45,568 bases of DNA from positions 1 through 45,568 of the IMG/VR virus record IMGVR_UViG_3300031631_000006. One strand, 5' to 3'. A program made the translations under genes and the position numbers. This DNA comes from a virus. Positions 1 through 45,568 of this stretch are shown here, piece after piece. Each line of letters begins with the position of its first letter. Position 1 is the first letter of the stretch. The notes beneath the pieces were generated by a model that was not told the origin of the DNA, did no database searches, and saw nothing but the letters and a program-made list of their open reading frames with translations.

Positions 1-37
1 ATTACCTCTTGAAGTAAGTATCTTGATTATTAAAAAT

Positions 38-100
38 AAAGAGCAACTATTTCAAGAAAAATAGCTGTCCTACAGTTAATTAGGCTGTAGTTAGCTCTTT
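38..100. other. Imperfect nested inverted repeat at the left edge
   Basis: Outer arms AAAGAGC (38-44) and GCTCTTT (94-100) enclose an inner pair CTACAG (70-75) and CTGTAG (85-90). It lies just downstream of the HNH gene in its direction of transcription, so it could be a transcript-end structure. No T-run follows on the minus strand, so a classical terminator is not supported. Bases 1-37 hold nothing recognisable. Confidence 0.35.
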
Positions 101-108
101 AAGTTATA

Positions 109-438
109 CTAGAAGTATCCAAATTTAATTTTTCTAAACTTTGGTTGTTTTCTTTTATTTGCTTTAGACCTTGTTATCTTACTTTTATTTTTATTCTTCT
201 CTAAAAATTTACGAAGATGCAAATGATATTTGGAATGGCACCGATAACATAACGTTACTAAGTTTTTATCTATACTTTTACCGCCCTTCGAGAGAGGAAC
301 TTTATGGTGGACGTCTAAGTACTTTGACCAAGGGGGATGCTTTGTCTTACAGTCTTGACATGTAAAATTATCCCTCTTTTTTACCCGTTTAATTATTATA
401 GGCCATCCAGTAGGATATTTAGGAAACTTATACACCAT
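109..438 (-). CDS. HNH endonuclease, small free-standing
   Basis: A 109-residue protein with a compact HNH (His-Asn-His, metal-dependent DNase) fold. A first CxxC (CQDC) is followed by DVHHKVPLSKGG, an Asn in the DKN segment, and a second CxxC (CYRC) with a trailing His, the usual zinc-stabilised beta-beta-alpha-metal layout. The C-terminus is Lys/Arg rich. The ATG at 438 has a good ribosome site (AAAGGTGAT) directly upstream. In phages such short genes are either homing endonucleases or packaging-associated HNH nucleases that work with the terminase. The terminase is 2.5 kb away and not adjacent, so a homing role is equally possible. Confidence 0.85.
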   Translation of the reverse strand: MVYKFPKYPTGWPIIIKRVKKRDNFTCQDCKTKHPPWSKYLDVHHKVPLSKGGKSIDKNLVTLCYRCHSKYHLHLRKFLEKNKNKSKITRSKANKRKQPKFRKIKFGYF

Positions 439-480
439 ATCACCTTTTTTTAATATCCTTAATGTTAATGTTAATTATAA

Positions 481-527
481 TAATAAAAGTGTAGACACAT
501 ATTAAATATATGTCTACACTTTTATTA
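481..527. terminator. Bidirectional hairpin terminator
   Basis: A perfect 17-bp inverted repeat (arms 481-497 and 511-527) with a 13-nt loop. The arms carry A-runs on one side and T-runs on the other, so the stem ends in U-rich sequence on either strand. It lies between the 541-918 gene and the HNH gene, and would end transcripts leaving the structural genes. Confidence 0.75.
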
Positions 528-540
528 TACTCAAACTAAT

Positions 541-918
541 CTATCTAATTTGATGATTAATAAGACCTTCAATCAAGCAAGAGAGATTACTTACATTAGA
601 CCTGCACTCATTGATCTGTGCCATTAGTGTTGCATCATTATCATCTACGTCAGACCAACTAGCTGTACCTACAATTTCATCAGTAACACTAGCTGTACCA
701 GAAAATGCTGATTCCTCTGCAAGTTCATCACCACTAATAACAATATTATCAGGCGCGGTTGGATAAGTAATTGTAATAAGTCCCGCAGCAACAGCAGCAA
801 GAATTTCGTTAGTAATAGCATTTACTGTAGCAGGGCTGCCATCTTCGACTGATACACCTTTATCAACTACAACATTCCCACTTACAGATCCTGAATTTGT
901 TAGAATAAAACTTGGCAT
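541..918 (-). CDS. Unknown protein, possibly virion-associated
   Basis: 125 residues, not recognised. It is acidic and rich in Ser/Thr/Val/Ala with short alternating hydrophobic stretches, suggesting a beta-rich first half. A helical-looking tail (about residues 93-125) contains two Cys. The composition (few Lys, many small residues) is unlike the Lys/Asn-rich genes around it and resembles virion decoration or fibre-type proteins, which is inference only. The ATG at 918 follows an AAAGGAAT ribosome site. A strong hairpin terminator lies directly downstream. Confidence 0.6.
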   Translation of the reverse strand: MPSFILTNSGSVSGNVVVDKGVSVEDGSPATVNAITNEILAAVAAGLITITYPTAPDNIVISGDELAEESAFSGTASVTDEIVGTASWSDVDDNDATLMAQINECRSNVSNLSCLIEGLINHQIR

Positions 919-959
919 AATACATTCCTTTTTTTAAATTAAAAAATTAAATTAAAATA

Positions 960-1259
960 TTAACAGTGTATACTATCTATATTTTTTCCATCTTGATTTA
1001 GAAGATATACAGAACAGTTAATAACAATTATTGATTGTGCATTACTTTCTTTTTCTTTAAATTTTATTTCTATATAATCAAAACTAGCTTCCTCTGGTAT
1101 AGAACCCACTAAAACATAGGGCATCTTAATGTCACTGTCTTCAAAGGCTTTTTTTGATGCAACTTTCATCTTTTTATAATAAACATTTGTGGCTTCAAAT
1201 AATCTGTTCTCTTCCACATCTTGGTTATTGTCTCTCTTAGATACTATCTTAATGTACAT
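960..1259 (-). CDS. Unknown small protein
   Basis: 99 residues, not recognised. It opens with the strand-like stretch MYIKIVSKRD, then charged and beta-prone segments, with no Cys pairs apart from two isolated Cys near the end. There is no signal peptide or membrane segment. The ATG at 1259 has a strong ribosome site (AAAGGAGAT) 8 nt upstream. It sits between the PAAR gene and the 541-918 gene, so a tail or virion role is possible but unsupported. Confidence 0.6.
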   Translation of the reverse strand: MYIKIVSKRDNNQDVEENRLFEATNVYYKKMKVASKKAFEDSDIKMPYVLVGSIPEEASFDYIEIKFKEKESNAQSIIVINCSVYLLNQDGKNIDSIHC

Positions 1260-1278
1260 GTCTACCTATCTCCTTTAG

Positions 1279-1508
1279 TTAAATATTAATATTAAAAATT
1301 ATACTTTTAGATAAAATATATACATTACTTGATCCAACAGCTAATGTACCACCATGACAAGGGCAACAACAACCATGACAAGCATAAGGATCTGTTACTC
1401 TTATCTGACCTAAACTATTTACAAATGTATCAGGGACGCCCAATATTAGGTCTCGGGGGATCGTGAATGTCCCGCACAAACATCACCAAATCTAGTGGCT
1501 AGTGGCAT
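1279..1508 (-). pseudogene. PAAR-type tail-spike tip protein, apparent 1-nt frameshift
   Basis: PAAR proteins form the sharp, metal-binding tip of phage tail spikes and type VI secretion spikes. Reading from ATG 1508 (AGGAG 9 nt upstream) gives MPLATRFGDVCAGH, the typical PAAR start, then a stop. One frame over, translation continues as LILGVPDTFVNS, DPYACHGCC and CHGGTLAVGSSNVYI, the rest of the fold, ending at 1279. Adding one base to the run of five G/C at 1455-1459 joins both into a 76-residue protein of normal PAAR length. Either the gene is truly shifted, decoded by frameshifting, or the consensus is one base short. A shorter TTG-initiated frame (1279-1479) would lack the N-terminal PAAR motif. 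Confidence 0.7.
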
Positions 1509-1526
1509 AGTATTACACTCCTATTA

Positions 1527-1628
1527 TTATTTACATTGGCAAATAGATACATTACATTTTAATGTATCCCATTTCTCTATAGCTGATAGCAATAGTACAA
1601 CACTAATTGGTAATCTTATATTCTTCAT
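1527..1628 (-). CDS. Very small protein
   Basis: A 33-residue frame starting MKNIRLPISVVLLLSAIEKW and ending with three Cys in the last nine residues. The ATG at 1628 is preceded by GGAG 8 nt upstream, and the frame fills the gap between the zinc-ribbon gene and the PAAR gene. The hydrophobic stretch at residues 5-17 could be a short membrane or signal-like segment. Support is limited to the ribosome site and the packing. Confidence 0.4.
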   Translation of the reverse strand: MKNIRLPISVVLLLSAIEKWDTLKCNVSICQCK

Positions 1629-1640
1629 ATCACGTCTCCA

Positions 1641-1898
1641 TTAAATCGGGAGGCAGATTCTGTCGTTACTGCAATACACTGCTTTTCTGTCGTCCATCAA
1701 ACTAACAGTCTTCATGGTAATACCACACTTAGGGCATTCAAAAGGTGATCTTGATTTTTTCTTATTTAAACCACCAGAATATCCTTTAACAGTTTCTAGA
1801 GCATCTTCTAAAGTAGCGCCAGTCATAATTAAAGATTGGGCTAAACTTCTCTGTGTGCTATTTAAATCTTGCTTTTCTAAAGCTTCATTTGTATTCAT
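1641..1898 (-). CDS. Small zinc-ribbon protein
   Basis: 85 residues. The N-terminal half is helical (roughly residues 14-42, STQRSLAQSLIMTGATLEDA, resembling a small UBA-like helix pair). The C-terminal third has Cys pairs CPKC and CSNDRIC, a probable zinc ribbon. Function unknown. It lies directly downstream of the ADP-ribosyltransferase gene and upstream of the PAAR genes, in the same direction. Confidence 0.6.
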   Translation of the reverse strand: MNTNEALEKQDLNSTQRSLAQSLIMTGATLEDALETVKGYSGGLNKKKSRSPFECPKCGITMKTVSLMDDRKAVYCSNDRICLPI

Positions 1899-1916
1899 GT
1901 TATTATCCTTTATTAT

Positions 1917-2927
1917 TTACATAAATAAGTCCACGCCCCCTAATAAAAACTCACACTTGATAGATCCTCCTAACCTCCATACTTCTTTTTCACTTAATTC
2001 ACTTATTTTATTAGTTAATTCTGGAGTACCAAAAAAGGATTCATCCGTTGTTACTTTTATAACACAAGGCTTACTACTATTTGATATTTCTAATAATGAC
2101 TCTAAATAATTTAAATAACCTTTAATATTTTTTACTGTACCTTCTTCAATATAATCTCTTCTCCCACTTGCAAAACTTGATGCTATACCTAAATCAGTAG
2201 TCCAAGATTGTAATTCACTTGTAGGTTTATATATTCCTTTAAATAATGTTAATTCACTATTAGATGCTGATTTATTATTATTCTTCTTTAATAATTTATA
2301 TTTACTTTCTATAAGTTTTTTGAATATGTTTGGTTTTAGTGTTAGACCTCTATACATTACTTTTGATTTAGGTGTTAGTAAATCTTTATAATATGTCTTA
2401 CACTCTTTAAGTTTTCTAAAGCTTTCCGTAAATTTTTTCTTATTAGAAAATCTTTCAGTAGTAAACTGTTCTATTATATCCCATAATCTATCTTCATCAC
2501 TAGTATTCTTTTCTTTTTTATTAAACTGATCTCCGAATAGAAACTTTTCAAACCAATCAAAACATATATTCTTAGATAATTTTTTAGTCTTTTTTTCTAC
2601 TACGTTAGGTTTAGTCTTACGTTTAGGACTTGCTTTACCAATATCAATTGATAGCCACTTGTTAATATCCTTAGCTGGTATCTCAGACTTCCTACCTATT
2701 TTCTTTTTTGTAATGCCAACTAGTCCCACCTTACTTGCTGTAGGTTTATAGCTACCTTTGTCCCCATCATCAAAGATAACGTATACTATACCTTTTCTTA
2801 TTGTAGTAACAGTACCTACGTAGTACTCAGGATCTTTAGCAGTATTAAAGTTTACTATAACCCTATTACCTTTCTTATATTGTATAGCTGATAATATAGT
2901 TTCTACATCAATATTTACATATTCCAT
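1917..2927 (-). CDS. Probable mono-ADP-ribosyltransferase with N-terminal Tudor/SH3-like domain
   Basis: 336 residues. Residues 18-62 look like a Tudor/SH3-type barrel (GNRVIVNF, YYVGTV, VYVIFDDGD). The C-terminal half carries the R-S-E signature of arginine-type ADP-ribosyltransferases: Arg193 in MYRG, Ser241 in SWTT followed by an A..FA helix, and the catalytic E-x-E as Glu313-Lys-Glu315. This family moves ADP-ribose from NAD+ to proteins; T4 Alt and ModA use it to modify host RNA polymerase. Known phage members are injected or made early. This one lies in the structural/packaging part, so an injected virion protein is possible. Fold assignment is by motif only; target unknown. Confidence 0.6.
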   Translation of the reverse strand: MEYVNIDVETILSAIQYKKGNRVIVNFNTAKDPEYYVGTVTTIRKGIVYVIFDDGDKGSYKPTASKVGLVGITKKKIGRKSEIPAKDINKWLSIDIGKASPKRKTKPNVVEKKTKKLSKNICFDWFEKFLFGDQFNKKEKNTSDEDRLWDIIEQFTTERFSNKKKFTESFRKLKECKTYYKDLLTPKSKVMYRGLTLKPNIFKKLIESKYKLLKKNNNKSASNSELTLFKGIYKPTSELQSWTTDLGIASSFASGRRDYIEEGTVKNIKGYLNYLESLLEISNSSKPCVIKVTTDESFFGTPELTNKISELSEKEVWRLGGSIKCEFLLGGVDLFM

Positions 2928-2956
2928 TTATGCACCTATTTTATTATCCTTTATTA

Positions 2957-5900
2957 TTAGTTAGGCATTTTGCGTGATCCTACTGCACCTATACCACCAG
3001 CACTTCTATTCATACCTGATGAAGATAAAATAGAACCACCTTTATTTGATAACTTACTAAGCTTTATGATAGAATTAATATCATTATATAATAGTGACCT
3101 TTCGGAACCACTGCCATAAAACAGCTCATTATAATTTTCATCATTTAGTATAGCATGTCCTAAACATATAGTTCTTAATATATCATCTGTAGTATCATCA
3201 CCTTTAGTTATAATTCTACCTGAATCCTGACTCATCAAAAATTGTAAAAACAGGTGATTGACCGGTTTATTATGAACAAGAGCATTTACTTCTTTATCTA
3301 ATAAAATTAATTCATCTACTTTAGATTCTAGTCTAGGAAATATACACTCTTCTCCATACATTGCAGAACGTAAATCTTCAAAATCACTCATTTTAACACT
3401 ATATAACATAGCATCTATTTTATGATCTTGAAATATCTGTTGACTCAAATTAATAGATTGCCACCTATCGAAACAATTATGAACTAATACACCATTTGCT
3501 ATAAATTCATTAGTTTTAGGAACTGTTATATCATATACTTTTTCTCTACCACTTTTAAAATTATTCTTTACTTTACTAGGTACCCCAATATCAGATTTTA
3601 ATATATTAGTAAAATTATTATATAATTCTATATCAAGAACTTTTAACTTATTTAATACTGTATCTAAGTATCCATTATATAAATCCTTTTTACTTACATA
3701 CTTTGAATAAGTACCCGTAAAAGGATATAATCCTGATAAAACAACTTTTTTATTATTATTAGTTTTATATACACATCCTTTATAGGTTCCTTTCTTTATT
3801 CTCCTACTAATAATGTAATCAATTATAGGTTTAAGCGGAATACCAGCAGTCATATCTCTTTTAGTAGTATATTTTCTTTTAAAGTTCTTATGTTTAACAC
3901 CTAAAAAAGGTTTAATAAGTTTTATTAATTTAATAGAATTAATAGTATTTATATTTACAATATCTCCTCTATTAGAGATATAAGAAAATATACCATGTGT
4001 TAGTAGTAATATTTGTATTTGTTTTAACAGCTCTTTTGAAGAGGATATACATTGTATATTATTGTGTGATATACAACCGTCACCTTCGATAAACCCCGCC
4101 ATAAAAGATAATTGTGAATCCTTATCAGCTTCTAGTATAGACCAAGGTATATATTTATAAGGTGCAGTTTTAAAAGTAATACCTAAACTATTCAACCAAC
4201 TACCTAATACTCTTGATCTTTTTTCTACAATATAAATATATTCATAATTAGATTTATACTTTCTACCTAAAATGATTCCATCATACATCTTTCTTTTAGT
4301 TGCTTTTAATTTAACTCCAAATACTTGTTTAAAACATTTTATAAACTTATTTATATAAGTCTTATTCGTGTTACAAAAATTTATATAATTATCTCTTACA
4401 CATCCTTCAGAAACTAATGATCCTAATATAAATCCCAATTCTACAGTCATTACTTTTGGAGTTTTTGGCGGATACTCTGGTAATTTTCCACCTCCCTGTG
4501 GTCTATTACATGTTATACTCGGGAAAAATAATTTAAGTTTAGAAGTCCTATTTAAAGGTTTTGTCCTAATTAACATATAATCAGTTTTTTTAATATCTTT
4601 TATTTCTTTCCACTCTATACAATAATTTTTATTTAATACTTTTACTTTATGATCAGCAGTACCCTTAACTTCAAAACCATGTACAGATCGTATTGTTCTT
4701 ATATCTTTAATACCATTATATTTAAAATTATTAAATAAACCTTTAGTAGATAAACTCGTAGCAATAGAATTATTAAAATCCTCTAAACTATCTAATCTTT
4801 TTAAACCATGTATTGTAGGTAGTAGAGTATCACCTGTTAAACAAACCACCTTAATATTAAAATTTTCTATTATAGGTGTTATAACATGCTCATATATCTT
4901 AGGAAAACTGATTGCATAAGTATCTGGTATTATTTCTATTATACCTGAGGTAGCTATTACTCTCTTATCATCTATATCCATAAAATGCATTATACTACAA
5001 GCAAAACTATCATAATTATAACTACAATCAATAGATAACACGGCAGGATATGTATGAACCTTATTAAACTCTAAAGTAGGATACATTAATGTACCACCTA
5101 AACTATCTTTGACTGTCTTAATACTTTTTATTTTTAACAAATTTTTCTTTTTAGAAAATACTGGAATCAAAACAGTAGGAGTACTAATATAAGGGCTTAA
5201 ACTATATGGCGGGTTAGCCCCAAAATCCCTTTCAGTCTTTACAGGATCTTCTCTAAACTTATCTCTCAAATCTTCTTTTGTAATAGTTGGATTTATTTCC
5301 CAAGTAGAATAATGAAATCCGTATAGTGAAGTACTTGTTTTACTTTGTTTATACATACGCATAGATTTATCGGCCTTACTACTAGGACTTGAGATATAAA
5401 ATCCGTAAGCACTTGGCATATCTGGAAATATTGGTAACAACTTATTTGATGCTGATAATACAGTCATTAGACTGTTATCTAGAGCTGCATAAATTTCATC
5501 AGGATTATATTTTACTTGATTACTACCACCGAAAAACCAGCCTAGCTCGTCCAGTGCTGAAATAATGCGGGTATTATGTACTAAAACATTATTAGCAGCA
5601 AATGTTGAATCTTCTGAGTCAACAGTTAAGTCATAAACTTTCATTTTACCTATATACTCTATAGATACAACTTTTGAAAATGAAATATATTTATCACAGT
5701 ATTTTCTAAATCTTACATTTTTTATATCTTCTATATCTCGTACATTTCTATTATAAATCTTATTTATTTTAGAACTAATATAAACATTAGTAAAAGGTAT
5801 TTTATGGTGTATATATGATTTAGGATTATCTGTTTTTGATATTGTAACATCTTTTTTGTAATCTCTTTTATCTAATCCAGTATATTCTTTTTTAACGAAA

Positions 5901-8092
5901 TTAACACTATCTTCCCTTGTTAAATATACCATGTTACCTTTATTACTAAATTTTCTTATACAGACGTATCCTAGCTTCATTATTAATAATTGTAAAGACT
6001 TGCATAATTCATAAGATTTAGAATAATAATATACTCCTACTCTGCCTGACCTATTTATTATACCACCATCACAACTAATCATTGCACTTACACATTCTAC
6101 AACACATTTTCTTGATGCTTCTAGTATTGACCAGGGCATTACTTTAATATGAGCATTACCCCCCGTTGCACCTATAAGAGTTAGAAACTCAATTATACTA
6201 CCGTAAGTAAAACTAATGACATAACAAGTTCCGGGGCCATTTACATATTTTTCTTTATCAATTATAGATGCTAATCTTGGGTTACATCCAAATACTATTT
6301 TAAAACAATTATAAAAATCATTACACTTATCTTTACTTGTAGTCCAGTATTCAATGCTATTACCCTTTAATGTAACCCAGCCATCAGCTATTAAATATCC
6401 TACCAATCTAGCTAACTTAGGTGTCATCCTATTAGGTAATTTTACTTTATCTCTATTAGTATTGATATAACCTTTTCTAAGTTTAATCCATTTTTTTAAT
6501 TTAAACTTAGAATTAATTCTATACTCAGCAGGTAAACTATAACATAAATCAGTTCTTGGATACTTAATATTAAGTACACCTGCTTTTAACATAGGATGTA
6601 TAACCCACTGGACACCTGTTAATACTACACCTATAGTATCAGAAATATCTTGTCTTGTAAATATTTTACCATCTGCAATATACTTAGCAAGTTTTACATA
6701 TGCAGGTTCATGCTTCTTAATATTATGATTAAATATAAGTTCTTTAGGAAACTCTCCACCCATTTGACAAAATACATATTCACCAATTAAATCCTGCTGT
6801 TCTCTCCATGCCGCTTTACCTTTGTTAGTTAATACTTTAACTCTATGATCATAAGTTGCATCTAATTCTATCCCATTCTCTAAAGTTACCCTATAAACAT
6901 CTTTTTTATACTTTTGGGGTTCGTAATCAATAATCTTTCTACTGCTTTTTCCCTTATAAGTATAAGAACCAAGTAACTTTTTTGGATCATCAAGTCTTAT
7001 AAATCCTCTTGAAGTATTAACTAAAGTATACCCAGGTAAACACTTTCCTCTCAATTTTCTTTTGTCGGGTCCTGCTGGATAGAAGCCTATATTTTTATGA
7101 TTGTAAGTTACAAATGTATCTCTAAGTTTAAATATCTCTTTACCAAGTCTTGATCCTTCTTCATCTAAGAATTTATGATATTCAACATACCAAGGTGCTG
7201 TAGTTATAAGATTGTAAAAAGGTTCCCATAAATTATCATAAGCATCTTGATATCTAAGACCTACAAATGTACCATGAAGAGTACTATTAGGAAGTAGTCC
7301 TAACATTTCAACAGGATTTGGTATTTGTAAATATTTATGAAGAATAGTTGCACTAAATATACCAGTCAAGATGCTCTTACCACTACGTTGGCCAGCAACT
7401 CCTATCATCCTATTATAGTTATTGAATTTCTTATCTTCTATAGCATCATATCTTGACTTACCACATTTTTTACAAACACCATCATAATAAAATATAATTT
7501 TATCTAATATGTTACCTATTGATGTATCAACTTCTATTTTATTATTAATAAAATTATTATCAGAGCAGTATGGACAGTACGAATTAAAGAACTGAAGAGC
7601 TATTTGCAACTGTTTAGGCCATAACTTTATATTAAGAAATCTCTTATCAAGAATAAATTGTATGGAATTATGAGACTTTAATATATCACCTTCATTAATG
7701 AGTGAAAATACAGATGGGTCATAATTAGATTCTATTACACTCTCAACAAGATCAGAGGGAGAAAATAAATCATCCTTATCACTATCATTGCTATAACTGC
7801 TAATATCATTATCATTATTATTATTATCATTATTATTATTATTATTATATTCTTGTATACTTAAAATAGATTTTTTCTTTTTCTTTTTTTTCTTTTTATC
7901 TTTCTTAAAATTGTAGCAAACATTAGATTCATTTAAATTATCTTTACCTAATTTTTTACAGTATAATAAATTTGAACATAAAGTACAATTAGCTTTCTTA
8001 TATATCCACTTTTTGCAAGGCTCTGAACTGCCCTTACACTCATCTTTTAAATACCATATACAATTTACACATGATCTGACTATCTTTGACAT
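2957..8092 (-). CDS. terL: Terminase large subunit (DNA packaging motor), two inteins
   Basis: An ATP-driven motor and nuclease that packages phage DNA into the prohead. The 1,711-residue precursor would splice to about 765 residues. Extein features: a Cys-rich N-terminus with two CxxC clusters (residues 8-59), a Lys run and an Asn/Asp-rich linker, Walker A GVAGQRSGKS (231-240), Walker B (ISALDE) right after intein 1, and RNase H-like nuclease residues SIDCSYNYDS before intein 2, DRW just after it, and an Asp-rich motif near the C-terminus. Intein 1 precedes Walker B; intein 2 sits next to the nuclease DRW motif. The mature protein is longer than most TerL because of the N-terminal extension. 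Confidence 0.92.
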   Translation of the reverse strand: MSKIVRSCVNCIWYLKDECKGSSEPCKKWIYKKANCTLCSNLLYCKKLGKDNLNESNVCYNFKKDKKKKKKKKKSILSIQEYNNNNNNDNNNNDNDISSYSNDSDKDDLFSPSDLVESVIESNYDPSVFSLINEGDILKSHNSIQFILDKRFLNIKLWPKQLQIALQFFNSYCPYCSDNNFINNKIEVDTSIGNILDKIIFYYDGVCKKCGKSRYDAIEDKKFNNYNRMIGVAGQRSGKSILTGIFSATILHKYLQIPNPVEMLGLLPNSTLHGTFVGLRYQDAYDNLWEPFYNLITTAPWYVEYHKFLDEEGSRLGKEIFKLRDTFVTYNHKNIGFYPAGPDKRKLRGKCLPGYTLVNTSRGFIRLDDPKKLLGSYTYKGKSSRKIIDYEPQKYKKDVYRVTLENGIELDATYDHRVKVLTNKGKAAWREQQDLIGEYVFCQMGGEFPKELIFNHNIKKHEPAYVKLAKYIADGKIFTRQDISDTIGVVLTGVQWVIHPMLKAGVLNIKYPRTDLCYSLPAEYRINSKFKLKKWIKLRKGYINTNRDKVKLPNRMTPKLARLVGYLIADGWVTLKGNSIEYWTTSKDKCNDFYNCFKIVFGCNPRLASIIDKEKYVNGPGTCYVISFTYGSIIEFLTLIGATGGNAHIKVMPWSILEASRKCVVECVSAMISCDGGIINRSGRVGVYYYSKSYELCKSLQLLIMKLGYVCIRKFSNKGNMVYLTREDSVNFVKKEYTGLDKRDYKKDVTISKTDNPKSYIHHKIPFTNVYISSKINKIYNRNVRDIEDIKNVRFRKYCDKYISFSKVVSIEYIGKMKVYDLTVDSEDSTFAANNVLVHNTRIISALDELGWFFGGSNQVKYNPDEIYAALDNSLMTVLSASNKLLPIFPDMPSAYGFYISSPSSKADKSMRMYKQSKTSTSLYGFHYSTWEINPTITKEDLRDKFREDPVKTERDFGANPPYSLSPYISTPTVLIPVFSKKKNLLKIKSIKTVKDSLGGTLMYPTLEFNKVHTYPAVLSIDCSYNYDSFACSIMHFMDIDDKRVIATSGIIEIIPDTYAISFPKIYEHVITPIIENFNIKVVCLTGDTLLPTIHGLKRLDSLEDFNNSIATSLSTKGLFNNFKYNGIKDIRTIRSVHGFEVKGTADHKVKVLNKNYCIEWKEIKDIKKTDYMLIRTKPLNRTSKLKLFFPSITCNRPQGGGKLPEYPPKTPKVMTVELGFILGSLVSEGCVRDNYINFCNTNKTYINKFIKCFKQVFGVKLKATKRKMYDGIILGRKYKSNYEYIYIVEKRSRVLGSWLNSLGITFKTAPYKYIPWSILEADKDSQLSFMAGFIEGDGCISHNNIQCISSSKELLKQIQILLLTHGIFSYISNRGDIVNINTINSIKLIKLIKPFLGVKHKNFKRKYTTKRDMTAGIPLKPIIDYIISRRIKKGTYKGCVYKTNNNKKVVLSGLYPFTGTYSKYVSKKDLYNGYLDTVLNKLKVLDIELYNNFTNILKSDIGVPSKVKNNFKSGREKVYDITVPKTNEFIANGVLVHNCFDRWQSINLSQQIFQDHKIDAMLYSVKMSDFEDLRSAMYGEECIFPRLESKVDELILLDKEVNALVHNKPVNHLFLQFLMSQDSGRIITKGDDTTDDILRTICLGHAILNDENYNELFYGSGSERSLLYNDINSIIKLSKLSNKGGSILSSSGMNRSAGGIGAVGSRKMPN
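3476..4843 (-). mobile_element. Intein 2 of TerL, LAGLIDADG type, motifs intact
   Basis: 456 residues, from Cys1 (CLTGDTLLPT) to the terminal His-Asn (GVLVHN), followed by +1 Cys of the extein (CFDRW). Splicing blocks are clear: a block-B-like segment with TADHKVKVL and a C-terminal VYDITVP...FIANG block. Two LAGLIDADG motifs carry both acidic residues: GSLVSEG (Glu146) and MAGFIEGDG (Asp255). The endonuclease is therefore likely active. It interrupts the terminase nuclease domain between VV and CFDRW. Confidence 0.93.
5573..7042 (-). mobile_element. Intein 1 of TerL, LAGLIDADG type, motifs intact
   Basis: 490 residues, from Cys1 (CLPGYTLVNT) to His-Asn (NVLVHN), with +1 Thr (TRIISALDE). The block-B-like segment has DATYDHRVKV, and the end reads VYDLTVDS. 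The endonuclease has both acidic residues: LVGYLIADG (Asp220) and AMISCDGG (Asp325). An extra helical region lies at about residues 110-190, before the first motif, possibly a DNA-recognition domain. The insertion point is six residues before the Walker B Asp-Glu, a highly conserved target. Confidence 0.93.
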
Positions 8093-8118
8093 TGTTATAA
8101 TCCTAACAAACAGTAAAA

Positions 8119-8149
8119 CTCATAATACTAGACACAATAGTATTATGAG
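8119..8149 (-). terminator. Rho-independent terminator between 8161-8937 gene and terL
   Basis: A 12-bp perfect stem (8119-8130 with 8138-8149) and a 7-nt loop. On the minus strand it is followed by TTTTACTGTTTGTT. It stands after the stop of the gene at 8161-8937 and before the terL start at 8092, so it would limit read-through into terL or set relative expression. Confidence 0.65.
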
Positions 8150-8160
8150 CTTAATTCTTA

Positions 8161-8937
8161 TTACATAGGAATATGTTTTTTAATATCATGCATTGTTTCT
8201 TCAACATCTCCTACAGTTACTTTCAACCCATCTTCATCATCAACTATAATATCATCTGTATTTCCGAATAATGATTTAAGATCTTTTATGCTTATTTTAT
8301 TATAATCTATACCATCTTTTCTACAGTCACCACCTCCATCACCAATTCCTGGTCCTGGTCCTTTGCCCCGCCCTGGTCCCTTACCCCTACCCTGCCTCGG
8401 TAATAATCCTTTTCTGCCCATTTCTTGGCCACGACCATAACCCTGACCCATTCCTCTACCCATTCCTTTTTGTCTACCCATACCAGGAAATAAGTCTTCA
8501 ATATCTAATATAGTTTTATCACTGTCTTTAACACCATCAAGGTTATTATTACAGTAAGGACAAAACTTAAAGTCTGGAAAGATTCTACCTTGACATTTAG
8601 GACATGTATTGTATAAGTCATCATTAACCCTTCTAAGCCCGCCACGCCTACCTGATCCTTTAGGTGGCCTCATTCTAGGCATAGTCATAGCAGGGTCTCT
8701 AAAAAGATCATCAAGAAAACCACTATCTATTGATTCATATGATGCCGAGATTAATTCTTTTTCTGTATCCCAATATTTTCTAACAAAAGATAATATAGAC
8801 TTTTTAAATTTACTGTCTTTTAAGTTAACAGAAATTTTGTTTAAAGTATCAATTTTAGAATCATCCCCCTCCACTTTACACTCTCTTAATGACTTTACCA
8901 TTGAGTAGTAAAAATTCTTTTTATACAATAGCCCCAT
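8161..8937 (-). CDS. Zinc-ribbon, Gly-rich protein of unknown function
   Basis: 258 residues. A helical N-terminal part (1-85) is followed by an Arg/Gly/Pro-rich stretch, a zinc ribbon (CPKC ... CPYC, about residues 113-134), then a striking Gly/Met/Arg/Gln-rich low-complexity segment (about 150-205, repeats such as GMGRQKGMGRGMGQ). An acidic ordered C-terminus closes the protein. It lies immediately upstream of terL, the usual place for a terminase small subunit or a packaging accessory, but no helix-turn-helix was recognised, so this stays unassigned. Confidence 0.7.
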   Translation of the reverse strand: MGLLYKKNFYYSMVKSLRECKVEGDDSKIDTLNKISVNLKDSKFKKSILSFVRKYWDTEKELISASYESIDSGFLDDLFRDPAMTMPRMRPPKGSGRRGGLRRVNDDLYNTCPKCQGRIFPDFKFCPYCNNNLDGVKDSDKTILDIEDLFPGMGRQKGMGRGMGQGYGRGQEMGRKGLLPRQGRGKGPGRGKGPGPGIGDGGGDCRKDGIDYNKISIKDLKSLFGNTDDIIVDDEDGLKVTVGDVEETMHDIKKHIPM

Positions 8938-8977
8938 TTAAATTACTCCTTTAATTATATTATATTTAAAATAAAGT

Positions 8978-9436
8978 CTATTTTACAAAACTGTTTAACA
9001 TAGATTCTATTTTATCAAACCTATCTTTATTATTATTAGTAGTAGTATTATTAGTATTATTAGTATTATTAGTATTAACATCATCAGAGGGAAACATTGT
9101 ACCATTAATATAACCTTTCATTATATCATCTCTGAATGAACTATTTCCTGTTATATGTATCATTCTATCTAAAAATAATAATTTAGAAAAATGCTTTCTA
9201 AGTTTAGTAATAAAAGCTATATCCAAGGAAAGATAGTTTTCTTCATTATCTAAATCAAAACTAGATAAAGCTGCCTCAAATCCAATCTCATACTCTGCAA
9301 CTTCATTAATACTATTAGTTATAAAATTATTATATATTTTGCCCTTGGGTAATGTTTTAATAATTTTCTGTAATTTAATATTGATTAATTTTTTATCTAC
9401 TTTTTGCTGATCTATAGTATATTTATTAGCTACCAT
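8978..9436 (-). CDS. Unknown protein with Asn/Thr repeat linker
   Basis: 152 residues, not recognised. The first 110 residues look helical and charged. A low-complexity NTNNTNNTNN stretch (about residues 120-135) joins a short C-terminal helix. Its start overlaps the end of the 9426-9944 gene by 11 nt, indicating translational coupling and a shared transcript. Confidence 0.65.
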   Translation of the reverse strand: MVANKYTIDQQKVDKKLINIKLQKIIKTLPKGKIYNNFITNSINEVAEYEIGFEAALSSFDLDNEENYLSLDIAFITKLRKHFSKLLFLDRMIHITGNSSFRDDIMKGYINGTMFPSDDVNTNNTNNTNNTTTNNNKDRFDKIESMLNSFVK

Positions 9437-9944
9437 TTGTATATTCCTTATCTACTTTTAATGTACTAAGACAGGTCTTTAATGCAAACTGTAGTTTATC
9501 AATAAAAGCAATATTATTTTCTACTACTACTACCTTGTAATCTATGTCTTCATATACATCATTAAACTCATATAGTTCTATTTCTATTAAAGAATCTTGA
9601 TCTTTTTTAGATAAAGTATTAAAACTACGCTGTTCTTTGATATACATGGAATTTTTATTTATTAATTTAGTTACATTCTTTGTTAAGATTAATAAATCAG
9701 ACTTTATAGCTGTTAATCGCTCTAAATAAGCAGTACTAAGCACTAAAACCTCTAATAACGAATTTATTCTATATTTTACAGATTTCTTTTTTGAAAATAT
9801 ACTTTTATATTCTTTTTTAAGATTTATTAAACTCTTAATCTCTGTTTTCTTAAAAACGACTTTTACTTGCTTATTTAGCTTCTTTAGACTAGTTAAAGAA
9901 CTTTTATAAGAACTGCTTTTTTTAATTGAAGTCATGAATCTCAC
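9426..9944 (-). CDS. Unknown coiled-coil-like protein
   Basis: 172 residues, not recognised. It is almost entirely Lys/Leu/Ile/Ser-rich helix with heptad-like spacing and no Cys clusters, consistent with a coiled coil. The N-terminus MRFMTSIKKSSSYKSS is very basic, and MTSIKK is a possible internal start. It overlaps the downstream 8978-9436 gene by 11 nt. These two may act as a pair, which is inference from overlap only. Confidence 0.6.
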   Translation of the reverse strand: MRFMTSIKKSSSYKSSLTSLKKLNKQVKVVFKKTEIKSLINLKKEYKSIFSKKKSVKYRINSLLEVLVLSTAYLERLTAIKSDLLILTKNVTKLINKNSMYIKEQRSFNTLSKKDQDSLIEIELYEFNDVYEDIDYKVVVVENNIAFIDKLQFALKTCLSTLKVDKEYTNGS

Positions 9945-10020
9945 TTATTATTCACTATTAAACTGATAAGAATTATTTTACATATTAATATTACACTAAT
10001 TATTTTATATAATTAAATTA

Positions 10021-10054
10021 CAGATCCCCCTTGTGGGGAGACTTTGAGTCTCTG
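10021..10054. other. Compact structured intergenic element
   Basis: Outer pair CAGA (10021-10024) with TCTG (10051-10054) encloses two small hairpins: CCCC/GGGG (27-30 with 35-38) and GACT/AGTC (40-43 with 47-50). This is a minimal three-way junction. It lies in the 179-nt gap between folE and the 9426-9944 gene, and is GC-rich against a very AT-rich background. No T-run follows on the minus strand. Function unknown. Confidence 0.4.
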
Positions 10055-10123
10055 TGAAGCAAGAAAAGAACTTAGTTAATAAGCTAAAAAAGCCTTTAAA
10101 TAGGAAGTTCACTGATTAGATTT

Positions 10124-10729
10124 TTAAAACTTCATTTTTATTAATGACAAAACTTCTGTTTTAAGACTATTTACTTCACTAGCTTCTAGTGAATTATCAG
10201 TTCTAATAGTAGAAAATACCATGTCAGAATCGCTTTCAATACCACGACTAGAGCAACAACTATGTACAGCCTGAGTAATAACCATTAAAAACTTAGGTTT
10301 TGCTGCATTAAATAGAGCATCAGCTATGTCTCTAGTCAAAAATTCTTGTAAAGTAGGTTTTTTAGCTATAAACTTAACTGTTCTTGGTATTTTAGATAAT
10401 CCTAATAGACTATCATTGGGTAAGTAAGCTACATGAGCAATTCCCATAAAAGGAAAAAAATGATGCATACATAGTGAAGAATACCTTATAGATCTAACAA
10501 TAGGCATACCATCAACTATTTCTTCATCAAAACTCGTCAAAACACCTATATCATTATTCATGTTTTCAGTAAATTCTTTCCAGGCGGTTACTATTCTCAT
10601 AGGCGTATCTTTTAAGTGTATATCTAATCTACTATCCATTTTATCATATACACCGAGTATTCCTAGTACATCTTTAATTTTTTCAGCTGCTTCAATAAGT
10701 TTTGGATTCATCTTGTCTTCTGGTTTCAT
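10124..10729 (-). CDS. folE: GTP cyclohydrolase I
   Basis: It converts GTP to 7,8-dihydroneopterin triphosphate, the first step of both folate and 7-deazaguanine (queuosine/preQ0) synthesis. 201 residues, about normal length. Zinc ligands are visible: Cys87 in SLCMHHFFPF with His89/His90, and Cys158 in the AVHSCCSSRG motif. The GLSKIPR and QEFLTRDIA segments are also typical. With queE at the right end of the window and a TGT/DpdA-family gene at 27.7-30.7 kb, its likely job is supplying a deazaguanine base for DNA modification rather than folate; this is inference. It lies downstream of small unknown genes in one direction. Confidence 0.93.
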   Translation of the reverse strand: MKPEDKMNPKLIEAAEKIKDVLGILGVYDKMDSRLDIHLKDTPMRIVTAWKEFTENMNNDIGVLTSFDEEIVDGMPIVRSIRYSSLCMHHFFPFMGIAHVAYLPNDSLLGLSKIPRTVKFIAKKPTLQEFLTRDIADALFNAAKPKFLMVITQAVHSCCSSRGIESDSDMVFSTIRTDNSLEASEVNSLKTEVLSLIKMKF

Positions 10730-10756
10730 TCTATACTCCCTTTATTAAAGGTATTA

Positions 10757-11212
10757 TTATTCTAAATTAATATTTAACTTATTACCTAAATCTGTTATTA
10801 TTTCAGCACCACAGCTAATCCACAGTACTTGTAAAAATTCGGAATCAAATATTATTTTTCGTTCTGAATTTTCTAATACATTTTCTTTTGTTGAATTTGG
10901 ACCTGTTATAGATAACATAAAAGGTGTGTATCGTAATTTAAATTTATCAGGAATCAATGGTACAAATATGTATCCTGCTGCCTCTTTAATTCCTAGCTCA
11001 CCCACTTTATAAATTCTAAAGTATAAAGAATTACAATTAATTGCAGTAATTATAGGATTACTAATAGCGGATAATGAATAAATAAATACAGATTTTTCTA
11101 AGTCTAATACAAGTACACTGCTATAATCAGTAGGATAAATTACTTTATTAGGAAAAACCTGCCAGTTATTCGTAATGTATTGAATTATTTTTTTATCTTT
11201 TTTATATATCAT
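10757..11212 (-). CDS. Unknown protein
   Basis: 151 residues, not recognised. It has mixed alpha/beta character with several hydrophobic strands, including VLVLDLEKSVFIYSLSAIS, and no nuclease, zinc or nucleotide motif. Its start abuts the 11218-11454 gene (6 nt gap) in the same direction, between folE and the sliding clamp. It is probably co-transcribed with both. Confidence 0.6.
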   Translation of the reverse strand: MIYKKDKKIIQYITNNWQVFPNKVIYPTDYSSVLVLDLEKSVFIYSLSAISNPIITAINCNSLYFRIYKVGELGIKEAAGYIFVPLIPDKFKLRYTPFMLSITGPNSTKENVLENSERKIIFDSEFLQVLWISCGAEIITDLGNKLNINLE

Positions 11213-11217
11213 TATTA

Positions 11218-11454
11218 CTATACCTTTTTAACAAATGCCATCTTACCAATAGGTATATCACTATTAATATGCACACCAAAACCGAAGAAACTACCTGCTA
11301 AATTATCACTAAATATTTCTTTTATTTTTAATACGGGATTAAAATGGTCAGATAATTTATTAAAAAGTGTCCCCAAACTACTAATATTAATTTTTATAAG
11401 ATTCTTAATATAACTTATATCTATTGTATCTATTTCTTTAAGATAAACTATCAT
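11218..11454 (-). CDS. Unknown small protein
   Basis: 78 residues, not recognised. It starts MIVYLKEIDTID and ends with a Gly/Phe-rich segment (SFFGFGVHINSD) and a basic tail. No clear domain. It lies 17 nt downstream of the sliding clamp gene and is probably in its operon. Confidence 0.55.
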   Translation of the reverse strand: MIVYLKEIDTIDISYIKNLIKINISSLGTLFNKLSDHFNPVLKIKEIFSDNLAGSFFGFGVHINSDIPIGKMAFVKKV

Positions 11455-11470
11455 TATACTATTCTCCTAA

Positions 11471-12556
11471 CTAAGAGATTGATGCTACAGGTGCTATACA
11501 TTCTGTAATATATTGCTTATTAGTAGCTGTTAATTTATAAAAATTTCCTTTTTTACTAATCTTCATAGTAGTATTTTTTCCATGCGAGCAAGCATTAAGG
11601 ATATTAACAAACATTATTAAGGGCAAACTCAAACTTTTATTACCTATTGTATTTTCTAATAAAGTAAAATTATCCTCCGATACTCCAAAACTTGTTTTAA
11701 GTTTAAAATTAAGTTTTTTACCTTTTATATTTAGTTTAAGGAGATCTGCACCCTCACAAGTAACACTTAATGAATCAATCCATTTTATTAATTTGTTATT
11801 ATCAAATACAATCTTTCCTTCTGTATAATTACTTTCAGGCAATGCAGAATATGCATTTTTTACCATATTACCTCCTTCCTGCAAAGAAGGAAGACTAGCA
11901 TCTATATTAACACTAGATATTAATATAGAATTATCTGATATAGACAATTTAGTATTACTATCTAAAAATGAAAATATATCTTTTAAAGTTTTTAGATTAG
12001 TCATAAAAGAAAATGGTTTATCTGATACAGAAATGTTAGATCTTAAAAATATACAATGCACTGAATCTGCTAATCCTATTACAAATTCATCTTTTGTATT
12101 AACAATATTAACAGGCACATAATCTATCTCATCTACTGGATAAAAAGCAGCATCACATATCATTTTTTTAAAGATACCAACACCTTTTGATTTTAATTTT
12201 ATATTTTTAATACTTTTAAAATCCGGTTTTTCAATATCCTCTGCATTAACACTCGAGCAATGTAATTTATGCTTAGTTCCTGAATTTACTTCAAGTACAT
12301 GTTTTGTTTTTGAAAAACTTATTTCTGCTTTTCTTAGTAATAATAAATTTTCAAATAAACTGGCTTGTAAAGATAATTTACCTGGTTTAACATCTTTGGC
12401 AGGAATAGTATACTTAAAATATGATAAAGAATTTACAACAGTAGAGGCAGTATCATCTTCGTTAAAAAGAAAATATATTTTTTCTGGTTTTCCTGCAATT
12501 TTATTAATTGCCTTTATAGCTACTTGTAAATCTTCTTTCCTAATTGTTGCTTTCAT
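11471..12556 (-). CDS. dnaN: DNA polymerase sliding clamp (DnaN-like)
   Basis: 361 residues, matching the three-domain bacterial beta clamp (about 366). Bacterial DnaN clamps form a ring on DNA that tethers polymerases and other proteins. The N-terminus MKATIRKEDLQVAIKAINKI and the repeated beta-alpha-beta pattern fit a divergent DnaN; the C-terminus (ECIAPVASIS) differs from the usual MPMRL-type ending. Context supports it: directly downstream of DnaB, with a matching DnaX-type clamp loader at 35.5-38 kb. Assignment rests on length, N-terminal pattern and context. Confidence 0.7.
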   Translation of the reverse strand: MKATIRKEDLQVAIKAINKIAGKPEKIYFLFNEDDTASTVVNSLSYFKYTIPAKDVKPGKLSLQASLFENLLLLRKAEISFSKTKHVLEVNSGTKHKLHCSSVNAEDIEKPDFKSIKNIKLKSKGVGIFKKMICDAAFYPVDEIDYVPVNIVNTKDEFVIGLADSVHCIFLRSNISVSDKPFSFMTNLKTLKDIFSFLDSNTKLSISDNSILISSVNIDASLPSLQEGGNMVKNAYSALPESNYTEGKIVFDNNKLIKWIDSLSVTCEGADLLKLNIKGKKLNFKLKTSFGVSEDNFTLLENTIGNKSLSLPLIMFVNILNACSHGKNTTMKISKKGNFYKLTATNKQYITECIAPVASIS

Positions 12557-12578
12557 TTAAATAATTCTCCTGTTTAAA

Positions 12579-13937
12579 TTAAATATCATCCTCATTTGGT
12601 ATATCTCCATCATTATCGTCATCATTATCGTCATCATAATCATCATACCCTTCTTCAACATGATTAGACATTTTAAAATATTTTAATTCTGTTTTTAATT
12701 TAAAGGGTGTTGGGTTTTGATTTCTTGCTTTAGGCTGTCTAACTGTTATATATCCTAACTCATTTATTTCTTCTGCGGTTTCATTCCATACAAAAGAATT
12801 TGACGCATTTTCAGTGAGTGCCCTTGCGTAACGAACTCTGTTTGTATCTTCATCTAACTGAGCAAGTAATGCTATTATTGTTTGGTTATTAGTAGCATAA
12901 GCTTTTGCGTACCTACTTGCCATATTTAAACTTTTTTGATCATCATTATCTAGAGGAGCTAATAAAGATATATAATCTATATATACTACATCATAATTAC
13001 TGGTTTTTAAAGCAGTTAAAACATCTACTAAAGTATGTTCAGGTTCAGGTACATAAAATTCTAAACACTCTGGGCTATCATTTGATTGTACAAATTTAGA
13101 TAATTTTTTTATTATTTTCTTTTTATATTTTCCAAAGTTTTTAATAAGAGTTGATATTTCAATACTCAATAAATTGGATGCCATTCTTAATAACATCTGT
13201 TCTTTACTCATTTCCAGGGGCACAAAACATACTCTAGCACCTGCATTTTTCATATTAATTGCAAGCTGGAGTGATAAGGTCGATTTACCCGCACTAGACT
13301 TAGCTGATATCAATAAGTATGAATCTCTAGGAATACCTATATTAATACTGTCGAAATCTCTAAACCCTGTCGGTATAAAAAAATGATTTTTTAATTTAGA
13401 TTGAAATTCAGTTAAAGTATCTTTAATATTCTTTTTATTTAATTTAAATATCGAGCCCGTTTGAGACTTTAAAGTTTTAATCTTATCAATAGTAACGAAC
13501 ATCCCATCAAAGATTTTTTCTAATTCGTTACTATCTAAATCTTCTTTACCTAATTTATCGGTTAAATAGTTTTGTATTTCTATAAGATTTACTTGTTTAG
13601 CATCATCTATTAAACTATCAATTAGTACAGAATACTCTTCAAAATTTGAGGGTAAACCAATAGAAGAATCATGTTTTTTTAATTTTTTACGTTTTACTTC
13701 TCTAGCTCTTAGTCTTCTTCTAACTTCTAAAGGAAGAGTAGTATCTACTATTAATTCCTTCCATGTTAGTATTCTTCCTTTCTTAGCATAATAAGAATTT
13801 AATCTTCTAAAAGCATGTTTATAAAATTCATTTGTAAAATGATCTTCCTTTAAAGAAGCTAAGACTCTTTCATTTATTTTTCGTCTTTTTTTATTACATA
13901 TAGATTTTATTATTAAATGATCCACCCATTGTTCCAC
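12579..13937 (-). CDS. dnaB: Replicative DNA helicase, DnaB family
   Basis: A ring helicase that unwinds DNA ahead of the fork. 452 residues. A helical N-terminal domain (1-150) and linker lead to the RecA-like core: Walker A SAKSSAGKST (211-220), FVPLEMSKEQ just after it, and Walker B VVYIDYISLL (about 315). A later QPKARNQNP segment fits the arginine-finger region. The tail is strongly acidic (Asp/Asn rich, last 25 residues). The ATG at 13937 lies 12 nt downstream of the 13949-14635 gene, so they are co-transcribed. No intein here, although this is a common intein target. Confidence 0.92.
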   Translation of the reverse strand: MEQWVDHLIIKSICNKKRRKINERVLASLKEDHFTNEFYKHAFRRLNSYYAKKGRILTWKELIVDTTLPLEVRRRLRAREVKRKKLKKHDSSIGLPSNFEEYSVLIDSLIDDAKQVNLIEIQNYLTDKLGKEDLDSNELEKIFDGMFVTIDKIKTLKSQTGSIFKLNKKNIKDTLTEFQSKLKNHFFIPTGFRDFDSINIGIPRDSYLLISAKSSAGKSTLSLQLAINMKNAGARVCFVPLEMSKEQMLLRMASNLLSIEISTLIKNFGKYKKKIIKKLSKFVQSNDSPECLEFYVPEPEHTLVDVLTALKTSNYDVVYIDYISLLAPLDNDDQKSLNMASRYAKAYATNNQTIIALLAQLDEDTNRVRYARALTENASNSFVWNETAEEINELGYITVRQPKARNQNPTPFKLKTELKYFKMSNHVEEGYDDYDDDNDDDNDGDIPNEDDI

Positions 13938-13948
13938 GAATTTCCCCT

Positions 13949-14635
13949 CTATTCTTTAGTTTTAAGCTTATTAACAATAGGTGACAATAAAGTTTTTATA
14001 TCATCAGTAAATACAGGGTACTGAATATCATTATCAGATTTAACAGTTACATATTCATTATTCATATTTTCACCACCTGATAGATTTATCATACCTGATA
14101 GCGGATATCTTAAAAAATTATCAAAATAATTAACTGCATTAGTACCTGCTACTACAACCAGTCTTAAAGCATTAGGGAAAGCGTCTATTATAGATCTTAT
14201 TTTATATATTCTTTCATACTGAGGAACTACATTATGAATAATAACTAAATTAGGTTTTATAAAACATTTTAAATTATCTGAATAATCAGAATTAATCCAT
14301 TTCCACTCTATATTTTTTATATTATTCATTATAGAGTATTGAATAAGTGAAGCTGTCTCTAAAGCAAGATAATCATTTGGTTCTGATGAAATACCTATGA
14401 TATGGGGCTTAATAGTTTTCATATGACATAAACTATGGTATATCTTATGTTGAGTACTACTAGGTATTCTTACTACTTGCCTGTCATTGATGTTACCTAT
14501 TTTTAGATTTCTTTTAACTGTTACAGGACTAGCCCTGTAATTCTTAAATAATTCGACGGGGTTAAATCTAGCATATGCATAATGAGGAACTCTTCTAGAT
14601 TTTAATATCTTATTAAAATTTGCTATAGTTAACAT
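13949..14635 (-). CDS. Unknown protein beside DnaB (helicase-associated?)
   Basis: 228 residues. The middle reads like a Rossmann/P-loop-derived fold (PHIIGISSEPNDYLALETAS; LVIIHNVV; RLVVVAGTNAVNYFDNFL), but no intact Walker A (GxxxxGKS/T) is present. Phage helicase loaders are AAA+ ATPases encoded next to DnaB. This protein has the position and strand pattern but lacks the nucleotide-binding lysine, so a degenerate loader or a DnaB partner is only a guess. A CGTTTA-type motif lies at 14666-14672. Confidence 0.55.
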   Translation of the reverse strand: MLTIANFNKILKSRRVPHYAYARFNPVELFKNYRASPVTVKRNLKIGNINDRQVVRIPSSTQHKIYHSLCHMKTIKPHIIGISSEPNDYLALETASLIQYSIMNNIKNIEWKWINSDYSDNLKCFIKPNLVIIHNVVPQYERIYKIRSIIDAFPNALRLVVVAGTNAVNYFDNFLRYPLSGMINLSGGENMNNEYVTVKSDNDIQYPVFTDDIKTLLSPIVNKLKTKE

Positions 14636-14663
14636 AAGTATCCTTTAATATAAATGTATTATA

Positions 14664-14927
14664 TTAAACGTTTTTATTTTTCAATATCCCATTATATTTA
14701 TTATTCCAAGTAGTTAATATCTCTATAATATCATTACCATCTTCTTCTGAGTAATCATCCCTATCAGATATTGATTTTGCATAAGCTTTTATCTCATCCC
14801 TTGTTATAGGGTATGCCCAGGAGTGAAAAGAGGATAATAGGATGTCATTATCATATTCATAAGTTTCAGCAGCAGCTACAGTATCTAATATTTCATTTAA
14901 AGGTATCTCTATCATTCTTACTCTCAT
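14664..14927 (-). CDS. Unknown small acidic protein
   Basis: 87 residues, not recognised. It is acidic and helical, with a DRDDYSEEDGNDIIEIL stretch near the middle, and no Cys. It is closely packed between the SEC-C and 13949-14635 genes. Confidence 0.55.
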   Translation of the reverse strand: MRVRMIEIPLNEILDTVAAAETYEYDNDILLSSFHSWAYPITRDEIKAYAKSISDRDDYSEEDGNDIIEILTTWNNKYNGILKNKNV

Positions 14928-14942
14928 AATATAGCCTTATTA

Positions 14943-15223
14943 TTATTTATTATTAGCATCTTTATACTTATAAGCTGTAGTTTTCTTTACTTTAGTTAGT
15001 AAACAACACTTTTTAAATTTCTTACCTGATTTACAAGGACACAAGTCATTAACACCTATATCAAAAGATTTAACAATAGTACGGCCTTTTAGCTTTCTCT
15101 TATCTTTTTTTACCCTTGTATTTAAACTCTGCATATTGTGTATCATTAGTGATGTTATTTCTCCTTCTTCTTCGTTCTTTGTCGATTCATATTTTCTTAT
15201 TGGGGCCGTAATTTAATCCTCAT
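14943..15223 (-). CDS. SEC-C zinc-motif protein, probable 5' frameshift
   Basis: It ends with the SEC-C motif LCPCKSGKKFKKCC (three-Cys plus Cys/His zinc binder, as at the SecA C-terminus; in small phage proteins its role is unknown). A frame from ATG 15146 gives 67 residues, but its only AAGGAG lies 16 nt upstream, too far. The same frame is open upstream as IRKYESTKNEEEGEITSL. An ATG at 15223, placed right after the stop of the HAD gene (TAGATG), reads MRIKLRP and then stops. One extra base in the four-G run at 15202-15205 would join them into 93 residues. So the true start is probably 15223, with a 1-nt discrepancy. Confidence 0.65.
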
Positions 15224-15586
15224 CTATTTTAAATTAAAAAATTTTCTTATTTCAGCCCAGTCAACATATGATCTATGTCCTTTTCTTCTTATTAAAGGAC
15301 ACCCAAAAGCAGCATCATCAATATATAGTGAAGCATAAGCTTTAGGAGAACCATTCCAAAACTTTTGTGTAGGATTCTCATTTACACCCAAGAATGTAAT
15401 ACCATTTTTAGTACAATATTCATATGCTTCTTTAAGAGGTATACCTATTCTAACAGTCCATAAAATAATCTCATTCCCCATTTTCTGTAAATCAAGTATA
15501 GTCTCTATAGCTAATGGAACAGGATCTCCTATTTCTGGAAATTCATTCTCAACTATAGTACCATCAAAATCAATAGCAATAATCAC
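15224..15586 (-). CDS. HAD-superfamily phosphatase-like protein
   Basis: 120 residues. The catalytic motif AIDFDGTIV has nucleophile Asp6 and acid Asp8. A LWTVR motif follows, with a late IDDAAFGCPL for the metal-binding aspartates, as in the small BT0820-like HAD group. The GTG at 15586 is chosen over a longer frame to 15640: it has AAGGA 9 nt upstream and avoids overlapping the next gene. The likely reaction is phosphomonoester hydrolysis; the substrate is unknown. The neighbouring thyX and tmk make a nucleotide substrate conceivable. Confidence 0.8.
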   Translation of the reverse strand: MIIAIDFDGTIVENEFPEIGDPVPLAIETILDLQKMGNEIILWTVRIGIPLKEAYEYCTKNGITFLGVNENPTQKFWNGSPKAYASLYIDDAAFGCPLIRRKGHRSYVDWAEIRKFFNLK

Positions 15587-15602
15587 AATATTAATTCCTT
15601 TA

Positions 15603-15968
15603 TTATATTTTAGTAAAATCAGTATTAACTTCCAACTCATGTTTTTCAGAAAATTTTATTAAATCATTGAAACTAAGTTTATCTTTTTTATTAATAACAA
15701 GACTCATTAGTTCTGAACAACAATCCAATTGAACATGCTTATCAATATCTTTATACCTCATAAATAACATTGTACCTTTCGAAGACATAAGAATTGAAAC
15801 ATACTCATAATTAAAGGATATAATAGGTTTAATTTCAAAATAAGAATAAAACCAAGTAGACTTCTTTTTTTTGATTAACTCAGCAAATCTCCTTGATACA
15901 AAAATAAATTTTCTTGGATTTCCATGCACGTTAAAACTAATATGGTAATTTGAATAAAATCTATTCAT
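15603..15968 (-). CDS. Unknown protein
   Basis: 121 residues, not recognised. The N-terminal half is rich in aromatic and beta-prone residues (YHISFNVHG, FYSYFEIKP) with a basic patch (SRRFAELIKKKKS). No catalytic motif. It lies between the HAD phosphatase and the 15993-16226 gene, all in one direction. Confidence 0.6.
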   Translation of the reverse strand: MNRFYSNYHISFNVHGNPRKFIFVSRRFAELIKKKKSTWFYSYFEIKPIISFNYEYVSILMSSKGTMLFMRYKDIDKHVQLDCCSELMSLVINKKDKLSFNDLIKFSEKHELEVNTDFTKI

Positions 15969-15992
15969 ACCTAATACCTTTTTATTTTCTTT

Positions 15993-16226
15993 TTATTTAG
16001 GTAAGTTCCAGCCATACCAAAAACCTTTAACAGGGCAATCTTCTGGATTTTCTCTAGCACGTTTAATAGCTTTATCAATCTCATGTTTAGTAAATAAAGC
16101 AGGGAACGCTTCACTGTATTCACTTACCATAACAGGATAATAAGAATCTGTTGAACCAAATTTTCTCTTAGTATTCTTAACACTTTCTTTTAATGATATT
16201 CTACTTTTCATTTTTATTATTATCAT
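15993..16226 (-). CDS. Unknown small protein
   Basis: 77 residues, not recognised. It has a helical basic middle (ALFTKHEIDKAIKRARENPE) and a C-terminal GFWYGWNLPK. The start is uncertain: ATG 16226 has AAGG immediately before it, and ATG 16211 (MKSRISL) is the alternative. It is directly downstream of thyX. Confidence 0.55.
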   Translation of the reverse strand: MIIIKMKSRISLKESVKNTKRKFGSTDSYYPVMVSEYSEAFPALFTKHEIDKAIKRARENPEDCPVKGFWYGWNLPK

Positions 16227-16238
16227 CCTTATTATTAG

Positions 16239-16859
16239 TTAACTATCAAATATTACAGGTAAAATAGTTCTTAATTCATCTCTTAGAGGAATCATTAATG
16301 AACTCATTTGCGGGTGTGCCTTTGTAGAACATCTAAGATCAAAAATATGACCCCATTCCCTCAAATTTGCCATAACTACAATCTCAGTTTTTAGACTATT
16401 TGGAAGAAGCTCTCTAGCTTGTTCAGGTCTCCATTTATTATTTAGTAATTTTTTGTAATCCTCTTCTGCTTTTCTCATTGAAGTTGCCCATATTAGTTCT
16501 GCTATAGTAATATTATCAAATTTATTTTCGGATAAAATTGGATTTGTCCAAACAGGTCTAATAAATTCCATAGTTCCATCATATCTAACATACCTTGTTG
16601 ATTCCTGTGCAAAACTACACATTCTATGTCTCACAAGTTCATGGGTTACACCACGATTAGTTTTAAATTTTACAGTAATGTTTCCAAATTCTAACATTGC
16701 ATGATGCCCTCTATCTTTCAACATCTTAACAAATTTCTCAGATGACTCAGGAGTTATTTTATCTTGACTTTGATAACAAGTTCTTCCTGCTACTTCTAAT
16801 ATTGATATACCTTTATTAGGAAGATCTAAAATTTCATATCCTTGTTCAATAATTTTCAT
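16239..16859 (-). CDS. thyX: FAD-dependent thymidylate synthase
   Basis: It makes dTMP from dUMP using methylene-tetrahydrofolate, NADPH and FAD. 206 residues, normal for a tetramer subunit. The signature RHR-x7-S is exact: Arg77-His-Arg79 and Ser87 (RHRMCSFAQESTRY). A conserved RQ/RELLP segment (EQARELLPNSLKTE) and the C-terminal LRCSTKAHPQ are also present. Its start overlaps the end of the HNH gene by 4 nt (ATGA), so translation is coupled. With tmk 1.1 kb upstream it forms a thymidine nucleotide supply unit suited to a very AT-rich genome. Confidence 0.95.
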   Translation of the reverse strand: MKIIEQGYEILDLPNKGISILEVAGRTCYQSQDKITPESSEKFVKMLKDRGHHAMLEFGNITVKFKTNRGVTHELVRHRMCSFAQESTRYVRYDGTMEFIRPVWTNPILSENKFDNITIAELIWATSMRKAEEDYKKLLNNKWRPEQARELLPNSLKTEIVVMANLREWGHIFDLRCSTKAHPQMSSLMIPLRDELRTILPVIFDS

Positions 16860-17665
16860 ATTTTTATTCCTTTTATAAATATTTCATTGTATCTAGTTCC
16901 TGGAATTTTACTTCCTTTTAAAATAGATAAATTTAAATTATTTTTCTTTATTAAGTATTTAACAGCAGTCAAAAATATATATCTATATGAATAATTAAAA
17001 CGTTTAACCATCTTATTAGTTACTTTCTTTTTTGTAGTTATTTTTTCTAAAAAAATTAATAAAGTATTTCTTTTATCATAAACAGGATGGCTTTTACTAT
17101 AAACAGGGTTACCCGTAATAAAAATATGCTCACCCTTATCAACTTTTTTCTTTTGAAGAACTTTTTGTTTAATAGATACTTTTTTTGAAATTTCTTTATT
17201 TTTCATAGGATTATTAGTTACTGTATGGTGTGTTCCTTCTTTTACTTCTTTTCTTAAAGTTTTACTAAGTTTTTTATACCTTCTTTTTCTATCTTCATCA
17301 CTGATATTATTAGCGTGTAATCTAGAATGTTCACTCCTTAATTTAATATTTAAATTAGATTTAGAATCATTCCAATGATTTTCATTTTTATGATGAATAT
17401 CCCATCTTTCAAATTTTTCAGAAATAGGTAATTTAGGAAGTTTCCAATTATAACTTTTATTAAATATAAAAAAGAATACTTGATGCTTAAATAAGCCTAC
17501 TATAATTCTACTTTTATGTTTTATTTTAAACTTAGCTTTACCATCTTTAGTAAATAAACAATTATCACATTCTGTACCTTCTTCATATTCTAAAGGAACA
17601 CAACACTTCTTACATTTCTTACACTTATTTAAAAGAATCTTACTGTTCAATGTTATATTTGACAT
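16856..17665 (-). CDS. HNH homing endonuclease between thyX and DUF1653 gene
   Basis: 269 residues from ATG 17665, which has AAAGGAC 8 nt upstream; a longer frame to 17704 overlaps the neighbour and has no ribosome site. N-terminal CxxC pairs (CKKCKKCC, CDNC) form a zinc ribbon. HNH core: WDIHHKNENHWNDSKSN, then SEHSRLH. Next comes a NUMOD3-like motif (TNNPMKNKEISKKVS), a DNA-binding module of phage homing endonucleases, and a basic C-terminus. Free-standing HNH genes spread by cutting unoccupied alleles near their own site; thyX is a plausible flanking target. Confidence 0.85.
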   Translation of the reverse strand: MSNITLNSKILLNKCKKCKKCCVPLEYEEGTECDNCLFTKDGKAKFKIKHKSRIIVGLFKHQVFFFIFNKSYNWKLPKLPISEKFERWDIHHKNENHWNDSKSNLNIKLRSEHSRLHANNISDEDRKRRYKKLSKTLRKEVKEGTHHTVTNNPMKNKEISKKVSIKQKVLQKKKVDKGEHIFITGNPVYSKSHPVYDKRNTLLIFLEKITTKKKVTNKMVKRFNYSYRYIFLTAVKYLIKKNNLNLSILKGSKIPGTRYNEIFIKGIKI

Positions 17666-17687
17666 AACAGTTGTCCTTTTATTATTG

Positions 17688-17987
17688 TTATTGTTGTAAT
17701 ACAAATCTTTTTACATTATTATCTGTATAACCATGAAATTCACAAGCGTCCCTTATCCACACCTTATCGTCTTTAATTGATCTATACACAACCATAACTT
17801 TTGATGGATCTGATTCCAATACTCCCGATAGTAGTACTTCATATGTCTTACCTTTAAAATGTTTATATTTAAGAGTATTAATATAAATAGGGAATGGAGT
17901 TTTTCTAGTATTAATAGATTTTTTAGAAAATATTACTATTAATATTAAGATAATCATAACTGAAGTACATATAGGTAGTATATACAT
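17688..17987 (-). CDS. DUF1653-like protein with N-terminal membrane segment
   Basis: 99 residues. Residues 2-21 are a hydrophobic helix (ILPICTSVMIILILIVIF), a membrane anchor or uncleaved signal. The rest matches the small DUF1653 fold: KYKHFKGKTYEVLLSGVLES, VMVVYRS, and KVWIRDACEF. DUF1653 proteins are usually cytosolic stand-alone domains of unknown function, so the membrane anchor is unusual. Stop and start are packed against tmk (1-nt gap). Confidence 0.7.
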   Translation of the reverse strand: MYILPICTSVMIILILIVIFSKKSINTRKTPFPIYINTLKYKHFKGKTYEVLLSGVLESDPSKVMVVYRSIKDDKVWIRDACEFHGYTDNNVKRFVLQQ

Positions 17988-17988
17988 A

Positions 17989-18678
17989 TTAATATAACCT
18001 TTCTATGTGGTGTAGTATTTCATTAACAGCATCACGTATATCACCATTGTTATCAATAGGTATAACATGTGTATAATTTACATCAGTACCGGGCAATACA
18101 TATTGACCTACTTTAGATGCTGCTACTATATAATCAAAATAATCTGTAACTCTCTTTTGAAATTCTATACCCTTTCTTTCAACGGCATCTATTTTATCAC
18201 CAAATTCTTTTTCAGGGTTTCTAGACTTTATAGCTTCCTCAGTACTTCTAATAATAAAAGTTACATTTGGAAGGATACCTTGTGATGCTTTATAATATGC
18301 TTGTCCCATAAATTCTGTTAGCAAGTTACGAGCATACACATAAGCATAATGTGTCATCAAGCCTCTATCTGTAATAATAACATTACTATTCATATAGGGT
18401 AGTATAGTACGGGACATATTTTCATACATATCTGCTACAAATACCATCTCAGTACTAAAATCAGCAATGTTATAATTGGGATTAAGTACTATATCTCTAA
18501 ATTTAACACAAACATCTACAGTAGGATCACCTGGTTGTTTAGTAAATATTGAATCTCCATGAACTCTATTTCTATTTCCATGATTTGCAATAATCTTATC
18601 TACTAATTCTTCATCTTTGAGTATTTTAATAATACTAGATTTACCTGTTTTATCTGCACCATCTATAGCTACATACAT
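17989..18678 (-). CDS. tmk: Thymidylate kinase
   Basis: It phosphorylates dTMP to dTDP. 229 residues. P-loop GADKTGKSS (7-15), an FTKQPG segment in the place of the usual TREPGG, and DRG with Asp104-Arg105, the DR motif contacting dTMP. A lid-like RSTEEAIKSRNPEK follows. With thyX it would raise the dTTP supply. The 1-nt gap to the next gene suggests one operon. Confidence 0.88.
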   Translation of the reverse strand: MYVAIDGADKTGKSSIIKILKDEELVDKIIANHGNRNRVHGDSIFTKQPGDPTVDVCVKFRDIVLNPNYNIADFSTEMVFVADMYENMSRTILPYMNSNVIITDRGLMTHYAYVYARNLLTEFMGQAYYKASQGILPNVTFIIRSTEEAIKSRNPEKEFGDKIDAVERKGIEFQKRVTDYFDYIVAASKVGQYVLPGTDVNYTHVIPIDNNGDIRDAVNEILHHIERLY

Positions 18679-18695
18679 ACCTATTTATCCCCTAA

Positions 18696-19220
18696 TTAAT
18701 TGCGCATATTAAATAATACTTCATTAGACTCCTTTGATATAACTTTTATACCTTTTGAATTAAGAATTAAATCAAAAGAATATGGTTTAATACATAAGAC
18801 TTTTCTTACTATTTCCCTAATTCTATTTTTATTCTTCTGTGTAATGGGTTCAAATAAAAATCTTTCTAATTTATCTTTTAATGTAACTTTATTATTCAAA
18901 GTATCTTCATCTATATCACATTTTAAATTAAAATCAGTTAAAAATTTATTAACCATATCTAATGATATTAAACATAACACTATTTTTTTATTTCTATCAA
19001 TATATACCCAAGAATTATCATTGCTAATTATATTTAAATATTTATTTTCATTATCAATAATACCCTCGCCAAAAGTATCGCTTAGGTAGTTAATAATATC
19101 ACCAGTAGAAATAGAAATAAATATAGTACCCTCAATTCCGATTTCGATTTCGATTTCTATTCTATACCCATTTTTAAAAGGTATTCCGATTAAACCGTCG
19201 TAAAAATGTTCTATTTTCAT
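18696..19220 (-). CDS. Unknown protein
   Basis: 174 residues, not recognised. A Glu/Ile repeat strand (RIEIEIEIGIEG, about residues 20-31) is encoded by short near-tandem repeats at about 19137-19156. The rest alternates beta and helix, ending in a basic IRKVLCIKP stretch. It lies 6 nt downstream of the SF2 helicase gene and may be co-translated with it. Confidence 0.6.
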   Translation of the reverse strand: MKIEHFYDGLIGIPFKNGYRIEIEIEIGIEGTIFISISTGDIINYLSDTFGEGIIDNENKYLNIISNDNSWVYIDRNKKIVLCLISLDMVNKFLTDFNLKCDIDEDTLNNKVTLKDKLERFLFEPITQKNKNRIREIVRKVLCIKPYSFDLILNSKGIKVISKESNEVLFNMRN

Positions 19221-19226
19221 AGTAGA

Positions 19227-22058
19227 TTATATCTCCTCAAATTTATACTTAGTCATTTCTGCCATAGCTTTCTTTCTAAAAGATTCTGAAATTGGTCCAT
19301 CATCAATAAAGAATCTTATTAATGGTTTATTCTTTCCTTTAAGTGGTCTCCTAATTCTACTGAACTCTTGATACATAGCATGTATATCAAAAGATGGGTA
19401 AGTAATATAAATACAAGACATTGAGGGAGCATCAAATCCTAGGCTTATCATTCCTTTAGTAGCAGTAACAACATCATATTTACCATCTCTAATATCTTGA
19501 GATACAGTCGTTCTATTTTTTACAGAGCTGATATAAGAAATAACCTTACTATTAGTAACTTTTCTTATCTCGTCAGCTAAGTAATTTGCATGTGCTACCC
19601 TTTTAACTGGGATTATTATTTTATACCCATTTTTAAGATCTTCTTTAGCTGTTTCTACTATCAAATCATTTCTTTCTTCATTATTGGCTATAGCTGCCCA
19701 AAAGTAATTCCAATACCTGGGAGTCCAGTTTTTATAGTTAGGAGTTACCCAACCTGTTTCAACAAAACAATAATCACAACTTAATTGTTCTTCACCACCC
19801 ATAATAGTTGGCGGTCCCATTATAGCGTTAGATTTAAAATGTAATTGGTCTTTTCTTTCAGGTGTTGCTGTTAAACCACACCTATATTTAGAATTAAATC
19901 TTGATACACGCTTAGAAAATTTATTTGCACCTAGTTTATGACAATTGGAAACTAATATTGGTTTATACCCATTATTAATATTATTATTTTTTGTACCCAC
20001 CGCAAAATAATTATGAGTTCCATAAACAGTCAAATTAAATACTACTTTAGGTCTACCACCAGTACCTAAATTACTTGAAGGTATATATACTATCTTAGTT
20101 ATTGTTTCATCGTGATTATTAATAAAAGATTCAATTTTAGCTTGCTTATCATTTATGTTTAATTTAGCATCTAAAATAAGACAATCTACACCTACTCTTT
20201 TATACATTTTCTTTAATAGTTTAGCTTTATCTTTACAATGCCAATATTCAAAATCCATAACTTCTATTACTTTATTAGTTCTGTAAGAGGGAGACCTAAC
20301 CCAATCAACACAGGCATTAGTATTAACCCTAACACCTTCTTCTTTTTTACACTCTTCTAGATATTTGCAAGTACCACACTTAAAAGGAATATAAATAAAA
20401 TCAGGGTTTTTCTTATAATTTCTATCTACAGAATAGCATGGAATATCTTTACAATTATCACAATCTCTTTTTAATCCGGCTGGGTTTAAAGTTATAAAAT
20501 ATATACCGTCACCTGTAAACTGTAAATTACTAATACTACAATCTATAACCTCTTTTTCTTTATTATTAGGTTTATTTATATGAATTGGTGCATCCATAAA
20601 TATTTTTACTTGCTTGTCTCTTTCTTTTTTAGATTTAGCCCAAAAAGCTTTAGATACTCCTATTCCCGATTTTATTCTAGTTTCTTCTTTTAACATAGGA
20701 TTATTAATAGTCATTCTTTTAGATGTATTTTGTGCATGTATTTTTCCTTTATTTGTTTCAGTATAAGATAATCTTTTTATAGATTGATTATTTTTAGTTT
20801 TATTTTGATTTTTAAAATTATCAATATTATCTTTACACCAAAATACATGTTGTGGATATGCACCAGCACTAATATAAGTTTTACAAAAAGGACATTTTTT
20901 CATCTCAGCATGTTCATCTAATTTATGACGACCTTTACTACCCGTATTATCAAATATATCACCACATTCTTCACATACATAACCCCTACTTATGTCCCCA
21001 TCATAAGTAACTACTGTATCTCCTATTTTTAATTCTTTGGCTGGTATATATCCCTTATTTTTTGTATAAATTTTATGTGTTTCCGTTACAGTTAAACTTT
21101 TACCATTAACATAAAATTTTACCATACCTCCTATAACATTATTCTTAATTTTTTTAATTATTTTACGTTTAACTATTTTTTTCTTATCTAAATCATAAGA
21201 TAATACATATGTTATACTTTCATTACTATGTATTTCTGCAATAGGTACAGCATAATTATAATCTATTAAAACTAATGTATTACCTGGTAAACACTCATCT
21301 ACTAATAATAATCCAAATTTATTCTTAATATCTCTAAGTCTTTGTTTACCTGTCTTACTAATAAATTGCTGCCAAGTATAAAGACATACACTTAGTTTAT
21401 CAACTTCATCGGGTCTCGGATTAATAGCAATTAATTTATGACCTAGTAATTTAGACTTAGACTCAATATCAGTAAACTTCATAAAAGAATTATAAAACTG
21501 ATCAAGTAATTCTTTCTGGTGAATTATAATAACTACTCTAGTTTTAAGTTTAGATGCCAATATAACACCAATTCCTGTCTTTCCCGAACCGGCGGGGGCA
21601 ACGACAATCCCCTTTTTATACTTTAACCAATCTTTACACGTTTTTATCTGATCTGACTTTCTGGGTTCCTCAAGTTTCTTCCATAAAACTGAATACTGCA
21701 TATCTATCTTTAATTTTGGATACACTCTTTTATCTTTTACTACAATATTATGTTCTGCCTCTATTCTTTCTATAACTTCATCAATAAACTCTATATCACC
21801 CCTTTCTACTATAAACCACTTACTAGTTCTAGAATAAGTTTTTATAACAAACTTAGCTTCTTTACAAGAATAACAACCTTTCCTACCTTTTTCTTTTAAT
21901 ATTTTACAAGGCAGTGATCTGCTATAAGTAACACAAGTAGTAGGATCAAACATTATTTTTAACGTTTTAGATTTTAACCATTTCTTTAAAGTAGCATCAA
22001 ATTTATTATATAACTTTCTAGGAATATAGAGTTTATCAGATAAAATTAATTTATACAT
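19227..22058 (-). CDS. SF2 DNA helicase (UvsW/XPB-like) with intein in the DExH box
   Basis: 943 residues as precursor, 493 after intein removal. Walker A APAGSGKT (154-161), LLLVDE (motif II, residues 250-255) completed by CH after the intein to give DECH, GLTATPERKD (motif III), and QEFSRIRRP (motif VI). This is the UvsW/XPB-type layout used for branch migration and fork rescue in T4-like recombination. An N-terminal CxxC (CYSC) lies near residue 62. Its neighbours upstream are RecA and the ssDNA-binding-like gene. It starts where the 22058-22273 gene ends. Confidence 0.9.
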   Translation of the reverse strand: MYKLILSDKLYIPRKLYNKFDATLKKWLKSKTLKIMFDPTTCVTYSRSLPCKILKEKGRKGCYSCKEAKFVIKTYSRTSKWFIVERGDIEFIDEVIERIEAEHNIVVKDKRVYPKLKIDMQYSVLWKKLEEPRKSDQIKTCKDWLKYKKGIVVAPAGSGKTGIGVILASKLKTRVVIIIHQKELLDQFYNSFMKFTDIESKSKLLGHKLIAINPRPDEVDKLSVCLYTWQQFISKTGKQRLRDIKNKFGLLLVDECLPGNTLVLIDYNYAVPIAEIHSNESITYVLSYDLDKKKIVKRKIIKKIKNNVIGGMVKFYVNGKSLTVTETHKIYTKNKGYIPAKELKIGDTVVTYDGDISRGYVCEECGDIFDNTGSKGRHKLDEHAEMKKCPFCKTYISAGAYPQHVFWCKDNIDNFKNQNKTKNNQSIKRLSYTETNKGKIHAQNTSKRMTINNPMLKEETRIKSGIGVSKAFWAKSKKERDKQVKIFMDAPIHINKPNNKEKEVIDCSISNLQFTGDGIYFITLNPAGLKRDCDNCKDIPCYSVDRNYKKNPDFIYIPFKCGTCKYLEECKKEEGVRVNTNACVDWVRSPSYRTNKVIEVMDFEYWHCKDKAKLLKKMYKRVGVDCLILDAKLNINDKQAKIESFINNHDETITKIVYIPSSNLGTGGRPKVVFNLTVYGTHNYFAVGTKNNNINNGYKPILVSNCHKLGANKFSKRVSRFNSKYRCGLTATPERKDQLHFKSNAIMGPPTIMGGEEQLSCDYCFVETGWVTPNYKNWTPRYWNYFWAAIANNEERNDLIVETAKEDLKNGYKIIIPVKRVAHANYLADEIRKVTNSKVISYISSVKNRTTVSQDIRDGKYDVVTATKGMISLGFDAPSMSCIYITYPSFDIHAMYQEFSRIRRPLKGKNKPLIRFFIDDGPISESFRKKAMAEMTKYKFEEI
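19944..21293 (-). mobile_element. Helicase intein with a Vsr-like (EDxHD) endonuclease
   Basis: 450 residues, Cys1 (CLPGNTLVLI) to Ser-Asn (KPILVSN), +1 Cys (CHKLGA). It splits the DExH box between Glu and Cys. No LAGLIDADG is present. Instead: zinc-type Cys/His clusters (107-153), a NUMOD3-like NNPMLKEETR (197-206), then a Vsr-like nuclease core: KPNNKEKEVI (241-250), GDG (261-263), NPDF (296-299), KVIEVMDFEYWH (341-352) and LILDAKL (372-378). An extra Cys-rich insert (278-328) interrupts the core. The penultimate residue is Ser rather than the usual His. Confidence 0.88.
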
Positions 22059-22273
22059 TACAAGTCCTCAAATATATCTTCCACTTTTCCAACATCAGAG
22101 CTTTTAATTTCTTGAGCTTCTCTTTCTGTTCCATCACTGTCAATATGGATATTATTATCATCTTCCTTTATAAGCTCATCTACTACAACATTAGGATTAA
22201 TTTTCTCTGACTCCACACTATCACCAGTTATAAAAACCTTATTGCCTTTATTATTATCACTCATCTTCATCAA
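22058..22273 (-). CDS. Unknown small acidic protein
   Basis: 71 residues, not recognised. It is strongly acidic (many Asp/Glu, few aromatics), likely disordered. Its start overlaps the 22257-22844 gene by 17 nt and its stop touches the helicase start, so it is translationally linked between RecA-side genes and the helicase. MKMSDNN and MSDNN are alternative starts. Confidence 0.5.
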   Translation of the reverse strand: MMKMSDNNKGNKVFITGDSVESEKINPNVVVDELIKEDDNNIHIDSDGTEREAQEIKSSDVGKVEDIFEDL

Positions 22274-22844
22274 TCCTTTTCTTTGCCCAGTTAGCTATTT
22301 TACTTTTATCCTCAGCAGTAACACTGATAAATTCAAAGTCATCTCTATTCATTTCATCATCTTCATATTCTGCGAGTAGTAAAGCAAATTTATCATCTTC
22401 ACTAATATCGCTACGAATCATAATATCTTTTACTTTAAGACTTACATTCTCATTAGTAACATTTTTAATTGCTTGAAGTGGGGTTACTTCCACATGTGAT
22501 TGTGCAAAATCAATATCAGAAAATACATCTTTTCTAAGACGCTCTAGTTCAATAATAGCACTTGTATTAGACAATTCTTTAATAGCTTCTTCTTCACTGA
22601 TAAGTACAAGCATACCCTTAGCTATTGCTTTTCTAAAATCCGAGGATCTTCTAAACATAGAAGGTTCAGCAAAATTAGTAACAAGGATAGGAATATACGT
22701 TTTGGGAATTGGAGCCAACTCACTTGAACCATCTGTTCTATACAATGTTAGTAAGTAATCACCCTTAGACTTATTTTTAACATAGATAGGTTGATCATCC
22801 TTAATAGAATCTACTGTTAATCTTTTTACTGTGCCTTGTTCCAT
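22257..22844 (-). CDS. Unknown protein between recA and helicase genes
   Basis: 195 residues, not recognised. The N-terminal part is beta-rich (TVKRLTVDSI, PIYVKNKSKGDYLLTL, PIPKTYIPILVTNF). The rest is helical and acidic, ending ANWAKKRIDEDE. Its place between recA and the UvsW-like helicase suggests a recombination or structural co-factor; this is position only. Confidence 0.6.
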   Translation of the reverse strand: MEQGTVKRLTVDSIKDDQPIYVKNKSKGDYLLTLYRTDGSSELAPIPKTYIPILVTNFAEPSMFRRSSDFRKAIAKGMLVLISEEEAIKELSNTSAIIELERLRKDVFSDIDFAQSHVEVTPLQAIKNVTNENVSLKVKDIMIRSDISEDDKFALLLAEYEDDEMNRDDFEFISVTAEDKSKIANWAKKRIDEDE

Positions 22845-22882
22845 AATTTTATCCTTTTTTTTAATTAATTTTCAATTTTAAT

Positions 22883-24772
22883 TTAAACTTCTTCATCATT
22901 AATATCTTCTTCTACATCACCCTCTTGAAATAACTTCATTCCAATACCCTTACTCATTTGTTTCTCACACATTAATCTTAAATTATGTTTCTTAGGATTA
23001 AGAATATGTTCTTTAAAAGTATCATACGTAAATACCTTCTTTGCTAAACCTCTAGCAACCTTTGTTTTCTCAGGCATAACAATATTAAAGCCTTTTTTCT
23101 TTCCTCTAAACTGACCAGTCATCTTTAAATAATTTAGGCAGTCCCAAACAGGACAGACGCCAAATCCTGTTTTTCCCCCGTGTGATGTCCACCATCTTCC
23201 TGTTGTTTCTTTAAAAGGAATATACAACTTATTCTTAATTATTTTTATTTTAAAATGCCTGTATTCATCCTCATCTTCTTCTTCAATAGCACCCTTACCA
23301 TTTTGATTCGCAACGCCCTGTATCCTGATACGACAGTCACCCATATGTTTTAATGTATTACCACCGGGTGAATATTCTGGTGAATTATGAATTATAATAC
23401 CATTATCTACATTACCTACTAAATAATTTTTATTATCTTCAATACTTATATCATATTTTCCTTTCTGACCAAATTTTCTATTAGATCCAATAACTATATC
23501 AGTTATCTCTACAAAAGCATTCTTTAACAAAACTTTATTATCTAATTCAAAATCTATAATAGTACCATTTATTTTATTTTCAAACTTTGTTACTAACATA
23601 TCTCCAATTTTAGCATTTTTAGCTTCAATCCATTTATATTTTTTATTTTTATGAATTAATATTTTATGTCCAGGGGTTATAGTAAAACCGATAACTCCAT
23701 TCTTTGTATCCACAGCTTTTGTTTTAAAGGATATCCAATCCTCTTTTTTATCAATTTTACCATTATAATGCCAATCAACTATTTTCTTAGGCTCTATTTT
23801 TTTAGTTTCTTGATTAAAAGAAAAAACTTCGCCTTCAATTTTATTTTCTACTACTTCTCTCATGTTGTAACTACTACCATCAACAAAAGGTATAACTGTA
23901 TCAGCATGAACACAGCCCCATGCCATTGGCTTTTCTCGTACCTGATTTATGCCAACTAGCGTACAACCTTTAGAACTAACTAAACTTTTAATATCATTAA
24001 GATATTTTCCAAACATTCTAGCGGGGCCGCCTAGTGCATTACTATCATCTTCTGCTACAGCTTGTGGTGTCATAGCAGCCCATGAGTCAATACCTATCAG
24101 CATTTCAGGCCCGCCATAGTTATTTGGAATAGGTACATAAAAATTACCATACTTTGTTAAATACTTTTTAATAAATTTATCCTTTAACAAAGATCTCAAC
24201 TCAGCTAGTGTATATCCTCCAGTTTTCTTAGCTATCTTAGGTGTTACAGGACTCCACATATAATACCATGTTTTACCCATCAACACCTTATCTGGCAATC
24301 TTTTTAAAACCCGTCTAACAAATCTAAGACCCTGTTCACCAAATGCAGGTTTATAATAACGGATTTGTGGTTTTTCAATCCATTTATTAGTGTCCTCATC
24401 CTTTCTTCCAAAAACAGAATCCATATCTCTCTCACCTACTATGTTACCAAACCAAGCAGGGTCAACTAGACCTTCTATATCTAAAAATATACCTTTCATA
24501 CTATTAGGTATTTTCTTCATTGCATTTGCAAAACAACCATATAACATAGTTGTCTTTCCACCATGTTCTGGACCAACTATTTCATAGACTCTCCCTCTCT
24601 GTAAACCACCACCTATACTAAGATCAAGTGTTAGCATACTAGATGATATACATTCTTTAATATTAACAGATGATTTTACTCCTAAAGAAATCATCTTAAC
24701 TGCTTTTTCCTCAGTATCAAACATATCAGATATATCAAATACATCAGAAGGTTTAGACTTACCCTTGGCCAT
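22883..24772 (-). CDS. recA: RecA/UvsX-type recombinase with mini-intein
   Basis: It forms filaments on ssDNA and carries out homologous strand exchange. 629-residue precursor, 452 after splicing (bacterial RecA is about 350). Walker A GPEHGGKTT (67-75), Walker B-like MLIGIDSWAAM (about 224-234), TLVGINQVREK leading into loop L2, and SPEYSPGGNTLK directly after the intein, equivalent to the NPETTTGGNALK loop of E. coli RecA. An insert around residues 165-205 accounts for extra length. The tail is acidic (EEDINDEEV). A structured leader and a 44-bp tandem repeat lie just upstream of the ATG. Confidence 0.93.
   Translation of the reverse strand: MAKGKSKPSDVFDISDMFDTEEKAVKMISLGVKSSVNIKECISSSMLTLDLSIGGGLQRGRVYEIVGPEHGGKTTMLYGCFANAMKKIPNSMKGIFLDIEGLVDPAWFGNIVGERDMDSVFGRKDEDTNKWIEKPQIRYYKPAFGEQGLRFVRRVLKRLPDKVLMGKTWYYMWSPVTPKIAKKTGGYTLAELRSLLKDKFIKKYLTKYGNFYVPIPNNYGGPEMLIGIDSWAAMTPQAVAEDDSNALGGPARMFGKYLNDIKSLVSSKGCTLVGINQVREKPMAWGCVHADTVIPFVDGSSYNMREVVENKIEGEVFSFNQETKKIEPKKIVDWHYNGKIDKKEDWISFKTKAVDTKNGVIGFTITPGHKILIHKNKKYKWIEAKNAKIGDMLVTKFENKINGTIIDFELDNKVLLKNAFVEITDIVIGSNRKFGQKGKYDISIEDNKNYLVGNVDNGIIIHNSPEYSPGGNTLKHMGDCRIRIQGVANQNGKGAIEEEDEDEYRHFKIKIIKNKLYIPFKETTGRWWTSHGGKTGFGVCPVWDCLNYLKMTGQFRGKKKGFNIVMPEKTKVARGLAKKVFTYDTFKEHILNPKKHNLRLMCEKQMSKGIGMKLFQEGDVEEDINDEEV
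23384..23914 (-). mobile_element. RecA mini-intein, no endonuclease
   Basis: 177 residues, Cys1 (CVHADTVIPF) to His-Asn (GIIIHN), +1 Ser (SPEYSPGG). Block-B-like residues TPGHKILIH and a C-terminal YDISIEDNKNYLVGN block are present. No LAGLIDADG, HNH or Vsr-like segment lies between them, so this is a splicing-only element that has lost, or never had, a homing endonuclease. The insertion is in DNA-binding loop L2. Confidence 0.92.
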
Positions 24773-24809
24773 ATTATTACCTCACTATTATGATATAACT
24801 TTCTCTAAA

Positions 24810-24897
24810 TAAACTACAAATTCTTTTTCTCTTGTACCGTTAAAAAATCTTAATAAACTACAAATTCTTTTTCTCTTGTACCGTTAAAAAATCTTAA
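24810..24897. repeat. 44-bp direct tandem duplication upstream of recA
   Basis: Two adjacent identical 44-bp copies (24810-24853 and 24854-24897), 38 nt upstream of the recA start at the near edge. Removing one copy would leave a longer open frame on the minus strand ending EKEFVVYLEKVIS. The duplication may have broken a small gene or leader peptide; 44 is not a multiple of three. Confidence 0.85.
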
Positions 24898-24912
24898 TAC
24901 TCTAAAGATATA

Positions 24913-24999
24913 AGTAGGGATATAGACATTTTCTTTTTATAGAGCTTTGTCAGAGAAAACTACGAAGTCTTTATCTTCGTGGAAATTCATATCCCTACT
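24913..24999. promoter_or_regulatory. Structured recA leader with third copy of the dispersed hairpin element
   Basis: An 11-bp perfect inverted repeat (24913-24923 with 24989-24999) encloses a 6-bp hairpin ACGAAG/CTTCGT with a 7-nt loop (24962-24980). The 24-nt core at 24959-24982 matches the cores at 30806-30829 and 40644-40667 with few changes. It lies between the ssDNA-binding-like gene and recA on the minus strand, so it is probably part of the recA 5' leader or the intercistronic RNA. No T-run follows. Confidence 0.5.
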
Positions 25000-25002
25000 T
25001 AA

Positions 25003-26504
<1,502 letters not shown>

Positions 26505-26541
26505 TTTTACATTCTCCTTTCGTTAAGCTTGATACTAAATT

Positions 26542-26705
26542 TTATTCTTCTGGCACACTATTAATATAATCAGTTATCGCTGTAGTAATTAGTTGATCAA
26601 CAGTTATCTCGTTACACTCACATATAGCTAAAATTGTAGAATGAGTTTTTCATTCATGATTAAATTAAAACCGACTTGCGTTTCTTCCACAATAATATCA
26701 GACAT
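26542..26705 (-). pseudogene. Small conserved-looking protein, apparent 1-nt frameshift
   Basis: From ATG 26705 (AAGGAG 9 nt upstream) the frame reads MSDIIVEETQVGFNLIMNEK and soon stops. The next frame continues THSTILAICECNEITVDQLI to TDYINSVPEE with a stop at 26542. One extra base in the five-A run (T-run 26646-26650 on plus) gives a single 54-residue protein. The second half looks helical, like a small ribbon-helix-helix-type or regulatory protein; function unknown. It may be genuinely shifted, or the consensus may be one base short. Confidence 0.6.
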
Positions 26706-26739
26706 AATATTTACTCCTTTTTATTAATTATCATTACAA

Positions 26740-26755
26740 TATTAAACGATTTTTT
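26740..26755 (-). promoter_or_regulatory. ATCGTTTA-type promoter-like motif
   Basis: The minus strand reads AATCGTTTAATATTGTAATG, ending about 30 nt upstream of the 26705 start. ATCGTTT recurs in intergenic gaps at 33587-33593, 39133-39139 and 40594-40600, each followed by an AT-rich -10-like stretch. Possibly a promoter read by the phage sigma-like factor; no mapped start supports this. Confidence 0.35.
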
Positions 26756-26756
26756 A

Positions 26757-27707
26757 TTAATCCACATTGTGTATTAATAGTTCTATCTCCTCAGCAGGTG
26801 TTAAAGGCTCAATAATACCATAGTTTAAACAAATTATGTTTTTAAAAGGTTTAGGCAAATAGTTATATAAGTAGTTATAATTAATGTCTTTACTTCCCTT
26901 TTTATAGTACTTTTCAATAGCTTTTGTTATTTCATTTTTACCTTTTTTACTCTTATTTTCTTGTACTTCTTGTAATGATACTAAACTACCTTCTTTTAAA
27001 TCCCAGAGTTCACTTTTAATAACTCGGTGTTTTCCTGCTTTTATAAACCACACTAAATAACTATTAAAAGGTACTTTGCTTCTTTTAATATTGTAACTGT
27101 TAATCATATCAATCAATACTTCATATGCTTCTGAGTTTAAAGAAGAAGGGTCTGCTACACCTTTTCTTCCTCTCATTAATCCTTTTACTATAAAATGCAA
27201 ATAATGATTTATTAAATTTGTTTGTATATCTTTAATATTTTTAGATAAGTAAGGAAAAGACAGCAGTATCCCATCTATAAACTTTCCCCATTTTTGCTTA
27301 AACTTATAAATATATAAGTTATTTTCATAAGTAAGTTTTTCTCTATCTTCATTATAAATAGTTAATAAGTCTTTATATGTTTTAATAGAAGTATCTACTT
27401 TACTAATTAATTCTATCATGTCTACTCTTGTTACTAACTTACTATTAAATAATACAGTTACCCTAGATTCGTCATAAATAATAAGAAAATTGATTAAATC
27501 ATTTGTCATTTGTAATCTATCTTTATACCTAAATTTCCATTTTATGAATGATGAAATATAATAATTAATAAATTTTGTATTAGATAAATAACATAAAGCA
27601 TTTCTTAAATGGAAATCCAAATCTATTATATGAATAAAACTTTTCCCAGGCAATCCCTTAGCACTTGTTTTAGTATTCAAAAGTGTTTTATTATTAATAA
27701 TAGCCAT
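26757..27707 (-). CDS. Sigma-70-like transcription factor (divergent)
   Basis: 316 residues. A region-2-like segment (about residues 190-235: AYEVLIDMINSYN, then PFNSYLVWFIKAGKHRVIK) resembles the -10-binding helices of sigma factors. A C-terminal region (LPKPFKNIICLNYGIIEPLT, then EEIELL) resembles sigma region 4. Phage sigma factors such as T4 gp55 direct the host RNA polymerase to late promoters. The rest is helical and unrecognised. It abuts the TGT gene, which ends at 27707. The call rests on two weak motif similarities. Confidence 0.5.
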   Translation of the reverse strand: MAIINNKTLLNTKTSAKGLPGKSFIHIIDLDFHLRNALCYLSNTKFINYYISSFIKWKFRYKDRLQMTNDLINFLIIYDESRVTVLFNSKLVTRVDMIELISKVDTSIKTYKDLLTIYNEDREKLTYENNLYIYKFKQKWGKFIDGILLSFPYLSKNIKDIQTNLINHYLHFIVKGLMRGRKGVADPSSLNSEAYEVLIDMINSYNIKRSKVPFNSYLVWFIKAGKHRVIKSELWDLKEGSLVSLQEVQENKSKKGKNEITKAIEKYYKKGSKDINYNYLYNYLPKPFKNIICLNYGIIEPLTPAEEIELLIHNVD

Positions 27708-30652
27708 TATTTCTTTTCCTTTTTTCTTTTCCTTAACTTTAATGATTTTTTGATAGTACCATGAATACCCATTTTTTTCTTGGACTTATCCATTTTATTC
27801 TTAGCTATTTTTTTACCCTTTTTATCTTCTTTAGGGTCTTTATGGTCTTTTAAAATAATTTTCTCTTTCTTCTTTTTCTTTTTAGCTTTAAATTTAAAAT
27901 CTTTATTTAAATGGTATTCTTTATAAAGAGCATATATAGTTTCTAACCTTTTTTCTAAATCTTCTGTTTCATTATATTCGTCTTCTTTTACATCGCCAAA
28001 TAAATTATCAGTACTACCATCATAAGTTTCCTCTTCACCAAACAAACTTAAATCAGCTCTGTAAGCTTTGGATGCTTTTTCAAAACCTATTAATCTAATT
28101 GCTTCTATATAATCAAAAATTTTATACCAATATTTAACTTTCTTTTTTGGAAAAGCCTTAGCAATTATTTTCTTATATTCAGGTAAAGTACATTCCTCTG
28201 CTATTTGTGACCATATACTAACATATTTAGCCATAACATTAATATTATGAAGGATACAACAGGAGTGTGCCATTCCACTATACCTAGAATAGTGCATAAG
28301 TTCTGTCGTTCCAATAGCAGAACATACTGGGCAAGAACAATTTAAGTGGGGAAACAGTTCTTTAGAGTGTAAAATATCCCCTTTTGATGCACCTACATGA
28401 AACTTTTTTAAGTTATGTTTAATAACAGAAAACATTGTAGAACATCTACCAGATTGTAAATGAGAACTAGAATCTGAAGTCAGGTCATGATACTTTCCAA
28501 CCCATGCAAGTATAGGAAGAATTGAAGTATTAGCCATACCAAATACATGATATGATTCTGCTTTTACATAAGTAATAACAGAAAAGATATTATATATAAA
28601 ATCAAAAACATTTCCATAGTAAGTACAACCAATAGCCCAATTCTTTAGTTTGTCATTATAAACTGTATCTATAAATCTTTTTCTATTTTCATATGTAAAT
28701 CCATGACTAATATTATATAGAACTATATCAGGATCTAAATTATCTAACATAACTTTAATATTTGCTTTTTGGACTCTGGCCGACTTCTTTTGTATGCTAT
28801 CACTGGCACCAACAAATAAAGGCATATCTAAAGCTGTTCCTCTATGTACAACTTTATTATACCATTGAGATAATAAAACAGGATCTAAAAATTCTTTTTT
28901 ACCACCAAGTAGTTGAAAACCCCCACTATTATGCACATATAATCCATTAGCTATATAAGAGTGTTCTTCATTACTAACAGTAAAATCATAAGTTTTCATT
29001 TTTTCATTTTCTTTTCTTATACTTATAACTTTATCCCATATAATATTTTTTTCATCAGGTACTGTATTATTGTGATATATCTCACCATTAGTTTTTATTC
29101 TTTTAATATGTTCAGTAAGTCTTTTCTTTTTTCTTCTAGATACAAAACCTATTATTTCATTAAAACATTTAAAACCATAATTATCATATATGTGTATCCT
29201 TCCTGGCGAGTTATTAACAATTCTACTTTCAAGTTTAGTGGTAGGGGGTAAAGTTGTTCTCTTACTTTCATATAAATATGATACTATACCTAAATTTGTG
29301 AGTAAAGATCGTACCTGTCGTCTTAATTTAGTACTATGTGAACAATACTCTATACAGGTAGAATTTAATTTACTTACATACCCATCTGATTCATATAGCG
29401 ATTTCAAAAATTCACAAACCATTATCCTACTTGATCTTAATATTGACCAAGGTACTTCCTTACATCCCGCAGTAACAGATTTACACCCAATATAATTTAA
29501 AAAAGAAAGTACTTTTGAACTCCGCTGAGATTCAACTATATATACTTTTACACCTGTACCCTTAATAGATCCTGATTCATTACCTGTATAATAAGAATCT
29601 AACTTATAACCTAAAGTTGGAAACACACTTTCTATACAACTTATTGCATCTAAGGCAACATCTTTTTCTATACCACAATGTATTCTAAATGTTTTCTTAC
29701 CTATAGAACCATAAGCTATCAAATAACCAAGTAGTCTTGCCAATTTTTTAGTCATTTTATTTGGTATAGTACGATCATCTATGTTATTATCTGTACTATG
29801 TTTAATTCTTACTGCTTTAGAACATATATATTTAATATCATATTTTTGTTTATACTGTGTTAACGTAAGGCCTTGCTTAAATAATACATGCGAATCTAAT
29901 TTTTGAAATGATTCTCCACAAATCTTGCATTTACATTCCTCTGGATAATCTTTAAATTCATTATCCAAATATTCCATATAATTGAAGTTAAATTCAACTG
30001 CTTGATCAGCCCAAATATTAGCACCTACAACAATAGCTACTTTCTCACCTGATCTAATATCATTCAATTCTTTCCAACCACTATCAGTCATTATAGGTTC
30101 GTTTGTTGAAGCTGTTAAAAAATAATTCCTTTTAGTTTTTAAAGTTTTTACTACTCTCTTTTTTGATTTATAAGACCTTATAGTATTATTAATACCATTA
30201 GGTGTACTTAAATTTAAAGAATCATAACCATAACCAGTTTTATGCTGAATCAATTCTTCAATTTCAAATAAACCTTTATCTGTGAATACATGTGTATCCC
30301 CAATTACACAATCACCCATGATAGGTATTTCACTTTTAGACTTATCAAACATACCTTTCTGTTTTGATTTAGTAGGGTCATATGTAAACATTAATCCTGT
30401 ATGTTTAATAGCGGAGTCATATCCTAAGAGATCTGCATTAACACAATAATCATAACTGTTTAAAGGCAATGCCATATTGTATTCTTTATATCCTGGCCTA
30501 ACTACAAATATTTCTCTATCTAACAACTTAGCAGCGAACCCATGTGGATATGCTTTTTCTATATAGGGTCCTACTCTTTTCTTTAATTTAACAAAAATAG
30601 AAACACCAGCAAAACTATGATATCCTGTGCCCGCTGCTATCCATTTTAACAT
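27707..30652 (-). CDS. dpdA: TGT/DpdA-family 7-deazaguanine transglycosylase with intein
   Basis: TGT enzymes swap guanine for a 7-deazaguanine base; the DpdA branch acts on DNA. 981-residue precursor, 520 after splicing. The catalytic-site motif D-SGGFQ is split: Asp114 is the last extein residue and SGGFQLLGG follows the intein. Then ALDMPLFVG, a SDSSSHLQSG segment and the zinc site C-x-C-x2-C (CSCPVC) with a His about 25 residues on (ILHN). A long Lys-rich tail (about 85 residues) is atypical for tRNA enzymes and could bind DNA. FolE and QueE in the same window support a DNA role. tRNA cannot be excluded. Confidence 0.82.
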   Translation of the reverse strand: MLKWIAAGTGYHSFAGVSIFVKLKKRVGPYIEKAYPHGFAAKLLDREIFVVRPGYKEYNMALPLNSYDYCVNADLLGYDSAIKHTGLMFTYDPTKSKQKGMFDKSKSEIPIMGDCVIGDTHVFTDKGLFEIEELIQHKTGYGYDSLNLSTPNGINNTIRSYKSKKRVVKTLKTKRNYFLTASTNEPIMTDSGWKELNDIRSGEKVAIVVGANIWADQAVEFNFNYMEYLDNEFKDYPEECKCKICGESFQKLDSHVLFKQGLTLTQYKQKYDIKYICSKAVRIKHSTDNNIDDRTIPNKMTKKLARLLGYLIAYGSIGKKTFRIHCGIEKDVALDAISCIESVFPTLGYKLDSYYTGNESGSIKGTGVKVYIVESQRSSKVLSFLNYIGCKSVTAGCKEVPWSILRSSRIMVCEFLKSLYESDGYVSKLNSTCIEYCSHSTKLRRQVRSLLTNLGIVSYLYESKRTTLPPTTKLESRIVNNSPGRIHIYDNYGFKCFNEIIGFVSRRKKKRLTEHIKRIKTNGEIYHNNTVPDEKNIIWDKVISIRKENEKMKTYDFTVSNEEHSYIANGLYVHNSGGFQLLGGKKEFLDPVLLSQWYNKVVHRGTALDMPLFVGASDSIQKKSARVQKANIKVMLDNLDPDIVLYNISHGFTYENRKRFIDTVYNDKLKNWAIGCTYYGNVFDFIYNIFSVITYVKAESYHVFGMANTSILPILAWVGKYHDLTSDSSSHLQSGRCSTMFSVIKHNLKKFHVGASKGDILHSKELFPHLNCSCPVCSAIGTTELMHYSRYSGMAHSCCILHNINVMAKYVSIWSQIAEECTLPEYKKIIAKAFPKKKVKYWYKIFDYIEAIRLIGFEKASKAYRADLSLFGEEETYDGSTDNLFGDVKEDEYNETEDLEKRLETIYALYKEYHLNKDFKFKAKKKKKKEKIILKDHKDPKEDKKGKKIAKNKMDKSKKKMGIHGTIKKSLKLRKRKKEKK
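28928..30310 (-). mobile_element. TGT intein, LAGLIDADG type with a substituted catalytic residue
   Basis: 461 residues, Cys1 (CVIGDTHVFT) to His-Asn (GLYVHN), +1 Ser. It has a C2H2-like finger (CKICGESFQKLDSHVLFKQG, about 128-147) typical of phage homing proteins. The first LAGLIDADG motif reads LLGYLIAYG, with Tyr200 in place of the metal-binding Asp; the second keeps Asp309 (LYESDG). Endonuclease activity is therefore doubtful, while the splicing ends look intact. Confidence 0.92.
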
Positions 30653-30785
30653 ATTATACCTCTATCTTTCTATTTATTATTATCACCATCATTATTATTA
30701 TTATCAGAATCATATGCAGCCTTAAATACAATTCTTATTTGTCGAAATCCATCTTGTGGAACTATAAATAATTAAGATGTTGGTT

Positions 30786-30833
30786 CATAGCGGAGTCACA
30801 AGGAAACTACAAAGTCTTTAGTTTCGTGGTAGT
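30786..30833. repeat. Dispersed hairpin element, copy 1 (upstream of TGT gene)
   Basis: 48 nt that match 40624-40671 at 44 positions. AAACTAC and GTAGTTT (about 30804-30810 and 30829-30835) can pair around a loop holding AAGTCTTTAG. It lies in the 263-nt gap between the RecB/Cas4-like gene and the TGT gene, 134 nt upstream of the TGT start. On the minus strand an open frame through the copy ends YHETKDFVVSL then a stop, so a decayed small gene is an alternative to an RNA element. The rest of the gap shows no gene. Confidence 0.6.
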
Positions 30834-30915
30834 TTACATTATAATCTCTTTTACAGTGTTTTGTAATTTTCTTTAAAAACTTATAATCATCTATATTACA
30901 CTCACCTTAATATAC

Positions 30916-31881
30916 CTAAAATATATTTGTTTCTTTCCAGTAAAGTTTTGCACCTACACTTCCTTTTATCTTTTTTACTATGGCTTTAAATGCTTTTAGA
31001 GATATGTTTTCACATAATTCATCATAGTCACAACCTTCATATAGTGATGGCCATTTTTTACAGGGGTAAAGATTAAATATTTTTTTAACCTTTCCTGTTT
31101 TTATTGCTTCTATTGTTTTATTAACCATCTTATAAGTATTTTTATATAAAATATCATTAACAATATCTTTCTTAAAATCAGTGCTAACTATTCTTGGATT
31201 ATCTCTAGATATATACTTTATTAAATAACCTTTAACATTAATATTATTATTTCCATATCTTACAGGTATTACTCGTTTTAAAGATGATGCATATATCTCA
31301 GCCTGACATTTATGGCTTGTATAAGGTTCTGAAAGATTTCTAATGGCCCACATACCTGTTGTTTTTAATTCTAGTACATAAGCAGGTATCTTCAAATCAG
31401 CATTAATAGAAATAAGTTTATTTATATTTTCTACATTAACTGTCTTAAACTTTTCCTTTGTTAAGTTATTTATAACTTTTTCATCCAGTAAAAGTCCATC
31501 ACAATGACCCCCAACGGGTGCGTCTACAAAATTAACTAGAAGTTCATCATAATACATAAACTTACCGCAAGTAGGGCATACTTGTGGGCCTACCTTAAAT
31601 CTTTCTGTTTTTTTACATCTCTTACATTTCCAATTACCTAAAAAATAACCAGGATTTGCTATAGGACCCCACTTCTGTATACTTTCGTGAACAGACGTAC
31701 CGATATTACAATAAAAATCACCTAAGTAATTCCATTCACCTTCCTCATTAAAGTAATCTATCCATTTAAAAATATATTGTCTTGGGCAGAATGGCATTGA
31801 TGAAGCCCTCATTTCAGGCTTTCTTAATTCATGTTTACCCTGCTTAACTACGTTATTATACATAGTATTAAAATCACTCAA
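30916..31881 (-). CDS. RecB/Cas4-like PD-(D/E)XK nuclease with zinc ribbon
   Basis: 321 residues. Nuclease motifs: His65 (SVHESIQK), Asp128 (VGGHCDGLLL), Glu171-x-Lys173 (VLELKTTG), and Gln193-x3-Tyr197 (HKCQAEIYA), the RecB/Cas4 order. A zinc ribbon (Cys86, 89, 102, 105) is inserted between the first two. Only one Cys is seen near the N-terminus, so a Cas4-type Fe-S cluster is not supported. The likely role is DNA end processing in recombination or replication. The start is TTG at 31881, overlapping the end of the homing endonuclease gene. It was probably joined directly to the primase gene before that insertion. Confidence 0.83.
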   Translation of the reverse strand: MSDFNTMYNNVVKQGKHELRKPEMRASSMPFCPRQYIFKWIDYFNEEGEWNYLGDFYCNIGTSVHESIQKWGPIANPGYFLGNWKCKRCKKTERFKVGPQVCPTCGKFMYYDELLVNFVDAPVGGHCDGLLLDEKVINNLTKEKFKTVNVENINKLISINADLKIPAYVLELKTTGMWAIRNLSEPYTSHKCQAEIYASSLKRVIPVRYGNNNINVKGYLIKYISRDNPRIVSTDFKKDIVNDILYKNTYKMVNKTIEAIKTGKVKKIFNLYPCKKWPSLYEGCDYDELCENISLKAFKAIVKKIKGSVGAKLYWKETNIF

Positions 31882-33538
31882 TTATTTTCTCCCATTTAAT
31901 TTTTCCTAAATCCCATATTCTATGAAATCCTTGGTCTTCTCTTAATTTAACTTCTGTTTTATTTCCTAATTTTTCTTTTTTAGTTTTTCTTAGCTTAGAC
32001 TTGTGGGATCTATCATAACCTTTTACCCAAAAATAATCACGTCTAATATTTTTAATAAATGACATTCCCATTTTTTCATATACATTACCATTAAATAAAC
32101 GATTATCTGAAAAAGTTACTAACTTTCCCTTAAATAATTTTTTAAAATGTTTTTTACTTAATATATAAGACCATATTCCGTGAACTTTATATTCGAAATC
32201 ACTACACATCCTACTTATTTCCCAATCACCACTGTTAAGTCTGCTAGGTTTTCTAATAGACATACAACATATAAGCTGTTTTTTATAAAAAATTCCTATA
32301 TGATATTTAGATTTACAGCCACCTTGAACATGAAACTTATTATAAAAGTTACAAGAAAGTTTATAAGGAATTAATTTAATTTTACATTTTTTAGGTCTAA
32401 TAGGCTTATATTTATTAATTCCTAAATAATTTTTAATAATATTTTTACATATATCCTGCTTATATAACCATTCATCTTCAAAAAACATTAAAAATTTATA
32501 TTTACTACTTTTACAAAGTTTATATTTTTTTAATTCATTCTCTTTTGTACCATCCCCATGCCAAAACAACCCATTAAGTTCGATTGCTAATCTATCAGAT
32601 TTATTTAATCTAACTAATACATCTATTTTAAATCCTCTACCCATTGAATGTTCTAATTTAGCTTTAAATCCTAATTCTTTTACAAAATTTAATACTTCTA
32701 CATTCATTTTTGAAATTCTAGAATATTTTTGTATACACCCACAACTAACTTGTTTACCTATAACAATATCAAAAAGTCTAGCCTTAAATATTCTATTACA
32801 TAAATTACATCTAAATTTAGTAATAGTTGACCATTTACCATCTTCTAAAGGGGTGATTGAAAAACCACTGAAAAATAATTCTAAATTTAATAATGATAAA
32901 TCTGAAGATTTAGTTAAATTATTAGTGTCCCACCATGACCTATAATTTTTAATACATTTACCACAAGATCTATATTCAGTATTTCTAAATAGTGATCGTG
33001 CTTCTACAGATACAATATTACCACAATCACATTTGCATTTTAATTTAACATCAGATCCTTTATAGACACCCGTATTAGGACAACCTACTACTGTTAAATG
33101 ACCATATTTTCTTCCTACCCACCATTTTTTAGAACGTAAATTACATTTTCCACAGCTTAAAATTGTACTTTTCAAATAATACCCTACTCCAACAGAACGT
33201 AACCCACCACAACTACATTTACATTTCAAAATACTTGTATAAAATAATTCCTCAGCTAATTTATTAAAGTTAAGAATACTTAACTTACTTTTATATTTAG
33301 GTATATCTTCTTTCTTAATTAAATTGCATTTTCCACAGGTAGTAGATGTTCCACCTGTTAATCTATTAGGTATATTAGATATTATATTACCGCACTCACA
33401 CACACATTCAATCTTAGACACTTGAGAACCTACACAGGCTCCTTCCTTAGAGCATCCTATAACTTTTAAATCACCAAATTCCCTATTAATCCACCATCTA
33501 TAAGTTCTATAACCCTTAGTATTTTTATTTACACTCAA
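31874..33538 (-). CDS. Vsr-like (EDxHD) homing endonuclease inserted between primase and nuclease genes
   Basis: 554 residues, TTG start at 33538 with GGGAGG upstream. Three to four zinc modules with paired CxC/CxxC motifs in the first half (such as CVCECGNIIS and CKCDCGNIVS) look like repeated DNA-binding ribbons. The nuclease core follows: FKIDVLVRLNKSDRLAIELN, GLFWHGD, and FLMFFEDEW, as in Vsr-like homing enzymes (I-Bth0305I type). The C-terminal part (SIRKPSR, WEISRM, YEKMGMSFI) is the GNAT-like domain often fused to them. Flanking sequence repeats show it is a recent insertion. Confidence 0.85.
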   Translation of the reverse strand: MSVNKNTKGYRTYRWWINREFGDLKVIGCSKEGACVGSQVSKIECVCECGNIISNIPNRLTGGTSTTCGKCNLIKKEDIPKYKSKLSILNFNKLAEELFYTSILKCKCSCGGLRSVGVGYYLKSTILSCGKCNLRSKKWWVGRKYGHLTVVGCPNTGVYKGSDVKLKCKCDCGNIVSVEARSLFRNTEYRSCGKCIKNYRSWWDTNNLTKSSDLSLLNLELFFSGFSITPLEDGKWSTITKFRCNLCNRIFKARLFDIVIGKQVSCGCIQKYSRISKMNVEVLNFVKELGFKAKLEHSMGRGFKIDVLVRLNKSDRLAIELNGLFWHGDGTKENELKKYKLCKSSKYKFLMFFEDEWLYKQDICKNIIKNYLGINKYKPIRPKKCKIKLIPYKLSCNFYNKFHVQGGCKSKYHIGIFYKKQLICCMSIRKPSRLNSGDWEISRMCSDFEYKVHGIWSYILSKKHFKKLFKGKLVTFSDNRLFNGNVYEKMGMSFIKNIRRDYFWVKGYDRSHKSKLRKTKKEKLGNKTEVKLREDQGFHRIWDLGKIKWEKIIE

Positions 33539-33544
33539 ATCAAC

Positions 33545-33655
33545 TTTCCTCCCATACTAAGAACCATATTAAGTATCATATATATGAAACGATATTTTTA
33601 ATATCTATTATTATTAATATTAAATTAAATTTCCACCCATACTAAGAACCATATT
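33545..33655. repeat. 26-bp direct repeat: duplicated primase 3' end at the homing-gene border
   Basis: 33545-33570 and 33630-33655 match at 25 of 26 positions. The right copy encodes the true primase end (VLSMGGNLI, stop). The left copy encodes VLSMGGKLI and a stop that overlaps the TTG start of the homing gene. Between them lie about 60 AT-rich bases including an ATCGTTT motif. TTGAGTG also occurs at both the start (33532-33538) and the end (31875-31881) of the homing gene. Confidence 0.85.
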
Positions 33656-34531
33656 TTTTAGTATTTTTATATACTTATATGGCATATTGTCTGGATCTTT
33701 TCCCTTTGGAGGAAATAATACTCTAACATCATATCCTGTTCTAGTTAACATAGCAGCCTGCCCTTCTATATATCCATTATTAGTATCATACCCTATTACA
33801 GCTTTTTTACCTGCTTCATCACCATCATAACAAAAAATAATCTTTTCAATACCTTGCATTTCTATTAGTTCATAATTAAATTTAGTTATAACTGTACCAA
33901 GAGATGCTAAAGCAGGAATACCATATTTTAATAATCTAAGACAATCAGCTAGCCCTTCTACTATAACTACTACTGGTGTACTAAATTGTAATAAATAATC
34001 AATAGGATATAAAAGTTTCTCTCTAACATTAAACCAATATTTTGGACCATAACTATCTTTACTTATAGATGTTCTTATAAAACCATAATCTTCACCTAAA
34101 TATGTAAATGGAAAATATAAATAATAATCTCCGAATTTATCATGCCACATTTTTTTAACTTTAAATTTTTTTAAAAATTTCTTACTGTATCTTCTCCATC
34201 CAGTATCTATATCTATAAGCGTTAAACTTTCTTTATCTATTGGTTTAAATAGTTTAATTTTTGTTTTATTAACAAAATAATGTTTATCTAAATTACTTTC
34301 AGACCCTACTGTAGTCAATCCTAGTTTAGAGGCGAGGACATTCCACCCGCCTTTAGCCTTACAAGAGAAGCAATTAAAAATTCCGGCACTTACCTTACCA
34401 TTTCCTAGTGAAACACCCATAGAAGGATTATGATCATCGTGGAATGGGCAACATATTAAGGCAGTACCTTTAGATGTAGTTACAGTTTGTGTTTTAGATA
34501 ACTCAGATAGTATAAACTCCTTGGTAATCAT
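33620..34531 (-). CDS. dnaG: DnaG-type primase
   Basis: It makes RNA primers for lagging-strand synthesis. 303 residues, shorter than bacterial DnaG (about 580). CHC2-type zinc finger: Cys28, His31 (CCPFHDDHNPS), Cys54, Cys57. TOPRIM core: VVIVEGLAD with Glu192, and CYDGDEAGKKA with Asp236/Asp238. The bacterial C-terminal helicase-binding domain is absent, so contact with DnaB must differ. It overlaps the 34528-35211 gene by 4 nt. The stop at 33620 is followed by the homing-gene scar. Confidence 0.9.
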   Translation of the reverse strand: MITKEFILSELSKTQTVTTSKGTALICCPFHDDHNPSMGVSLGNGKVSAGIFNCFSCKAKGGWNVLASKLGLTTVGSESNLDKHYFVNKTKIKLFKPIDKESLTLIDIDTGWRRYSKKFLKKFKVKKMWHDKFGDYYLYFPFTYLGEDYGFIRTSISKDSYGPKYWFNVREKLLYPIDYLLQFSTPVVVIVEGLADCLRLLKYGIPALASLGTVITKFNYELIEMQGIEKIIFCYDGDEAGKKAVIGYDTNNGYIEGQAAMLTRTGYDVRVLFPPKGKDPDNMPYKYIKILKNMVLSMGGNLI

Positions 34532-35211
34532 TTTTTATTATTATTATCTAATACTACTTCGTCAGGATGAGCATAATACCACATTTTTTTAATATCCTCA
34601 AATTCATCTGTCTTAGCATCACTATCCTCTGGATTATTCTCATAATACAAATACCTTATATCTTCATCTTCATCAAACTTACCTTCACAATTAGGACATT
34701 TAATATTAGTTAAATCTACATTATGGTCGCCATTATCATCATCTTCGTCATCATCATCATCTTCGCCATCATAATAAGGGTCGACATCATCATAATAAGG
34801 GTCGCCATCATCTTCGTCTTCATCTTCGCCATCATAATAAGGGTCATGATTATTTTCTTTTACACTAAAAAATTGGCCAAATAATTGTAAGGATTCTGCT
34901 ATAATTTCATTGTCAGTCTCATTCTTTTTAGCGGCCACAAAAACCCTATCAATAAAGTATACTAACGATTCTACATTATTCTCTACTAAATTAGAATCTA
35001 ATTTATATACGCTGTTATCATAATTATCATTATCATTTTTATCTTCATCAATTTCTATATAATAGGCTAACTTCTCAAATACATCAACAAACATTCTTAA
35101 TTTACCAATATCGTCTCTATCATTAAAAATATTTACTGATAGCTCTAAACCATTTACTTTCATATCATCTTCATTTTCAACTACTTCTTGTTTATTATTA
35201 ATATCTTCCAT
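34528..35211 (-). CDS. Acidic protein with DPYYDGED repeats
   Basis: 227 residues, very acidic. Three copies of DPYYD[GD] lie at about residues 122-155 among Asp/Glu runs. After them comes a CPNC pair without a clear partner pair, and an acidic C-terminus. The N-terminal 115 residues are helical and unrecognised. It overlaps the primase start by 4 nt. The acidic repeats may be a DNA mimic or flexible linker, which is inference. Confidence 0.6.
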   Translation of the reverse strand: MEDINNKQEVVENEDDMKVNGLELSVNIFNDRDDIGKLRMFVDVFEKLAYYIEIDEDKNDNDNYDNSVYKLDSNLVENNVESLVYFIDRVFVAAKKNETDNEIIAESLQLFGQFFSVKENNHDPYYDGEDEDEDDGDPYYDDVDPYYDGEDDDDDEDDDNGDHNVDLTNIKCPNCEGKFDEDEDIRYLYYENNPEDSDAKTDEFEDIKKMWYYAHPDEVVLDNNNKK

Positions 35212-35215
35212 TTTA

Positions 35216-35521
35216 CTAATCTCCTATATAATTTGTAGATGCTAATTTACGACCTGAATTTTCATCCTTAACAATTCTTACGTCTTTAACAAAAGTTAAT
35301 GCCTCAGCTATAGCATAACTACCATCAGAATTTCTTTGTTGTGTTGTTACCTGTACAAGACAACCATTACCTGTATCCATTGCTTTTGTAGATTTCATCC
35401 ACCCTTCTTTTTTACTAGATGCTTTAAAAAGTAATTTAAAATTATCAGTATTACCTATACTCACAATATCTTTTACATTCTTTCTTGCCACTGACGCGTC
35501 TGAATTATGCAATGTTTTCAT
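35216..35521 (-). CDS. Unknown small beta-rich protein
   Basis: 101 residues, not recognised. It is beta-rich with a conserved-looking core (SKKEGWMKSTKAMDTGNG; CLVQVTTQQ; ALTFVKDVRIV). No catalytic motif. It is packed between the clamp loader and acidic repeat genes, so expressed with replication genes. Confidence 0.6.
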   Translation of the reverse strand: MKTLHNSDASVARKNVKDIVSIGNTDNFKLLFKASSKKEGWMKSTKAMDTGNGCLVQVTTQQRNSDGSYAIAEALTFVKDVRIVKDENSGRKLASTNYIGD

Positions 35522-35530
35522 AACATCTCC

Positions 35531-38059
35531 TTATTTAGTTAAAAATCTTTGGACCATAAACAATAATGCTTGCTCAGGATTAATAATACCTGATCTAGAT
35601 TTCTCTGTTGCTTCAATAGCTGCACTACACATCTTTAAAGGAATTTTATCAGTAATATCAGATTCTAGTTTATTAATAACATTCTCCCACCGAATAAAAT
35701 TAATGCCCCAAAACTTTTGTTTATCGGGTTTCTTACCAACTTTTTTCATTAAATAATATGAAACTGCATAAAAAGAATATCTATAACATAGAGAAATAAA
35801 TTCTTCCACCTTAGTACTATCAATTTCACTCATTATTTTAAATGGAGTTAATTTTTTCTTTGTATAAATATGCGCTAAAAATTTAATTACTTGAGGGCTA
35901 AGTTCTCCACTAGAGGATAATACATTAGATATAACCCTCTTTACTTCTTTTTTAGAAAGAGTTTTATCTTTTTCAGAATGTATTACAGCAACTATTTGCT
36001 CTAGTGTTGAAATACTATTTCTTGGTTGACAACCACACCCATCAACTACAGTCTTTAAATAAGGTTTAACTGATTTAGATACCTTAACACCGTATTCTTT
36101 TTTAGCTATAACATATAATCTCTTTGCCATCGCATTAACTGTAGGATACTCTAAATAAAGTTTTAAGCAACGTCCAAAAGTAGCTTTAGGTAATTTCTCA
36201 GGTGCAGTAGTACATAATATCCATATAGTTTTGGGCGGTGGTTCTTCAAGGGGTTTAAGAAGTTCTACTTTTGACTTAGGACTAGCATCTTGAATTTCAT
36301 CACAAATAATACATTTCATATTAAATCTTGGGGCATACTTAGTTAAATTTAATGTGTTTCTTATATTATCTATTTTGCCAGCTTCACCTGCTGCATTTAT
36401 TTCTATTATATCTGGATGACTTCCTGACAATGTCATTTTACAACTTTGACATTTCAAACATGGAGTTATACCTTTTAAATTTTCACAATTTACTATTGTA
36501 CCAATTAATCTTGCTAAGGTTGTATTATGTATTACAATACCATTCCCTATAAAATTAGCACCTTTAGGTATTGTAAGATCATAAACCTTTTTTCTTTTAT
36601 TAACCTTTTTAATATTAATAACTTTATCATAAAAAAACCTATGTTTAAATATAGTTCTAATTTTATTAGACATGTTAGGTAATACTAAATCTAATCCATG
36701 AAAATTAATATGTTCAATATAATTGTATGGTATTTTATTTAAAGTATTGCATCTAAATACTCCTGGTTTTTTAACTATTGGAAATTTTATACTAATATCA
36801 TCTGTGTAGTCAACACCGTATGTACCAGATCCATGTTCTATATCTTTTAATGAAGAATATAATGCTTGATAGATATGAGGTATACCATCCTTATCTTGCC
36901 ATTTTGATCTTATATATTCTTTTCTTATTTTGAATGTATCAAAAAATATATCCTTATTATTATTTTTTATAAAAATAGAAGAATACATCCTTTCTATTGG
37001 AGTATTAGAATTTCTTGCATAACTTTTATACCTAACTTTTTTTGATATTATACCAAAATTAGTAAGTAAAATGTGCAACTGATTACCCATTTTTTTACTT
37101 GCAGTACATAGCTCTATATCTCCTTTACTGGGTATATAACTATCACAACTAAAGTATCCAGAAAGGTATTCAATTATAATATTCTTGGGGCTTCTTAATA
37201 TTGAAAAAGGGATTTCTTTATATCTTGACCCCGCAAATTTTAAACCTATATTTTCCAGTAATCCTATTAATTGAACTGAACTAATTATAGATGTTTCTAC
37301 TTTACCTTTAAAAGAAGTAAATTTTGTTTTAATCCTAAATAATTTATAAACTAATTTACAATAATCTTTTTGAATTACTATATTGTTGGTGGAAAAAGAA
37401 AGTCCATTAGTTAATCCACCATTAGCTACAAGGTATCCCAAAAATCTAGCTAATTTTCTATTTACTCTTTTAGGGAAAGATATTTCTGTTGAATTATTAT
37501 CATGGTTACTATGTAAGTGGGTGAAATCCACATTGTATTTACTATTTGAAAATAAGAATTTATCTCTTTCAATACATATAAAATCACCTTTTTTTATTTT
37601 TGATAATTTTTTCCAGCGATGTTTCAAATCTTTACATAAAACGTAAACAGGATGTTCTGGTGTTCCTTCTAAACCATACCCATAATCAGTTTCTATTTTA
37701 ATTGTTTTTGATTTTTTACTAAAAACATGGGAAGTAGTTTTTACACCATTTTTTGTTAAGACTTTTATATTTTTTTCTTCAAAGCCATCAATATCCCCAA
37801 CTATTTCTTTAATGGGTATTAAACCATTGATAGTTGGTACTAATGTATCTCCAGTAACACACTTCCCGCTACCAGTTTGACCTGAAAGCAACCAAGTCTT
37901 TACTATTTGTCTTCTATTAAAATATCCAGATATAACTGATAATGCATGTTCATTTCCTACAATATCTTCTAATGATCTGGGTCTTACTTTAACAGCTAGT
38001 GCTTCTACTGCTTCCATATCATTAATTTCTTCATCATTATCTTTTTTCTTTGTTTTCAT
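35531..38059 (-). CDS. dnaX: Clamp loader ATPase (DnaX-like) with intein in the P-loop
   Basis: It loads the sliding clamp on DNA. From ATG 38059 (AAGG just upstream) 842 residues, 396 after splicing; a longer frame to 38089 lacks a ribosome site. RPRSLEDIVGNEHAL is the family start motif. Walker A GQTGSGK-TTLAR is interrupted by the intein after Lys. A zinc module CLKCQSC, SHPDIIEINAAGEAG, Walker B CIICDEIQDA, and the arginine-finger motif FGRC follow. The C-terminal half is helical. It overlaps the 38037-38918 gene by 23 nt. Confidence 0.9.
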   Translation of the reverse strand: MKTKKKDNDEEINDMEAVEALAVKVRPRSLEDIVGNEHALSVISGYFNRRQIVKTWLLSGQTGSGKCVTGDTLVPTINGLIPIKEIVGDIDGFEEKNIKVLTKNGVKTTSHVFSKKSKTIKIETDYGYGLEGTPEHPVYVLCKDLKHRWKKLSKIKKGDFICIERDKFLFSNSKYNVDFTHLHSNHDNNSTEISFPKRVNRKLARFLGYLVANGGLTNGLSFSTNNIVIQKDYCKLVYKLFRIKTKFTSFKGKVETSIISSVQLIGLLENIGLKFAGSRYKEIPFSILRSPKNIIIEYLSGYFSCDSYIPSKGDIELCTASKKMGNQLHILLTNFGIISKKVRYKSYARNSNTPIERMYSSIFIKNNNKDIFFDTFKIRKEYIRSKWQDKDGIPHIYQALYSSLKDIEHGSGTYGVDYTDDISIKFPIVKKPGVFRCNTLNKIPYNYIEHINFHGLDLVLPNMSNKIRTIFKHRFFYDKVINIKKVNKRKKVYDLTIPKGANFIGNGIVIHNTTLARLIGTIVNCENLKGITPCLKCQSCKMTLSGSHPDIIEINAAGEAGKIDNIRNTLNLTKYAPRFNMKCIICDEIQDASPKSKVELLKPLEEPPPKTIWILCTTAPEKLPKATFGRCLKLYLEYPTVNAMAKRLYVIAKKEYGVKVSKSVKPYLKTVVDGCGCQPRNSISTLEQIVAVIHSEKDKTLSKKEVKRVISNVLSSSGELSPQVIKFLAHIYTKKKLTPFKIMSEIDSTKVEEFISLCYRYSFYAVSYYLMKKVGKKPDKQKFWGINFIRWENVINKLESDITDKIPLKMCSAAIEATEKSRSGIINPEQALLFMVQRFLTK
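36524..37861 (-). mobile_element. Clamp-loader intein, LAGLIDADG type, degenerate
   Basis: 446 residues, Cys1 (CVTGDTLVPT) to His-Asn (GIVIHN), +1 Thr. Splicing blocks are typical (GTPEHPVYVL; VYDLTIPKGANFIGN). The first endonuclease motif is FLGYLVANG, with Asn147 replacing the catalytic Asp; the second is GYFSCDSY, which keeps Asp240 but loses the usual Gly. Cleavage is probably impaired. It sits between Lys and Thr of the P-loop, the most constrained point of the ATPase. Confidence 0.92.
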
Positions 38060-38918
38060 TATCCTTTTTCCCATTAACAATAGTTTCATTATCTAATTTT
38101 CTGTCACTTGAATACATCTTAATAGTTTCTAATAGAACATCTAAGGTGAGGTCACAAAATTCATCAATCCAATCGCCAATATAATATAAACTATTAGAAC
38201 ATTCCATGACACCAAAAACAATAGGATCTTTTGCTTTCTCTACTTCTTTCTTAGTAGGCTTTGAATTTTCTCCAAGTGGATCATAGTGAAGAATTACAAA
38301 ATTATCAAATACACCTAAAGATATTGCATGATCAATTTGTTTTAGTATATCAAACGGTATTAGTCTATTGAAGTTTTTGATCCAATCAAGTTTAAGAGAC
38401 TTGTTACTGTACTTCTGAAACTTAATAATATCATCTTCTTTAATATAAATATCATATCCGTTATCAACTAATTTAAGTTCTTTATTTATACGCTCTCTTT
38501 CTTCTTCTAAAGTTTCTGCAAATGATGTTTGACCAACTGCTTTGGCTTGGCTTATTAAAACATCTATTGTTTCCTCAGACCTTATAGTAATCCTCTTAAC
38601 ATGTAATAGAGACCTCTTAACTTGTTTAAAGAATTTCTCTGGTGAAAACATATAAGTTATCATATATACTAAAACAGCTTTAGGAGATATTTTAAATAGC
38701 TTCAAAACATTTTTAAATTTAGATTCAGTTGCCCCATTTATAGCATATATAGTAGTGTTATCAAATGCTGTTGTGCTTCCTGTAGTAGTATTTCCTGTAG
38801 TAGTATTTCCTGTATGTACCCATGAACTATTACCACCAAAACTAACTTCCGTACCTCTAGCATTGTTATCTGATTTTTTAAATTTCTTGAATATTGAAAG
38901 TCTTCCATCTTTTAACAT
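38037..38918 (-). CDS. Unknown protein with TTG-type repeats
   Basis: 293 residues, not recognised. A short GNTTTGNTTTGSTTA repeat at about residues 37-51 marks a flexible linker. A hydrophobic stretch (PKAVLVYMITYMFS, about 79-92) and long charged helices follow. The tail is Lys/Asn/Glu rich. It overlaps the clamp-loader start, so it may be a clamp-loader or replication partner, but no family is visible. Confidence 0.6.
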   Translation of the reverse strand: MLKDGRLSIFKKFKKSDNNARGTEVSFGGNSSWVHTGNTTTGNTTTGSTTAFDNTTIYAINGATESKFKNVLKLFKISPKAVLVYMITYMFSPEKFFKQVKRSLLHVKRITIRSEETIDVLISQAKAVGQTSFAETLEEERERINKELKLVDNGYDIYIKEDDIIKFQKYSNKSLKLDWIKNFNRLIPFDILKQIDHAISLGVFDNFVILHYDPLGENSKPTKKEVEKAKDPIVFGVMECSNSLYYIGDWIDEFCDLTLDVLLETIKMYSSDRKLDNETIVNGKKDNENKEKR

Positions 38919-38930
38919 GACTGTCTCCTT

Positions 38931-39101
38931 CTATTTAATTTTCTTAACCCACTTATTTCCTAATATTAGGTATTGCATGTAACGCCAGAAGAAATTTGGT
39001 TCTTTTCCTTTAGATGGAGTCCAAATAATCCCATCATCACTAAGGCTTTTACCGAACAAATGACACTTCCAGTCTGAAAATACCTCTATTTCTTCTTCCA
39101 T
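38931..39101 (-). CDS. Unknown small protein
   Basis: 56 residues from ATG 39101, chosen over a longer frame to 39128 because AAGAGGTG lies just upstream. It starts MEEEIEVFSDWKCHLFG and is Trp-rich (four Trp). Not recognised. The ATCGTTTATAATG motif at 39127-39142 lies about 30 nt upstream. Confidence 0.55.
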   Translation of the reverse strand: MEEEIEVFSDWKCHLFGKSLSDDGIIWTPSKGKEPNFFWRYMQYLILGNKWVKKIK

Positions 39102-39126
39102 AACACACCTCTTATTATTGTAGTTC

Positions 39127-39142
39127 ACATTATAAACGATAT
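39127..39142 (-). promoter_or_regulatory. ATCGTTTATAAT promoter-like motif
   Basis: The minus strand reads AAATATCGTTTATAATGTG about 30 nt before the 39101 start, with a good TATAAT. No TTGACA -35 box was found. It shares ATCGTTT with three other intergenic sites. Confidence 0.4.
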
Positions 39143-39574
39143 TTAGTTATATTCTTTATATTTTATAATATTTACATACTCTTCTACTTTTACTTTTTTA
39201 TTAAGCTTTCTTTTTAGCTGTTCTTTAACATAACAAACAAATACTTTTTTATTGTTCTTTATCATTATATCTATCATGTGCTGGGTACCCCTGCTATTAT
39301 CTTTTTGTATAGCTAATAAAGCAGTACCATAGTTACCCATCTCTTTGTTTCTAATATAACCAGCGGATCTTCCGTAAGCATCCCAATCAGCAGGAAATTT
39401 AACTAATTTAATTTCACTATGTTTTGCTAAGTATTCTCCTAAAAAATCAACACCATTAGCACCACCACTAATAATCTCTTTAATACTATTCTTACTTATA
39501 GTAAAGTATTTTAAAGTATTTATTAAAAATTCAATATCAGTTATTGTTCTAGAACCCGCTATTATTAATTTCAT
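39143..39574 (-). CDS. SLOG/YspA-like (DUF2493-type) nucleotide-binding protein
   Basis: 143 residues. GSRT (7-10), SGGANGVD (36-43), FPADWDAYGRSAG (60-72) and YIRNKEM (73-79) match the small YpsA/SLOG Rossmann family, which binds nucleotides or their derivatives. Phages often carry single SLOG-domain genes; their role is unknown, with proposed links to nucleotide signals. Confidence 0.85.
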   Translation of the reverse strand: MKLIIAGSRTITDIEFLINTLKYFTISKNSIKEIISGGANGVDFLGEYLAKHSEIKLVKFPADWDAYGRSAGYIRNKEMGNYGTALLAIQKDNSRGTQHMIDIMIKNNKKVFVCYVKEQLKRKLNKKVKVEEYVNIIKYKEYN

Positions 39575-39615
39575 TATTTTGGTATCCTATAAAGGGCAAT
39601 ATAAATCTATAATCA

Positions 39616-40416
39616 TTACAAAGCACACCTACCATTATTACCTTCTACATTAACATTACCTTCTACATCTAGGAACTCTTCTATTTTCTTTGTACCAAAA
39701 TACTTTAATAAAAATCTTAATCTAGCAAGACTTACTTTTATGGTTTTATCTTTTATCTTTCGAAGTTTTATTTTATCACCCTTAACTAAATATTCTATTT
39801 CTTTTTTAATAGTTGTTAGGTATTCTGATAATTCAGTATATACTTTTTTATTTTCATCTGTAAGTAATCTATTATCTACTATGTAATCATCAAAAATTTT
39901 ATAATCTTGCGTTTCAATTGCAGTTACAAATGCTACAATGGTTGGTTCATAAATATAATCAGGCAAACTTGATAAAAAAGTATTAAACAATACAGATAAA
40001 ATAGAACCATTACCTAAATGCTTAGTACTACACTTTTCAAATTTTATATCAGAACAATAATTAAACTTTCTTTTAGTCATTAAAAGTAATTTCTTATAAT
40101 CTAAGTTTTTAAAGAATATAAGTCCTGAATTATTTATATTAGAATCTAGAAGTATAACAGGTTGATTTAAACTTATATGCTTAACCAAACTAGGATTTTC
40201 CCATAAAACAGGTGGTCTTTTTAATATATTTAAGAAATGCTGTAATATTTCAAAACTAGTAAAACCAAATATAGTTCTTTTTTGAATACCAAGTTCTTGC
40301 TTAGGATCAAGCATCATTTTAAAATTTAAATTTTTACTCTCTAATAAGTCTTTAACCTCTTTCTGTGGCGTATTTAAACAAACTAGTATCTTTTTAGTAA
40401 TCTTTACTTTCCCCAT
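39616..40416 (-). CDS. Unknown protein
   Basis: 266 residues, not recognised. The beginning (KILVCLNTPQKEVKDLLESK) and the helical C-terminal half are loosely reminiscent of clamp-loader delta-type subunits, but no motif supports that. An AAGGAGG ribosome site precedes ATG 40416. The tail repeats VEGN (DVEGNVNVEGNNG). Confidence 0.55.
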   Translation of the reverse strand: MGKVKITKKILVCLNTPQKEVKDLLESKNLNFKMMLDPKQELGIQKRTIFGFTSFEILQHFLNILKRPPVLWENPSLVKHISLNQPVILLDSNINNSGLIFFKNLDYKKLLLMTKRKFNYCSDIKFEKCSTKHLGNGSILSVLFNTFLSSLPDYIYEPTIVAFVTAIETQDYKIFDDYIVDNRLLTDENKKVYTELSEYLTTIKKEIEYLVKGDKIKLRKIKDKTIKVSLARLRFLLKYFGTKKIEEFLDVEGNVNVEGNNGRCAL

Positions 40417-40585
40417 TTACCCTCCTTAGAATGCAATTCTACGATATATTATAATCTGCTATGATTTACACGACTATTTAAAAATGAGGTAAAATGTACC
40501 GTTTACCTTGTGTGTTAGCTATAACAATCTGGTTATTAACATAGCTAATCAGCTCTATTTTTTAATTATCCCTGTTTGACAATTG

Positions 40586-40604
40586 TAATAATATAAACGA
40601 TTTA
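40586..40604 (-). promoter_or_regulatory. ATCGTTTATATTATT promoter-like motif
   Basis: The minus strand reads AATAAATCGTTTATATTATT, 170 nt upstream of the 39616-40416 start and just downstream of the 40624-40671 element. Same shared ATCGTTT as the other sites. Between it and the gene lies an inverted repeat TTAGCTAT/ATAGCTAA (40515-40522 with 40541-40548). Confidence 0.35.
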
Positions 40605-40623
40605 TTATATATATCTGTACTTT

Positions 40624-40671
40624 CATAGTGGAGTCACAAGGAAACTATGAAGTCTTTAGCTTCGTGGTAGT
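40624..40671. repeat. Dispersed hairpin element, copy 2
   Basis: 48 nt identical to 30786-30833 at 44 positions. It contains GAAG/CTTC around a 7-nt loop (40649-40663) with outer ACTA/TAGT. It overlaps the 3' end of the small CxxC gene at 40645-40791 in one frame. In another minus-strand frame it reads YHEAKDFIVSL then a stop, as copy 1 does (YHETKDFVVSL). Confidence 0.6.
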
Positions 40672-40791
40672 ACTACTATAGAAGTTGCATGATGTAATCT
40701 TATAATTATCATCATTAACAATACTACATTGTTTCTTATATATACAGGTTAAACATAGTGATTCTCCATCCATACTGATGTAGTTAGGCAT
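40645..40791 (-). CDS. Small Cys-rich protein
   Basis: 48 residues, ATG 40791 with AAAGGAG 8 nt upstream. It has CLTCIYKKQC, then a Cys 13 residues on followed by NFY: the C-x2-C-x5-C-x12-C-x2-Y pattern also seen in the TerL N-terminus and the helicase intein, probably a small zinc or Fe-S knuckle. The last dozen residues overlap the dispersed element, and a one-base shift there would give a YHEAKDFIVSL ending instead of TTTKLKTS. Confidence 0.55.
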   Translation of the reverse strand: MPNYISMDGESLCLTCIYKKQCSIVNDDNYKITSCNFYSSTTTKLKTS

Positions 40792-41159
40792 GATAAATAC
40801 TCCTTTGTTTTATTTGAATTACTTAATCTGAAAATCGTTAGTAGATTAAAAATTAAATAATAGTAAATGTAGATTTTAAAATAAATAATACACCTTCGGT
40901 GTGTAACTTTGATACAAAATTACTTAATACAACGATTTGCAAAGTTATGTCATAAGGTTTAAAACCCTTGATTAGAGCCACTAATCACTACTTTTGAGGG
41001 TACTTAAATTATCAGTAATTATCAATTTTACACACTCTTAGCAGGTTTAAGTGATTGGGTTTAATAGTTTTAATATCATCAAGTAATTCTTTATCAGGTT
41101 TAAGAATAGTTATATTTCTATTAGATTCAACTATCTAATATGATCTATATAGTTATTAA
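40792..41159. other. Non-coding or decayed stretch with small structures
   Basis: No convincing gene. It contains a tight hairpin ACACC-TTC-GGTGT (40890-40902, followed by a weak T-rich stretch on the minus strand) and a nested structure ACCCT/AGGGT (40964-40968 with 40997-41001) around GATTA/TAATC (40970-40974 with 40982-40986). A minus-strand open stretch of 40 codons without a start codon (NITILKPDKELLDDIKTIKP and on) at about 41018-41140 could be the remnant of a gene. Confidence 0.35.
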
Positions 41160-41702
41160 TTATTTTTCTAACTTTTTATTCTTATTTATATAAAAATCTT
41201 TAAGTAAAATATTAATCCTATTATCTATGTCAGACAAGTTATCAAAAGTTTGCTCATAAAAATCCATAAGAATTTTCTTAACTAACCTATTATTCTTTTT
41301 AGTAAATTTATGCCTATATTTATCCATATTATAGTGACTACATAATTTTTCAGACTCAACTCGTTTGAGATAAAATAATTTCTCATTATTTTTATATTGT
41401 TTAATATTTTTTTTAATATTTTCAATTGTAATTCTACTGCTATAAAACTCACCAAGGAAATTACCACGCATACGACCTATAACAGTCATTTGACCAGAAC
41501 AATCTTTTGCATATATATCAACCCCTCCCTCGGATGTATCGTATTCAATTCTATACTCACCACCATAATCGTTTAACCCATCCATCCTCAAAGAATAAGT
41601 AGTATCTTCTACTAATGCGCGATCTATTAGATAATACTCTTTATCAGTAATATAACCCAAATATATTTTAATTGTTTTACCATCTATAATTTTTTTAATC
41701 AT
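41160..41702 (-). CDS. Unknown protein
   Basis: 180 residues, not recognised. The N-terminal 90 residues are beta-rich with many Tyr/Asp (YRIEYDTSEGGVDIYAKD). The C-terminal half is a basic helical region with many Lys/Asn. It lies 15 nt downstream of the polymerase-like gene. Confidence 0.6.
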   Translation of the reverse strand: MIKKIIDGKTIKIYLGYITDKEYYLIDRALVEDTTYSLRMDGLNDYGGEYRIEYDTSEGGVDIYAKDCSGQMTVIGRMRGNFLGEFYSSRITIENIKKNIKQYKNNEKLFYLKRVESEKLCSHYNMDKYRHKFTKKNNRLVKKILMDFYEQTFDNLSDIDNRINILLKDFYINKNKKLEK

Positions 41703-41717
41703 ACTGTGCCCCTTTTT

Positions 41718-43298
41718 TTAATTAAGTAAATCTTCGTATTTTTTAATTTCTTTCTTACTGCATAATGGTTTTTCAACTAAAATAGGATTTCTAAAGCCGG
41801 AAAGTAAACTAGCTTTCCTAATTAATCTTTTAAATACCTTTTCATCTGGTTTTTCCATTACTAATCCATCATGTTCATTATGAAACACTTTTATATTGTT
41901 ATCGCTGCAAAGATTAGTTAGATTGTGTATGAAGCTAGATTCAGTTCCTTGCAATATAAAAGCTGCTAACTGCTTTTTAAATTTTGAAGATTCATTCTTA
42001 GTAGCTAATTTCATAGTTTCTGTATTATATAACTCACCATCTACCATGCAAAATTCTTTTAAAAATTTACAACTAGCATTTTTCCAGTATCTAGCACCAT
42101 TAGATTTATATGAAATTGTTTTATCTTTCGAGACCAGTAATTTTGATCTTAATTTTTTAGAAGCTGATAGTAATTCTCTTAATTCTTTATATATTTTTTC
42201 ATATATTTTTTTATAAGTATTAGGATAGTCTTTTTTTAATAGTTCGCAAACAGAAGCTCTATGAATCTCAAATTCTTCACCATTTATATAATATAAACGA
42301 TTATTAGTTCCTAGAGTAGATCCAAAAAATATAGAGTATAAAAACTTTTTCCATAATTCTACTGTTATACCTAATTTTTTAGCTATTTTAGTTTTAATAT
42401 CCTTAGACTCTAAGTAATTATCCAACCATTCACATTCTATTTCAAACTTATCAAAAAATTGTTGTAAAACATATGCCTGACTCGACTTCAAATCATAATT
42501 AACATAACCAGTATCCATTAAAAGTAGATATTTAAAGTATCTATTTGCATTTTGAAAACCACCACCTCTTTCTATTAGCCTGCCTGTTTTTAGAACCTCA
42601 TGCACAGGAGTGTAATTATACAGATCTCCTTTAACATGTTTTAAACCTTGAACTCTAAAAGTAGACATAGCTATATTATAATTTATAATAATGAAACTAA
42701 GTTTTTTACTCTTAGGATTATTTTTCAACTTTTTTCTAATTTTATCCGCGTATTTATTAATTTGTTTTGTATTAATTAATCCTTCTGAAATGTTATTAAT
42801 TGATTTAATGATAAGTTTAGGTTGATTAAATCTCTTAGTACCTTCATGATACGAAACTAAGTTATTTAAAGGTTTTAATTTACTAGAAGTGTAAGTCATT
42901 AGATTGTATTTACAATCTGAATTACCATCGTAAAGATCAGTTATATTTATTAAAATATCTGAATTTAGCTTATACTCTCTTGATTTCTTATTATTTATAC
43001 TGTGTGGGAGCCATTCCATATAATGCTTAAACAATTTAGCCGGTTTAAAGCCCCTATGAAAATTTCTTTCGAGTAATTTAGAATACATTGGTATACTATC
43101 CCAACATCGGTACTTTTTCTTATTTTGCCCCCTAATAAAGGTTGAACCAACTATCTGTGCAAAAAATCTATAACAATCATGCCTCAACCAAGGTTCTGAA
43201 TTTATGTTTGGAATACTATTTATAAGTTCTTTTATATATTTAGGCACTTCTTTGTTTACCGGGTATCTATCTAAAATGTACCCTTTGGGACTGTTCAT
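41718..43298 (-). CDS. Divergent family A polymerase-like protein
   Basis: 526 residues from ATG 43298, which has AGGAGG upstream; a longer frame to 43346 has no ribosome site. Family A landmarks in order: TGRLIERGGGFQNANR (238-253; compare TGRL...NLQN in DNA polymerase I), motif A YVNYDLKSSQAYVL with Asp269, motif B region WKKFLYSIFFGSTLG (316-330), the QGTESSF segment (450-456; QGTAAD in Pol I), and motif C FHNEHDGLV with Asp477. There is no 3'-5' exonuclease domain. The Glu after SQI in Pol I and the O-helix Lys seem replaced. It could be a DNA polymerase, a primase-like or an RNA polymerase-like enzyme. Confidence 0.78.
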   Translation of the reverse strand: MNSPKGYILDRYPVNKEVPKYIKELINSIPNINSEPWLRHDCYRFFAQIVGSTFIRGQNKKKYRCWDSIPMYSKLLERNFHRGFKPAKLFKHYMEWLPHSINNKKSREYKLNSDILINITDLYDGNSDCKYNLMTYTSSKLKPLNNLVSYHEGTKRFNQPKLIIKSINNISEGLINTKQINKYADKIRKKLKNNPKSKKLSFIIINYNIAMSTFRVQGLKHVKGDLYNYTPVHEVLKTGRLIERGGGFQNANRYFKYLLLMDTGYVNYDLKSSQAYVLQQFFDKFEIECEWLDNYLESKDIKTKIAKKLGITVELWKKFLYSIFFGSTLGTNNRLYYINGEEFEIHRASVCELLKKDYPNTYKKIYEKIYKELRELLSASKKLRSKLLVSKDKTISYKSNGARYWKNASCKFLKEFCMVDGELYNTETMKLATKNESSKFKKQLAAFILQGTESSFIHNLTNLCSDNNIKVFHNEHDGLVMEKPDEKVFKRLIRKASLLSGFRNPILVEKPLCSKKEIKKYEDLLN

Positions 43299-43519
43299 AA
43301 AACCTCCTATTATCAATTTTAACCATTGTATGTAAACTGATAACAATTTATATATACGTGTTATTTATACGTATTTATTTTTTATATGTTTGCACGTATA
43401 TTTTCAATTAGGGCTCTTTGATCTATACTAGTAGTTTACTATAACGTAAGCGGGTATACATGTAAGGATTGACAAATCTACGTATTTTTTACCATAAGAT
43501 TTGCGAAACTAAGGGTATA

Positions 43520-43721
43520 GATAAAGATAGAAGATAAAGATAGAAGATAAAGATAGAAGATAAAGATAGAAGATAAAGATAGAAGATAAAGATAGAAGAT
43601 AAAGATAGAAGATAAAAAGATAGAAGATAGAAGATAAAGATTTGAAGATAAAGATAGAAGATAGAAGATAAAGATAGAAGATAGAAGATAAAGATAGAAG
43701 ATAGAAGATAAAGATTTGAAG
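43520..43721. repeat. 13-nt tandem repeat in a C-free non-coding region
   Basis: Unit AAAGATAGAAGAT repeated about seven times without a break, then mixed with shorter AGAAGAT units and two GATTTGAAGA variants. The period is 13, so it is unlikely to be coding. The plus strand has no C from 43510 to 43745 (236 nt). The surrounding gap (43299-43985) holds no gene. 43350-43450 contains several ACGT-centred palindromes (ATACGTGT, ATACGTAT, CACGTATA). An origin or an iteron/partition-type site is possible. Confidence 0.8.
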
Positions 43722-43985
43722 AGTAAAAAAAAATGTTAATATGTTCTTTTAATCATTATATTAACCTTTTTTGTAAGTTACTGATTTTACTACTAATACT
43801 GATTCTGCCTATATATAGTACGACTATCAAAATAGTGGAGAATTAGCGTCTCTAAACTACCAATTAGCCTAGTAGAATTGCTTATTAACCTAGCAAAAAA
43901 GGCCTAAAAATAAAAAATTACCTTTTATAGCAGGATTATTTAATATCACAAAAATTTGTAATAAGGATTAGTTATAATTACTACC

Positions 43986-44098
43986 TTATGTTTTTGTTTT
44001 TTGTTTTAAATAAACTTCATAGCCCAATCTAATTTTATCTTCACAATGCTTAATAACTTTTTTAACTTTCTTTTTGTTTTTAATAGTAAATTTGTCAA
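43986..44098 (-). pseudogene. Small basic open frame, start or frame unclear
   Basis: The minus strand encodes a coding-like stretch FTIKNKKKVKKVIKHC, then EDKIRLGYEVYLKQK. No normal start exists in that frame: it begins right after the TAG of the 44103-44588 gene. A TTG at 44098 with AAGGA upstream lies one frame away, and one extra A would join them into 37 residues. The IRLG part resembles the QueE C-terminus (DNIRLGCQLHKV), so a QueE fragment is an alternative. Confidence 0.35.
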
Positions 44099-44102
44099 TG
44101 TA

Positions 44103-44588
44103 CTATCCTTCTTTATTAATATCACTTAATTTATAATCACAGTGAATTTCCCACCTATCTCCAAATTCATCTTTAGCCCAATTAATAGCTGCTTTAATAC
44201 ATTCATTATTATCCTTGCATATATACCCTGTTTGAATAGGCCCATCTTCATTATTATACATAACTGGAAAGATTCCTCTCATGCCACTCGTAATACCTAT
44301 TCTAATAATATCTTGTTTAACATTATTTAAAACTTGGTATGCTTTTTTCCATAGTGGTGCCATCATATAATCATACTCATCCCAATCTCTTTCAGGTTTA
44401 ATGGGTTCAACAGTAAATTGATAACATTCTATACTTTTACAAACATCAAATAAAGCTTGTTCAAGTTCTGTAATACGATCAATAGCAAGTTTAGCTTTAA
44501 GGTGCATACACATATTCTTTTTACAGCACCCTCTCAAACCATACAAGTTTGATAATTTTTGTAGTTCTTCAACTATTGTTTTTGACAT
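44103..44588 (-). CDS. Unknown protein
   Basis: 161 residues, not recognised. A helical N-terminus with three Cys (GCCKKNMCMHLKAK) is followed by a helical middle and a mixed C-terminal part (RIGITSGMRGIFPVMY, then WAKDEFGDRWEIHCDYKL). Its ATG overlaps the stop of the 44588-44974 gene by 1 nt, so the two are translated together. Confidence 0.6.
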   Translation of the reverse strand: MSKTIVEELQKLSNLYGLRGCCKKNMCMHLKAKLAIDRITELEQALFDVCKSIECYQFTVEPIKPERDWDEYDYMMAPLWKKAYQVLNNVKQDIIRIGITSGMRGIFPVMYNNEDGPIQTGYICKDNNECIKAAINWAKDEFGDRWEIHCDYKLSDINKEG

Positions 44589-44974
44589 TACTCCACCTTT
44601 TTACTATTTATGGCTATTAATATATCTGATATACTTGCATTGTTTGGCACACTATAAAACTTAGCACCAATTAACATAGCAGAAGGTACATGTATATAAT
44701 GTTTGCCATGAGATTCAAAAATATTTTTAATGTTAAATTCACCTACTATCTCCTGACCCCTTATAACAATAAATTTAGTATCAGCTTTATAAGATCCTGT
44801 AACTTCTATAGCTGATATAGGCATATCATCAGGATTATGTTCTGTTCCACATTTAGGACATTTAAATAAATCTACGACTTTATCATTAGATTTTACTCTA
44901 AAGTCATCCCATGTTCCATTTAATTCTTGCCCACAGTCTGGGTTTGCACAAAAAACAGTTGTATATTTTTCCAT
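44588..44974 (-). CDS. Zinc-ribbon protein of unknown function
   Basis: 128 residues. N-terminal zinc ribbon: CANPDCGQEL and CPKCGTEH (two Cys pairs about 29 residues apart). The rest is beta-rich (KFIVIRGQEIVGEF, then YIHVPSAMLIGAKFYSVP). It lies immediately downstream of queE and upstream of the 44103-44588 gene in the same direction. Confidence 0.65.
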   Translation of the reverse strand: MEKYTTVFCANPDCGQELNGTWDDFRVKSNDKVVDLFKCPKCGTEHNPDDMPISAIEVTGSYKADTKFIVIRGQEIVGEFNIKNIFESHGKHYIHVPSAMLIGAKFYSVPNNASISDILIAINSKKVE

Positions 44975-45021
44975 AGTTATTGTTATCCTTTTTATTGATT
45001 TATATAGTGTTAATTATTATT

Positions 45022-45568
45022 TTACATTTAATACTTTATGTAATTGGCATCCTAATCTAATATTATCAGGAGAATTTTTACTGCTAATTGCCTTTATAAC
45101 TTTTGTTATAATATTAGAATTTAGATTATTGTAATTATTTTCTTCACAACAAGGATGTAAATAGAATGTACTCCTATTAACTTTATCGACTTTTTTTATT
45201 AAATAAGGTATTTTTTTCTTATAAAATTTTAAATCTTCTATATCTTTGATAACACCTTTGAATTGAAAAGGTTTTTTAGAAAAAGAATTTAATAAATTTA
45301 TTAAATCTTCTATTCTGTATTTTACTTTAGCTGAAGGTGGTTTTAAATCAAAAGATATAAAATCAACGATTTTAATTATTTTAAGTTCATATTTTAAATT
45401 TTTTACTACTCCTGGATGTTCTATAGAAATAGTAAATCCAGAATTTTTTAATTCTTGTATTAATTTATATGTTTGTTTATTCTCAAAAGGATTCCCCCCT
45501 GTAATAGATACAAATTTATTTTGTAATGCGGAAACTTTATCTACTATATATTCAGTAGAGTATTTTTT
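45022..45568 (-). CDS. queE: 7-carboxy-7-deazaguanine synthase, 5' end outside the window
   Basis: A radical-SAM enzyme that turns 6-carboxytetrahydropterin into 7-carboxy-7-deazaguanine. The visible C-terminal part has SITGGNPFENK (the GGNP motif), ISIEHPG, FISFDLKPPSAKV (the KPPS motif of Bacillus-type QueE) and NIRLGCQLHKVL at the end. The radical-SAM CxxxCxxC lies beyond the window edge and cannot be checked. With folE and the TGT/DpdA gene it points to a 7-deazaguanine pathway; queD and queC are not in this window. Confidence 0.82.

Follow-up and report, generated by a model that had tools for sequence, protein, structure and literature searches.

We found that a phage DNA helicase gene is interrupted by a contiguous intein whose inserted nuclease, judged by profiles, alignments and a predicted fold, belongs to the Vsr-like (EDxHD) class. 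The gene lies on the minus strand of a 45,568-base viral contig (the window, that is, the whole stretch of DNA analyzed), which may itself be a fragment. The element is probably a homing intein, which would splice out of the helicase and whose nuclease would cut intein-free helicase alleles. Catalogued inteins mostly carry LAGLIDADG nucleases, and some carry HNH nucleases; the helicase intein shares with them the combination of a Hint splicing domain and an inserted homing endonuclease, but differs in the nuclease family. It is also unusual in the metal-binding-type insertions in its nuclease core and in its Ser-Asn end. The features are as follows (residue numbers are those of the intein unless the ORF is named).

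19227–22058, minus strand: phage DEAD/ResIII-type DNA helicase (extein), a 943-amino-acid precursor, 493 amino acids after predicted splicing
19944–21293, minus strand: contiguous intein of 450 amino acids (ORF residues 256–705), inside helicase motif II (after DE, before CH), with Cys as the +1 residue
21003–21293, minus strand: N-terminal splicing region, residues 1–97, with Cys1, block A (CLPGNTLV) and block B (LTVTETHKIYT), aligned with other inteins of the window
20835–20975, minus strand: two zinc-finger-like clusters read from the sequence, C-x2-C-x12-H-x4-H (107–128) and C-x2-C-x11-H-x3-C (134–153)
20586–20756, minus strand: helical linker, about residues 180–236, with an NNPM..EE motif and helices predicted at 200–217 and 222–233 with low to moderate confidence
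20115–20576, minus strand: Vsr-like (EDxHD) nuclease domain, residues 240–393, with E246, D298, E344 and H352, from profiles, alignment and predicted fold
20415–20480, minus strand: Cys-rich insertion 1, about residues 272–293 (CDNCKDIPC), between the GDG strand and NPDF, from the alignment and an hhalign gap
20277–20387, minus strand: Cys-rich insertion 2, about residues 303–339 (CGTCKYLEEC...NACVDW), between NPDF and KVIEV, from the alignment, an hhalign gap and low pLDDT
19944–20048, minus strand: C-terminal splicing region with block F KVVFNLTVYGTHNYFAVG, block G (PILVSN) and terminal Ser-Asn, aligned with other inteins of the window

The helicase ORF matched the Pfam families ResIII, DEAD and Helicase_C, and the PHROGs family phrog_16 (DNA helicase, 1.3e-41). 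The intein boundaries given in the first-pass annotation proved exact, with DE·C...N·CH at the flanks (dots mark splice junctions) and full junction sequences LLLVDE·CLPGNT and KPILVSN·CHKLGA. Excision of the intein in silico restored DECH, the helicase motif II. The conserved in-frame insertion site is uninterrupted, as (V/I)DE·xx, in the helicase homologues of phages NCTB, HRDY3 and PhiXhv-12. Precursor and intein form a single 943-residue ORF, and the arrangement of a split intein, with halves on separate ORFs and a nuclease gene between them, is not seen here.

At the N-terminal end, where the nucleophile and the splicing blocks are both present, a match to TIGR01445 (intein_Nterm) starts exactly at Cys256 of the ORF, covers intein residues 1–77 and scores 32.4–33.9 bits (cut-off 24.5). 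The Pfam model Intein_splicing spans ORF residues 263–688 at 32.1 bits, under its cut-off of 35.8. At the C-terminal end, Asn450 and the +1 Cys are present, while the penultimate His is replaced by Ser. The C-terminal model TIGR01443 matched weakly (13.2 bits; cut-off 15.6) because of this Ser. The terminal Ser-Asn, an oddity already pointed out from the sequence, is real, and contrasts with the other inteins of the window, all five of which end in His-Asn. From the splicing blocks, self-splicing of the helicase intein is likely.

The window is dense in inteins, with these five further elements in 45 kb (at 2957–8092, 22883–24772, 27707–30652 and 35531–38089): two in the large terminase, and one each in a RecA/UvsX-like gene (a mini-intein), a TGT-like gene and a clamp loader gene. 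Four inteins in the window are LAGLIDADG-like, two by matches to Pfam LAGLIDADG_3 and two by reading together with NCBIfam matches to known inteins.

The insert of the helicase intein is of another kind. Models for LAGLIDADG, HNH and GIY-YIG nucleases gave no match to it at E ≤ 10, which agrees with the initial reading that LAGLIDADG and HNH are absent, and it fits neither the LAGLIDADG-intein nor the HNH-intein type. The zinc clusters of that reading correspond to the two Cys/His patterns at residues 107–128 and 134–153, which gave a weak match to zf-C2H2_4 (18.9 bits, under the cut-off). The linker with NNPM..EE is possibly a NUMOD3-like DNA-binding element; the motif had been called NUMOD3-like before, but this call found no backing in any model, and no Pfam NUMOD match was obtained in the insert.

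Searches with the nuclease alone yielded no match in phages, and no name from Pfam, NCBIfam or single-sequence PDB searches; PHROGs returned weak matches to unknown families only. Direct relatives of the whole intein were absent from the phages and viral contigs searched, as were relatives of the nuclease close enough for selection tests. The plasmids searched contained no Vsr-like match, and genome-contig matches were free-standing ORFs in all cases (9/9).

Family-level comparisons were more telling. The peptide motif IE[VLIM]FGDYWH, which forms the core of Vsr-like homing enzymes that are free-standing, was used to collect viral loci. A profile built from the domains of these loci gave the insert 26.8 bits; among 2,000 shuffles the highest score was 10.7, and no unrelated protein of the window exceeded 7.2. 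An hhalign comparison of ten free-standing Vsr-like enzymes (the insert excluded) with the insert gave 97.1%, an E-value of 5.7e-11 and 33% identity; the alignment runs through GDG, NPDF, KVIEV and YWH, with two clean gaps that correspond to the Cys-rich insertions. When a family profile that included the insert was run against all PDB sequences, 3r3p (I-Bth0305I) came first (7.5e-7) and Vsr next (5.8e-5). Members of the alignment of the intein nuclease also matched Pfam DUF559 and Vsr.

The nuclease motifs quoted in the first-pass annotation fall at intein residues 240–249, 261–263, 296–299, 341–352 and 370–378. Columns conserved in the family are kept at E246, G261, P297-D298-F299, I343-E344 and Y350-W351-H352. 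The Glu, the Asp of PDF and the His of WH expected in EDxHD enzymes are all present: E246, D298 and H352 occupy the alignment columns of the Vsr Glu, PDF Asp and FWH His, corresponding to E25, D51 and H69 (Vsr numbers derived from the spacing of the Vsr sequence, with 18 residues from Asp to His). D51 and H69 are named as the active-site pair of Vsr (PMC11879112). Two positions deviate from the family: where its members have Trp-Glu following the last core strand, the intein nuclease has the one-residue-shorter LDAKL (LIL-DAKL), with an Asp nearby, and FGDYWH has become MDFEYWH, which is longer by one residue. The earlier description of a nuclease core split by Cys-rich sequence stands, and the alignment and hhalign gaps show two such insertions. 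Two members of the same sub-clade, L002 and L104, also carry insertions between PDF and IE. Elsewhere in the window, Cys clusters at the terminase N-terminus (2957–8092; CTLCSNLLYCKKLGKDNLNESNVCYNF) resemble Cys-rich insertion 2 (CGTCKYLEECKKEEGVRVNTNACVDW).

The AlphaFold model of the nuclease core, with pLDDT around 85–95, has a helix-strands-helix-strand-helix order, the PD-(D/E)XK fold of Vsr-like enzymes. The model of the whole intein was poor (pLDDT 57), partly because the helper rows for the Hint domain were misaligned. Foldseek searches with the nuclease model gave no match at E < 0.001, with I-Bth0305I at rank 31; against BFVD there was likewise none at E < 0.001, with restriction, Vsr and homing names among the weak matches. 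In a VIA-align re-examination of the same Foldseek candidates, the best match was 3r3p_A (I-Bth0305I; Z 10.1, rmsd 2.7, 90/97 residues), and 1vsr had a Z of 6.2. The comparison with I-Bth0305I proposed at the outset thus bore out the claim of a Vsr-like nuclease in a contiguous intein, in line with the profile and hhalign results, with no other fold or nuclease class as best match. In principle, the domain could be another restriction-type PD-(D/E)XK enzyme that merely resembles Vsr, and the structural ranking does include several restriction enzymes, at Z 5.5–6.5. This reading, already disfavored, is very improbable: I-Bth0305I leads that ranking over nearly the whole domain, and the profile and motif matches point specifically to Vsr-like homing enzymes. 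No more credible is an origin by capture from a gene of the same genome at 31874–33538, which had been considered conceivable; the two proteins are both Vsr-related and their genes lie about 11 kb apart. In a 61-row tree, however, the intein nuclease fell inside the FGDYWH/GDG free-standing lineage (support 96/84), and a second tree with more groups placed it in the same way (SH-aLRT 99), while the 31874–33538 protein grouped with Hef-like phage homing endonucleases (100/100). Both trees are built on few columns, with the two window rows as long branches, and exact neighbors are unsure. Since neither tree indicates that the two are sisters, and they occupy different well-supported Vsr-like lineages, capture within the genome is rejected as far as the data go; BLASTP detected no meaningful similarity between them, and the Vsr-like profile matched the 31874–33538 protein at 29.7%. 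From this tree placement, the most likely source of the nuclease is a viral enzyme of the GDG/NPDF/FGDYWH lineage that is free-standing, captured in an event separate from those behind other Vsr-bearing inteins.

Two further alternatives concern activity. The element might splice but contain a decayed nuclease, a former homing endonuclease that no longer cuts and is kept as a spacer or stabilizer. The loss of the C-terminal WE of the family, the two large core insertions and the altered MDFEYWH would all fit such decay. We consider it unlikely, though the less so of the two, since the core Glu, Asp, Glu and His positions are intact despite an otherwise divergent sequence, the core is modeled with high pLDDT, and the insertions have counterparts in L002 and L104. 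The insert might alternatively not splice at all: it could be stably retained, or could have arisen by fusion of split-intein halves with a nuclease gene lying between them, and the helicase would then be dead or permanently larger. The change of the penultimate His to Ser, and the existence of split-intein loci with Vsr-like genes, could be taken this way, but the single open frame retains Cys1, the block B Thr and His, block F, the terminal Asn and the +1 Cys, and a dead motif II would presumably be costly in a conserved replication/repair gene; there is little chance that this reading is correct.

As a homing intein, the element would work as follows. The Hint domain would excise itself from the helicase precursor and join DE to CH, restoring motif II. 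The in-frame insert would constitute a whole homing endonuclease, consisting of the zinc-finger-like clusters, which may bind DNA, the helical linker and the C-terminal Vsr-like nuclease. This endonuclease most likely binds intein-free copies of the gene and cuts them in the region of the DE·CH codons, and repair of the cut from an intein-bearing copy would then spread the element.

Several known systems resemble the helicase intein in part. I-Bth0305I is the prototype of EDxHD (Vsr-like) homing endonucleases, and its gene reportedly lies within a group I intron that interrupts recA in a phage. The nuclease fold, the profile match and the layout of DNA-binding domains followed by a C-terminal nuclease are common to both, whereas the helicase nuclease sits inside an intein and carries Cys-rich core insertions. 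In the fractured genes reported by Dassa et al. (2009), a Vsr-like endonuclease gene lies between split-intein halves. The partners, an intein and a Vsr-like nuclease, are the same, but in the helicase they occupy one reading frame and the nuclease belongs to another lineage. The gp43 of Corynebacterium phage phi673 (L506:1561-4071) has the same insertion point in helicase motif II, DE·C...N·CH, but no recognized Vsr nuclease, and its splicing blocks are only weakly similar. In GenBank, phi673 gp43 is annotated just as a putative helicase; it carries the intein-like insert DE·C...VHN·CHH.

The first-pass annotation had called a contiguous intein with a Vsr-like nuclease unusual. The architecture is real, but the statement was too strong. 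Of the 281 Vsr-like ORFs gathered, L385 was the only one outside the window to show a convincing in-frame intein C-terminus; a first scan for the contiguous pattern had produced no Vsr intein, and L385 emerged from a second. L385 (8506–9795) contains a 430-amino-acid contiguous intein within a 1274-amino-acid ORF, with Pfam Intein_splicing and DUF559 both over their cut-offs. A search with this intein retrieved 28 ORFs (L385 and several near-copies counted) that combine, within one frame, a Vsr-like domain and, after it, an intein C-terminus, and several of the contiguous DUF559/Vsr-like inteins are in Phage_Mu_F proteins. They share with the helicase intein a single ORF, a zinc cluster, a helical array and a Vsr-like nuclease, but reside in Mu F-like head proteins, end in the canonical His-Asn and have a nuclease of the DUF559 clade. 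A VVHN·CRC end is frequent in L385, L450–L476 and L484. Because similar one-piece elements occur in other phage genes, the contiguous Vsr-type intein is a recurrent variant and not a one-off, and the DUF559/Vsr-like family may be undescribed and may have more members than the helicase type. Long ORFs with Vsr matches in about 680 prokaryote genomes were not inteins: some were fusions of Vsr with a methyltransferase, one was a free-standing enzyme and one an unrelated enzyme that looked GlmS-like by eye. In L367, L370 and L371, a Vsr-like endonuclease and a C5 DNA methyltransferase are fused in one ORF.

At nine loci in viral contigs (L265, L020, L201, L164, L195, L120, L197, L207 and L065/L091; ten rows, two of which are copies), a Vsr-like ORF lies after the N-half of a split intein, and in most of them the C-half comes next, as in published fractured genes. 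The fractured gene of L120 is gyrB-like. Most of the Mu F inteins fall in the DUF559 clade of the tree; the enzymes of fractured genes lie within or close to a second group, and a third holds the helicase intein. Because the motifs used for sampling differed between the groups, this is evidence for separate captures but not proof. In the literature searched, which did not include the primary accounts of fractured genes and I-Bth0305I, we found no clear description of a contiguous Vsr-like intein; a DUF559/EDxHD gene in the section on intein-containing genes of Thermosynechococcus is an ambiguous possible precedent (PMC9403480). The chances are about even that one-piece inteins have captured Vsr-like (EDxHD) enzymes on two or more occasions, drawing on different lineages, in a phage helicase and in Mu F-like genes, as an undescribed recurrent architecture whose helicase representative has a core split by metal-binding insertions.

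A one-piece intein with a Vsr-like nuclease is the in-frame counterpart of the split-intein/Vsr fractured genes. With free-standing, fractured and contiguous states present in three nuclease lineages, the order and number of captures become testable, and the helicase intein provides a candidate homing enzyme with a predictable target, the codons of helicase motif II.
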